This document shows positions 1 through 64,000 of a stretch of DNA of 64,000 nt, in pieces (the first letter of the stretch is position 1; each line of letters starts with the position of its first letter). The DNA is from Cyathus striatus (Eukaryota > Basidiomycota > Agaricomycetes > Agaricales > Nidulariaceae), in NCBI GenBank assembly GCA_025738555.1, contig JAOVFP010000009.1:4402001-4466000 (forward strand), given 5' to 3'. The translations under genes and the position numbers were made by a program. The notes under the pieces were generated by a model. That model did not search any database. It was not told the origin of the DNA and saw only the letters and a program-made list of their open reading frames with translations.

Positions 1-1370
1 CTCCAATTCTCTTTACGCTTTCGAAACCACTCGTTTGTGTTAAGTGACAATGGCGCCCCTAGTCTCGGTGGAAGTGGTTATCTTAGTAGTAGTTCGTTGT
101 TGACCGTTGTTGCTGTAGTGTTCGACACCCGCCTGTTGTAGAGATGCAACTTATCTGGTCGGTGTGTAAGGTGTCGTTAACTATCGAATGTCAACGATGT
201 ACAATACATGTGTAGACTGTGATGGAATATTGCATTCAGTGCACTGGTGGGGGCACCAATAAATTGATCATATTCATCTGTACATCTGTACAACATTTAC
301 ATCAGTTACTTTAGTTTGAGAAGCGCAAAAACATACCTATGTATACCTCCAGCCGTGTGCTTGGCTATGATTAAGTTCACGAATTTGTAGCACACGCTGA
401 GAAGTTGATTCCGTGCTGTTAATTAGCCCGCCAATACCACAACAAATACGAGGTCAAAGAAGAAACCTTTCTGTTCAAAAAGTAAAGTTGTTATCCTACG
501 TAGCTGACAGTCCCCATTAATTTGTTATAACAGTTGTGTTCATGGGTCTGAGCTCTATGACTGCCTAACTAAGGCACAACGTAGAGTGAGCTACCATATG
601 TGTTTGTTGTGTATGAGTGCCGGCAGAATATCTATATACGTAGCGCATTCACAGCATATCTAGGTTTCACATGGCTTGTAACATTGCGCCATGAGGTAAA
701 AGTTGAACAATCAGCACCTAGAGCATTGGCGGTTAGAGCTATGTCGTCTACCGCTTGTTTTCGACAGCGAGGAGCGTGAAGCAGTGTTCGTGGTCGCTAT
801 CGTGTTGATTAAGCTAATAGCAACTGCGACCGCACATCTGCCCATGTTGACATAATACATGTTGAAACAGGTGTTGGCAGCGAAGGGACTTGGGAGTGCT
901 CCGTCTCAACGCGGGAATTAAAACCATGCAGACAAGGGTTAAAGCTTATGAAAGGCTGCTTTGGTAGCATAACAAAAGAATGATGGTAGAGAGCATGTGG
1001 CTGGCAGCGGTCGAGAGTCCGTTAGGACCGTGGATCACAAGAAAGAGATAATGACTAATCGATCAACGTCTAGGATATCCAACCCTTGTGCAGGATATTG
1101 ACTATAGCACAAGAACTATAATAGTAAATAAAATTAAACGATAACGAAAGAGAAGTGGAATACCTATGAAATACAATACATCATTTACAAACTTGCTACA
1201 AACGCAGTCCCGACCTGAGTTCCATAATCTTATCCGTCAATGTAGACACACCGAGGGTCCTTGAAGATGAACAAAGATACACACCAGTTGTCCGATTACG
1301 GGAGACTAGGTACTTATCAGAGAAACGTTGAGTCAAATTAGGGAACGGGCCAATCTTGCTGGAGACTTTG
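1..1370. other. No recognisable gene
   Basis: No open frame longer than chance and no repeat or conserved motif was recognised here. CpG is present at ordinary frequency, unlike the second half of the window. A pyrimidine-rich tract starts just downstream (about 1,455-1,555). Confidence 0.5.
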
Positions 1371-1454
1371 TTTGTTACATTGTGTTATGCCAAACAAACG
1401 CGTCGCGCAATTGGTAATTGGTCCGTGCGCGTGCACCCGGTGGGCCGACTCTCA

Positions 1455-1556
1455 GTGTCTCTTACTCTCTTACCCCACCATCTTCCCTCCCTCGCCGACT
1501 GAATATTCCCTTCTCCTCCTCCTCCTCCTCCCCCTCCCCTCTCTCCTTCTCCACTT
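1455..1556 (+). promoter_or_regulatory. CT-rich tract, possible fungal promoter element
   Basis: About 100 bases are almost pure pyrimidine on the plus strand, with runs of CTC and CCT. CT-rich tracts are common upstream of fungal transcription starts. It lies upstream of the decayed PHD-finger gene on the same strand, so it may be that gene's old promoter. This is inference from composition and position only. Confidence 0.25.
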
Positions 1557-1879
1557 TACAGCCTTAACCTATGGTTGCCTTCGTGTATACAGGGCCCCCT
1601 GAGGTCACTGGTGACTGATGTACAATGGAGTTCTTGGCCTAGAGTGTGTATCTCATCCATGTTGTAGCATCTTGTATCGCTCGTCCACTCCAAGATAGAC
1701 CTTCGACAGTTCCCACCACTGCTCCTTGAATGTTATGGACGCCAGCATTGTGGATGCGCCTCGGACTTGGGATTGAACTTGAAGCTCAGTCCTCACTTCC
1801 CCCTCAAAATGTATGCCTCCTTTTTTTTCTTCGGCTCGTCCTGGTACTTGCTGTTACTACATCTGGCACTAACGTCCTC

Positions 1880-4090
1880 TGTTATCTTCACTCTCTACAG
1901 TCCCGAATAACCAACTCATGTCGTTGCGCAGGAGCTTTGCCACGTGCAGGAGAAGGATGTTGAGAGGCTGACTTTATTAGGCACGTTTGATTTTCTTCGA
2001 TAAACACATCACGCTACTTTTTCGTCTTTAGCATACCAACGTCCCCCGATATCATCATTCTCCGCAAAATACGCTACATTTTGATCGGATTATGTTCCGG
2101 CGCCGCAGCTCTACACGCGCGCGAGGGGTGTCGGGGGCCTAAAAGGCGAAGGTAATGTTGCGATCCAAGGCCGATAAGCAGAGGAGGCTGTGTAGTCCCA
2201 CCTTGAGGCGCTGGCGGGTCGGTGAGAAGGAGGGAGGTGTTAAGGATGGTGTGATTATGGGGGCTGCTAAGCGACATTGCCAGCTCCGATGACGACGTTC
2301 CACCTCCCCTTCCTCCTCTCCCTAAACCTCCCGAGGAGGACGACGTAGACTCAGACGAATTCGGGCCTAAATCAAACGACGAGGAAGAAGACAAAACAGT
2401 AACCTCCCGCCCACGTCGAGCGCTCTCCCTCTCCCGCTCATCTACCTCCTCCCCTCCCTCACCTCCACCTGTCCCTCCATTCCTTACATTCCTCGGCATG
2501 GGCCTAAGCTCAACCGTCGGCTTAGGAATTCTCCCCTCCCCACCTCAGCCCTTCCCGTGCTCCCCAACCTCCAGCGTATTTAGCGTCCCATCCACCGCAG
2601 ATCACACATCCCAATACCACGGCAGCACCACCCATCTCCGCGGGAGCTTTACGCGCAGCGGTAGGAACACACTCTCAGGCCTCCCACACGGCCCTCCCAT
2701 CTATCGCGAACGCGAGAGGAGGTTGAGGAAGAAGAGTTGGCCTGTTGCTGCTGGCCCTGGTGTTTTTGAGTTAAGCGAAGTGGATCCTGTTTCTGTCACG
2801 CCGCCGAAGGCAGGGGTGGGTGATGTGCTATCTACACCTTCAGGAGGGCTTTTGAGTCGTATAGGGAGTGTAAAGCGCAAATGGACAAGGAGGAAGAAGG
2901 GAAGTCTGGCGCCTGAAGAGGTTGCTGGTGGTGAGGATATTAGAGGGCGTGTTTCTGGTTTGTTTTTTCTTATTTATTTCGTTTTACTTATCTGATACAT
3001 TATAAAACTTCGTACAGAACACCAAGACCCCCATCTCACCTCCCGACCACATTCCTCTACCTCATCTCTCCCCTCCCAACAACACCACACCCTCCGCCGA
3101 CCAAGCAACCCCTCCCCCTCCCCTTCCTCCGCACATATACATACACACGCACCCCCCACGTCCCGTTTCTTCCGCACACAAGCAACGAATACGCTGCCTC
3201 GGCCAGTAACAGGCGGTCGAAGCGGCAGCATGACCGATCTCTCCCTCCACCAAACTAGAACGAGTCAGACTTTCACGACAAAGGAATGAATCCACCCTGC
3301 CCACCCCTTCCTCGCTATACGACCCCCTCCGCCATCAGATCCCTCTTTAAACCTCCCCGAGATCATCCGCTGTATCTGCGGCTCCACACACGACGATGGA
3401 TACTCCATTGCGTCCGATATTTGTCTGCGGTGGTGCCATGTTGCGCGTTTTGGTATAGGCCACGGCGAGGTTCCCAATGAGTCGCAGCGTTGGGAAAGTG
3501 TTGCCCGCAAGGTTGACAGGGAGAATGCGGTTCATATGCAGAGGATTCAGTGGAAATCTGTTCTGGAGCAGGGAGCGGATGCCAAATCTCAATCGGCCAT
3601 TCCCCAACAACCACAACAACAACCCCCACCGCATCCGTCTTCCTCTCTTCCTTATCAGCCATCTCACCTCTACCACTCGACGCCACAGACGAAGAGGACC
3701 ACATTTACATCGACGAGCCTGGAAACACCTCTACATCCTTCGAGTGGGATGATTCCATGAGTGTGTTTTTTGTTTTGGGGCTGTGGGTTTGGCTTACCGA
3801 TATGTTAGCTTGCCGCTTTTTTCTTATGTTCTGCCTACTTCGTCGCCGTCAACACCTGGATTTGAGCCGAATGTGTTGAATGCGTCTCATGGGTCACCTA
3901 CCACTGCACCACTACCGTACCGCATCCAACCACTATGCCACTGCCTACAACCGCATCACCTTCAACCGCACCACCAGTTCAATAATTCGTAGGAGTTCAA
4001 CTTCCCAGTAGCGTCCTTCCACCATGCAGGAGAAACATATCTCATTCTTGATCTTCTAAAGAAAGCTTGGGTATGTCGTCCTCTTTCCCG
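1880..4090 (+). pseudogene. Decayed PHD-finger (SET3-like?) chromatin protein gene
   Basis: An open stretch at about 2,254-2,993 encodes a Pro/Ser-rich, acidic then basic protein segment, with an EEDDVDSDEFG acidic run and a KRKWTRRKK basic run. Further on, at about 3,355-3,540, a frame reads IIRCICGSTHDDGYSIAS, followed by DICLRWCH and then KVDRENAV. This is a PHD-finger pattern that has lost Cys residues: the expected CDxC is SDIC, and the last Cys pair reads ESQRWESV. PHD fingers bind histone H3 tails in chromatin complexes. Around 1,925-1,975 another frame reads VAQELCHVQEKDVERL, which may be an upstream exon. Downstream (3,570-3,980) the sequence is Pro/Thr-rich. Frames change between the blocks, and only some changes could be introns. 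Family assignment beyond a PHD finger is tentative. Confidence 0.5.
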
Positions 4091-4109
4091 ATTTCTGACC
4101 AGTGCTCAT

Positions 4110-4470
4110 AAGTGCATTATAGGGAGGCGCACCTTCAATTACTCTCTGTCTCGTCGTTCGCACAATGCTGTCTCCTCACCACGCCATCCGCCTTCTGTCT
4201 TGTCATTGTTAGCATGACACGCTGTCTCCCTCTCCATACCATCCCCTTCCTCTCTCATCGTTGCTGGCATGACACGCCATCTCCCTCCTCTCTCGTTGTG
4301 GTTAGCACGACGCCGCCTTCACGCCATCCCCTCACTATCTCATCGTCGTTGGCGTGACATACTGTCTCCCTTCTCCGCTATCCCCCTCCTCTCTCGTCGT
4401 CACTGGCATGATACCATCTCCCCCTTCATGCCATCTAGCCCCCCCCGCCCTATATTCTTGCGGTCAGCCT
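4110..4470. repeat. Degenerate minisatellite, roughly 40-57 bp spacing
   Basis: A motif close to GGCATGACACGCCATCTCCC recurs at about 4,211, 4,267, 4,306, 4,350 and 4,405, separated by CTCTCTCGTCGTTG-like segments. Unit length varies, so the array is old. Open frames here come from the repeat's composition and are not taken as genes. Confidence 0.55.
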
Positions 4471-4639
4471 CAGCGGTCAGCTCGTAGACAAGACTAGTAC
4501 GAGGAGTGCTCGTCTCTGGTCACCATGGCTGAGTCCTGCAGACTCTCTGCCCTCTCTCGCTGGCTTCCATCCTCTCTACTGCACACCACATACGAGGAGC
4601 ACTCTCATATCAAGATCCAAAGTCCAGCTTGACGACCAC

Positions 4640-5250
4640 TACCTCAATTCGGTACAGGATTCCAATGTCAGCCCCTCTGCGACCCTCCCTCCCGTGCATC
4701 ACATTATTCCCTCAACTCATAGACTAGTTTATTCACTTGTATAATGCTTATATTTAATACTTAATACTTTTTGACACACAAACATAAAATGTTAAGCATC
4801 AAAGAACAGACAACACATGCAAATATTTTAGAGCAGTGGTGTTGTCTTCCTTGACAAGGAATTTGAGTGTGGGTAGGTGCTGATTGAACGCGAATGAAAT
4901 AGCAACATCAGTTGTAATTTATGGAGGCAATATTCGCTATAAGACAGTATATGAATGCATTCCATTAAAATTGATATGAGTTAGGACAAGACAAAAGAGG
5001 ATCGGAAAGAGACAGCCTGGAAGTCACGTTCGCATAGATCCCGAGGTAGAATAGAACCCTGATTGTTGATGGCGACATTTGCAACCGCGTTGTCAAATGA
5101 TCCTTCGCTGCCTTCCCAGGTCTCCAACGAGCCTATTTTCTAAAGACACAACCTGAATGTAAATCTGAAAGGAGCCGTTAGTGTTTGTATAGAGGTTCCA
5201 GAGAATATACTTGAAAGGAAGCGTACTAGAGGCTTCCCTATCCAGAAGTT
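4640..5250. other. AT-rich intergenic stretch, nothing recognised
   Basis: AT-rich sequence without a convincing open frame or repeat. It separates the minisatellite from the TIR-element cluster. Confidence 0.4.
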
Positions 5251-5252
5251 TA

Positions 5253-5635
5253 TGACGCTCCAACTATAAATAAATTCACCGTACTAAAACCTATGCCGTA
5301 TTTCGGTTCGCCGTACTTGGGTGTCGCCGTAAACTAAGAATTGGTTTATTTCTCACTATCCCAAAGATAAAACTATTCTACTTTTTATGCTATATACCCA
5401 CATACTATAAATCCGCACATATGTTAGAGAAAAGGATCTATTCGATGACCTTTTGCAGCCTCGGAAATCTCCGAATTAATTCTCACGCTCTCCAGACCGT
5501 ACAGCGTCGCGTACATTTAACCTCATTCAGCTGCATTTACTTTTAAGCATTACAATTTCGAGCCTCAATTCGTAGTTTCATATTATATTAGTAGATATTT
5601 GACACTATGTAAGGGCTTTTAAATGGTAGTTAAAA
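5253..5635 (+). mobile_element. Partial copy of TA-flanked TIR element
   Basis: It begins TA then TGACGCTCC, like the complete element 425 bases downstream, and stays recognisably similar for about 380 bases (shared blocks such as CGGTTCGCCGTA, CCTCGGAAAT, TTCTCACGCTCT). No matching inverted end was found before the next element, so it looks truncated. Divergence from the downstream copy is considerable. Confidence 0.55.
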
Positions 5636-5677
5636 TGTTAGAATTTATTTTCGGCACACTCCTCCACATGTCTCCTA

Positions 5678-6773
5678 TGACGCTCCAATGTGTCATTTAT
5701 TCGCCGTACTCATAGTTCGGTTCGCCGTAGTTAACTGTTGCCGTACTCACAATATCTACTCATTTTTCGGTGTTTTCTGTACATATCTATGCATTTAATA
5801 TATATTACATGTTAATACATTCTACTACAACAGGTATGTCTTTCATAATGACCGTTTTGACGTCTTTCTGAGGCCTCGGAAATATCCGTCATAATTCCCA
5901 CGCTCTTCTGAGTGTCGTGCCGTACACCCAACTTCATTCGACTATACCGTTAGGCATTACAAAACTTCATTCTGGCCCTTATTTCATCATTGTATACCAC
6001 ATCAACAGATAAATTACACTAAATATATATATTATATAGTACTTCTCGATGTATCTTGTATGTAAATGTACCTGTACACTACTAATCAAAGTATGATCAT
6101 GTCCAGATAGTACTTACCTTACATACCTTCAAGCTATTTTGCATGTTTCAGCTTAGTATTTCTTGAACTCACATAAGCTAAGGTGCCTTTTGTGATACCT
6201 GTGATTTAACATAGGACATTGTCTGTTTACCTAGTTAAATTTAAAGCTAAGATATTTGATAGCCCCTGCAATGCTCTAATTTTTTCATGTTATACCTCTT
6301 CTAAACCACTTTTATATAAAACACATATTGCTTAATGCATTGATAGCAAAGTTAAACATACCTTTTGGTAAGCAGTGTCACTACACGTACTTAAATATTG
6401 GATGTAACATCAAGTACCACCATATATTAAAATTCTCCGGTGTTAATTATTGGCTAATAGAACGTACAACAACGAAAGAAGAGCTTAAACGAAGTTCTGT
6501 AATGTCTAGCGGTACAGTAGGACGAAGTTGGATGCAGGTCAACGGGAGCGTGGGAATTATGACGGATATTTCCGAGGCCTCAGAAAGACGTCAAAACGGT
6601 CATTATGAAAGACATACCTGTTGTAGTAGGATGTATTAACATGTAATATATATTAAATGCATAGATATGTACAGAAAACACCGAAAAATGAGTAGATATT
6701 GTGAGTACGGCAACGGTTAACTACGGCGAACCGAACTATGAGTACGGCGAATAAATGACACATTGGAGCGTCA
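5678..6773. mobile_element. Tc1/mariner-like non-autonomous TIR element (TA duplication)
   Basis: The sequence starts TGACGCTCCAATGTGTC and ends with its inverse, flanked by TA on both sides (5,676-5,677 and 6,774-6,775). The inverted arms run inward for about 350 bases (5,678 to about 6,040, and about 6,430 to 6,773), with many exactly matching blocks. The middle (about 6,040-6,430) is AT-rich and has no transposase. TA duplication and TIRs fit the Tc1/mariner superfamily, but the family is inferred from ends only. Confidence 0.75.
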
Positions 6774-6779
6774 TAAGCA

Positions 6780-6850
6780 TACGGTATTTCTTAGTACCGT
6801 AACCGTACCGTAGCCGTTTTGTACGGTTACGGTTGGCAGCCCTAACTCCT
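6780..6850. repeat. ACCGTA-rich segment, possible end of another element
   Basis: Repeated ACCGTA/TACGGT motifs finish in GGCAGCCCTAAC. The same string also occurs at about 19,943-19,954. It may be the terminus of a further TIR family, but no partner end was found. Confidence 0.3.
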
Positions 6851-7029
6851 AACTACAACACCACTTCTTGGTTTCTGAGGCACTCATATGTTCTCGCTGC
6901 GGCCGCTGCCAGCTGGTTATCTTAATCTATGTAAGTCACAGTTTGTTCTTTCAGGGTTCCGGCATGCATACGACGGTGTTGAGACTTGAGAGACAGAGGT
7001 TAACTGGAGGAGGATAGTTGAAGTGATGT

Positions 7030-7555
7030 GCTCATGCACCTCTGAGGGGGGGGGAGATAGCGGGAATGACTGCACTTCTGGGGATTCTTCTCTGGTGTCT
7101 AGTGGATGACAAGCCTGTGCACACTGCTGAGGTGTGGGGGACTGGAGAGTTCAAAGTTGGCGTGATGAGCGTGTGTACCGCTGCAGGGGAGGACCCGAGA
7201 GAATTTTCATGTTTAGTCAATGGGGTGTGTGATGTGACACTACGGAGGTGCATACCCGTAGAGTAGGGGGGCTGAAGAGTTCAAAGGCTCAAAGTTGATG
7301 TGATGAGCGTGCACAACGCTGGGGGGGAGGGACCCAGGGCCAGGAGAGTTTTCATGTCATTGTGGAGTTGATGGGGTATGATCTGACTCTAGAGGGGAAG
7401 TGCACACCGATATGCCTAGAGTGTGAGGACTAGAGAGTTCAATGTTGATGCAATGTCCGTGTGCAATGCTGGGGGGGAGGTATCCAGGGCCAGGAGTTTT
7501 CATGTCGAGTCGATGGAGTGCATGATGCAATGCTAGAGGGGAGATGTCCATGGCC
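7030..7555. repeat. Tandem repeat, about 140-150 bp, three units
   Basis: The block GAGAGTTCAAAGTTG followed by GTGATGAGCGTG recurs at about 7,147, 7,287 and 7,434. Each is followed by a G-run, an ACCCAGGGCCAGGAG-like block and TTTTCATGT. The units have diverged and differ by small indels. Confidence 0.7.
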
Positions 7556-8475
7556 TGTGGTGGGGGGACTCCTTCATAGCGCGTACAGCACTCCCTGCTG
7601 CTCCTTCATCACTGTCATGGTGGTAAAACAGTATGTTGGCCTCAGTCTTACACTTTCCTGTCGCAAACATTTGCTTCTTCCTCACAGGAATTGGTTCGTC
7701 CTCGTTGTCTGACAGCTCAACCAATGAGGGCATATGTTCTTCATCCTTCTCGCCCTTCTCCACTGGCCATACACTGTTTGGCGCAACAAGAGTGTTACCA
7801 ACTCCATTTTCATCTTCTTGAAGTACATCTTTGGCATAGAAGACTGTCCATGCGCCAGCAATTTTGTCAAGTTCAGCCGCTGTGGACACAGATTCACTGC
7901 CATACTTTCCCGAAGATGATCTGGATTTCGCATTTGATGAGATGTTGTCACACCCGTCTTTGCTACTATCTTTCTCCGGGGAAGGGCACTGATCTTGTTT
8001 GTGACCACAGCCTCCACAGTTCCAGCACCCACCCATGGCTCGCTGGTTCAGTTGATGCTGGCCATGTCCTCAACAGCCTCCCCCTGCTTTCGAGCCCAGT
8101 TTTTCACTTGACATCACACTGGCAGCAGCAATTCCTGATGAATCAGAGTCTTTCCCTTTTCCAACACCCTTCTGTTTCTCATCGCCGTACACTCGGTCCC
8201 ACTCTTTCAGAACGAGGTGAATCATACATTCTGGTTTAAGCTGGGCCTTAAGGTGTTTGGTAGTGGGCTTTGTTTCAGGTGTAGGCTCCGTTGTACCTCC
8301 AGTGATGGTAGTGGTTGCAACAGGGGTAGCTGTCTGCCCACTCCCCGAGTCTTCTAGCATCTTGATGATGGCTCGAACATTAACATCGTTGACATCTCTT
8401 TTCAAATGATTCAAGCCAAGAAGAAATGAATACGTTTCGACGCTGATGTAGCTTAATCCAGAATTGTTGTATGTC
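7556..8475 (-). pseudogene. Retrotransposon gag-like remnant with CCHC zinc knuckle
   Basis: Reading on the minus strand from about 8,470 gives VETYSFLLGLNHLKRDV, then an acidic and Thr-rich region, then HLKAQLKPECMIHLVLKEWD. After one in-frame stop near 8,068 comes CWNCGGCGHKQDQC. That is C-x2-C-x4-H-x4-C, the nucleic-acid-binding knuckle of retroelement gag proteins. The C-terminal part is acidic and Ser-rich. No protease, reverse transcriptase or integrase adjoins it, and no LTRs were found, so this is an isolated fragment. It could instead be a domesticated knuckle protein, but the internal stop argues against that. Confidence 0.6.
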
Positions 8476-11400
8476 TTTACTGGAAAGTTGGTAAGTACGG
8501 GTGAATGTTCACCTGATGGTGTAGATGTAATATATTATGTATGGTGGTTAGAACTCGGACGTGATGTATGGACACGGTAAACTACAAGAGGAAAAGTAAT
8601 ACAAGATAATGTATTGAAATTACAACTTTAGACTACTCAATAAATGTACTGACATCTAGGGTGTATATACTGTAATATTGTTGTAGATCTCATCGACACA
8701 TTTTGAGTGCGATGGCGGGAATGGTAATACCGACACTTTCCAAATTTAGATACTTACTATGCATGAGTTTGTTTCACCGCGGAGATATGATGTCAGGGTG
8801 CTTCCAAAATGTTTTATGTCGACATTAATGAATTGTGTGTTGCGATCCGCTTCTTTTCTGCATCTTTCGAAGCCTTGTGCTTCATATATCATATTGCATG
8901 TTTTCAATATGTTCTCTCTTATGTTTTTTATATGTTTTCCGCATTTCCATAATTTTCATAAATATTTCTACCTCATGAAAACTGAGCAGGCCACTTTCAC
9001 ACGATATTCCTAGTGTATGTTTTTTATATGTTTTCCAATTTCTGACATATCCATAAACTCTCGTCGCTCGATTCAAAAATGTCCGCTGGGGAACATGCCC
9101 GAGCGCCCGCTGCGTCAGGATCTGAGCGTGATTACATAATCCATTCACATCGTACGATTGTACCGGTGCAGCCGTAACATACGGAGATTTAGGAAATAAA
9201 TAAAAATAGCAATTCAGTGCTGTTCCGCTGATAAATGTGGCATAAATTAAACCAGTCAACACTTACTGTATGATATAATAATAAATGTGCGGTCACTTAT
9301 CCCATTTTTCACAACTATTAGTTTTGGTCTGACGAAAATGTACGAGCCTTTAGAATTCGGTTAATTATACCTTTAGACCGCAACTATTGCATATGACTTC
9401 ATGATGTCCAATTCACTTGACAAAGAAATTTGTGTGTGTTTATAAGCTTCAAATATCAATGAATTCATGCTTCATTATGCATCTTTGGTTTACATACAAG
9501 CCTACAATCAGATTCTGCACCTGGTTTTCCATAGAAGTGATTTTTTTGGAAATAGAAACAAAAAAAAAATGGTACTAGTGAGTATTCTAAGCCAATTACA
9601 CACATATAGATATTTTATAGGTAGTACATTGTTAGAATTCGATATTCTCATGTACATTCCCTGTAATAATGCCCAAGGAACCCGTTTTTATGCGGATGGT
9701 TGTGGCCATTAGCCATTATGCGAAGGTTTAGATTGATATCGGAATGTGGCTTCCGTTAATTAGTTTCATTGAGACGACTGATTAAAATGAAAGAAGTATG
9801 GATTGGAAGTTGATGGCGGGATGATGGCGGGATGCAGGAGGACCCCTGAAAATGCCCATAAATGCCTGATCTCGGCGCCGGTCGATTTGTCTGGACGATT
9901 TTTCGCCAAAATTTACCAAATTTGTCTGAACCGGATCCAGCCTTCAAAAATCCTCCAAATTTGTCTGAAAATAGGATCCAGCCTCAAAAAACCGCTCAAA
10001 ATTTGCGCTACGCTAGCGCTGCAGCATTCAATGGAGGCTTTAGCACATTTAACGTAGTAATAGACGAAAAAAAATTGGCATTTACTTGGACAACGATGGC
10101 TCTACACTAAGTACTAGTAGTCTGTAGGAGCAATAATTAAGAACCATCGCACACTGTAGCATAATTGTATGACTGCCACCTAGGGGGTACCAGGGGTACC
10201 CACCTAAGTTTAAAGTACCTAAACTGATGGTGATATCGCACGGCGAAGTATTCAGACTCCGATAGCTGTCTCAGAGTGGCTGACTTGGTCAACTTACGAT
10301 TCAGCTTATGCAAAAGTTGAGTCGCAGGAAACTGAGAGACAACCCAGAGATGACAACCCAACTCGACTCCACTTTGCCGGTTTGGTTTTCAAGTCAAACC
10401 GTGGCAACACTAAGTAGGCATCAGATGATCTATGCAAGATCTATGAGCCGTACATACCTAATGAGTTTTCCTTTTCCTTTTCTGATTTTTCTCGTAATTT
10501 CCTGAATTCTCTCTACCAGATTCCCTTTACAACACACTTGCTATATGAATGCAGGGGAATGCTAAAAGCCTATGTTATTTCCTTAAACTGCTCATGTCAT
10601 ACTCTCTCAAATAGCCATGAATGTCGATAGGCTACATTATTGTATACTGTGTTACTTATAAAATGATTTCTAACAAGTTCCTGAATAACAACCCCTTTTC
10701 CAGACTTCCAAGTTCATTTCCGAATAAAAACCAGGTTAGTTTGGTCAGTAACTTCGGTGAGATTTCGGGGGCCCTAGAAAATTTTAATAATCTATATTAC
10801 ATATCTAGTGGAAGATAGCTGAGTTCTTCAGCTGTTCCTGGAAACGGACACCTGTCTGTGGACTTTGAGGGGTTTTATTTTTTGGAATCCTAGTCGATAC
10901 CGGAATGGGAGAGAAGGAAGCACTTCATTATAAATATTAACGGTGTCTTGGCATATTACGGAGTGGAGTTGGTGGGCTCGTATATGCCTATATCTGAGAA
11001 TTCTTTTTGCCCTTACTGTAAAAATACGATCAATCGGGCACCCCCTTGAGTGCGTGACAGGCCCAAACCACAAAGTGATTTTGGCACATGAAAATCTGTA
11101 GTGTTACGTACAAGAATTTTCGGCATTTGGGCACTCAAGTTGGCCAGAAATTTGAATTAGTGCATATATTTTGCTTGTAAAGGTACAGAGCACTATAATT
11201 TAGCAAGAAATAGCTTTCAGAGAGGGGAAAATGTCCATAAACTAGTTATTAATCTGAAAATACGCTTGCACCTAAACATATCATGCATTAACCGTTCGGC
11301 ATTTTCATTTGTGATGCATGACTTGAACCAAATTTCGGCATGGTAGAATGGGTACATGATGTGTGACTGCCCAATTGATTGGATTCACACAGTACTCTGT

Positions 11401-11700
11401 TTTTGGTCCTTATTCCCAATAAGTATTTTTACACTGTACGGCACAAAAGCAAATGGACTCACAATTCATTCATGTTATTGTCGAAGCACCAATGGGAATG
11501 GAAGACAACACTGAAAGGTAAATTAGTTTCGATCCATTTAGATTGAGGATTTTTTTGGATATGGTGATCTTGCAAGCAGAAAATTGAAAAGCATTTGTCG
11601 ACTTTACTTGAGGTGCCTAGCTCTTCAAGCTAGTTTCACATATCAGTTTCAGTCAGTAAGATAAAAGCTTCAGTGATGCAATTTTAGTAACTAATCTCTT
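8476..11700. other. Intergenic stretch with a few weak open frames
   Basis: AT-rich sequence. A minus-strand frame at 8,882-9,262 could encode 126 residues but resembles nothing I know. At about 9,905-10,000 a short direct duplication carries AAATTTGTCTGAA followed by GGATCCAGCC. At 10,180-10,200 there is a small inverted repeat around GGTACC. None of the frames here is supported as a gene. Confidence 0.4.
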
Positions 11701-11730
11701 TCTTATTTTATTTTCCCTTAACCAGCAGAA

Positions 11731-13255
11731 ATGACGGCTATGATTGATAAATTAGTAGGTATGATTTTATCATTCTGTATATGTCTTATTTTGTGTACTC
11801 AAAGTTTGGCAGGGGCAATATATCTGGGAGTGATCTGCATGTTCTACTTCATTGAGAGTAGCAATTAAATATTCTAATTTCCTTATAGTAAATACAATCC
11901 TTTATGGATTTGTCTGCTACCAATACCTGATTTACTTTACCGGCAATAGTAAGTCTGTTTGCTAATGATCATTCATGAATAAAGTGCGGCTCACAATGTC
12001 TTGTAGAAACCAAAGATCCTCTATGGATGAGGTAAAAGTAGCTTTCGTAGTTCCAGGCTCCTAAAAGCTCACCATATTACTGCAGAATAATTATAACAAT
12101 TCTACTACTCCTTGACACGGCACATACATTTATGTACGTGCAAACTTCATTAAGTCTTCTAGTTTACTTAACCAGAATTTTATGAAGCGGGATCTATACT
12201 GGATATGAAACATGGTACGTTCAAATCAGGCTATTGTCCAGTTAAACTCTTGAGAGCTAAAATTTATTTCACAGCATTACAAACCATAGGAACCCGGAGA
12301 GCATTGAATGTATGCCTCTTCGCTATTGCTGCGCTGCCCAATGCACAATCGATCTAACATTTGACTCCCATGATCTGCTTAAGTCGTTACATGGACGACT
12401 CCATTTTTGCCCATTGCTACAGCCATCTCTGCCTTAATCACACAAGTATTTCTCAGCCATCAGTACGTTGTTAACATTTCTATACCTCAATGCTAATTTA
12501 AGTCACAGTGTTTTCTGCATGTTAAAAAATAAATTTTTTGTAGCCGCTATCATTATGATTAGCACTACTGCTTTCATATTAGCAGTGTATTCGGGAATTA
12601 TGTCACTGGAAGTGAAAGAGTAAGCACCTGCTACTTTTTATTGGTAAATTCTATTCTAAACCCTATGTCTCCTGACTAGAATTAAAAATTTCAGAAAACT
12701 TGTTCCCTTTGTCATGGCATGGCTGGCTTTACAGACCATTTCAGACTGGATTATCACCGGTAACTTTGATTGATCAATAATAGCTTTTTTCTTAATGTTT
12801 AATACCATTTACTAGTTGTTCTTACATTTTCTCTACTGAAGTCTCGAACCAGGTTTCATAACACAGATTCTGTCATTTACCGTCTCATTAGGGGAGCAAT
12901 GCAAACTGGACTATTTGCCTCGATTTTCATCATGGGTGATCTACTCACTTTTAATTTATATGCTGGTACCAATCTCTATATGATATTTGCATACCCTATT
13001 GGTAGGATTTATACCAATGTAAGTGGATCATTCTTACATAACTTCTTCATAATGAATAAACACTAAATTTCAGACCCTTATGCACTCCATCAATGCCCGC
13101 ACGGAGTTGCGGGAGATTCTTAGTCAGACGGTTGATATTGACTCTGAGGTAAGCAGGCTCTAGTATTTCATGACAGTAGTACTATAAATTTATAATAAAT
13201 ATACATCTAGAGCAATGCGAATGCCATTCGTATGCAAACAATTTCTAGAGGGTAG
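11731..13255 (+). CDS. DUF6534-type seven-helix membrane protein (multi-exon)
   Basis: Joining short GT-AG introns gives a membrane protein with the order typical of the basidiomycete DUF6534 family. The start reads MTAMIDKLVGAIYLG, then NTILYGFVCYQYLIYF, KDPLWMRIII, LLLLDTAHTF, WTTPFLPIATAISALITQ and LKSRTRFHNTDSVIYRLIR. It ends with IGRIYTNTLMHSINARTELR. Well-supported exons are 11,889-11,948, 12,007-12,031, 12,086-12,133, 12,509-12,619, 12,695-12,759, 12,816-13,018, 13,074-13,148 and 13,211-13,255 (stop), all in phase with each other. Family function is unknown. Two points are unresolved: the second intron would be only 31 bases, and the exon near 12,176-12,215 is out of frame with the one before it. 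The copy may therefore be slightly decayed. Confidence 0.7.
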
Positions 13256-14670
13256 TACAAAATACGATGTTAACATGAAACGGACATAATGTTTATATCA
13301 CCGTAAATGCACGCATACTCCCTTTCACTTTATCCATCCATTCATACTGTTTTACCTTTATTCATCTCTCTCTTTATCTCTTTATACAATGGTCACTAGT
13401 AAATATGTATATATACTAGCCAGTAGATACATATTCACCTCAGTCGTTATACTACACAATAACACTGAGGTGAGACTTATAGTTACTTTTCTATTTATAC
13501 CTTGTACTGATATCACACGTAGATTAGCTTTACTTACCATGTATATAGGATATTCCTCTCTACATACGACACCAAACACATGGGTATTGTTAGGGATATT
13601 GTATATTCAACTATCTATAGAGTCCTTATGTGAATACTTGCCCTCTGTTCTTCTTTTTCTATCTTTACTTTGTATTTCATTTCGCAGCTGTGCTGCTCAA
13701 TGCCACATGACTTTTACTACATAGGCCGAGAACGTTAAAGAAGTGGAAATAAGTAGAAGGTTCTCGAGGTAACTATAGATAACATACGATTTGAAGTACA
13801 CTGTACAGACTACTGGAACATTCTAGTTACTTTGGTAAATATATGTATAAAAGACTCGACTTAATGCTTCGCACTAAGTCTCGTGGTGTTGCTAAAAAGG
13901 GTATCATAGTATTGTCGATTACTGAATACACTTGCTATTCTAATGGAGAGGAATGGAGACAAAGGAGGGCTCCTTTCTAACCAATGGATGTGTGCTATTC
14001 TACTCTCTCTCTCTCTCTATGTACGTACTCTCGAGGTGAATGGCATAGAATATTGTACTTACCTAAGCGGAGACTCACCGCTCAGATACCATTTCAAATT
14101 CCACTCCAAGGTTACATTAATATCGACACCTTTGAATGTGAAGCTTGAAAGTAGATTCTGGGGTAGTGGGGACGAAGCAAGAAGAGGAAGGAGTAGCCGA
14201 ATAACAAACACCCACCAGCAGACCCAACAGCTGCAGCCCTGTCACGCGTTTGCCATGGGACCCAAATAGCTACACGAGTATGCCCTGTAAGAACTTGGCT
14301 ACAAAAGTCGTCCCAGATGCCCGTCTTTCTATACTTGTACTGCTAGACTTGTCCTCTAGCTCAGGCAGTGTTTTTTTTTTGTCATAACCTCTCCAGGAGC
14401 ATGTGTAATGCCGAAGAATGAGTAGGCCAGTCCCTCAAGTTCTCCACGAGCGTCGGGGGACATCTACAAACATATACAAGTGCTGTGCCTGATAACGGAC
14501 ATATGATGTCTGTGGCCATATTCATATAGCAGCAATTCATCACCGACAGAGTCCGATACAAATACTATTGATATGAAGCATTAAAGCATAAAGTTATTGA
14601 TAGTATTCCGCACCAATATCTAGTTTCCATGCCCCTCTTCTTTCCGCCCGAGATTGGAGATATCATATTC
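13256..14670. other. Intergenic stretch, nothing firm
   Basis: AT-rich. A short hairpin lies at about 13,436-13,477 (CACCTCAG and its inverse). Open frames at 13,389-13,724 and 13,943-14,269 have no recognisable motif and uneven composition, so I do not support them as genes. Confidence 0.4.
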
Positions 14671-14848
14671 TGATGGGTTATCATCATGCAACTATATCGT
14701 CGCACCGATGTCAAATTAGCTATTGGTCAGTAAACGGACACAGAGGCGGTAAGCTCTTCCTCACGAATGTTGTTACGTACGTAGTTGACTTCAAGACGAA
14801 AGTATCAAGCCAATTTTATATAGAACTCTCAAGTTCTGTCGCAGACAC

Positions 14849-15490
14849 GTGCACTTTGTCCGAGACTTCAATTCGGAATATAATTTAATTCACGAAGACA
14901 TGTTTATGGTCGCTTTGAAGTCTAAGCCACAACTATTCTTTGAAGTGAGTGTTACGTGCATCCTAATTACCCGATCCGTATCGGATTGGTTTCTATCCAT
15001 TTGTACTGGAGTTCATGTACTGGAGTTCAGCATTTTGTGTATTGGCGTAATCATTATAGGAGAAATATTGCTGTCGCCGTTTGACAGTTTTATGACATTG
15101 CCTCTTCGGTCGCTTGAAGTGGACGCCCTGACGTTGCAGGTTTTCTCGGCATGTCAAAAGCGATCACCTATTACAAATCACATATCTTGCAATGGGTGGT
15201 CACTTCGAAAAACATGCTGTTCTTGCGCTTGGGTCGTCACCAGCATTGACCCACATTGAGTTATCCATCGATCGATATCATGACCTGTTACTGGCAAGTC
15301 TCAAAATAACCATCGGGACTGTTCCAAGACTACAGTCGATTATAATTCGCCCCGAGCAATTTTATGATTGATGTGATGAATATTGGGTGCAGAAGCAGTT
15401 CGGGGAATGGAAAGAAGTTGATAGGAGAATCCAAATCATAGATACAGATGTCAAAATTTTGGTTGACCTATGGGAGGAGTCAAGGATGCA
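14849..15490 (+). pseudogene. Possible F-box/LRR-like gene remnant
   Basis: Two plus-strand frames carry hydrophobic segments in the rhythm seen in fungal F-box-associated repeats. One reads LPLRSLEVDALTLQVFSAC. The other reads VLALGSSPALTHIELSID and then VPRLQSIIIRPEQFYD. A frame change and a stop (near 15,366) separate the pieces. No F-box motif was found. This is a weak, pattern-based call, and the region may be another kind of decayed host gene. Confidence 0.3.
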
Positions 15491-15776
15491 GAATGATAGA
15501 TATACCACTAACTGCATTTGCTCATCATAAAGCACAGCTGTATTATATCTGTTCTCATCGCTGTAGATGGAATGGTGACACAGATACGTAAAGATGTCTA
15601 TTTCTTTGCGCATTCTAGGTGTCTAAATGGATTACCATGGGTCATCATTATATCCATCATGAATCGTTATGGTACTTAACATTCTGATACAAAAAATTGG
15701 CATACATTCCCAATCTCCTGTCATTACTTGGAGGACATTATCTAGGCAATGTGCTCTCTTATATAGTCATGAATAT

Positions 15777-16416
15777 TTATTTCATCAAACTCATCCTATA
15801 CAAAGTTCGAATTTCACCAAAATGATGTGCAGCAATAGCAGACGGCCCATATTGCTCAGCCAATACGGACGCATCGAAATCGATAATGCAATAATTATGT
15901 ACCCGCTCATGATATGGGCAGCATTCCCCACAATATCCGGGAGGAGACTTTGGAGCCTGGCATATATTTGGAGGATAGATATCCCCGTGTATAAGACGCT
16001 TCATCGAGATGTCTATAAGCAGATCATGAATATCTTCGCTATTAAAAATGGCTACTATTTGTTAACTCATCTGTCGTACAAGTATCTCTTCGGACTCCTT
16101 CATAGTTATATGATCGCCCACACTCCAGGACCAAAATCGATAGCATACGATTATCCAAATATACACTTGATGATTCCACCCCCAGAAATGTGTGCCCTTC
16201 TTCAAGAGTGACATTCAACCACCCATAATAGTAAGGTACAGAGACGCCGTGAAAAGCTCGAAGCAAGCCGTATTTAATGGCCTCCTTTCCCAAGTCGCTC
16301 ATGTTACCTTCATCTGCAACCTTAAGTACAAGCAGTAGGAGATATTCCGGACCCAGGGACTCTATTTCTTCCGAATTAGGATCAGAGATCCCAGATGGCC
16401 TCCAGCTTGGTGCCAA
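15777..16416 (-). pseudogene. Fungal protein-kinase-like (FunK1/APH-type) gene remnant
   Basis: On the minus strand the N-terminal block reads KEAIKYGLLRAFHGVSVPYYYGW, close to the fungal pattern of a conserved aliphatic block, then IP-x-x-YGW. The C-terminal block reads EDIHDLLIDISMKRLIHGD, then IYPPNI, and later IIDFDAS. This keeps the catalytic HGD-x5-N loop and the DFD metal-binding motif of kinase-fold enzymes. The blocks lie in different frames, separated by stops near 16,045, which a very short intron cannot easily explain. Enzymes of this group phosphorylate proteins or small molecules; the substrate is unknown. Most likely a broken gene. Confidence 0.5.
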
Positions 16417-16506
16417 GTACTAAGCCGGATCTACCATAGCCTACTATTTTATCTTTTACAGAAACTTTGAGCCCGAATGTTGTAGCTTGTAGCTCCAGGC
16501 TTGGGG

Positions 16507-17559
16507 TCAAGGATTACAAATTCTAGTTTGTCGTCTTCCTCGGGTTACAGCGTTGCAACGATGTTGGGTCTGGTTTCCCTTGAGAGAACATAATGAGATT
16601 TGTGATTGTGAGGATGGGTGCACTGGGTATAGGTTGTGGGGCGATGGGTAACGTGCTGGGATTGGATGTGAATGAGGAACCTGACGAATGATAAAGAGGA
16701 GGAGCAGAGGACGGGGGAGGTTGTCCACCAGATGGCGACGTGGAAGTATGAAATGACCGATGATGTGTTGGAGGACTGTGAGGATGACAAGAATCAAACC
16801 GTTTTGGTGGAGGTGGAGAGGCCTCATGGATTTCGCCTTCTTCTTGCTGAGAAACCCGGCGAGTTTGAGGGTGGTCCAATAATGGGGGTGCATTGGTGGT
16901 GAGTGGGGGTTTAGATATCTCTTTGGTCAATGAGACAGTGGCGACGGATACAGGGAGTGGGATGTCGCTCGGTAAAGGTGAGGAATCAACGGCGATGGAC
17001 TGTTCAACGAGCTCCACCTTGACCTCACGCATAATCTCATGCGTGAGTGGCGGAGTTGGAGCAAGCTTCACTATTACTCAAGGGGGCAGCGGGGAGGGAG
17101 TACGAGCCAACTTGGAGTTGTGAAGAGCGGAGGATGACAGCAGAGGAGGGTGATACCCATTGACCTTTGGTGGTGCCATCTGGTAGTCGTCGACATCCAT
17201 AACTTTCCCTTGAGCTGATAGATGAGGCTTGATTGGAGTCGTATCAACAATCTCCCCTGCCAGATCATGCTGACCCCTGACATAGGAGGTGACAGCGGTG
17301 AAACCAGAGAAGGGGCTTTCGTGGAGAGAGCCCGTAGATGAGGTATAATAGGCGACCGCAATAAAATGGTCTGCGGCACCATAGGTGATGGAGCCAGCAC
17401 CTCCCTCGTTCGTACCAGCAGGCGAAACAGCCAATACATCATTCGTACCTGCCGGAGAAACAGCGAACACCGATGACACACATTGGGTTCATGCTCAGAC
17501 CCTGAACGTGCACGGAACTTTCTTGCTGCCCCGGTACTTGCGCTATCTTACAATACTAG
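16507..17559 (-). pseudogene. Proline-rich nuclear-type protein gene with internal stop
   Basis: One minus-strand frame runs from about 17,479 to 16,523 with a single stop codon (TGA) near 17,076. It reads LARTPSPLPP, then a stop, then VIVKLAPTPP. The product would be Pro/Ser/Thr-rich with KVMDVDDYQM and RRVSQQEEGEIHEAS segments and a tandem SPAGTN duplication (17,405-17,460). In the neighbouring frame upstream, SEHEPNVCHRC suggests a Cys-containing domain before the truncation. The 5' side stops where the dispersed repeat R1 begins (17,560), so R1 may have truncated the gene. Function unknown; a chromatin role is only a guess. Confidence 0.4.
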
Positions 17560-18735
17560 TGATACGCAGGTAAACTGAAAGCACGTACTTTATTTCTTTT
17601 CTACATCTCAATTTTTGAGATCCTGGACTGAGGCGTCGAGTCGGACACCAAGGGGAGGGACTGAGGTCTCGTGTTGCCTCCCATAAACTATCAAGGGATA
17701 CAAAAACCTATAAAACCTATTATATACAATACTCCGCCTCAGAAACCAAATTAAAAACCTTTAACCAATACTATACTTATTTTATTCATAAAACCGACGT
17801 GCTACAGTTGATCCTAAGTAACAGACGAGTCCCTAGAAAAACCAAATGACATGTACTCAGAACAACGGAAAAAGAATGGAAACAATACTATGACGACGTA
17901 CCTGAACTTTAGACCCGGTATCTGTATACCACGGAAGGTAGGATACTGATACAACCGAAATGCAATCACATGTGGCGTATTGTAGAGGAAACAATGAGCT
18001 TGAGGCCTAAACAAAGAAATTGTAAGCGAGTCGGTTGAACATCCGTTCGACCTGGGTGTTCTAAGGCATCGAGAAGGGGGCAAATGTAAAGCTGAATTTG
18101 GAGGGAGTAGTTACATGATATTTAAAGAAAACTAAAATAAAGAGAGTACTTAATAAGGAATAGTTGAATAAAGCGGAAATTAATAGTGCTGAGATTGTAG
18201 ATTTTTGAAAGAAAAGGAAAAGTTTGAAACATAAAGCATACCGATGAATTGGAAGAAATTTTGTAAACTAAAACTTGGGGAAGGAGGCATAGGGTGCTGA
18301 CACGGCCTTTGGTAAAGCAAACTGCGCATTTAGTGGAGCTTGGTAGTGCGCAGTACCGACGATCTTGAGTAATTGCGGCGTCCGAGCTATGCAAGAGAGT
18401 GTCGGCGTTGAAGGGAAATGAGAGAGGGAGAATGCGCGCGAACGCGAACAAACGCGTCGACGCGCGCATCAGCTGATTACGTAATAGAAATTGTAATATG
18501 TCGATTTTTGTAGTGCAGGCGAAACGCCTGCTCTACAGTATAATGCGTGAAAGAAGCAGGCGCAGCTATGACGGAATGTAGAGTTATCGAGAGAGCGGCA
18601 GGAGAAGTGAAGCGGAGACGCATCACGCATCACTGCCACGGTTTCCGAATTAGGAAGGCGCTGATGGAAGCGCCCGCGTGCGCGCGCGCTGTTGCAATAG
18701 CGCAATAGATAAGGAATGTGACAGCGCCATATGAT
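17560..18735 (+). mobile_element. Dispersed repeat R1, copy 1, left part (LTR-like)
   Basis: It begins TGATACGCAGGTAAA and is similar over most of its length to the copy at 31,157, sharing GAGTCGGACACCAAGGGGAG and ATAAACTATCAAGGGATA. About 540 bases around 17,970-18,520 are absent from the other copy. It breaks off exactly at the target duplication of the TIR element and resumes at 23,501. Size, TG start and lack of coding suggest an LTR or non-autonomous LTR element, but its far end was not defined. Confidence 0.65.
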
Positions 18736-19030
18736 AAGTCGTGGCTTTATTTGTGATTGATCGCTGTTGGTGAGCAGCGAGGGTGCGCACTGCATCCCAC
18801 CGGGGGGTTGATTGATTTCAAATATACTAGGTCGAAATCAAAACTTACCATGTAATCAATCAATTGTATGTAGTTAGAAATCATTGTAGTAATTGCAATC
18901 AATGTGAAATCAATGAAGTATAGAATCAATAAAGAATCATTGCAGTAACAAAATCAATAAAAAGTAAATCAATTAGAATTCAATGTATTAAATGTCACCT
19001 ATGGTCCCAACCACGTGCATAACACCACAG

Positions 19031-19405
19031 CAGGGTTGTTAACCATGTAAGCATAGCTGCTACACCATTAGGGCTTTTGTAAGTGCTACACTTCGAAGTA
19101 CTTAACCAATACCTCATTGTTATTTCGATGGACTTCGTAAAAATTGGCAATTTTAGTGACATATAAAAAACTTGTTATCTCTTGATATGTCTGAATTTAT
19201 ATGTTGCATTAGCACTGTGGTATGAAATTTATGCGATCTGCATATTAATTCCACCATGTTTTCATGTCATTAATTTCATTTTGTGCGAGGCGTCCAACAA
19301 TATTTAAAATTTTCATAAGTAGTGGCAGCGAGACACTGGTTAAGTACCCAAAAGTGCAATACTTTCAAAAGCCCTAATGGTATGCTTACATGGTTAACAA
19401 CCCTG
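19031..19405. mobile_element. MITE with CAGGGTTGTTAACC ends
   Basis: The terminal inverted repeats start CAGGGTTGTTAACCATGTAA and match for about 75 bases with small gaps (19,031-19,115 and 19,330-19,405). It has no coding capacity. It lies just inside the left arm of the carrier element. The right arm lacks it, which supports a separate insertion. A clean target duplication could not be assigned because the flanks CACAG/CTGTG extend the palindrome. Confidence 0.65.
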
Positions 19406-19455
19406 CTGTGTAGTGATGTTAACGGCCTAGCTCAGGACTGTTGAGCCGTTGAGCC

Positions 19456-19760
19456 CAGCGTTGTCATTGACGGGGTCAGACCCCGTCCGTCAAGAGGGTC
19501 CGAGTCAATGATTGACGGTCGACAGGTCAATCACTGACTGGTCAGTGGAAGACGAATTATAGTATTACTAAGCAATGGACCGAGCGTTTAATGTGGCGTC
19601 GCTCAGCGCTCTAATTCTGGGTCATGAAAAGTGTGGGAACGATTTTAACTATAGACCCATTGTGACCCCGTCAATACGTTTGACTGACCCGTCTATAGGT
19701 CAGATGGTGTATGACTAATCAGACCATTCGGACCTCCATTGACTGACCATGCCAACACTG
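19456..19760. mobile_element. hAT-type MITE with 8-bp target duplication
   Basis: The element runs from CAGCGTTGTCATTGACGG to its imperfect inverse ending CCAACACTG. It is flanked by GTTGAGCC at 19,448-19,455 and 19,761-19,768. An 8-bp duplication and CAG-start ends fit the hAT superfamily. Its CpGs are well kept. A decayed relative sits at about 63,740-63,925. Confidence 0.8.
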
Positions 19761-20163
19761 GTTGAGCCGAGCTGCAAATAAGGCTAACGGCTATTAGCCG
19801 CGGCCGGCCGCTTGCTAACGGCTCAAATATATCCTCCAATTCCTTCCAATTTTGGAATTCCCATCTTGCCACCTGAGCATAACAGAGGTTATGTAATTTT
19901 GATGGTTTGACAGGGTCGCCTTAGGGTAAGTGCCGCATCGGCAGCCCTAACTGCACCTCGTTTCCTCTTCATCTTCCAATCTCCTCACAGTAGCAAGTAG
20001 TGTAGAAAGTAGTGTGTGCTAATGCATATAATGTAGTATATAGTATTTATAAAATAGAATAATTCTATATATCTTCTGCAATTATTGTGCTGTGAACATA
20101 CAATTTAGTATACTAACCAAATACCAACCAATGAAATACTTTTAAGGACCTTCCTTGAAACTT

Positions 20164-20176
20164 AACTAGTGTGTTT
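20164..20176. repeat. LINE target-site duplication, 3' side
   Basis: AACTAGTGTGTTT here is repeated at 23,031-23,043 on the far side of the LINE. Its last bases merge with the poly-T run. Confidence 0.8.
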
Positions 20177-23030
20177 TTTTTTTTTTTTTTTTTTTTTCCA
20201 ATCATATATTTAATGTCGGTGATGGGGTACCATATGTCGCGACAATGTAGCGTCTACTTGTATGTAAAGTATAGTATGGGGCGTGCTGTGTAAGTGATTT
20301 TAGCGAGGGATGAGATGTGTATCGTAATGTCCGTCGACTGTGTATAGTGAGCCTCGGAACGCTGTACGAGTGGTAAAGCGCCAGGAGGGGAGAAACAGAG
20401 GTATCCCGTGGTGGGAGCGCTCTGTGAGGTGGTTTAGTTGAGGTCTTAAGACCTGAGCAGGAGCGTGCGTTTGGCGGAGTGGGTGTCAGGTCTCTCAATG
20501 TGGTTCAAGTCTTCATTTTGTCCAAATCCAATCTATCCGGCCTAGTTCTTCGTCGTCTTTCTTCTTCAATCTTCGTCGGAAGGGGGTTTCCACTGTGGGA
20601 TAACGCCCAGCGTATGTCGGAGGCGGCCGGTGGCATTGACATATGTCGCCAGTGCAGCTAAGTTCTTGGGATCCGACAATATTTTGCGGATGGAAAGCGG
20701 TTGGCGCCGTGTGGTGCACTACGTCACCAGTGGGGTACGACTTTGAAGGAAAGCCGGGCACCGCAGCAGGAAGTGCTCTGCGGTTTCTAGGGAGTGCGTA
20801 GTGCACTTACCACAAATGGGCGACTCGGCCTTTCCCATGCGGTGGAGATGGCTGTTCAGTGCAATGTGCCCCGTGATCATCTGTGTTATTAGGCTGGTGA
20901 GTTTGCGTGGCAATTGGAGTAGCAGCGTCGGATTAAAAGGGAGAGACTTAGCTGGTATGTTGCGGCTGACGTGCGCGTGGCTGGGCGAGGATTTCCAGTG
21001 GAGAGTAGCAGCGGCTTTCAGGCGCTTCTGGTGTTCGGCGTGCAGGGCAGACCTTGAGAATGGTAAGCGGTTGTGGAGGAGCTTGGGAAGCTCTGTTCGA
21101 GGGCTTGAGCCTTGAGTGACAGCTCGTTTTGCCTCTCCGTCTGCCGCTTCATTACCGTCGATGTCGAAGTGACCCGGTACCCACCTGAGGGTTATCAGAA
21201 CGTCTGCAGGCGTCGCGTCGGCTAGAGCTTCCAGAAAGGCATCTAGGATTGCATGTCCTGGTTGGGGACAGTGCCCTCCTGCTGCCATGAGGGAAGCCTG
21301 GTTGTCGACAGCAAACGTGACGCTGGTGAAATTGCGCTGGTTGTGGAGCAAGTGCACGCCTAGTAGGAGCCCTAAGCATTCTGCATTGTAAACCACATAG
21401 TGAGTTTCTGAGCCCAGGTGGTATCGAAGATTAGCTATCTCCCTGCCTTCTCGAAACATAACTGCCGATGAACCTATGGAGTTCTTGAAGCCGGAGCCGT
21501 CAGTATAAATGAGAATATCAGATGTGTCTTCACCGTCTTGTGTTGCCGCTGCTTCCTTGTCCTTAGCGATGGACACTGTGAAGGGCAGGGTCCAGGATGG
21601 TGGGTGCCGGGTGGGTGATACGGTTTCTATCTCTTGAGGGTCGAGGGGAAAAGCATGGAAGAGGAGGTGGAGGGGGGAGTTGTGTGAGCGTAACCGCCTG
21701 CGGTTTCGAGAGAGGGAGACTATGTGATGAATAGGGTTAGTAATCGGTAATGTGCAATATCGCAGCAGAGCACGGTGTTGATGTTTAAGTACAAGTAAAT
21801 GAAAAGGGAGAAGACCTGCTAGTACATCTAGTGCATCGGTCGGGGAAGAACGAAGGCCTCCAGTAATTAGGAGAGCCGCCTGCCGTTGTAGGGAGCGCAT
21901 TTTAGATAGTCCGTGAAGGGCTGAGGGTGGCTTGGAAAGGTCAGGCGGGGTTAGGAACAGGTCTGCCGCATACAGCATGCGGGGTACTGCCTGTGAGATA
22001 TATAAGCGGCGAAGGCAGGCACCTGAGGTGCCTTTGGATGGGCGTGCTAGGCGCAACACCTGTTGTATCCATTGTTGTCCCTTTGTGAGAACCGCTGCAC
22101 GCTGCGGTCCCCAGCGGAGCTCGTTGTTAAATAGTACCCCCAGAAATTTAACTGTGGGCTGCGAAACTATGACTCTGCCCTGGAGGGTGAGAGAAGGTCT
22201 GGGAGTGGGGATTGTGCGGTTACGCTGACGAGCCGACCTGCCAAAGTAGCGCAGGATGGAAGTGTCCCGTACTCGTCTCCGTGTGAAATCACAGAGTTGG
22301 AATTTATCAATTCCAAATTCGCAGTTGTGCTCCCTTGCCCAGTCGAGTACTCCTCCATCCCTCGTCATGATCTGCTGGATAGCAGTGTGAGTGGTCTGGA
22401 AGGAGGAGCCCGTAATTAAGAGAGCCGAATCGTCAACAAATAAAAGGGATAGGTCAGCGTCCTGAGTGATCTCAATCAACCCAGCATTATAAATGAGGAA
22501 GAGTACGGAGGAGCTTGGATTGCCCTGGTCGAGGCCAGCAAGCAATGTGCGTATCTCTGACATGTAGTCATCATATGTCATTCTCGTACTTCGTCTCTGA
22601 TGAGCTCGTTCTAGCCATGCAACTAGTACTGGTGGTATGCCCCGCCGTCGCAATTCATGGTATAAGCGATCAAGTGCTACACTAGGAAAAGCACCTTTTA
22701 CGTCAAGGCTCAGCAGCGAGGCTACCTCCCCCCGTCGCCAGGCAGCTTTTACCGAATGGGTAAGGAGCTGCAGTGAATCTGTGGTGGTGCGACCTGGTCG
22801 CCCCCCAAAGTGGTTGGCGGGCAGGATGTTGCACCGCTCACACATTGTGGTTAATACCTCTGCGACACAGCTGTTTAGCAGCCGTGCTAGCCCATCTGAT
22901 AGAACTATAGGACGCCATGTGGAAGGGACAGAGTAGTCTGACTTCCCTGGCTTCCGAAGCACTAGTGTCTCTGTGCGGGCCCACTCTGCAGGGTAATACT
23001 GCAAGTAAAAGGTTGCCCTGAAGAGGGGGC
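20177..23030 (-). mobile_element. 5'-truncated LINE (non-LTR retrotransposon)
   Basis: On the minus strand the element ends in a poly-A tail (24 T on the plus strand, 20,174-20,197) and starts abruptly inside its reverse-transcriptase frame at 23,030. A 13-bp duplication (AACTAGTGTGTTT) flanks it. Truncation at the 5' end, poly-A tail and such a duplication are the classic marks of target-primed reverse transcription. About 520 bases of 3' UTR follow the stop. CpG content is high and the frame is open, so the insertion is young compared with its surroundings. Confidence 0.92.
20719..23028 (-). CDS. Partial LINE ORF2: reverse transcriptase, RNase H, Cys/His knuckle
   Basis: The frame is open from the truncation point to its stop, about 769 codons. 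Counting from LQYYPAEW at 23,004, RT motifs include LDVKGAF (Asp at 101), LDQGNPSSS and FVDD (191-192, where FADD or YADD is usual). An RNase H domain follows with TDGS (Asp 502), NAEC (Glu 542), AVDN (Asp 567) and GNEAADGEAK (Asp 622), so all four catalytic acids are present. A CGKC, then H and C knuckle lies near 733-751. There is no Met at the start; the frame simply continues into the break as PLFRATFYLQ. The endonuclease domain and ORF1 are missing, so this copy cannot move by itself. An RNase H-bearing LINE of the I/Tad group is likely. Confidence 0.92.
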   Translation of the reverse strand, partial: PLFRATFYLQYYPAEWARTETLVLRKPGKSDYSVPSTWRPIVLSDGLARLLNSCVAEVLTTMCERCNILPANHFGGRPGRTTTDSLQLLTHSVKAAWRRGEVASLLSLDVKGAFPSVALDRLYHELRRRGIPPVLVAWLERAHQRRSTRMTYDDYMSEIRTLLAGLDQGNPSSSVLFLIYNAGLIEITQDADLSLLFVDDSALLITGSSFQTTHTAIQQIMTRDGGVLDWAREHNCEFGIDKFQLCDFTRRRVRDTSILRYFGRSARQRNRTIPTPRPSLTLQGRVIVSQPTVKFLGVLFNNELRWGPQRAAVLTKGQQWIQQVLRLARPSKGTSGACLRRLYISQAVPRMLYAADLFLTPPDLSKPPSALHGLSKMRSLQRQAALLITGGLRSSPTDALDVLAGLLPFHLLVLKHQHRALLRYCTLPITNPIHHIVSLSRNRRRLRSHNSPLHLLFHAFPLDPQEIETVSPTRHPPSWTLPFTVSIAKDKEAAATQDGEDTSDILIYTDGSGFKNSIGSSAVMFREGREIANLRYHLGSETHYVVYNAECLGLLLGVHLLHNQRNFTSVTFAVDNQASLMAAGGHCPQPGHAILDAFLEALADATPADVLITLRWVPGHFDIDGNEAADGEAKRAVTQGSSPRTELPKLLHNRLPFSRSALHAEHQKRLKAAATLHWKSSPSHAHVSRNIPAKSLPFNPTLLLQLPRKLTSLITQMITGHIALNSHLHRMGKAESPICGKCTTHSLETAEHFLLRCPAFLQSRTPLVT

Positions 23031-23500
23031 AACTAGTGTGTTTAATAGATGAGGCCTACTTATGTAATGACCTTCTAAATATATTATATTTCAATGGTCC
23101 CACCAGCTAGAGCCATTAGCCGAGCTGAAAAGGGCTGAGCTGTTGCAAGAACTGATGAGGGCCAAGCTGAGCTTAGCTGGACTGAGCTGTTAACAACACT
23201 ACTGTTGTGGCATTATGCTCGCGGTTGGGGACCATAGGTGACATTTAATACATTTAATTCTAATTGATTTACTTTTTATTGATTTTGTTACTGCAGTGAT
23301 TCTTTATTGATTCTATACTTCATTGATTTCACATTGATTGCAATTACTACAATGATTTCTAACTACATACAATTGATTGATTACATGGTAAATTTTGATT
23401 CCGACCTAGTATATTTAAAATCAATCAACCCCCCGGTGGGATGCAGTGTGCACCCTCACTGCTCACTGACAGCGATCAATCACAAAGAAAGCCACTGGTG

Positions 23501-23835
23501 ATATGATTGGCTGCATACACATGGGCCAGTGCCCTGCACTGACTCACCACGGACCTATAACTAAGCTACCATATGGGTAGGAAAGTACCATAGATAGAAA
23601 ACTGTAAAATAAGTGTTTAGTAAAAGTATATAGACGAGTAAGGGGGGAAGAAAACAGCAGGAACTGCACGGGCATTCTTCCCCCCACAGATCGGGCAGTG
23701 AATTAGAACGGAACAGAACAGAATTAGACACAGAATCAGATGTACCAAATTGAACTAGTGCTTGATTGAACTTGTGCTTGACAAAACTGTTGAAGTCCTA
23801 AGCATGTTCTAAAAATATTCAAGTCATTCTATTTT
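23501..23835 (+). mobile_element. Dispersed repeat R1, copy 1, right part
   Basis: After the right target duplication the R1 sequence resumes with TGGCTGCA and CTAAGCTACCATATGGGTAG, as in the 31.7 kb copy. Similarity fades at about 23,835. Confidence 0.65.
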
Positions 23836-24210
23836 AAAGCAGAATGAAGAAAGGCACAAGATTCATTGATTTTGTCACAAGTATGTCAGAAAAGAGCATA
23901 TACTGTACCTACCTGTATGGAAGAAATGGGGTTTGAGGCCGTGACAAGATTTTTTGACTCAACAATAGCAACAAGGGCTATTAAGTGCATGACAACCCTC
24001 AAACTTGGCAACCTAGATTGTCAGGTGGTGGGAAATAATGGAATATCCTGCGTAGTTCAATAGCTGAAGTTAATTACCATAAAGGTTAAGTTAAAGCTAA
24101 TATTAATATGACAATGAAAGCGATGTAGAAAGTATTTTAGTTATAATAAAGTGAATTTTTTTCCATCCTACTCACTGTTTCCTGCCTGAAACAATGAAAC
24201 ACTCTACAAT

Positions 24211-24710
24211 ATGGCTGAGAAGCTCTCAGGTCCACCTCAGAAGCTCATATCACAAATCAATCATCTTAAAAACCTCCTAAAAAATCTCTCTGAATCTCTA
24301 CCTCTTAAGCCCTCCTTTTCTTCATACAATTTCTATATTGACCCCTCTGAAATCACAGAATATGGTCCACTTGGTGCATTTTTAAGGTGCATAGAGATCA
24401 GTTTTGGGACCTACAAGAATAACAGTGGAACTATGGAACTATAGAACTCACAGAGCATGGTAGTTGTCTTGATGTCAACCTGATAGTGTTGATGAAATCA
24501 ACTGTCAAGGTTATGTCTGCAGCTGATTGCATTGTCTTCAAGGATGCCTGGCTCAAGAAGCTCATCACAACTGCTCAGCAGTATCAAAAGGCAAAAGTAG
24601 GGAAAAGAAAACATGCAAATGATATACCATTAGGTGTTACTAGCAATTCTCAAACAGATATTCTGCAGCCACTGGTGGCTGTCAACATGATTGATCACTA
24701 CCACTAAGCT
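24211..24710 (+). pseudogene. Decayed gene of unknown function, transposase-associated
   Basis: A 77-residue frame starts MAEKLSGPPQKLISQINHL and contains DPSEITEYGPLGAFLRC. A second frame further on reads VKVMSAADCIVFKDAWLKKL. Together they look like one protein broken by stops around 24,445-24,485. I do not recognise the family. It lies upstream of the pogo-like transposase on the same strand, separated by the AATCAAT-rich block, and may belong to the same element. Confidence 0.35.
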
Positions 24711-24724
24711 GTTGTTGTGCAAGA

Positions 24725-25215
24725 TCATTAAAATTAATAAATTTGAGATTAATCAATTCATTGAGTAGAAATCAATCTTTGTGTAGTTTAAAATCAATCC
24801 CAGTTCAATCTGAAATCATTAGAAATCATTGGAGTAAAATCAATGAGAATTAAAAAAGAAATCAATGAGAAATCAATAAGAAATCAATCAAAAATCAATC
24901 AAAAATCAACGGATAACTCGAAATTGTAATGTACCCAACTACAGGATATACTATATACTAGGGTGGTTAACTATATACATATACTTGATATATCTACTAC
25001 ACTATGAGTTCTTTTCTAACAAGTAAACTTTTCTCTATATTACACATACCTGGAGAGTGAAATCAATCCTTTTGGACTTTGTAGAATTATTGGTACAAGT
25101 CTGAAATCATTGGGGAGATCAATGTAAATTCCAAGGGAAATCAATGTGAAATAAAGGCTAAAATAAATGTGAATATCAATGTTATATAATATGAAAATCA
25201 TTGCTAAATTTAATG
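24725..25215. repeat. AATCAATG-rich block
   Basis: Two segments (24,725-24,910 and 25,060-25,215) contain many close copies of AAATCAATG or its variants, spaced about 9-12 bases apart. The same motif dominates the arms of the TIR element at 18.74-19.03 and 23.20-23.49 kb. Such clustered short repeats often serve as transposase-binding sites, which is inference here. Confidence 0.55.
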
Positions 25216-25259
25216 TTACCACTTAGAAGTATTCCAGCACCTGAACAAGAAGCCATGCA

Positions 25260-27214
25260 GAAGAGAGAGAGTGCCAGAGTTATGAAGGAAAGGGAGAGGG
25301 AATGAAAGATGGAGAAGCTGAGGGACAAGAAGAAGGAGCAGGTAAAAACACTGGCATGTGAATGTCAACAAAGGCATTGTGCAAAGCTTGCCAAAGTAAA
25401 GGAACTTGAAACAGATATTGATGATGCAAACAATACCTTGATGTGTGGGCAGGCAGACTTGAATAAAGCTGATGAGATTAGCATTAATGATCTTGCAGAA
25501 ATGTCACGTCCTGGGACCGAGGCATGCCATCAGGAGTGCAATGGGAAGCTAGGTGGAGCTAAACAAGATCATGCAAAACAGATGAATTGGTTTCACCTAC
25601 TGTTTTGGTTACATATTGATAAAACAAATTCAGAGGGCTTCATGAAATCCCAAACTCACAGAAATGATGATACTCAAACATGACCATCCAAAGCTATTCA
25701 AAACGATAACAAGGGGAACAATTTGGAAGTGGAAAGAGCCTGGGAAGAATGCTTGGTCAGAAAAGACAATTCAAAGTGTAAAAAATCGACACATACTTTC
25801 TGGTGCAGTGATATCTGGTGTTCTTGCAAAATACCCTGCTATTGTTGAAGGAGTAAAAATGATACTTTGAGATCTTCAGACATCTGGCATTCCAGTAAAT
25901 GTCATTATGGGACATTCCATTATCATTGCAGCAATTAAGAAGCATCAACCATCTTTTACAGTCTGATGGCTTCTGATGTTCAGAAATTTTCATTAGAGCA
26001 TTTTTTCAATCAGTGATGAACTGGAGTCTTTGGCAGGCAACCTGTGCTGCTGCTTGTATTCCAGCTGATGCACCTGACTCCTGTGAATGAACCTTCTTTC
26101 ATTTGGTGTATGCAATGAAGTGGGAGAATGTTCCACCTGCACTGGTTGTCAATGTTGATCAAATGGGAGTGTATATCTTGCCCAATAACAGTTGTACTTA
26201 CCATGACAAAGGTGACAAGCAAGTAGATGCAATTGCTAAAGAAGAGAAGTGTGCATATTCACTGCTTGTTGCAAGTACCACAGACAGTGATATCTTACCT
26301 TTCAAACAAGTATGGGGTGGATGATCACCTCAATCACTTCCCTCAGCATCAGCACCTGGTATGAGTACTGCACAAGCACTTGGGTTTCATTTTGCATATG
26401 CAGCAAGTGAAACCAATCCACAATATCATTTTAGCACACTGAAAATGATGAAAGAATGGATCAATGAAGTTTTAGCTCCTTACTGCCTCAGTATTATAGA
26501 GTGTGACAATCTCTGCCTAGATCAAAAATGATTTTATACATTGATTGCTATCCTGTTCATGCAGGCAAGCCTTTCTGTTTGTTCGTTTTCAATAAGCACA
26601 AGTATATTATTCTCATATTTGTGCCACACAACTGTACACCTATATTTCAACCAACAGATGTTGGTTTCTAGCAACCAGTGAAGCACATATTAAAGCAGGC
26701 TTTGTTCCAATATCTCACTGATGTACATCAGCAGCAGATTTCTTCAGGTCTTAATCCAGAAGACATTCGTTTAACAACATCACTTCCAAAACTTCATGAT
26801 GCTTCTGTTGCTGGCATAGTAAAAGCTTACAATTTTCTTAAAAGTCTGGATGGGCAAGATCTCATTAGAATGGTACATATTTTATCTACAAATTATTGTT
26901 TCTCATTCATGATCTAACTTATGCAATAGGCTTGGAGAAAATCTGCTGTGAAGAATTGGTGCCTTTCAGCAGAATGTTTAGCAGGTTAAGAAGCTCAGGA
27001 TGCATTGAGTGAGTATCTTGTATGTGATCACACCTTGCACAATGAAATTCAGGCTCAGGTTGGAACTGTAGAGGGGCTTTACCAGCAAACTCCCAGCAGT
27101 GAGAATGAATTGGATCATTTTGCATGTGATGACTCAAATATCCCCCTACATGCTGTGATTCAAGACACTGAATGTAGATATTGCTCCATATTTGGTTGCT
27201 CAGATCACACATGA
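25260..27214 (+). pseudogene. Decayed pogo/DDE-1-like transposase
   Basis: Fragments in changing frames read KWENVPPALVVNVDQMGVYI (26,115-26,180), then GDKQVDAIAKEEK, LLVASTTDSDILPFKQVW and, near 26,530, ILIDC-like text around MILYIDCYPVH. These match the first and second catalytic-Asp neighbourhoods of DDE-1 (pogo-like) transposases. The 26,678-26,880 frame, HILKQALFQYLTDVHQQQ onwards, is the C-terminal part; a likely intron follows (about 26,872-26,930). The N-terminal half (25,309-25,870) is Lys/Glu-rich and includes AVISGVLAKYPAIVEG. There are several stops and frameshifts, so the copy is dead. Confidence 0.6.
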
Positions 27215-27349
27215 TGAAGGTGGAGATGGTTTGGTTTCAGCAGGATCAAGTGAAGATGTCTGGCAGTTTGATGATAATGGACACTGCTGGCTAGATACAA
27301 AAGTAATACCTATTGAAAATGATAACACAGCAGATATTCAATAAATATA

Positions 27350-28880
27350 TAGTGTTATTTACTTATTTTTCGCATTTTTTTTAATTAAAAAGATTTTTAG
27401 TATGTCAAGGCTCTGAGCTAGCAACAGGACCTGCATGATGCATGATGTTGCCTCCATACAGGCAGGTACAGTAATAAAGGCCATCTCAACAAGGAATTCC
27501 AGGAAGGACAAAGATCACGTGACTTTCCCACCCCCCAGTGGTTACAATGGTGAAACTAAGATTGTCCTGTATAAGAGTCTTATCACACTCTAGACTGAAC
27601 CAACAATCATTCACTCTACCCAACTATCTGTAGGAAACTCTATTTGAATTCAATGTAGATACAGTGTTATAATATAGTACATAACTATGACTAGTGGCTA
27701 GCAATGCTACACTTATTGTTACATTAGTATATACATTACATTGAATCACCCATGCATCTTACCTTTTTGGCTTCTTACTTATGAGTACAACTCTAACCTA
27801 CTAATCTTGAGGCAGCAAAAAATAGAGGTTTCATCCCTCTTTTATACATCTCTGGTGATTATTTTAGTCAGCTTAAAGCTGGTTCTTGCATAGTCTAAGC
27901 ATGCATCTGCAAGTTCCAGGTCTAGACAAGATCTTTATCCCAGTCAATCCAGATTTGGTCTCTGTCAGTCTATATCCACACTTTCTCCCCACTGGTTTTT
28001 GATCAACAATATGTACCAGCCTTGCACCAGCCAGTGTTCCAAACAAGCAAATTATACAGAAAAACTATTAACAATATTAGTACACATTTTGTGGGTTATA
28101 TTGTTGATATTGCAGTGGATAAGTTAAGGATAGGTAGTGGTATTGGTGGGCAGAGAAAAACAAAGTAAGTAAGTTGCCCAGCTACAGAGCTAATACTGTG
28201 AGGGTTTACAATGAATGAGTAATATTATCCTAATGTTGAAAGCTAGACTTAAGATTATAAAAGTTGTAAAATCAGTTGTGATACACCCTGGTTGTCATAA
28301 CTGGCCTTGTGCACTATTTGGATCTTATAATGCCTTGTACATGTATTGAGAAGTCATCACCTGTGCCTTGCAATTACCTTACAATATATTACAAGGAGAA
28401 TTAAGACTTAAGATCTTGCAAGACGATTTCGGTTTTCATGACAACACCCACTCAATATGAAACCAATCTCATATCATAGATAAAGTACTCATTTACTAAA
28501 GGTTTACACTAACATTTAGATTCAGAGGAATACATCAGTGTTATCATCTACTCAAGAACCATAACAGAAACCTTGAAGGAGACCATATTCTAATTCATCA
28601 AACTGGAACCTATAAGAGAGCATTAGCAATACAAGGGAGTGATTTACATACCACATTGAACAAAACAAAAGGAAAGGAAATAGAAGGAAGGAAAAGGGTA
28701 TGATAGTCTGACCAGTGACATGGAGCATGGAGAGTATGGAAAATATAAAAGTGGTGCAAGTATTAGAATGCCATTGGGTGATGGAGGTAGGGTGAGCTGG
28801 GGTGAGCACTTAGCAGTGAGAGTTAACAGGAAGTCAGGAACCAACCTACTATAGTTGATCAGATGTTAGTGTTCTGATAT
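27350..28880. other. AT-rich, CpG-poor stretch, nothing recognised
   Basis: No supported gene or repeat. The few open frames are short and low in complexity. Confidence 0.4.
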
Positions 28881-28882
28881 AT

Positions 28883-29625
28883 CACTGTCACAGCGGGCTT
28901 TTGGCTGTCCTGTTTGAGTTGTCCTTTGGCCTGTCGTGTTGTCTGTCCTGTTCCGCATCAGACACGTGTTCGTCACAACTTTTGAACCAGCTCATGATTG
29001 CTTACAAATTGATCTAGAACAAAGGCTGAATTACTTAGGCTCATTAAAAAACGATGCAATGTTGCAATTGTATACTATTGGAAAAGAATGACCTCACTAT
29101 GTTCATCCATACTAGTTTATGTATAATTATGTATACTATCATCTAGTAATAATTTCACTTCATAGTTATTGAGGAGAAGTTGTGAAGTATTTTATATGAC
29201 ATGCCTTTTAAGTTATATTGACTTCATTGGGAATGAATTTTAAACAAAGAGAAGACACGAAGGGAAATTTTCGCTCTACAGAAGGTACTTTAATTAATTC
29301 TTGCATCTACTACACAAATCACCAGTAGTAAGCAACACAGATCTGTACATTTAAGAAGAATAGCAGTATAATAAACAATATAATACATTAAAATGTGTGT
29401 ACAGTACTGCTTATAATATTCAGATGGTACATAACAAACTTTTAATGTATGAATATATTCTCGGCACACCACATGGGTCAGTTCAATTTTTCGGGGACTT
29501 TCATCAACACGTTCCTAACCAGTTCAGTACGTGTGACATCATGACTGATGGCTGAACATGACAGGTAGCACGACAGGCCAAAGGACAGCTGCAACTGGAC
29601 AGCTAAAAGCCTGCTGTGTGTAGTG
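28883..29625. mobile_element. Non-autonomous TIR element, possibly CACTA-like
   Basis: The left end reads CACTGTCACAGCGGGCTTTT. The right end, inverted, reads CACTACACACAGCAGGCTTT. Similarity continues inward for about 100 bases through GGCTGTCC and CTTTGGCCTGTCGTG. CACTA ends fit the CACTA superfamily. The expected 3-bp duplication was not seen (TAT against TTG), so the class is uncertain. It has no coding capacity. Confidence 0.55.
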
Positions 29626-31156
29626 TTGTCATAGCATGATGAGGTGAGCTTTTGAATGCCATTGATAGCTTTGACTGGGAACCAATGCAAAGTGAACACT
29701 TTGTGGACACTAACCTGGACTCTGCAAACACCTTCCCAAGGGCCTACAGATTTTGACATTGCCTGGCGTTGCATGTGACATTGTGTGACATTGCTTATTT
29801 ATTTTTGACATTGCTACATATATTAGTGCTGGGTCCTATGTTCAAGTCCCAACTGTGTAGTTAGTAATAAATACAATCAATAAGTAGGATTGCACAAGAT
29901 GGATCTTCTTTCATTTTAATAATATATATTAGCACTGGATGGGGGGGGGGGGAGGGGGTATAACAAATAATACTTACATTCCCACAGTGAAATACCTATA
30001 TTTTGTCACTTGTGTACAATATTTCTAATACTATTTAGATTTTAGCTGGCTGGTAGTTTTGTAAATTTATGATATATACTAATAACAAATAGACATTGGT
30101 AGAAAATTGAGATACATGAACTCTACTCATTTTTTACAAGTTACAGAAATCTGAAATAAGGATTTTGATGTTGCCTGTGACATTGCCAATCTGAGAATTG
30201 ATATTGTGACATTAGAGAAGTTCAAAATTGATCAAATCATAGCACCAAGACCTGTTACCATATCATGTGGACAGCTTGTCTTAACTTTCAATTTTGACAC
30301 CCCCAGTTTTGTCAGCCTCACAACAATATGCACTGCTGTCTAGATATGTTGGGGATTGAATAACACTGATGCCATTTCTGTTCATCAGTAGTTTGTGCTG
30401 TACTTTCATATACAATTCATACATTTCTCTAATTAATGGTACTTAACTTAGATAGTTACTTTTTTATGACTATAGCTTAACTTTGAGGCCTTGAAATGGA
30501 CTTTAATATTACTTTACTTAATAGTATTACTTTGGCATTACTTCTAGTACAAAATGTAGCATTAAATTGTCTACTTATTGTAGATACCATACTAAAGTAG
30601 CTCACTTGCATATCTGCTCAGTCAAATTGCAGGTTAAGATAGGCATATGTAACTTAAAGAGCCAATGCAAAACCTATTATCAGTGCTGCACAGATATTTA
30701 TACAGAGTTTGATCTTGTACCAGCTGGCCACTGGATATTGGCTGGATAGCTGCAACATGTTACAGTGCTTTGCATATCAATATAGGCTTTAAACTCTACT
30801 AGTGCATAGCTGAGTTATATGACTATCAATGGTGACCCCCACAGCCAAACCACTGGAATTTAGTGGCTCCACTGGTTTCCACTGTGCTTGCTTGCCTACA
30901 GCTAGAGCTGTTATCCATTTTGGGATGGTCTGGTCAATTACACCTCCAGACTGGCATGGATCATGCTGCCGGTGGAACTGAGCTATATGCTACCGAAATT
31001 GTAAGTCTATATCGATATGCAAAGTGCTGTAAAGGTCTGACAGATCTTGCCAAGCACTCCCAAAGGCATGCGCAATGATACGAGCTCAAAGCAATGGATT
31101 TGATGTGCATCAGTCATGGGAAGTGGTTCACATAGCACCATCAACTCATATCATAC
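29626..31156. other. AT-rich stretch with poly-G run
   Basis: No supported gene. A run of 12 G followed by AGGGGG lies at 29,941-29,958. Open frames at 30,567 and 30,863 carry no motif. Confidence 0.4.
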
Positions 31157-32045
31157 TGATATGTGGGTAAATGAATAGCATGTACTTTATTTAATTTCTA
31201 TATCTTATACTTGTGAGATTTCGAACTGAGGCATTGAGTCGGACACCAAGGGGAGGGACCGAGGTCCTGTGTCGCCTCCCATAAACTATCAAGGGATATA
31301 ATTTATTTTATAAAACCGACATGCTATAGCTGACCCAAAAGTATCAGATGAGACCCTATAAAAACAGCATGACATGTACTCAGAACAAAGGATAAAGAAT
31401 GGAAACAGTACAATGACAACTTGACAACGTACCTGAGCTCTAGACCCAATAACCGGGTACCAGGAGGGGTGTGATAGTGGTAGATTATCAGATGCTGATG
31501 TAGAGAATGTAATACGTGAAAGAAACAGGCGCAGCGATGACACAATGATGAGTTATTGAGGAAGCGGCAAGCCAAGTGGGAACACATCACACATCACTGC
31601 CACAGTTTCCGAATTAGGAAGGTGCTTATGGAAGCATGTGCGCGCTGTCGCAATAGCGCAATAGATAAGGAATGTGGTAGCGCCGTATGATTGGCTGCAC
31701 ACAGATGGACTGGTGCTCCGCACTGACTCACTCCGGACCTAGAACTAAGCTACCATATGGGTAGGAAAGTACTATAGATAGAGAACTGTAAAATAAGCAT
31801 TGAGTAATTGTATATAGATGAGTGAGGAGGGAATGAAACACCAGGAACTGCACGGGCATTCTTCCCCCCCACAGACAGGGTGGTGTATCAGACAGAAGTA
31901 CCAGAAATAGTATATAGTTTTGATGTACCAAATTGAATTGCACCTGAACTGTTGACTTGTACTCGATCTGATTTAAAGCCTGACAGTTATAATTAAATTG
32001 TCGAAGTCCCACCGTGTTTTAAAAATAGACCGATCACATTCTAAA
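31157..32045 (+). mobile_element. Dispersed repeat R1, copy 2 (empty-site copy)
   Basis: It begins TGATATGTGGGTAAATGAA, matching copy 1 at 17,560. It continues with the same blocks but with more C-to-T and G-to-A differences and without about 540 internal bases. At about 31,680-31,710 it reads GCGCCGTATGATTGGCTGC straight through, the point where copy 1 carries the TIR element. This supports the boundaries of that insertion. Confidence 0.7.
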
Positions 32046-33250
32046 TTTAGTTTGACTTTGAAAGAATTGAAATCCATGTGCCCTCGAACTTACAAAATCT
32101 TCATCAGGAAAAATCCTGTTCACTAAAAAAGCCAATTTCAGGGAAATTAAGTGAAAAAGAGCAGAAATAAGGTTGAAAAAGGGAAATAAGTACTATTAGT
32201 GATAATAGTAAGGTCCCAACCTTATTCCATTCTTTTTTAGTTCAGATAAGGACTGATAAGTTCATTTAAGGGGTAATATGCCCACATAAACAAAACCTGG
32301 ATGCTTATAAGCACACATTACTTTTCACTCAGTGCAGTATACAATAGGTTTCAGTTAATTATATATTGTTATTGTATTACAATGAAAGTGGTTACATTAA
32401 TATATACATAATATATCTAATTACAACAGTCCCCTAAAGATATAGCATATGCACTCCACAACATCCAGCTACACATATCCCCCTTTCCATTATCCAGCAG
32501 CAAGCAGCACTCACTCAATGACAACATATGCACCCCACAACATCCAGCTACACATATCCTTCCATATCCACCCCCTTTCCATCATCCAGCAGCACCAGCT
32601 ACACAATGACAGCAACTAGAGTGCTCCTGTACATGATAAGCACACACATAAGAAGACAACTCAAATACATACCTGGAAATAAAGACCATAAGTATAAGTA
32701 ATGACCAAACACACAATACAAGTTCAAGTGGAGGACAAGCCCATAAGTTGGAAAGCAGTGAGACTGGTGGAAGTTATTGAAGCGGACTTGAGTGCGGATA
32801 TAGAAGTCGGATCTTGAAGTAGAAACCCAGCATTTTACTAGACAAACAGATACAAATGACAGGCAGGGGAAGGAGGAAGGGGAAGGCAGGAACTTAGAAA
32901 AGGTGGGGGAATTGAAAGAAGCACGACAACCATTGACGTGTCAAGACCTGTCAAGACTTGAGTTCAACAAGCACATGCTTCAATCAAGGCCAAACAAAGT
33001 GAAGTGATCACATGCTGACTTTCTTGCTTGCCATGACCACTTCACTTTATAGCTTGCTGTTTGAACTTAATGTTTAAACCTTCATACAGTACATCTAACT
33101 TGTATGTAACTTATTTCTCCCCCAAATTAACAATGATGTAGGCTATGTTGTGTGCTCCCCCACCATGATATTGGTTCTTAACTACAGTTTAATTACTAGA
33201 AAGTATTGTACATGTACTTAATCTATTGCCTTTAGCCATTGAATGGAATA
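32046..33250. other. CpG-poor stretch with an 80-bp direct duplication
   Basis: Two adjacent units (about 32,444-32,524 and 32,525-32,611) share GCACTCCACAACATCCAGCT-like text and CTACACATATCC, CTTTCCAT and ATCCAGCAGCA. The rest has no supported gene. Confidence 0.5.
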
Positions 33251-33256
33251 TATATA

Positions 33257-33566
33257 CAGTGCCATCCGGGATTGACGAAATTATGTGTATTTTAGGTATG
33301 TTATACTACTGCTTAAGAGCTTCAAAACGCGTTATTAAACATAAAATTATGAGCTGTGGGTCATTTGTAATTGTCGAGGCGTTCTGGCGACTTTCGCTAA
33401 AAATAGCCAAATGATGCGACAAATAGCAAAAGTCGCCAGAACGCCTCGACAATTACAAATGACCCACAGCTCATAATTTTATGTTTAATAACGCGTTTTG
33501 AAGCTCTTAAGCAGTAGTATAACATACCTAAAATACACGTAATTTCGTCGATCCCAGATAATGTGG
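33257..33566. mobile_element. Near-perfect foldback MITE (TA duplication)
   Basis: About 130-base arms (33,257-33,397 and about 33,436-33,566) are nearly identical inverted copies around a loop of about 40 bases. Flanking TA is present on both sides (33,255-33,256 and 33,567-33,568). The left end is CAGTGCCATCCGGGATTGAC. In the inner 115 bases the arms differ at only a few positions, mostly T against C in a CpG context. TA duplication and CAGT ends fit a Tc1/mariner-derived MITE. A transcript across it would fold into a long hairpin. Confidence 0.88.
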
Positions 33567-33589
33567 TAAAGGTCGCAATACAGTCAAAA

Positions 33590-35511
33590 CCTCACCCTTT
33601 TTTGTCACTTCTTGTAGCATTATTCTGTGCATATAAAAATTTGCAAAAATCATAATCATCTGGAAGTGTATCTGCACTATGTAGTGAACTCACCTCCCCT
33701 GGGAATGAAGACAGAATCTGAGAGTTCAGAGCATCCACATCATCATTTCAACTTGACAGAATCATTTACTCTGCATAGTACTCATCAGCATGTCCTTCAG
33801 CTGATGAAAGTCCAGGGTAGATAGTTGAAATCAGTGACTCCACAGTATTGGAAGTGCACTTGAAGTGGTTTGGAATTTGGATATCCTCATTAATAGTGTG
33901 CTCTCCATGTCCAACACCCAGTTGCCATAAAGCAAATTGTCATTCAGATTCATTCTCCACATTCAGTCACATGTTATGTTGCAAGTGAATCACTGTAACA
34001 TCTGCCCAAAGATCAGATCTCTGAAGGCATGCTATACAATTTGAGGTCAGCTCCCTCACTGCTGCCAGTCACCTCCAAACACTACAGTGCATCCTCCAAA
34101 TGGTCATTCATCATGATGAAGGCCTTTGAAAGTGTGACTCACTGCCTCATGGGTATGTTGGTGCTGCATTGGTGCCTCATCCCAAATCACAACATCTGCC
34201 TTCTCAATCAACCCAGCAAGATCAGACTTCTGTGCAATATTGCACATTGATCTCTCATTGATGTCAATTGGTATCTTGAACACGGGGTGAGCTGTTTGCC
34301 CTCCAACAATTAGAAGAGCAGCAATCCCTGATAATGCAACAACAATCACTATCATTCCCTCCCTCTGAAGGTAATAGCATAGTGTGTTGTACACATAGGT
34401 CTTTCCTGTTCCTCCTGGGCCATGAAAGAAGAACAGTTCCCCAGATTTTGACTCAATTGCCTGCACTATCTGATCAAAGGCTGCCTGCTGCTCATCATTC
34501 AAAGTTGCAAGTCACTCCTGACCCAAAGCATGCTGTTCCACTACATCATATGCAGTGTATACTGCAATTAATGGATTGTTTGTCTGGTCAACCCTCCTGT
34601 TGTTGGCTCACTGCTCCCATTCACACCAGTTTTCTGTTGGTAGTGGCATATCTTTCCATTCTGACAGAGTCTTTCAGAACTTATTAGAAATTTATCAATC
34701 AGATACAGCCCATAATCATAGATTTATTGCTCTGTAGAATCTGCAAGATCAAGGTGTGTTTGAATAATATGTCCCAGATTATTGCAGATGTGTTCCTTAA
34801 ACTCATTCCAGAGTCCCACATAATCCACAGGTCTACAGTCTCAAAGAATTGTCCCAAACAGGCTGCACAGCTGATAACCTGTCTTCATAGCAGCAGCATC
34901 TAGAAAACACTCTCTCCATTCACCATTATCCTGCAGAAGTCCTAAAGCCAGATATGCCTGTCTGAATGTATGATGCACAGCTCCATCAACTGTTTGCAAG
35001 TCAGCAAAGGATTTTGCACCCTTGACCACTGTCAGCAATGTTCGCAGGTAGAATCACTCCCCAGCATTTGGATGAACAAAGTATGTCCATCCAATGGCAA
35101 ATCCTCACTGTCAAACTGTCCACTTGTGCTCATTTTTATTCCACACAAAGGTATTGGACATGTCCTGCTACAGAATCTCCTGTGCCACTCAGTATTCAAT
35201 GTTGGCCTTAAAGTAAGCAGTAAGAGTGGTATCTTGGGTTGATGCACACTCCATCACCTCCTGCATATCTTCAGCATTCTGATCATATATAACAGATGGC
35301 TTATTTGGAAGATGAATTGACAGCTGAACTACATTTGAGACCTCTTCATGCAATTTAAATGCAAACAGTCACTACAGGGCCTCACAGGGAGAGACATGGT
35401 GAGCATCCAAGAATGTCTTCATCTCATCTAGTTCCCTTGAATACTCCACTGTAGCATGATTATAGCCTTTGAAAATGTACTTGTAAATGTACTTGATTGC
35501 CTTGATAGAGG
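33590..35511 (-). pseudogene. Helitron piece 5: Rep tyrosine motif and PIF1-type helicase
   Basis: On the minus strand, right after the 9-bp junction, comes IKAIKYIYKYIFKGYNHATV, which holds the two-tyrosine motif of Helitron Rep. Then LFAFKLHEEVSNVVQLSIHL, FVWNKNEHKW, FYLRTLLTVVKGAKSFADLQ and the helicase follow. The helicase shows GPGGTGKT (Walker A, near 34,415), VVIWDEAPM (Walker B), PFGGCTVVFGGDWQQ and NDDVDALNSQILSSFPGEV. Several stops replace Arg, as CGA-to-TGA changes would give, so it is inactive. The frame fades at about 33,590 next to the foldback MITE. The last helicase motifs and the Helitron 3' end (CTRR with hairpin) are missing. Confidence 0.88.
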
Positions 35512-36604
35512 AGAACTTGTCACTTAGCCACATGTTTCAACTGACTATCAGAGAGTCAGTTGATAGTATCAGAGAGTTGATTGATAGTAAGATGAGACTT
35601 AGTTGAGAGTCAGGTGAGAGTCAGGTGAGAGTTTTGAGAGTCAGGTGAGAGTCAGTTGATAGTCAGATTATAATTACATACAAAATAGAGTAATTGCTAG
35701 TCTCACCTTACTCTCACCTTACTATTAGCTTACTCTTATTCAATCTGGTATCAGATACTAATCTGAGAGTTGATTGATACAATTTCACCTGACTATCATT
35801 TGACTATCAATTAAATTTGTATGAGTTATTGGTGTAAAATAGACTCCATGTAGATTCCACCTGATCACTATAGTTTCCCACAGTCATTACACATGTCACA
35901 ATGTGTGACATGTGTGACATGTTGAAAAAAGTGGACTTTCTGAATGACACACTAGAACAAGTGTGCACAGTTATCACACTTATATAAACTATAGTTTCCC
36001 ACAGTCCTCACGCATGTCACAATGTTGTGACATGGGTGACATGTGTGACATGCTAAAAAATATTAGAAAAAGCATGACATGTTGGGAAAAATATGACATG
36101 CTGGGAAACTAAGCTGTACCTAGACTCTATTGTCACACATGTGTGAAAGTGTGACATGTTGGAAAATGTTGGAAAAAGCGTGACATGTGTGACAAGCGTG
36201 GGAAAAATGTGACATGTTTAGAAAATTGTCACATATTATAACCATCACACTTGCCACACTTTTTCCAACATGTCACACTTTTCCCACGCTTGTCACACAT
36301 GTCACGCTTTTTCCAACATTTTCCAGTATGTCACACTTTTCCCAACATTTTCCAACATGTCACACATGGAGTTAGGTGAGAGTCAGGTAAGAGTCAGGTA
36401 AGAATCCAAGCTAAGCTCAATACTAATTTCAGGTTTCAACTGACTCTCAGTTGACTCTTGAGACTCAGTTGAGAGTCAAATGACAGTCAGATGAGAGTCT
36501 AACCTGACTTCTGAAACTTAGTTGAGAGTCAGATGAGAGTCAGGTGAGACTATTGATACTTGTATGAGAGTCAGTTGATATATGTGTGGGAGTGACACAT
36601 ACAG
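35512..36604. mobile_element. MULE-like non-autonomous element with 9-bp duplication
   Basis: A perfect TGATAGAGG lies at 35,503-35,511 and 36,605-36,613. The ends are inverted and imperfect: TTGTCACTTAGCCACATG against TGTCACTCCCACACATA, followed on both sides by TCAACTGAC. The interior is built of GAGAGTCAG-type tandem repeats and a palindrome of GTGACATGTTGGAAAA units (36,144-36,335). It has no coding capacity. A 9-bp duplication with TIRs fits the Mutator superfamily. Confidence 0.82.
36144..36335. repeat. Palindrome of TGTGACATG/GGAAAA motifs
   Basis: Inverted arms at about 36,144-36,218 and 36,255-36,335 share GTGACATGTTGGAAAA, AAAGCGTGACATGTGTGACA and AGCGTGGGAAAA. It sits inside the MULE-like element and could form a long hairpin. 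Confidence 0.75.
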
Positions 36605-37120
36605 TGATAGAGGCAATGCATTCAGCATTGATGTGGCACTGGTACTTCCATAACAGATATTGATTGTATGGTACAACCCAGCAGTTATTCACTGGAGTCC
36701 CATCCCTGGTCATGGGCTGAAATCTTGTGATCTCCCTCCTTCTCAGAACAGAATATGAATCATCTGTGATGATGGTCTTATTCTGATAAGCCTTTGGAAA
36801 TCCCTTTGAATACTTGCCACCTTCCATGCATGACTGATTGCTGCCTGGACCACAGGGTTTGTGAATCATGGTTCTCAGAATCAAATTCATACAGCTCAGG
36901 TTCAGTGTCAGAATCAGAAAGCTCAGCAGTGATCATGCTGTCAATGTCCTCTGGAGTGCACAACTTGCTCTCAGGAGCCACAAACACAATTAAATGCATA
37001 TGTGGCAGTCCATGCTTCTGGTATTCAATTATATGAATATATGCAACACATTGCCCAAAGATGCCCTCCTGGTAGATATCTAGAATGATCTGCTGCTGAA
37101 TTTGACAAAACACCCAAACT
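36605..37120 (-). pseudogene. Helitron piece 4: Rep HUH catalytic domain
   Basis: The minus strand reads QIQQQIILDIYQEGIFGQ, then VAYIHIIEYQKHGLPHMHL. The HMH within GLPHMHL is the HUH metal-binding motif of Helitron Rep. Next come TPEDIDSMITAELSD and, in a shifted frame, MIHKPCGPGSN, CMEGGKYSKGFPKAY, WVVPYNQYLLWKYQCHINAE and CIASI, where the MULE-like element cuts in. HUH Rep nicks and rejoins one DNA strand in rolling-circle transposition. One frameshift (around 36,850) and the split tyrosine motif show it is dead. Confidence 0.88.
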
Positions 37121-37400
37121 GAGATCTTTACCCTCCCCCACCCTTTTCACATGAATTTTACATGAATTTCATGTGAAGTTTACCTGAAGTTTTTGACCTC
37201 AATTTTCTCTGATTTTGGGGGAGTCCCCTGAAAATCATTTCATGTGGAACAACATGAATAGGTGAAATTCACTTGAAAAACCCCACATGAAATTCATGTG
37301 AATTACACATGAATTACACATGAATACATGAATATGTGAATTATATGTGAATTAACCATGTGAATTTCATGTGGCATTCACCTGGAATTCAGGTAACCAT
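37121..37400. repeat. Subterminal TTCACATGAA palindromic repeats, left end
   Basis: Many copies of ATTCACATGAA and TTCATGTGAA in both orientations follow the G/C-run terminus. Similar blocks occur at 45,540-45,865 (right end) and at both ends of the 39,623-40,918 element, about 39,650-39,925 and 40,700-40,890. Subterminal repeats of this kind are typical transposase-binding sites, which is inference. Confidence 0.75.
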
Positions 37401-37458
37401 GATTCTGTGTTTTAGTACTAGTACATGTAACAGTACTTACTTTTATTAAAAAAGAAAG

Positions 37459-37551
37459 TGGCACCATCATGAATTGAACTCTCGACCATGTTCTATTACA
37501 TAAGCATAAGTTCCTGCATTCAAGCAACTAATACCATTACACCATAGAAGC
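37459..37551 (-). other. tRNA-like module (A-box and B-box), element-borne
   Basis: On the minus strand, TGGTGTAATGG (37,533-37,543) fits a Pol III A-box and GAGTTCAATTC (37,471-37,481) approximates a B-box, about 50 bases apart. The segment ends GGTGCCA. Acceptor pairing is poor, so it is not a working tRNA. An equivalent module occurs in the related element at 39,990-40,075. Confidence 0.55.
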
Positions 37552-37659
37552 ATTATTTCAAAATGTTATCTCAGTGTATAAGTTGACCACACAACTGCAT
37601 GCGCCTGTCAGACTGTTATGGTCTATGGCATCTTCCAACATTATGACTGCCCTGTCATT

Positions 37660-37765
37660 GCACACCCCATCCATCATTACCCTTCCTCCCCTTCCCTCTC
37701 CTTTCCTCCCCTTTCCTCTCCCCTTCTCTCTTCTCTCTCCTCCCCTCTTTCTCTTCTCAATTACT
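37660..37765. repeat. Polypyrimidine tract
   Basis: About 100 bases of almost pure C/T (CCTTCCCTCTCC-type units). A similar tract lies at 40,205-40,316 in the short relative, at a comparable distance past the tRNA-like module. Confidence 0.6.
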
Positions 37766-38234
37766 GGTGACATCAAAGGCATACAACATGACTGGCACCA
37801 CACAAGGTGAGCGAGGAGCAGCAGAGGAAGTAGGGTGAGGGAGAAGAGGTGTAGGAGGAAAATGTATGGTGGAGGGAGACAGAGAGGGGTCATGAGGACA
37901 ACAAAGGGGTCAATAACAGGTGAGTCAATGACAATAGGGACAATGTCGTTTAAGATAAAGATAATCTAAGGTGCTAACAGGAATCGACTTTGTTCGTGTT
38001 ACAACACCTGAGTGTCAGGAAATATTTAGTGAGGATATTCTTGGAATTTTAATTGGTGATCTTGTACAGCAAAAGCTGTATGAATTGTATGAAACTGGGT
38101 ATGAAGGGTAATGTACAGCAAAGGCTGTATGTAATGACAAATATAATGAGAGGGGTATAATACACACTATAGACTTGGTGCTATATCTGATGTGTATATT
38201 GTATAGATCAATGCTTAACTTGCTTAAGACTTGA

Positions 38235-38355
38235 CCTATGACTGATTCTGCTTCTGTTACTGTTACTCTGACTGTGACTGTGACTTCTGACTAATACTGT
38301 GACTGTTACTAATCTGTTTACTGTTGCTGATACTGATACTATTTCTGACTGGACT
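38235..38355. repeat. ACTGTG microsatellite-like tract
   Basis: Degenerate runs of CTGTTACT, CTGACTGTGACTGTGACT and GATACTGATACT. No coding signal. Confidence 0.5.
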
Positions 38356-38699
38356 GGCTGTGCTGATAAAACTGTACTAATAACTGATGACTAATGACAA
38401 ATGGGTGAGACTACTGGGGAGTGGGTAGCTATCTATCTACTGCCAAACTGTCCTCCTTATATACCTTTTCCCAACCTGCTTAGTAATCCAATTCCCACTC
38501 TACCATCCTACATTGTTCTCCAAAATGAGTAGTGTGCAAGTGTAGATTTTAGATCTGAGGCTGTACAGGACAATGGTATTTGAGGGTTAGTCAGCAGAGA
38601 ACAATAGCTTATGTTAGAACAATGTGTAATGAAGTACATTGTTCTAAATAAAGAGCTACATTGTTCTGGGCAAGAACAATAGGAATCCATTTTTATAAC

Positions 38700-39095
38700 A
38701 ATGGAGTAGTGAACAATAGTTACCTATCTGCCATTGTGTAAACAATGGCAGTGAAAAACAATGGAGTTATATATAAATAGTTCCACATTGTCTTCAAATA
38801 TTAAATGAACAGTACAATGCAGTTCATTTATTATGAACAATGGTGGTGAAAACAATAGTGTCATATATAAATAGTTTTTGCATTGTCCTCAGACAATGGG
38901 TAAATTGCACAATGTAGTTCATTAGTTATGAACAATAGCATTGAAAACAATGGAGTTGTATATAAATAGTTATCTCATTGTCTTCAACAATAGGTGAATA
39001 GTACAATGCAGTTCATTTATTATGAACAATAGGATTGAAAACAATAGAGTTGTATATAAATAGTCTCTCATTGTCTTCATACAATGAATGAACAA
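38700..39095. repeat. Four tandem 94-95-bp units, each with TATAAATAG
   Basis: TATAAATAG recurs at about 38,771, 38,866, 38,961 and 39,055. Each unit also has GAACAATAG, GAAAACAATGGAGT, CATTGTCTTCA and ACAATGCAGTTCATT. ACAATG and its inverse CATTGT alternate, so single-stranded DNA could form small hairpins. Upstream sequence (38,510-38,700) holds scattered ACAAT/ATTGT motifs of the same kind. Confidence 0.8.
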
Positions 39096-39354
39096 CACAA
39101 TGAAAGAGTGTCATATTATCCTTTGTTAGTGCATTGTTTGTGCAAGCGATTAATTATTGATATGTGTATGATGTTTAATGGTGATTTAAAGTTATTTGTT
39201 CATGTAAGGTATTGGTTTGTTCATGTATGGTATTGGGTATATTTGATTAGTAGTGTATTGTATCATGTGATGGTGTGAAGTATTCAGTCATGTGACATGA
39301 CAGTGCAATTTCTTTAATTGTGGTATACAGTGCATTTGCATGCATTATATATAA

Positions 39355-39614
39355 TCAAAAATCATGCCTGACAACAATAGTGATGAAATCTAACGACAGC
39401 CACAGTGCCCCCATCCTCCCTTCTGCATTGCTACACCCTGGTGCCCCTGTTCTCTCCTCTGCCTTGTGACACAGCAACACAGTGTCACCTAGCCAGTGGG
39501 AACAGAATTCTCTCCATATGCATCTATTCCCACTGTGTCGGCCAGCACCCCCATCCCCCCCTCTCATTGTGACAACAACAACACAGCACCATGTTGGTCA
39601 ATGCCCCTGTCCTC
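39355..39614. repeat. Minisatellite, left part
   Basis: Degenerate units contain GTGCCCCCATCCTCCC, then CTCTGCATTGTGACA and ACAACAACACAG. The array is interrupted by the short KDZ-like element and continues at 40,927-41,270 with the same units. Confidence 0.6.
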
Positions 39615-39989
39615 CCCTCATCAAGCTCTTTATGCTCCCCCCCCCTTACACATGAATTTCACATGATATTCACATGAATTGGTAAAGTTCATGTGAAGTT
39701 CATGTGAAATTTAGGTGAACTTTTTCGCATTATTTTTGCTGAATTTCAGTGAGAACACTGCTAATAATTTCACCTGAATTTCAGATGAATTTCACATGAA
39801 CTTCACAATTCATGTGAATTTCAGATGAATAATTCACTTGATCTTCACATGAAATTTTTCACCAGATTTTCATGTCACTTAGTGAAGTTCACGTAAATTT
39901 CACCAGAAATTCACATGAAGCTGAGCTTCAATTGTATTTCATAGTGTTGCTTACTAATAATAAAAATAAATGTACATAGTAAATAATGA

Positions 39990-40075
39990 CTCCAGTCAGA
40001 ATTGAACCAACAGCCTCAGAGTGATGACTAATAGTTTTTCCACAGTACAACAATTAACCACTACACCATGAACAC
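39990..40075 (-). other. tRNA-like module with near-consensus A-box and B-box
   Basis: On the minus strand, TGGTGTAGTGG (40,058-40,068) matches a Pol III A-box and GGTTCAATTCT (39,998-40,008) matches the B-box. The T-arm can form five pairs with wobbles (GTTGG/CTGAC). The acceptor stem pairs poorly, so a functional tRNA is unlikely. It lies about 370 bases from the element's left end, against about 340 in the large element. Confidence 0.6.
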
Positions 40076-40354
40076 TTGTATAGAAAAAATATTTCCCACA
40101 CTATATACCCCCATCAACCCTCCGCTTTCTAATACTTTGTCACATGATTGAAATATCACATGACCAAAACATGTCGCACCATTGTTGATTCTTGCTTCTT
40201 GCCACATCATCATCATTCACTCCCTTCTCCCTCCCCCTCCCCCCTCTGTTCCACTCTTTGATCCCCCACCCTCACTCCTCCCCTATTTCACTCCCTCCTC
40301 CTCTTTCTCCATCAAGAACAAACACAGTAACAATGAGAGCACAGGAAAGCAGAA

Positions 40355-40620
40355 GGCACACAGCGAGCGCGAGGGGCGGGATGGGCGGGATGATGAGTGT
40401 GTTAGGGCACACAACGAGCACAGGGAGTGGAATAGCAAGCGGAGGGGCGGGATAGTGAGCAGAGAGGCGGGATAGCGAGTGGAGAGGCAGGTTAACAAGT
40501 GGGATGGGGTGCACAGCGAGCAGAAGGCAGGGATAGTGAGTGGGATGGGGCATGCAGCGAGCGGAGGGGCGGGAGGCATGGGAAAGCAGGGGATGGGACA
40601 TCGAGTGCAAGGGCAGGAAA
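40355..40620. repeat. GC-rich minisatellite (GAGGGGCGGGATAG-type units)
   Basis: Units of about 22-26 bases such as GCGGAGGGGCGGGATAGTGA repeat with changes about ten times. Base composition differs sharply from the AT-rich flanks. Open frames here reflect the repeat. Confidence 0.65.
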
Positions 40621-40926
40621 TTGGGGGACATTATGTAATACTATTGTTGCTTTGTAATATGTAAATTGGTCACATGATCAATAAATAAATTCATTTTCTC
40701 CATGTTTTTAAATGAATTTCACTCAATTTTTTATGTGAATTTCACTATATTTTCACTTTAATTTCATCTAAAATACATGAAAGTTTATGAACCTATGCTT
40801 TTTAGAAAATATTCAAAATCACATGAAATTCATGTGAATTTCATGTGAATATGTGAACTCTTGGTGAAATTCACATGAATTCATGGTGGGTGAAGAGGGG
40901 GGGGGGTGTAAAGTACTGCCCTCAAC

Positions 40927-41270
40927 ATGACAATGACAATGCCACACCATGTTGGCTAGTGCCCCCATCCCTCCCTCCTCGTCATGACAACAACAACACA
41001 TTACAGTATCCTCTCCCACCCCTACCACATCACCCAGTGCCCCTATCCTTCCCCCTGCATCGCGACAACAACAACACTATGTCACTCAGTGCCTCCGACC
41101 TTCCCTCTGCATCATAATGACAGTGATGACAGCCCCCTCCTTCCCTCTGCATTGCAATGATGACAATGCCATGCCACACAGCCCCTATGGTGAGAACAAC
41201 AGTGAGGGCAGCATCCTCTCCCTGTGCCACTGCCCTCCCCTCTGCACTGTGATGACAGTGATGTCAAGCC
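40927..41270. repeat. Minisatellite, right part
   Basis: Continuation of the 39,355 array, with units such as AGTGCCCCTATCCTTCCCCC and ACAACAACAACAC. The break between the parts is exactly the short KDZ-like insertion. Confidence 0.6.
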
Positions 41271-41273
41271 ACC

Positions 41274-42350
41274 CTGGAATACTTTGAATTTTGCTGATTA
41301 TATTGATAATGAGAACAACTCTCATATGGATATTCAAGAAGAAGGACTAGCATATATAATCATATCTGATAATTCTCCAAATGTCAACCCCACTTTGTTG
41401 AATATTGAAACTTCTCCAACAGCCATTCCTGTTGTTGTGAACAACCACCTTAAATCTGTACTTGAAGATATTTCTCAAATGATTCCTCATATTAAAGGTA
41501 ATATTATTATGAAATTTTTTTTCATTTTCACTAATATGTATTGTAAAACAAGATCATCAGATTAGAGTATTTGATACCTGTTGAAATATCTGGATTATGT
41601 GAGGGCACTACAGTAGTATATGAGATGCAGTTACTATTGAGTGACGCCCACATAATCAATACTTAGCTATCTTTCTTGCTGCAGTAAGAATTTTATTTAT
41701 ATATCTATATTAAAATACTAATTCTTGTGTCAGACTGACCCTATCAATAAACATATTGACTACAGTGAGGCTCCAAGTGCTGTTAGCACAAATGAAACTT
41801 CAGCTCATTCTAAAAGTGAGGATAATAAGTCTAACTATTCAGTTGAGAACACCCAAATTAGCAATAAGTTATCTCCAAGAGAGAGGACCATTATATCTAT
41901 TTATGAGGTAGACCAGTCACTCCTTGGACTTAGTGGAAAATGGTCAATTCAGGAGGCATGGAAAGTTTACAATGAGGTTAATAGGGTTAGATGCTTAGTG
42001 AACATAAATTCTAAATCCTTGCCTAAACCATCATCATTTGACATTTATAAACTTTTTGGGATTAAAACTACTGCATGGCACAACTGGGATGTTGTTCTGA
42101 AGAGACTTTCCAACTATCCATACATGGCAGAATGGCTAAGTGATAATAATCCTGACATGAATAATACACGTGAGCTTTGGGGTTTGGAAAAGTCTTCTGG
42201 ATTTACAAGAGTCAATTTAGAGGACTGGATGGATGCCAGAGACAAGACTAATAAAGATAAAGCAGCTAGTAAAGAGAAGGCCAGTGATTCAAAGCAGAAA
42301 TCAGCCAAAGGGAAGGACAAGGGGAAATCAAAGAAAGGAGCTGGAATTAA
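41274..42350 (+). pseudogene. Accessory ORF of the KDZ element, function unknown
   Basis: A first exon-like frame (41,274 to about 41,505) is acidic and Asn-rich. After a probable intron ending near 41,732, the second frame is Ser/Asn-rich and then reads IYEVDQSLLGLSGKWSIQEA. It continues through LPKPSSFDIYKLFGIKT and NLEDWMDARDKTNK and ends in a Lys-rich tail (KGKDKGKSKKGAG), a likely nuclear-localisation signal. The frame is cut at 42,351 by a solo LTR. I do not recognise the family. Its position upstream of the KDZ gene on the same strand suggests a partner gene of the element or the broken 5' part of the same gene. Confidence 0.45.
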
Positions 42351-43094
42351 GATTACATACCAATTCCCTTCCTACTGGAAGACAAATGTGAAGACACCTG
42401 GAGGGCATGGGAGAACTATAATGGAAACCCAAAGTGAGTACGGGTATGGAAATGTAGAGCAGGAGTGTGGAAAGAACTGTGGCTTCAGCTTGTGTGCTGT
42501 GCTGCCTGGATATCCCCAGGGAATGATTCATATTTTGAGGAAGACGATATAAGACAAAGGAAATGTTCCAGAGTATAAGAGAAAGCTTGGCCACTACACT
42601 AGGCAGTGGGAGAGAAATCCGAAGGAACTTAGAAGTAGAAAGAAGTGTATGAGGTTTATATGAATACTGAAGACTACCTAGTACATCTGGAAGACTACTT
42701 ATACTAAGTAGGAACCTATAGGTATGAATGTAGAAGTATAATGCAAAGGACAAGTCAAAGGAGTAAGTAGGAAATAAAGTCTGGGCAAAGTGGAGTAGGG
42801 GCGCAAATGACGTGCTCAGAATGAAGAATAAAGAACTAATCTACAAAGGCCATAATGAAATGTACAAGTGAGAATGGAAGAGAGGAGTAATATAATGATG
42901 ACACGGTGAGGCCGTCATAAGAGAAACTAAGTATCTGGGATACCCAATAGAAAACCCAATGGGTTCCGGGTACGTTCCTGGGCAGGAACGTCGGAAAGTG
43001 TAAATCCGAAGCAGGTACATTCCGGGAACAGTCTGGGTGTGTCGGAAGGTCATGTGGGAACGTCGGCACGATGTATCCAGACATGGATGTAACA
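42351..43094 (-). mobile_element. Solo LTR, family S1, older copy
   Basis: This is an inverted relative of the LTR at 46,198-46,952, similar end to end. The left end reads GATTACATAC, where the other copy has TGTTACATAC. The right end is GGATGTAACA. Many CpGs of the other copy are TpG or CpA here. No clear duplication: flanks ATTAA and GTTGT differ. It interrupts the coding of the KDZ element. Confidence 0.75.
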
Positions 43095-45465
43095 GTTGTA
43101 CATCATGTGGTATTAAAGTTTGTATCATGTAATTTTAGTTTCTTTAATGTTGTCATTTGGTTGCTTCAAATATGCATTTCCCTATTGCTCAGGCACTCAT
43201 ATTTAGTTGCATTGTATTACTTGCCAATGGCCTATGCTATAGGAACTGAACAAGAGTTTCTTATGTTAAAGTTTAGTCAATTTAGTCAGTTTATTGAAGC
43301 AAACTTTGGATCAAAGATTAGCCTATCAACAGTTATATTTTTGCTCTTTTCTCTAACAAGTAATGTTGAGCTGTTAAATTTACATGCAAGACAACAGTAT
43401 CATGAAGGAAATAACAGAAGAACAACAACACTAACTGCTTGGATTAATACACTGTCAATGGCTGTTACATCTTCTCTTGGTAACAAAACAAAATATTTAT
43501 TTCAAGAAAATATAATTCCAGATCACTATGATGATGATGAAATTAACTATCATATTTCTACAAAACTGGATGCATTTTCCAAATTTCTTAAATTGCATTC
43601 ATATAATGAGACAGGGCACTATATTGGAGAGCTAGGACCTGTTTCAGAAACTAAATTAACTCCAGTATGAATGATATGTCCATTATATATGTGTTGCAAT
43701 GGTGCATCATGTGATGGGTCTGCATTAACACAAAATTCAAAATATCAAGATATACCAAAAGTTACATTAATTGAGAGTACAAAAATGTATCATGAATCAT
43801 ATGTACTAACAGGATCTTGCTCTAAGTGTAAATCATTATACTATGCTAATCATAAATGTATATCTATTACTAGTCAGAGACCACAAAAAGAATATTTAAA
43901 TAAAGCACATTATTTTAAAATAGGTACTCATCTTTGGGTGGATCAAGTATTCTCTAAAGCAATAATGCATGGTATATACAGTTTTCATGCATATGCTGAA
44001 TATTGGAGTAATAGCTTTGGAAATAACATTGAAATTAGTTGCAAACAAATTTGGCATGCCTTTATAGATGATTCTATTCGGACTGTAAGCTTAATTACTG
44101 GTAGGCAACTTACTATTGATGATCATCTACCAATTAATGAAATTACACATTATGCATTTGAGCATCTTGGGGCAAATGGAATTGTTAAACCTCCATCAGA
44201 GCACAGCTGCTTTGAATGTACTCAAAGGTACAAGTCTACAGCTGATAACATGACTAACTACAGAAGTAATATTACAACAGAAAATATTGCTCCAGTGAAG
44301 ATGATTGTAGTAGATGGTGTTGTAATGGGCCCAACTATATGGGTATTTATTTATTTATTATAAACTTAGACCTAACAATGATTTAGCACTCGCTGCAGGA
44401 AATTGCTTCTATAAGTGCGAAGATATAATGAAAATATTTTGATTTCATCATATCTTCTCAATATCATCAAAGGAAATAGAAGCAATTGCCCATGGTGACT
44501 GTGCAATGGAGAGTTGTCATACTGAAGTTAACAATTATTGTGGTGGTGTATTCTGCAGACATCATAACATACAATATGGACCCAAATGTCATGTTAAGGG
44601 TTGTGATGCACAAAAATTTGCAAGTACAGAAGCATGTGAGGCTCATAAAGATATGTGGAATAAGTATAAGTCAAATTACAGTTCAGCAAGTCTTTCTGGA
44701 CTAAAAAGAGCACTGCAATGCAGAAATGAAAATCTGGCATGGCTACCTAATGTTAATCAACCACAGCAGCCACATGATGAAGAACAGAATGATGATAATT
44801 CTGATACCCACAAGTCTCATTTTTCCCCAAATCACTATTATTGTGTTGAAACTGTGTGTGCTCCATGTGGAGTTGTTATTGCTTGGAAAAAGTTTGTAAA
44901 ATCTGAGTCAACAGCTAATACCATGGAGTTATTAAATATGATTTACCCAACACCTGACTCATGTCCAGCATATATATGTATTGACAAAGCCTGTATGATT
45001 CTATGTTCAGTTCTGAAAAATATTCTTTATCATCCTTGGCTACTGAATAGTTGATTTGTTGTTGATGGATATCACTATACAAATCATAAGGCAGATGATG
45101 ACCTTTGTTGTACATTTTGCAATCCTGCACCAAGTGATGGTTCTGCTCCTAATCTTGTAATAATTGAACATGATCGGAATGGTCAACCATATTACAGGAG
45201 GGCTTTTAATATACAGGTAAGATATAAGTATTAAAATCTTAATAACTATTAATTCATTATCAGGCATGTGAGCAGCTCAATTCTTGGCTGGGTGGGTTTG
45301 AGTCTATTCTCAAATAAATGACAGTATCAAACTTTAATTGGTTTCTACATGCAATGTTGGTTTATCACACACAACATGTTTTGGATAGACAACAGCAAAG
45401 AGCAATAAAGACAAGGCTCAGTGATGATCTACCTGAGGATATGGATGTGAACATATAATAGATAA
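43095..45465 (+). pseudogene. KDZ transposase-associated protein with CxC5/CxC6-type Cys clusters
   Basis: The first block (about 43,225-43,668) reads AIGTEQEFLMLKFSQFSQFI and is helical. The second (43,671-44,345) holds CCNGASC, CSKCKSLYYANHKC and QIWHAFIDDSIRTVSLITG, then CFECTQRYKS. The third (44,500-45,460) reads MESCHTEVNNYCGGVFC, HHNIQYGPKCHVKGC, EACEAHKDMW, then CAPCGVVIAWKKFVKSES, YICIDKACMIL, VDGYHYTNHKADDDLCCTFC and ACEQLNSWLGGFESILK. The paired Cys clusters before a conserved FxxxDxxC-like core are the pattern described for CxC5/CxC6 clusters associated with KDZ transposases in mushrooms. Several stops, and an insertion-like or intron segment at 44,346-44,480, break it. The full KDZ catalytic core is not visible. 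Confidence 0.75.
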
Positions 45466-45880
45466 ATTTACAATATTCTCTAACTTTCATATGTAATTCT
45501 AAGTTCTAAATCTTTAAAATACAATTTTTTTGTAGGAAATGATATATATTTCATGTGAATTTCATTTTTATTTCACATGAATATCACATGAATATCATAT
45601 AACCATTGCACTGTACATGCATATGAATTTGACTTGTATTTCATGTGTACTTCACATGAATTTCACATTTAAATTTCACTTAGTTTTCACCTTGAATTTC
45701 ACCAAATTTGTGTGATTTTGGAACATCCTAGATGAAGGTGAAATTCATGTGGACTTCACATGAAAACATGTGAATTTCATGTGAAAATGTTACTTAAATG
45801 TGTATTTAATGTGAAATTCACATGAATAGGTGAAGTTCACATGAAGTTTAGGTGAAAGGGTGGGGGAGGGATAAGTACTG

Positions 45881-46197
45881 CCCAAACCACAATGTCTGGC
45901 TAATCATGAGCTTCCACTCCTTCAGGCAAGGCACTCTTCACATCTGGGTGATGGGGATTTATGGTCACTGTGAGGACATAGTCTGAAAACTTAAAGTGCC
46001 TATTGATAGCCAGTGCATTCTGACAGTTCTGCTGCATGAGTCAAGTGCTTCCTGCAAAACTGGATGGAATGATCACCCTTTTCCCAAGTTCCTACTCTTG
46101 CACATCTGGATTAACTGCAATGGCATCCACTATTCCCTGATAGGTTTCAGTATGGATCTCTGGTTGATGACCTTCAATCCAATGCAACCAACCCTGC
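45881..46197 (-). pseudogene. Helitron piece 3: conserved block before the HUH motif
   Basis: From the LTR junction the minus strand reads GWLHWIEGHQPEIHTETYQG, then RVIIPSSFAGST, LMQQNCQNALAINRHFKFSD, YVLTVTINPHHPDV and PEGVEAHD. A stop then precedes PDIVVW, where the KDZ element interrupts. This is the block of Helitron Rep proteins with the pattern LPSSF-x-GS, then Q-x-A-x-AI, then T-x-NP. Stops after QE, after GST and after AHD fit decay of CGA or similar codons. Confidence 0.9.
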
Positions 46198-46952
46198 TGT
46201 TATATCCGTGTCCGGATACATCATGCCGACGTTCCCACGTGACCTTCTAACATACCCGGTCCGTTCCCGGAACATACCCGCTTCGGGTTTACTCTTTCCA
46301 ATGTTCCTGCCCGGGAACGTACCCGGAACCCGTCAGGTTTTCTATCGGATACTTTGGATACGTAGTTTCTCTTATGACAGCCTCACCACGTCATTATACC
46401 ATTACTCCTATCTTCCATTCTCACTTGTACGTTTCATTATGGTCAATGTAGTTTAGTTTCTTATTCTTCATTCTGAACGTGTCATTTGCGCCACTACTCC
46501 TCTTTGCCCAGTCTTTATTTTGTTTACTTACACTTAGTATTCTGTCTCCGGATTAGTATCTACGTCTTACTAGTACATATAAATAGTCTTCCAAATGTAC
46601 TAGGTAGTCTTCAGTATTCATATAAACTCTGTACACTTTCTTCCTACTCTAAGTTCCGAAACCTGCTCTGGGTTTTCCTTTGGGTTTCTCTCCCACTGCC
46701 TAGTGTAGTGGTGAAGCCCTCTCTTATACTTTGGAACATCTTCCTCTGTTGTATATCATCTTCCTTGAAATAAGAACCATTCCCTGGGGATATCCAGGCA
46801 GCGCAGCACATACGCTGAAGCCACGGTTCACTTCCGCACTTCTGCTCCCATTTCAGTACCCGTACTCACTTCGGGTTTCCGTTATAGTTCTCCCACACCC
46901 TCCGGGTGTCTTCGCATTCGTTTCCCACTGGGAAGGGAATCAGTATGTAACA
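46198..46952 (+). mobile_element. Solo LTR, family S1, with 5-bp duplication
   Basis: It begins TGTTATATCC and ends GTATGTAACA, with CCTGC at 46,193-46,197 and again at 46,953-46,957. TATAAATAG on the plus strand at about 46,579 may be its promoter. It is rich in CpG compared with the surrounding gene, so it is the younger S1 copy. Its size (755 bases), TG...CA ends and 5-bp duplication define a solo LTR of a Gypsy- or Copia-type element. It interrupts the Helitron gene between VQ and GWLHW. Confidence 0.92.
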
Positions 46953-47558
46953 CCTGCACAGTGCATGCCCATGTATCCACAGTATACTCCTGAAACAGCT
47001 TCTTTGTCCTGAATTGATGAAGATTCTGACCAACACATAGATGGATGTAATAGCAAAAATGCTCAATTTGTGAGACATACTTGCACTTCCTTGTTGTGGG
47101 TGCATCCTCCTCCTCTCCTGGTGGCCTGTTGGGTACATTATCTACATTATCTACCTCCTCCACACCATCATATCTAATACCAGGCTGCCATTCAAGTTGA
47201 CCTTGTGGCCACAGGATTGGATAGTGAAATGACCAATACATTGCATTCACTTCACTGATTCTCTCCAGTCCACCATCAAGGTGATGCATGATAACCTCCT
47301 GAGGTCCCTCCACCCAATTACCATCACCAAGCAAAAGAATTGCAATCTCATTTTCTGTTGGAACATTGTATCGCCATTAGTCTGTCTACAGAATGACAAA
47401 TGGCAAGGTGAAAATTGCAAGCAGGGCTATTGTTCTGTATTTTCTCATAGGCCTTCTGATAGACTGATGCCTCTGGATGATAATGATAGAGAACATCTTC
47501 CAATATTCTCATGACATTAACAACCATGTTAAGATTATGATTTGCTGGATGACTATTA
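46953..47558 (-). pseudogene. Helitron piece 2: N-terminal Helitron-like domain
   Basis: After the Tc1-like insertion the minus strand continues SHPANHNLNMVVNVMRILED, VLYHYHPEASVYQKAYEKI, then in a shifted frame WSFHYPILWPQGQLEWQPGI, RYDGVEEVDNVDN, RKCKYVSQIEHFCYYIHL and LFQEYTVDTWACTVQ up to the LTR. This matches the Helitron N-terminal domain with its YPxLxPxGxxxW and QYxVDxWa signatures. One or more frameshifts are present (near 47,340). Confidence 0.88.
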
Positions 47559-48584
47559 CAGCTGTTTGTAAAAAGGTTGGCACTTGTGTGCATGAACAAA
47601 ATACATTTGTAATAAAATAATAATGTGATCGAGCTGCCACTTTTGGCCAAACTGAGCACTCTGGAGTCTGGTTGCCATTGAGATTTATCTACTGCTAGCT
47701 TCTAACCAACCCCTAACCAACCACACACCCCTGGCCAATCTCTGGCACACATAACATGGGCTACCATGCCATATAAAATGATGTCAAATAGGCTGCCATT
47801 AGGCTATATGAGCACAATAAGCTGGAGATGGTTGATATATAGGCTCATCAAATCCCCTCCCACAATTTCATGTGGTCTATTCTGGATATAGACTGACCAT
47901 GAAATGTGAGAGGGGCTTAGACAAAAGTAGGAAAAGTGAAGGGCAATGTAAAATGATGACTTAAATTGCACCTGATGCCTCAGGTTCGACTTCATTGCAT
48001 GCCATTGATAGAGACAAAATGGTCCCCAAGGTTAATGCTTTCCACTTATGTAATAGTTACAAAAATATATTGTGAATAGAGTCCATAGCAGCCTTAACAC
48101 CAAAAACTTTTGTGTACTTGAAGCACTTCAAATTATTTGAATGGAAAAATCATTTGAGTCGCTGGATTGATGGGAGATGTCACAGAAACAAGTTGCATCA
48201 AAATTACACATTGTCACGTGCCTTAATATTTTTCGCACTCGTGACATCAATGGTGACATGTTCCTCCAGATTCCCCCATAAACTCACTTCCCCACTTCAC
48301 TGGTTTGGTATGGCACACAAGAAGTTGACCACAGATCAGAAACTCACTTGAGCAGTCAAGTCACTTACAGGGATTGGGTTTAGGTCTCCCAACGAATTTG
48401 TACAGGCTTTCTACAGCTCAGAGAAACTTGCTACACAAGCACTGCACTTCAGAGAAGATGCATCCTCCTTGTGAACACAGAAGGACCCCCATTATCCTCA
48501 TTTACAGTGACACCTGATATACAGTACTACTGTGGCTTCCCATCTAAACCAACCTCACTCAATGTACATTTCTCATTGAACCGT

Positions 48585-48902
48585 CTAACCTTGTATAAAG
48601 TAAGTCCCAGTTCCCGCGATCACAATAGCATTGTTCCCCTCTGCCACTTTCTCAAACACCTTCAGTTGCCATGGATGGGGCTTGTACCCATATAGCTCCT
48701 CCGTGACACTAAAAATTATTTCTATCAGGATGATCTTGTGAATTTGAGGCCAAATTTTGCGTGCAACAGTTTTCTGGCTAGATTGTGGTGTTGCTGCTGG
48801 GGTTTTTCGGCACTGTGGTGTTTGAAAAGGTGTGGTGGGTTGAAATGGTAGTGCAGCTGTTGAACGTGGCAGCATACTTGGAAGGTGTGGGTTCAAATCC
48901 AT
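48585..48902 (-). pseudogene. RecQ-like helicase fragment
   Basis: The minus strand reads LYGYKPHPWQLKVFEKVAEG, then NNAIVIAGTGT. This resembles the N-terminal motif 0 (a conserved Gln in PWQ) and start of the Walker A (AGTGxGK) of RecQ-type ATP-dependent helicases common in fungal mobile DNA. After AGTGT the frame changes to YFIQG and is lost, and no DEAH motif was found downstream. An upstream Pro/Thr-rich segment belongs to the same frame. It is probably captured and broken. Confidence 0.55.
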
Positions 48903-49159
48903 GGACAGATGGCATAAAATCTATTTTCAGCAGACACACTGTACCAATGGATATCATGCACACTTTGATAACTGACTGTGACAATCTCTCTGTGACCTCA
49001 CCTGACCTCTCTGGCATATAAAATTTTGTATTATGTAATAAGTACCTGTATTGGTATCTAATGACTTTTGTTTGTATTACATTGCCCTATCAAAAGACCT
49101 ACTTTGGTACAAGACTGTCCACGTGCATGCAAATGTTTTTGGATCGAGACTAGGTTGAT

Positions 49160-50015
49160 ATATTAGATTGCCTACACATTAGCTGAAGAACTTTTTTTTG
49201 GATTCTCAAGCTGTGGAGAGAAACCGGCAACATAATCCATCATACTACTGGTCTCCCCAGGCACCCTTGCATTTTTCATCTTGACGATATCGACTATCTT
49301 CTCCAAATTGTCAAACATAGATCAGATTGGTTCTTAGATGAACTTAGAACTCTTCTTAGAACCAATTGCTTCATTGCTGCACATTTCACTACTATATTTC
49401 AAGCTCTGGAACATGCTGGTGTCTCTTGCAAAAAGTTGAAGATCACTACTGAAAGGAATGAGGAATGGAGCGGATTTTGTGTGCTGAATGGCTGCCTACA
49501 CTCCTGAGCAACTTGGCTTTTTAGATGAAGTATCAAAGGATGAGAGGACCAGTTATAGGTGGTATGGGCAATCACAAAAAGGTACTTGTGCAGTTAAGAA
49601 AGGAGTCTTCATATGTAGGTGATGCTTTTCTGCAGAAGGCCTCCTTACAATTGATGGGATGATAAGCAACACTGTGGTGGAAGGATCTCTCACAAAGGAA
49701 GGATTTCTTCATTATCTTGAGCATTTGGTCATGCCATTGTGCACCCATTTCCAGGCCCACTGAGCATTCTCATCATGGACAATGCTCAAATACATCAAGG
49801 CCCTGAGATTGGAGAACTATTGGAACTACATGGTGTGTGACTGGAGTATCTGCCACTATATTCTCGTGACTTCAACCCAATTGAGGAGGCTTTCTCTGAG
49901 GTGAAGGCCTTTATCAGAAGGCATGCAATTCTGATGACAACCAATGGTGATGGTATGATTTGTGAACTAATGGAAATTATGAACATTATTACAGATGACA
50001 ATGCATTGGGTTAAT
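49160..50015 (+). pseudogene. Tc1/IS630-type transposase (DDE_3-like), decayed
   Basis: A helix-turn-helix remnant reads FWILKLWRETGNI, followed by LDDIDYLLQIVKHRSDWFLD. The catalytic part reads QLGFLDEVSKDERTSYRW (first Asp), GLLTIDGMISNTVVEGSLTK, then in another frame LSILIMDNAQIHQGPEI (second Asp) and YSRDFNPIEEAFSEVKAFIR (Glu after NPIE). All three acidic residues survive in text, but stops near 49,485 and 49,620 and a frameshift near 49,760 kill it. It lies centrally in the TA-flanked element and is presumably its own transposase. Confidence 0.8.
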
Positions 50016-50103
50016 TTATGCACTCTGGGTATTGTTAGGTTCTAAATTGATGTATTACTTGTACAAATTTATTGGTATCAGTGCAATGATTGTGATAGCG
50101 GTT

Positions 50104-51925
50104 CTAATTGTCTACTCTTTGTGCCCACATCTCAATAGCATCTCTAATATCTGCTATTTCTCCTTCTCTGAACCCTATTTGCCTTAAGCCTGTAACCGTC
50201 ATGTAGTGAAATCCTGTTGTATTGCAATAGGCATTTTCTGTAAAGCGAGTATGAATGGCATTTGTAAGCTCATACTGAACACAAAAATCTTGAAGTAGGA
50301 GTTTGGGGCCAGCCTTGAATCCCATAGGTATCAAGTTGTCAGTTGCAACAACTTGAGTTTGAGGCATGGCTGGTGTGTGAGATGGATGTGGTGTTGATTG
50401 CTCAGTGATCTGAGGGATGTTGCATAGAGCATTAAACATATCATTTGGTAGGACAAAATTGATCACAGGCAATTCTTGACTGGCTGGAGCAGCTGCCCCT
50501 GGTTTTTCTTTTGCAGCAGCATTGAGCTGAGCTTGGAGAAGTGATGATGGTGCTGCTTTGATTGTTACTTCATCAAAAGGGCAGTGATTTGGGGGAATAT
50601 CAAGTGTAGCTGTGGGTACTTCTTTACCAATACTATGAAGCTACAATTAACAGTCAATTAGGCACTGTAATATAAATTGTAATGTTCAAATGATGCTTAC
50701 AATTGCAGCAGCCCACTTTTCAAAATGTTCATTTGTGAGTCTAATATGCTTTCCACTATCAGGAGGAACAAAACAGTGTGACCCAAAGCAACCAGCAGCA
50801 CTACATTCCCAATGTGCTCAAAGGGCTTGAATATTTTCATTCATTGCATAATTCCCATTGAGCTCCTGTGACTTTTCTCTGCCTATCATTCAATGAGCAA
50901 TCACAAATCAGTTCATGCTGATAGAAGGGTAAGATTCAATACTGCACCCTTGTTTTCTTCCTCTTATTCTTCCTCTTCTTCTTATCCAACTTTCTTGCAC
51001 CCTCATCCTCATCAGTGTCAGTACTACTAGAAATCACTTCCTTTTGCTTATTCAACCTTCCAGAGTTTTCCTTTTGTGGATTAGAATTCTGAAGGACATC
51101 ATAGCATAAGGAAGCAGGTGCCACTGGTTAGCAATTAGCATACAAGCAATGAAGCACTGCATACCTCTTTGTCCATGTCACTGGAAACTTGCTGATTGAT
51201 GGTAATCTGAACATTATATAATGTTCCTATTCACTTTCCTTTCGTGAAATCTAGCAGAGATTGGTAATCTTCCTCATTCGTGAGTGGAATAGGATTTGGA
51301 ATGACACTGCATATGTGATATAAAACTCTATAACTTGAAGTTGGAACATCTCCAGTCTCATCTTTGAATAGTGTATTCATAATTTGGATCTTGAGTTAAT
51401 CCTGGAAGTCCAGCCATAACATATCAGCTCTCAAAACCAAGACTCAGTTCTCAGCTTCATGTTTTCCTTTTGGTTTTGCAAGTTCCTTTAATGAAAACAG
51501 TGCCAGTGAGTAAGTTATTTTGTTGTCAGCAATTTTAGTATGAGTATCTGATGTTTCAGCAGTAGCTATGAGTAACCTGTCAGTTGCCTTCAATATGAAT
51601 AACATCTAGAACAGACTGAGACTAGTATTCTCTTTTGGGCATCCAGTTCTTCTCTTTTCAGGAATGGGACTCTCAGCCTCTATATCAGACTCCTCTATGC
51701 CATTCTCAGCATCACTCCCACCTCCTCAGCACCTAGAGTCAACAGTGTTCTCTCCTGATGTAAAATGTTGAATAATTGGAGGTGTTGCATCATCCGGTAA
51801 GAAAAGATCATGGTCCACAGCCAGTTGGCACATATGTGAAAGAAGATCCAGTCCTAAGGTACCAATGTGGCTGGTGTTGGTGAGTGTGGTAGATGTAGAA
51901 CTATTAAGATACTTGGAGGGCATGT
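50104..51925 (-). pseudogene. Cargo gene: basic stretch and SAM-like C-terminus, unknown
   Basis: On the minus strand the start is MPSKYLNSSTSTTLTNTSHI, then DLLSHMCQLAVDHDLFLPDD. Middle blocks read KITYSLALFSLKELAKPKGK and SSYRVLYHICSVIPNPIPLT. A lysine-rich KKKRKNKRKK segment follows (about 50,950), a likely nuclear signal. The C-terminal exon (50,472-50,104) reads KLLLQDFCVQYELTNAIHTR, then FHYMTVTGLRQIGFREGEIA and DIRDAIEMWAQR, which has the helical pattern of a SAM-like domain. Probable introns and several stops separate the blocks. I do not recognise the full protein. It lies downstream of and convergent with the transposase, inside the same TIRs. Confidence 0.5.
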
Positions 51926-52122
51926 TTATAAGAATAATAATATATATATAAGCAGGAGACAGCTATACAGGTCATAAAGTGTGGGGTGAACAAAGGTAGA
52001 ACAAGTCTCTACTGGAGAGCACTACAGTCTGGCCAAAAGCGGCAGCTCGATCACATTATTATTTTATTACAAATGTATTTTGTTCACATGTGCAAGTGCC
52101 AACCTTTTTGCAAACAGCTGTA

Positions 52123-53371
52123 ATTTGATCCTGAGCTGAAGGTGCCTCAGCTGCATTATAAATGTAGAGTTGAGCATATTTTCTGGGAAGACCTTGGCAG
52201 GGTAGGAGTAATCCAGCAAAATGAGTAACTTGACCTCCAATTTTGAAAACATATGGACCTCCTGCCTGGATGGAAGCATTTTTCTCAATTCTCATGAATA
52301 TCATGGCAAAGGCACAGTTGTATTTATGAATATTCTTCTGGAAATTCTTGTTTCCATCCTTAGCAAGCAGCTCCATCAATTCTCTGGGTGATTTCCCCCA
52401 ACCTGGAATTTTAACCTTTCCAGTCAGACAGCAACTTCCAAATTGAAGGTGCTCCCTGGTGTAAGCAGTCAAATGTTCAGCCTTCCAATGCAAAGCATCA
52501 CAGTCAGGACAGACATCAGTGAATGGCCCAAGTGTGAATGTAGACCAATTACAATCAAATGGTCAGAGGGCAATAGGAATGTGAGGAAGTGGTGGTGGAG
52601 GTGGAGGAATGTCTGGTATATCAGCAATGAACATGTTTTGATGAAACTGTAGTAGTGGAGCTGGTATTGCTGCCATATGTACATCCCACTCAAAATATAT
52701 GGGAGGCTATAATATGTATTAATATATCATAATAGATAGATAAGAGTTTGGTGAAACACATACAGCAGGAATTTGTTCAATGAAATGATGTTGCAGAGGT
52801 GGGGGGGAGGAGGATGAGCTGGAATCACCAGAGGAACCCATTGAAGTACAGAATAATTTTGAACTTCAGGAGGATTCTGCCAAAGGACACATAATGGAGG
52901 AGCAGGAGCCCAGAATGGCTGAGGAGGAGCAGGCTGAAGAGGAGCAGGAATAGGTGGAAGATTAATCTGGAAAGGGGGACAAAAGCAGGAGCAAGAGTAG
53001 GAGCATTTCCTTGAATATTTGGAGGATGTTGTGTGTGAAATGGTGGGACAGGAATGGGAGCAGGAGCATTTACTTATGCATTTGGAGGATGTTGTTGATT
53101 ATTGAGGATTCCATTGCACATTGGGAACAGCTGGTGGGGGAGGTGCATTGATATGGGAAATAATTTATAGTGCAATATTGTCAACCTGTTGAACATGTTG
53201 ATGGTGATAATGCAGGTGAATTGCCTGTGCAACAATTGGAGGAATCCACTGTATATTTTGATGATTTGAAGGAGCTGCATTATTATTAATTCCCTCTTGA
53301 GCTCTATGCCTACCCCTTCCCCTTCCAATAGGTGGCAGTAAGGGAGAAAGGCACACCCACATGGCTTTCAA
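52123..53371 (-). pseudogene. Helitron piece 1: N-terminus with zinc-finger-like motif
   Basis: The minus strand reads NWSTFTLGPFTDVCPDCDAL, then HWKAEHLTAYTREHLQFGSC, CLTGKVKIPGW, KNIHKYNCAFAMIFMRIEKN, PYVFKIGGQVTHFAGLLLP and KYAQLYIYNAAEAPSAQDQ. CPDCDALHW and FGSCCLTGKV form the Cys-rich start typical of Helitron Rep proteins. The upstream part (52,560-53,371) is strongly Pro-rich with stops, consistent with a decayed N-terminal extension. The gene's 5' end and Helitron terminus (TC start) were not identified. Confidence 0.85.
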
Positions 53372-54500
53372 ATCAGCTGGAAGATGGTGATATGCAGAAG
53401 TTTCTCACCCAAAAGTGGCTGTCCCATGCTATTTTTATACCCAAATTCCCCACACCTTCTCTCATTATATATAAGATAAGTTGTCACAATGTCACAGCTT
53501 TCACCTTGTTTTAACCAGTACTTATAAGAGAATATAGGAATTCATACATATTACACTACTTAAATAACATATTTATGACATCTAGCATAACATTAGTTAA
53601 AGTAGGAGTGAAAAGAGCAAAGAAAAGTATGAAGAAACACCCAGGAAATGCAAAGAACAGAACTGGGTCAAGATTTGTGACACTTTTGGTCACATGGTGT
53701 GGCCTTTACATCACCAGCCATGTGAGAGCATTGTGCACCACCAGGTTTAGCTCATATAAATTGCACATGATACTGTGCTGTGTAGTCTTGTATGCATGCA
53801 ACACAAATACCTTCTGCACAATATAGTATATTTATAATTAGGTAAAACTAAACTTGTGTTAGATCATCTGATTAAAGGTGTGTGCAATGATTGTGATACC
53901 TGCCTTAGCAAGTAAAATGGTTTAATGATAAGAGGTTCCATATGAATCTGATGAATAATTTCAGATCCACAGCATATACAAGCTACTAAAAATTGTAGAA
54001 GCTCTGTGTTTTTGAATTCTTCAGCATTGCCACACACATGACAGTTGGATGTACATGTTTTGCTTCATTTTAAACTGATATTGGATGGATATTGATATGG
54101 TCCATGCCCTATATATAACAGAATGGTTTTTTGTGATCATCATTACATACTCTGCCCTCACACATCAAGTTTTTACCCACATCAAACAACAACTAACAAT
54201 AGTTCTGGTGAGTCTCATGTATATTGCTGTTTTAGTAATTTATATTCTAATAATAAATAAAGGGATTCTTCAAGTATATGTATGCTTACTTCATGTCAGC
54301 TTAGAAGAGAAGGCACTCAAGTTCACAAGGTACCAGAAGTTCAAGTGAGATTGAGCACTTACCATCAAAAAAGAAGCAGTTGGGTGTACTAGATGATTTA
54401 ATTCATGATTATATGTTATTATATGATAAAAGTATTCAGTTAATAACACTTAAATTACAGCAACAGGAAAGAAGAAAATTAAGAATACTAAAATTAAGCA
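53372..54500. other. CpG-poor AT-rich stretch
   Basis: Short open frames without recognisable motifs (for example 53,575-53,826 and 54,085-54,348). No gene supported. Confidence 0.4.
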
Positions 54501-54509
54501 TCATCTGAA

Positions 54510-55632
54510 AGGGGCACATAAAAAATTCCAGGCATGCACAAAAGTGAGTGTGATTGAATGTGCCATGCTCAAAGCCAAATTTTCATGCACAAAAGTAAGT
54601 GTATCACAATCCACACTCAAGTTAAATACAAGTGTAATATTTGTGAGCATGAATAGGAATACCAATCACACTCATGCTCAAGTTACAGGATATTGAGCAT
54701 AAGTGGAATACCAATCATGCTCACACTCAAGTTAAATACAAGTGTAATATTTGTAAGTGTGAATTAGAATACCAATTACACTCACACTCAAATTAAAGGA
54801 CATTGAGTGTGAGTGTAATATTTGTGAGTGTGAATAGGATACTCACAAATATTACACTTGCACTCTATGTCCTTTAACTTGAGCATGAGTGTGATTGGTA
54901 TTCCTATTTACACTCACAGATATTACACTTGCACTCAATGTCCTTTAACTTGAGTGTGAGTGTGATAGGTATTTCTATTCACACTCATAAATATTACACT
55001 TGCACTCAATGTTCCTTAATTTGAGCATGAGTGTGATTAGTATTCCTATTTATGCTCACAAATATTATACTTGCAACTTACTTTTCCTCCCACATGTAAG
55101 TGAAGCCAAAATATCAATGTAACATGTAATTACATATAATTTTTTTGTGAGCATGAAGTAAAAACATTGAGCATAAGTTGACAGACCTTGAGCATGAGTT
55201 GATGAACTTGAGCATGAAAACTCAGACTCTGTGCATGAAGGTATGGACCCTGTGTGTGAGATGTTGACCCTGAGCATGAAGTAAAATCTTGAGCCTGATG
55301 TGTGTGTACATGCTCAATTCACACTCACACCTTGAGCATGAACATGAGCATGCACACACATGTTTGATCATGATATATAAATATTATTCTTCTACATTTG
55401 ACTTTATATCTTAATTAAAAATCTCACTCATGTTCACAATGAGACACAGTTATACAACACTAGTATGTACATTTGATTTACACTCTTTTTGACTTATAAA
55501 TCAGCCATTTAGAACTAAAATAAATACCTTGAGTGTGACATGCTCACTTTTGTGCATGAAAATTTGGCCTTGAGCGTGACATGCTCAATCATGCTCACTT
55601 TTGTGTGTGCCTGGAATTTTCTATGTGCTCAT
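54510..55632. mobile_element. Large palindromic element built of GAGTGTGA motifs
   Basis: The ends are inverted: GGCACATAAAAAATTCCAGG on the left against GAGCACATAGAAAATTCCAG inverted on the right. They extend about 90 bases through CACAAAAGTGAG and CCAAATTTTCATGCACAAAA. Inside, units of about 90 bases (CAAGTGTAATATTTGTGAG and so on) are arrayed in one direction to about 54,840 and in the other from there to about 55,080. The whole interior is dominated by CACTCA/TGAGTG heptamers. No coding capacity; no target duplication found. Confidence 0.75.
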
Positions 55633-55639
55633 TGCTTCT

Positions 55640-56830
55640 TGCTGCACAGGAAAAGAGGGCCAATCACAGGAAGGAATTGGCTGATAATAGCAGAAATGTG
55701 AAAGAATTGTATGAGTGTACAGTGGATGGAAATTTTGTTCTTTACACTTCTGCTTCTGGTGCAGCTGATACTCTAAATAGGCAAAGAGGGTTACTAGGGA
55801 GTAATAGCTACGAAACTATGTAAGGGTCGTCACTTACTCTTGCTAACAATCAAGCAAGGGCAAGTCTGGGGGAATATCTGCAGAATACACAAGGTAATTC
55901 CAGGCAAAAGGGGGGATGAACATGCTAGTATATTTGCTTGTAAAATAAGATGCTTGTTGTAACTACTATTAATATTACTAAACTCTTTTGAGGTCCTGGA
56001 GAGGCTTAGATCACATTGGTTATTACACTCAAAAGTTAATAGATTGTCATGAATACGCTAAGTAGCACTAATAGCGGAAGAATCAGTACAGGATTGCTTA
56101 TTCTACATTAGCAGGTTTGTGAGCCTTATATACTACTGAAAAAGCAGAGTTCTTAGGTACTGTAAAGGTACTGTACAGGTATAACATATGTCTAGATAGA
56201 GTAATTTACTATGATGCTGGGAAGAGGGACATGCGTACTCAGGAGGGAAAGCCTGGATAGGAGAGCATTGGTCATTTTGTCTTGAAGGGTATGGGCATGT
56301 GGTATAATAGAGATGCACTTATTGGCTGATGCGTATTCCTAAATGCCCATTGTGTCACAGGCCTAAAGATAGAACCATTGGCAACATGGCTTTGGGTATA
56401 TGGTCTGTTCACTTCAATTGGTAGATCAGGATGAGATCTACTTCACAAGATGCCGAGAACTGATTGGGCTTGAGTCCAGGTGATGGTGCTGGCCATTGGT
56501 GCTTGATGGGTGCTTTGCTATTTCCAGCTGCTTTGGGTGTGTGGCACCAGGGGAACCATCCCATGACCTAGACATGTCATGTTACCGTGTGCTTATGGTG
56601 GATCAAGTGCCACTGGGATTCTATATACATGCTTTCTCACTCTATCTCTTATTATAATCACTATTGCTTTTTACTATGTCCTTAGTGGTGGTGTCTATAA
56701 ATAGCACAATCATTGGCAGTTTGGACCTCACTCCAACACTTAGGTAATCCAATTATGATCACAAGTGAGTGGCTTATATTATATAGATATTGCAAAAATT
56801 ACACTTATACACATTGTATGTCTGTCAGGC
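55640..56830. other. CpG-poor stretch, one weak open frame
   Basis: A frame at 55,640-55,820 reads ANHRKELADNSRNVKELYEC and might be an exon continuing from sequence left of the palindromic element (ERRKLRILKL at about 54,465), but the join is speculative. The rest shows no gene. Confidence 0.3.
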
Positions 56831-56839
56831 ATATCAACT

Positions 56840-58115
56840 CCCATGGATATAAATAATAGTAATGAAACTATTAATATTGAAAATCTGAGATCTTGGGATG
56901 GTTGACCTGATGGTAACTGAGAAGCCAACTATAGTCACCAGTTTGTGATACCATATGAATTGCAAGACCTTGGAAATATTGTTGAGGAACATCCTAATAC
57001 AGGACCATTGCAGCTTGTTGTTGGAGCTAGGGGAACTAATGGTCTTCCAGGGAAATCTGTTGCACTTATATGAAAGGCTTTAACCAATGCTGATCAATTA
57101 AAATATGAGTGAAGGAAAATAATTGGACAGACAGAAAATACTGATGATTTTGTAAAGAATTTTGCAATATTTCAAGAGGAACACCCTGGATTTATTATAT
57201 TTGAACAGTTTGGAAAAGTTACAGTTATCTCAATGCAATCTTCATTTATGGCATCACAACTTGTTAAAGATGAGGTAATTGATGGACCTCTAAATGGTCT
57301 TGTTAGTAATGCAGTCCATGGATGGTGAAAAGATAACAAATCCCTGCTTATTGTGTCTTCTGTATATTCTCCTGAGCTTAGGTGATGGGTTCCAGACATT
57401 TTCTCATATAGTAATGGAGCATCAGCAAATTATTATGAGCTACACTTCAGTGCATTATTATATAGTATTGAGGAGCAGGTCAAAACAAGGGATATTGAAA
57501 TTACTAATTCACTATTCTCAGGTGTAGGTATTTCATTTATAATGACTACATTACTTAACTTAATTAAATATTAAAATTAGGTAATGGATTTTAGTGAAGC
57601 AGAGTATATAGGCATTAGCCAAGTTTTATGTTTGATGGAATGATTCTAGATTAGAGGAGGTTCTCTATGAGATGGCTGCAAATTCACTTCAGGGATGTCA
57701 AGAGCATTTTCATGCCTCTCTTACAAGAGTGAAAAGAAATCATGAAGTTATTAGCCCAAATAAACTGATATATTTGAGTCACAAGTTTTGTCAGCTCTTA
57801 GAACAAATGATGCTGTTAAGTTCAAGAAAGGAATATAGGTTATTATTTATGACTTCCCATTGGCAGAACCATGGATTAATTGGTATCTTGAGATAGCATA
57901 GCAAAAATTTATGTCACAGAAATGAATGCATCCAGACATATAGGACTCTATACCATCTACTACAAATGCAGAAGAGGCAATGCATTGGAAGTTATACAGT
58001 GCTGGAGGCAAAGACCATGGCCTTCTTGATGGACTTCATGGATTGTTTGCAGTTGCAAAGTATTATGAGAGAATTTATGAGGCTGCATCACAGGGAACAT
58101 TAATATGATATGGAA
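56840..58115 (+). pseudogene. Decayed transposase-like gene (possibly MULE-type)
   Basis: Plus-strand blocks read QFVIPYELQDLGNIVEEHPN, LVVGARGTNGLPGK, HPGFIIFEQFGKVTVISMQS, NGLVSNAVHGW, LLIVSSVYSPEL, WVPDIFSYSNGAS and YYELHFSALLYSIEEQ. After a probable intron (about 57,523-57,580) come MDFSEAEYIGI and, late, IPSTTNAEEAMHWKLYSAGG and LLDGLHGLFAVAKYYERIYE. The order resembles fungal MULE-type transposases (VSDAAHGWW, then SS-x-YxP, then SY-NGAS). Stops are frequent. Similarity ends at about 58,115, where a TTCCAG-rich segment begins. Family identity is tentative. Confidence 0.5.
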
Positions 58116-58430
58116 GACTGAGGTCTTTACACTCCTCTCTAAATTTCTTCCAGAGTCCTGACAGAATCTGTGGACTCCCTGGAAAGTCTGAGGAATTTCC
58201 ACAAAATTTCCAGCCATTCCATGAACTCCATCCAGACTCTGGGTGGACTTGTTTTGGCAGAGACACCTGCCAAATTTTAGTTTTCCAGTCCAGGTGTTTT
58301 CTGGATGAATTCCACATAGAATCTGGATTATTGGCCAAATTCCACCTTTCAGCTGGAAGTCCAAAGGAATTTGCTATACCAGATTCCCACCTGGAATCCA
58401 TATGGATTCCAGGTAGCTTGTTTTAATTAG
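58116..58430. repeat. TTCCA/TGGAA-rich segment with 22-bp palindrome
   Basis: Dense TTCCAG and CTGGAA motifs in both orientations. At 58,392-58,413 lies a perfect palindrome centred on CCATATGG. It may be a MITE-like insertion or the element's subterminal region. Confidence 0.5.
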
Positions 58431-58760
58431 TAGTTTATTACCTACTTTACTTACTTGTATTATAAATAAATTAGTAGAGCATGGCATAGTTGCATAGTTT
58501 GAACCAGTATTGTTGTGATGATTACATAGCATTCATTCATATGATAGTGGATAGTGTGCATAAGCATCACACTATAGCTAGCTTGTGCATGGGCACATGC
58601 TGCACAGTCCACAACTTCTATGACTATGTCAAGTGTGATACTGTGTGCTGGGTGTGATACTGTGTGCTGGGTGTGACATTATGTATTGAGTGTGACATTA
58701 TGTAAAATGATACTGTAACACTATGAGAAAGTGAAAAGTGTGACACCTGCATGACACAGT

Positions 58761-59961
58761 TGTGGAGGAATAACCTTGGCTACGCGTAGCGAGCGGCTAT
58801 CCGACTTATTAGGCCACAGGAGAAGAACTGGATAACAACGTTAGTTTGTAACGTTGACGAAAACTTAGCTTTAATTGAACGATTCTTGAATAACTTGAGG
58901 TATTGACGCTCTTCAGTAAGACTTAAGGCTCGTGGTTTGCTTTAGCACGTAAGGATAAAGCCGTAAAGAGAGGTGAATTGCGAGGTATGATAGTACCTCC
59001 ATAATATACAACGGCAATGTACTACGGACTAATCCATCGCGTGCGTGCTCATACACCGACGGAGCCCAATCGAGACATAAAAGGAACTAAGAGTCACAAG
59101 GTACGTAGAATGACCGTGATAACCGAATGAAACACAAGATCATAAGTAAAATGAAAACTCAACACTTGGGTATTCTTGAGACCAACCGGATAACGCTCAC
59201 AACTGGTTTGAGGAGGCTCCACGGTGCCGGCACGATGACTTGTCCTACCCCTCCCCAAGGGTAGCTGCAGTTGCCCAAGCTGCTGGTGCAGCACGGCATC
59301 GCGGAGTGTTGAAGAGTTGTATCGGTACCTTATTGATCCCTCGAGCGCCGAAGTGTTGGTAGAGAACGGAAATCAAGCACCGTCGTGTGCCATGGTATGA
59401 TACAATAAAAAGAACTAGAATAGAAAGTAAAGATAAAGGAGTAAGTGATACGAGATAGGAAGAACAATGATACGACACCCAATTCCTCAGCCTGAAACCC
59501 CTATCCTTCCAACGCGAGATAACAACACGTGAGGAACGACGAAGGTAAAACCCATTCGCCGTGCTTGATCCTCCTCTTGAGGTAATGCTTGGGGCTAGAG
59601 AAAAGGTGAAGAGGGGAGATGCGAGAGACAAAAGTTGTAAACGGAAATACTTAACGCGTGTTGAACGCGCGTTGGCTGACGTGTTGGTCAGCTGACTTTG
59701 TTTGGCGAAGGCTTGTTTGGCATTGGCGTCCTACTCGCCATGCAGCTAAGTCCGTAACGAAAAGCTCGAAGAAAACAAAAGTGTGTTAGTACAATTGGAA
59801 TACGAAGCTCAAATAAAAGAAAAGGGTAAAATAGAGGAACGGTAAGCATAGGTTATATTCGTATTAGAACGAATTAAAGGAAAAGATGAGACGTGAAAGG
59901 AATAAACATTGTAATAGTACAACATCCCATTTGTACCCGTGGTCCAACCATCCCTTCCACA
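58761..59961. mobile_element. CpG-rich solo LTR, family S2
   Basis: It begins TGTGGAGGAATAACC and ends CATCCCTTCCACA, giving TGTGGA...TCCACA inverted ends. CAGT precedes it (58,757-58,760) and follows it (59,962-59,965). If the last A is counted as flank, the duplication is ACAGT, 5 bp. Its CpG density contrasts sharply with both flanks, so it is a young insertion. No coding regions and no paired LTR or internal region were found nearby. Orientation was not determined. Confidence 0.8.
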
Positions 59962-60153
59962 CAGTGTGTTGAGCATAATATGGTGTATTGAGCATGCTGT
60001 ATGACAGGGTGTGTTGAGCATGACACCATGTATTGAATGTGACAAAGGTGTCACAATGTTGCATAGTATTGCAGTATTACAATATTATACATCTCACAGT
60101 CTTACAGTCATCACAGCTACTTTTCACATTGTGTCACACTTTTCAGACATTTA

Positions 60154-60348
60154 TAGTTATAATATGTACTAAAAATATTGTAAGTAGTGAGTGTCTAGGT
60201 AGTGAGATAATGTCCCATGAATTTTGAAATTTTGGCTCAAAATACAAGCATGAAGCCATTTTTTGGCCAAATTTTCAAACTTCATGGGGCATTATCTCAC
60301 CATCTAGACACTTACTACACACAATATTTTTAGTATAAATTTTAACTG
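60154..60348. mobile_element. Small foldback MITE (TA duplication)
   Basis: Inverted arms of about 85 bases share ACTAAAAATATTGT, GTGTCTAG and GAGATAATG. TA flanks both ends (60,152-60,153 and 60,349-60,350). The right end reads CAGTTAAAATTTATAC inverted. It fits a Tc1/mariner-type MITE, old and CpG-free. Confidence 0.7.
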
Positions 60349-60350
60349 TA

Positions 60351-61600
60351 GATTTCTATATTTAACAATAGTATAAAGGTGTAATTCCAAGTATTCCTTG
60401 TGGAATGTCTGACACAAATTCATGCTGCTATACATATTTTGCATATATTCTTTTATATCTAGCAAGCTTATATGTTGACTGTTCATTACAATTCTTTGCT
60501 CATCTATAGTACTACATTCTAAAAGTACTATGCAGGTTTAATTATGTATCTACCTGGCTTGGCTAGGAAGATACAGCTTGAATAATAAAATATATGCTTT
60601 TTATACCCTCAAATTGCTTGAGTTCTCCTGCACCCAGTTCCCATTTTTTCCTCACATAACTTGATATAGAGCAAGTAAAGATACCTTATTATATATCCAT
60701 ATTCAGGCTGTGATATTATCTAGTAAATTGATCAGCCAAAATCATGGTTAATTGAGGTTAATTTTCGCATTTTTGGTATATTGAATATATATATCAGCAG
60801 ACATCAATTTTTTTACTTTTTTACCTTTACAATGATTGTAAATAGAATTTATACATATGTAGTACAAGTATACAAAATTACACAAAGATTGAGCAAGTAT
60901 GTGAGATTTGAGAGCAGATAACTTTTTGCTACTTCTGAAAAATAGGCATACTCATTCTTTTTGCACACCAGTGTAAGTTCTGGTATCCAGTGCAGTTAAT
61001 TATAGAAAATGAAGATCAATGGAGAGTCAAATTCTGGAGAGAATGCTGCTTTTTACCTAATATGAAACCAGACTCACTTTTGGTTTGGATTGACAAGCAA
61101 GATATAGTTGATGAATTGTAGGAAGACTTAAAGGGCTGAAGGAAGATTTGGGTATGATTCAGCTAGATACATGTATGTTTTCATACTTACCATATTCTAG
61201 CTTGGAGAACAGACATATGCACATGAAGTTCATACAGAAGAAGATATTATAGTAGAGTTCCAGAAGATACCTATCACTCAGGAAATATCAGGATCTTAAC
61301 ACCACATATTCAAATTTTGAAAGAATTGTTAACTATAGATCCTTTTGACTAAAGTATTGAAGAATACAATAACTTACCAGCTCTTCAATTTGTCTGAAAA
61401 ATGTCTAAAATAAGGAATCCAATGCACAAATACATACCTGCAGGGACAGTTCCATAATCTGGTGACTTGACACCTCTGGAAAGAGGAGAGATTGCACATT
61501 TGTTTTAAGCCAATGTCCCAGATGCAAGTGATATACCCACCCATCAAAGGTTTGGAACAGCACCTCTGGCTCATGCATACACTATCTTTATTGCATCCAC
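60351..61600. other. AT-rich stretch, nothing recognised
   Basis: No supported gene, repeat or motif. Confidence 0.4.
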
Positions 61601-61619
61601 AAGGGACAGCCTTATTCAA

Positions 61620-62050
61620 AGCAGTGATAGTGCCAATATATTAGAAGCAATATGGAAATATCAAACTGAAAATATGTAGGTAAAGGGACAGACAACTGAT
61701 GTAGACAGAGAATGCCTCAGTCACTTTGAAAGAAGAATGTTTGAGAGATCAATTCAAGCTGGAAGGGCTGGAAATTATGTATGGGGTTTTGATGTTGGTC
61801 CTATACAGAATAAAAGGGATGCATATGATGGTCTTCCAGAAACCTTGTTTGACACCAATGTAAATGGAAATGATAGTGATTTAGGTGAGTAATTGTACCA
61901 TTACATTAGTATTAGTGGGTAATTTGAAACATTTATAGTTTGGAGAGAATTACAGAGACTCAGAGACACCAACTAATGACTCTCCAAAGCCACAAAAACC
62001 CAAGCCAAAACCAAGACCTGTAACAAAGGAATGGGCTTGGTTAGAGTAGT
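61620..62050 (+). pseudogene. Decayed coding remnant, probably transposon-derived
   Basis: Frames read SDSANILEAIWKYQTEN, then TDVDRECLSHFERRMFERSI and GNYVWGFDVGPIQNKRDAYD. After an intron-like gap they read FGENYRDSETPTNDSPKP and KPRPVTKEWAWLE. Composition is coding-like, but I do not recognise the family. Stops interrupt it. Confidence 0.3.
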
Positions 62051-62179
62051 AAGTACTGCAGTAGACACATACAAACTTCAGTGTAGGTTTGAAATTGTAA
62101 TGATACTCATGTTCTGAATGATATTTCTTGCTCACACATATTTTCATATGAACATGTGTGTTATACTCAAGTAATACTC

Positions 62180-62440
62180 ACACTCAGGCTGATATATTGT
62201 GCTATAACTCAAATTCACACTGGTATTGCACTTTAGTGTGTTTGTCATGCTTAAGCATGTTTGTCATTGCATGCACGTCATGTGTTACATTTGTCATATT
62301 CTTTATGAGTGTTATACTTTTATGCATGTCACACATCTCACATCTATTTGCCACACATTTCACGCTCGTCACATGTGTCATGTCTTTGAGGCGCATCACG
62401 CTGTGATGATCTGCATGCATGTCATACTTTTATCAGATTT
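62180..62440. repeat. GTCA(C)AT-rich low-complexity tract
   Basis: Repeated CACAT, GTCAT and CATGTCA motifs in the plus strand. The overlapping open frames on both strands reflect this repetition and are not supported as genes. Confidence 0.5.
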
Positions 62441-62459
62441 TTCTGTCTCTACCATTATT

Positions 62460-63735
62460 CAAGTTGTCATAAGAGTGGAGTAAGTATGTAATAGTATAGA
62501 GTGAATTATATATGCAGAGGAAACAATAAGTACTTGTGGAATTGAAGATTGTAACATGGAAAATAACAATTAGAAAGTTATAGAAGTGTGGTAATGATAA
62601 GAAACTAGAATGAAAAATGTAGAGTGTATATGTAGTAGAAGTCTTACCTCCACTGACAGAGCATGAGAAATTTTGAAATGGGATGATATGATGTTTAATA
62701 ATCAGGACTAGAGATGTAATGAAATAACAAAGTAAAAACTATAATGGTTAGTCTGAATATGAGAGATGATGAGGTCATTATGATAGAAATGAATATTTTG
62801 GAAATATTTAACAATGTCATGTCCCATTCTATTTCACTAGGGACAAGAATTGCAGAGGAGACAGTCTAGGTAGCAGAGTAACCAGTACACATTAGTAAGG
62901 TGCATGAAAGTAGTAAACAGGTACAGAAGTAGTGGACCATTGGCTTCAAACCGTGTGTTGTGCCCCTTGGACTTCCAGTTCTGTATTTAAAACAAAGCAG
63001 AGTAAGTGACAAAATAGTGGAGTTGGCTCAAGGCCCAAGTAGAAGAAAGGATGTAAAAATAGTTGATTTGAAACTAAAGTCTATCTACATTACAAGAGTA
63101 GTTTATATAGTAAACTACTTTGTCCAGAAGCATATGGAGTAATGCCCATGGGTTTGTGGCATTCTAGAGGTAAGTGAAATGTAGACCATAGTAAACTAGT
63201 GATACACCTCTAGATTATAGTCATAGGTAAAATGGCCAAGGCTGGAGAATAAGGTAGAACAATAATAAAGAGAAGGGACAAGTAAACAGTTACAAGTAAA
63301 CATTAGTAAGGAAGAGTTTGATATATAACAAACATACACAGTCCAGAGGAAATGTCCATAATCTGGAGTAAAACCAGAGTTGACTTCAATGGTTTGGGAA
63401 TTGTCATGGATATGAAAAACAACTGAACAGAAAAGGACATATACTGAAAGAACTACATATGGATAACAAATCTGAAAGAATGGTGAGTCTATGTGATTCC
63501 ACATCACATTATATAGCTCTTTTAGTATGAGTATTCATTCATACATATGAAATCCCCTCCTGTACTTCTCTTCACTTTCTTGCTCAGTGGTCATTCCTTG
63601 CTTTCCTATTCTTTATTTTAGTGTCAACTACATCATCACCTTCTTTTCTTCTTGTTCTCTTTTCTGAAGGACTACTTTCTCATTTTCTCCTTTCTTGCCT
63701 AAGAAAAACTTACTATCATTTTTCTATAGTCATGT
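62460..63735. other. Purine-rich stretch, possibly a decayed LTR
   Basis: Long runs of A/G-rich text (AGTAAGTA, GAATGAAAAATG, AGAAAGGATG) resemble in style the purine-rich half of the S2 LTR, but I could not align them. No gene supported. Confidence 0.3.
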
Positions 63736-63739
63736 GCAG

Positions 63740-63925
63740 TTTTGTCACACAGGGTCTGAATCAATGACTGACTTGTCAATGCAAGAGGCTGAATTACACT
63801 ACTAAGTAATGAGCTATGGGTTAAATGTGGCATCACTGAGTGCTCTGATTCCTTGGATATGAAAGATACAGAAATTTTTTCATTATAGACCTGTTGGAAC
63901 CCCATCAACATGTCACAATCATGAT
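63740..63925. mobile_element. Decayed relative of the 19.46 kb hAT-type MITE
   Basis: Shared blocks in order: AGTCAATGA/ATCAATGACTGAC, TACTAAG, TTTAATGTGGC against TTAAATGTGGC, TCAGCGCTCTAATTC against TGAGTGCTCTGATTC, and TTATAGACC. Nearly all CpGs of the 19 kb copy are TpG or CpA here. Ends were not located. Confidence 0.6.
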
Positions 63926-64000
63926 ACACATGAAAGCATGATGTGCTTGAAATGTATTATACATCTCAAAGATGTAACAAAAGTAACACTTATGATGTGT

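What the first reader, a model, noticed from the sequence alone, without database searches (positions are those of the whole stretch)
33590..53371. One Helitron gene split into five pieces by four independent insertions
Concatenating minus-strand pieces 53,371-52,121, 47,558-46,953, 46,197-45,881, 37,120-36,605 and 35,511-33,590 gives one Rep/helicase in the right domain order (Cys-rich start, N-terminal domain, HUH, two-tyrosine motif, PIF1 helicase), about 4.6 kb. Each break is an element with its own hallmark: TA, CCTGC, CCCAAAC-plus-one-mismatch, TGATAGAGG. Four transposition mechanisms hit one gene, giving a relative timeline of insertions. An annotation pipeline would report unrelated fragments.
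Basis: partly seen in the sequence, partly recalled or inferred. Interest (0 to 1): 0.9.

Follow-up and report, generated by a model that had tools for sequence, protein, structure and literature searches.

The report
Helitron relic broken by four insertions
A dead copy of a rolling-circle jumping gene, apparently in a mushroom-like fungus, was cut into five pieces by four later jumping elements and also lost its tail; this is a well-documented example of an ordinary kind of transposon pile-up.

Summary
Nine intact paralogues in the same genome (ORFs of 1459-1488 aa) map in order onto exactly the five minus-strand pieces named, and the paralogues examined carry uninterrupted sequence at all four break points. 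Six of six independent database proteins tested map the same way. So one Helitron RepHel gene was split by four insertions: a TA-duplicating inverted-repeat element (4.56 kb), a solo LTR (755 bp, CCTGC), a KDZ-type element (8.76 kb, 8-bp duplication with one mismatch) and a 1.1-kb 8-bp-duplicating element.

Corrections. The copy is incomplete: its last ~168 residues and 3' end are gone, at a junction with a truncated repeat (33,654/33,655). The "9-bp" duplication is 8 bp in its family, and that element's ends resemble the KDZ family's, so there are probably three element classes, not four mechanisms. Two inserts carry nested elements. Side-by-side inserts give no order; CpG decay and shared duplication changes give only a partial one.

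Breakage is unusual among the copies examined (27 of 29 others unbroken over 2.9 kb), but the phenomenon is known: an LTR element breaking a RepHel ORF is published for Pleurotus (PMC4289320, passages).

The parts
52121..53476 (-). Helitron piece A: 5' terminus (TCTTATATATAATGAG..., from about 53,476), leader and Cys-rich N-terminus (FTDVCPDC..., FGSCC)
   Evidence: tblastn/blastn to paralogues; 5' terminus by match to the terminus of other copies
47559..52120 (.). Insert 1 (4562 bp): 96-bp terminal inverted repeats 47,559-47,654 / 52,025-52,120 (91%), TA duplication inside a TTAA target; no Pfam hit in the ORFs tested
   Evidence: relative (94-95%) without the inner nest at C13:3478335-3481579 with the same ends and TA
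47840..49152 (.). Nested element (about 1.31 kb) inside insert 1, flanked by GGTTGATATA on both sides; absent from the C13 relative
46953..47558 (-). Helitron piece B (paralogue residues about 211-411; start of Helitron_like_N)
46198..46952 (.). Insert 2: solo LTR, 755 bp, TGTTA...TAACA, duplication CCTGC
   Evidence: 40 matches scored of 637 candidates in the genome, itself included; of 10 sampled relatives 5 have 5-bp duplications, 4 have a polypurine-like left flank, 1 has neither at its own two ends
45881..46197 (-). Helitron piece C (paralogue residues 410-514, middle of Helitron_like_N)
37121..45880 (.). Insert 3 (8760 bp): KDZ-type element with subterminal TTCATGTGAA repeats; duplication CCCAAACT / CCCAAACC
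   Evidence: family borders at about the same bases; 8-bp duplication exact in 6 of 9 sampled family copies, 7 of 8 bases in 1, none in 2
43671..45054 (+). CxC5 (43,671-44,363) and CxC6 (44,443-45,054) frames of the KDZ-type element
   Evidence: Pfam PF18718 E 3e-17, PF18721 E 7e-8
37944..39374 (.). Nested element (about 1.43 kb) inside insert 3; 98-99% identical to several other copies over its larger part
39622..40920 (.). Nested short element inside insert 3 with KDZ-like ends (approximate borders)
42353..43094 (-). Diverged second LTR copy (79% to insert 2, inverted) nested in insert 3; no clear duplication
36605..37120 (-). Helitron piece D: HUH motif (LPHMHL)
   Evidence: (Helitron_like_N profile 144-191)
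35511..36604 (.). Insert 4 (about 1.09 kb; no frame of 90 aa lies wholly inside): duplication TGATAGAG, ends GAGAACTTGTCAC...GTGACACATACAG, TTGAGAGTCAG-type repeats
   Evidence: 8-bp duplication in 10 of the 12 family copies (window copy included) whose two ends were located, of 20 loci
33655..35511 (-). Helitron piece E: two-tyrosine motif (KAIKYIYKYIF) and PIF1 helicase up to paralogue residue about 1310
32102..33654 (.). Truncated repeat abutting the broken Helitron 3' side; in the three other copies sampled it continues beyond this point, so 33,654/33,655 is taken as a deletion or rearrangement junction, not an insertion end

Best explanation
A single autonomous-type Helitron (RepHel) copy, inserted with its 5' TC terminus at about 53,476 on the minus strand, became inactive and decayed by C-to-T change at CpG sites. 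Four elements of other kinds inserted into its coding sequence, each duplicating its target: a TA-duplicating inverted-repeat DNA transposon, an LTR retrotransposon that later recombined to a solo LTR, a KDZ-type DNA transposon, and a short 8-bp-duplicating element that is probably a non-autonomous relative of the KDZ type. Two of the inserts received further insertions. A separate deletion or rearrangement fused piece E to a neighbouring truncated repeat and removed the C-terminal ~168 residues and 3' end. Shown: one family, collinearity, empty sites, duplications, missing 3' part, CpG loss. Inferred: that decay had begun before inserts 3 and 4, the KDZ relation of the short element, the recombination origin of the solo LTR, and the deletion mechanism.
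For: Collinear mapping of nine intact paralogue ORFs and of six database proteins; empty sites in 7-8 of 8 paralogues at each break; borders and duplications shared by other members of each insert's family; Pfam and structure-database matches of the intact paralogue to Helitron_like_N, PIF1 and Helraiser 7lcc over most of its length; window copy changed at 63 of 131 conserved CpG positions against 164 other changes in 3470 columns, plus five indels, four of them frame-breaking; CpG observed/expected 0.017 against 0.35-0.42 over 4 kb of 8 paralogues.
Against: No reads or second strain were available, so assembly error is not excluded by a direct test. The short element's class rests on ends and duplication length only. 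The CpG comparison cannot date the KDZ-type and short elements because their sampled relatives are CpG-poor too. No displaced 3' part of this copy was found in the window, so deletion and translocation cannot be told apart. Insert 1's CpG loss is measured against a single relative.
Confidence: 0.95

Rival explanations
1. The five pieces come from two or more different Helitron copies that landed or recombined next to each other.
For: The genome holds 112 PIF1 matches of varying identity, many in clusters.
Against: The pieces cover successive parts of the protein with little overlap beyond the target duplications, all on one strand, with flanks that meet at the paralogous empty sites; the coding pieces are 86-93% identical to one and the same paralogue, L033.
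Confidence: 0.02
2. The inserts are cargo or introns of a variant Helitron that moved as one unit.
For: Helitrons can capture and mobilise gene fragments (abstract of PMC4289320, listing).
Against: Each insert has its own target duplication and family ends elsewhere in the genome; 27 of 29 other copies examined are unbroken over 2.9 kb, and none of the 8 paralogues read at the four sites carries an insert there (one of them not placed at one site).
Confidence: 0.02
3. The 1.1-kb element is a Mutator-like element with a 9-bp duplication, or of another separate class, so there are four distinct element classes.
For: In this copy nine bases (TGATAGAGG) are repeated on both sides.
Against: Ten of the 12 family copies with both ends located have exactly 8 bp once the element's own first base is set aside; two have no duplication. 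Variant starts GAGGTC/GAGATC equal the KDZ family's starts.
Confidence: 0.25

Closest known systems
LTR/Gypsy insertion breaking the RepHel ORF of HELPO1.2 in Pleurotus ostreatus PC15 (Castanera et al. 2014, PMC4289320; passages; author name recalled)
   Same: A fungal Helitron RepHel ORF interrupted by another transposable element
   Different: In the passage seen one LTR element is described; here four inserts of probably three kinds plus loss of the 3' end in one copy
HELPO2 Helitrons of Pleurotus (PMC4289320; passages)
   Same: 5' T(C/G) and 3' CTTG ends, AT insertion, RepHel ORF; the present family also ends CTTG and starts TC
   Different: No sequence comparison with HELPO2 itself was made
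Helraiser (7lcc)
   Same: Aligns with residues 74-927 and 1004-1477 of the intact paralogue, including HUH and two-tyrosine regions
   Different: Bat element with CTRR end (recalled); this copy is dead and its family ends in CTTG
KDZ (Kyakuja-Dileera-Zisupton) transposons (PMC12730594; passages)
   Same: CxC5 and CxC6 domains; 8-bp duplication, as stated there for Zisupton and for a Dileera-lineage family
   Different: No KDZ transposase core was found in the frames scanned here; Kyakuja is reported there with 7-bp duplications

Membership tests
Helitron (RepHel) | HUH Rep domain | tested here: met
   Helitron_like_N in the paralogue E 1.8e-48; its C-terminal part in piece D E 4e-11
Helitron (RepHel) | Two-tyrosine motif | tested here: met
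   KAIKYIYKYIF in piece E, the same stretch in the paralogue aligned with Helraiser KSVKYLFKYIY; the catalytic role is recalled
Helitron (RepHel) | PIF1-type helicase | tested here: met
   PF05970 E 4.7e-44 in piece E; the part holding the Pif1 2B domain is missing from this copy
Helitron (RepHel) | 5' TC terminus | tested here: met
   TCTTATATATAATGAG at 53,476 with A before it
Helitron (RepHel) | 3' hairpin plus CTRR | tested here: not met
   Absent from this copy (truncated). The family ends in CTTG after a GC-rich, hairpin-like stretch seen by eye; CTTG is reported for HELPO2, so membership of the wider family is kept
LTR retrotransposon (solo LTR) | TG...CA ends and 5-bp duplication | tested here: met
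   TGTTA...TAACA, CCTGC on both sides; 5 of 10 sampled relatives likewise
LTR retrotransposon (solo LTR) | Relatives as paired LTRs with an internal part | tested here: inconclusive
   Same-strand pairs 6.8-9.4 kb apart on C8, C9, C11, C2; the C9 pair (2781066, 2788981) has GAACT on both outer sides; internal reading frames not examined
KDZ transposon | CxC domains typical of KDZ proteins | tested here: met
   PF18718, PF18721
KDZ transposon | 8-bp target duplication | tested here: met
   Exact in 6 of 9 sampled copies; 7 of 8 bases in the window copy
KDZ transposon | KDZ transposase core domain | tested here: inconclusive
   Not found in the five plus-strand frames of insert 3 scanned; other frames not scanned, copy decayed
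Mutator-like element (insert 4) | 9-11-bp duplication (recalled) | tested here: not met
   8 bp in 10 of 12, none in 2
Tc1/mariner or other TA-duplicating transposon (insert 1) | Transposase of the family | tested here: inconclusive
   No Pfam hit in two frames of insert 1 proper and four of its nest; class left open

The most novel reading that the evidence does not exclude
Silenced, CpG-decayed Helitron copies act as landing pads that later elements prefer, so that breakage piles up on a few dead copies while most family members stay unbroken.
Probability: 0.08. Interest if true: 0.5.

Novelty: new member of a known kind. Interest (0 to 1): 0.27.

Why it matters
It is a clean worked case in which scattered fragments can be resolved into one gene plus a set of insertion events, using paralogous empty sites instead of reading by eye. 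It shows that domain scans see only fragments: in the pieces scanned, Pfam recovered only 48 of 191 profile positions of Helitron_like_N, because that domain is split over three pieces. It does not change the understanding of Helitrons or of transposon nesting.

Tried and rejected
Timeline from CpG observed/expected alone: it gave an attractive order (Helitron 0.017; insert 1, KDZ-type backbone and short element 0.06-0.13; solo LTR 0.92), but relatives of the KDZ-type element (0.06-0.12 in 3) and of the short element (0-0.11 in 18, first 500 bases) are CpG-poor too, so these two cannot be dated this way. What stands: insert 1 without its nest has 14 CpG where its one relative has 110 in the same length; the solo LTR is changed at 10 of 54 conserved CpG positions, the lowest fraction among the five copies compared (relatives 12 of 55 to 25 of 70). 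Change at other sites was not used for dating, since the relative sets differ in size and closeness.

The abutting repeat at 32,102-33,654 was first taken for a fifth insertion. That was dropped because three of three sampled relatives continue past the junction and no duplication is seen.

A base rate from a whole-protein genome search could not be had (answered 'busy'). The 29 other loci already fetched were used. They are the best-scoring of the 111 other matches there, so they lean towards well-kept copies.

No RNA family or tRNA was found in the window. One paper search, for CpG depletion in basidiomycete elements, returned nothing. Searches were seen as listings only.
Full report
Setting. 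The window is G000:C9:4402001-4466000 of a 107-Mb, 24-contig genome. The KDZ-associated domains and named fungal relatives of the Helitron protein, e.g. Amanita muscaria 45% and Candolleomyces eurysporus 56% partial (plants and animals are also among the hits), suggest an agaricomycete fungus. That is inference; no name is given.

Check of the observation. The PIF1 piece has 112 matches of varying identity in the genome, itself included. Twelve copies were fetched; nine have open frames of 1459-1488 aa, the other three 1180, 794 and 437 aa. The longest frame of each copy was compared with the window by tblastn, and all twelve copies by blastn, with nothing joined. Each of the nine intact frames gives hits in one order on the minus strand through all five pieces; the 437-aa frame of L041 matched only the leader, although its DNA matches all five pieces. 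Six proteins taken from 76 database hits, 39-55% identical to the query paralogue, map the same way. The intact paralogue has Helitron_like_N at 377-558, PIF1 at 1019-1227 and Pif1_2B at 1319-1364, and aligns with Helraiser over 74-927 and 1004-1477.

Empty sites. At every break, paralogues read straight through where the window has an insert: ACCCTGCTCAGTG for the solo LTR, CCATTAATTCG for the TA element, CACCCGAACCACAATG for the KDZ-type element, CCTTGATTGATGCAATG for the short element. Eight of 8 paralogues show this at three sites, and 7 of 8 at the solo-LTR site, where L042 was misplaced. At the KDZ-type site 7 of 8 paralogues carry a CG where both window duplication copies have CA; most simply, that change came before the insertion. 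At the short element's site both copies differ from all 8 paralogues at the same two positions, likewise most simply older than the insertion.

The inserts. Insert 1 (4562 bp) has 96-bp inverted repeats and a TA duplication in a TTAA target; a relative on C13 has the same ends and target and lacks an inner 1.3-kb element. Insert 2 is a 755-bp LTR with a CCTGC duplication; 40 matches were scored of 637 candidates. Of 10 sampled relatives 5 have 5-bp duplications, 4 a polypurine-like left flank and 1 neither; that one and a copy 7.9 kb away carry GAACT on their outer sides, as a full-length pair would. Insert 3 (8760 bp) carries CxC5 and CxC6 and shares its borders with family copies; of 9 sampled copies 6 have exact 8-bp duplications, one has 7 of 8 bases, two have none. 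It holds three nested elements: a 1.43-kb one, 98-99% identical to several copies elsewhere, a short one with KDZ-like ends and a diverged LTR. Insert 4 has no frame of 90 aa wholly inside; of 20 loci, 12 had both ends located, and 10 of these show an 8-bp duplication, two none. Its family's starts (GAGGTC, GAGATC, GAGAAC among others) match the KDZ-type starts (GAGGTC, GAGATC). I take it as a probable non-autonomous KDZ-type element; no transposase links them.

Paralogue residues 1311-1478 and the 3' end were not found in the window. Helitron similarity stops at 33,655 against a repeat (32,102-33,654) that has 13 comparable copies elsewhere. In three of three sampled relatives that repeat continues past this point, and a repeat to its left continues past 32,101 in the one copy sampled. 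So 33,654/33,655 is best read as a junction made by deletion or rearrangement. The 5' terminus is present at about 53,476, with about 1.1 kb of leader found in other copies missing.

Decay and order. Against eight paralogues the window copy is changed at 63 of 131 conserved CpG positions, with 164 other changes in 3470 columns, and has indels of 2, 1, 1, 18 and 1 bases. CpG observed/expected is 0.017, against 0.35-0.42 in 8 paralogues. With family controls, insert 1 has far fewer CpG than its one relative (14 against 110), the solo LTR is changed at 10 of 54 positions, and the KDZ-type and short elements cannot be dated. Hence a partial order, by inference: Helitron decay began before insert 3, changes preceded insert 4, and insert 1 is probably older than insert 2. 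A full timeline is not available.

Is it unusual? Of 29 other copies fetched as 3.4-kb stretches, 27 are unbroken over about 2.9 kb, one has an internal duplication, and one has a deletion and an insert of about 0.4 kb. So this copy is unusually broken, with the caveat that those are the best-matching 29 of 111. Nested insertion as such is ordinary, and a broken RepHel ORF is on record (PMC4289320, passages). I make no claim that this case is absent from print.

Verdict. Real and correctly read in its main claim, with corrections on completeness, duplication length, number of element classes and timeline.

Noticed in passing
L031-L041 (3' ends) and coordinates on C15 668-719 kb, C17 3.145-3.188 Mb, C9, C1, C3: The Helitron family occurs in head-to-tail clusters: in 7 of 11 copies examined the 3' end (GGCTTG) is followed directly by a TC start like that of the next copy. 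Tandem Helitrons are known elsewhere (PMC5148889, passages).
   Followed up: partly
window 1-24000 versus 24001-64000: CpG observed/expected is 0.71-0.88 in the 4-kb bins of the first 24 kb and 0.04-0.48 in the rest, a sharp border to CpG-poor, repeat-rich DNA.
   Followed up: no
window 33264-33559: Near-perfect 296-base palindrome inside the truncated repeat; related palindromic copies occur at many other places.
   Followed up: no
window 37944-39374: A 1.43-kb element 98-99% identical to several other copies, nested in the KDZ-type insert and probably a recent mover.
   Followed up: partly
window 54509-55633: Cluster of direct and inverted repeats of about 70-110 bases just beyond the Helitron 5' side.
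   Followed up: no
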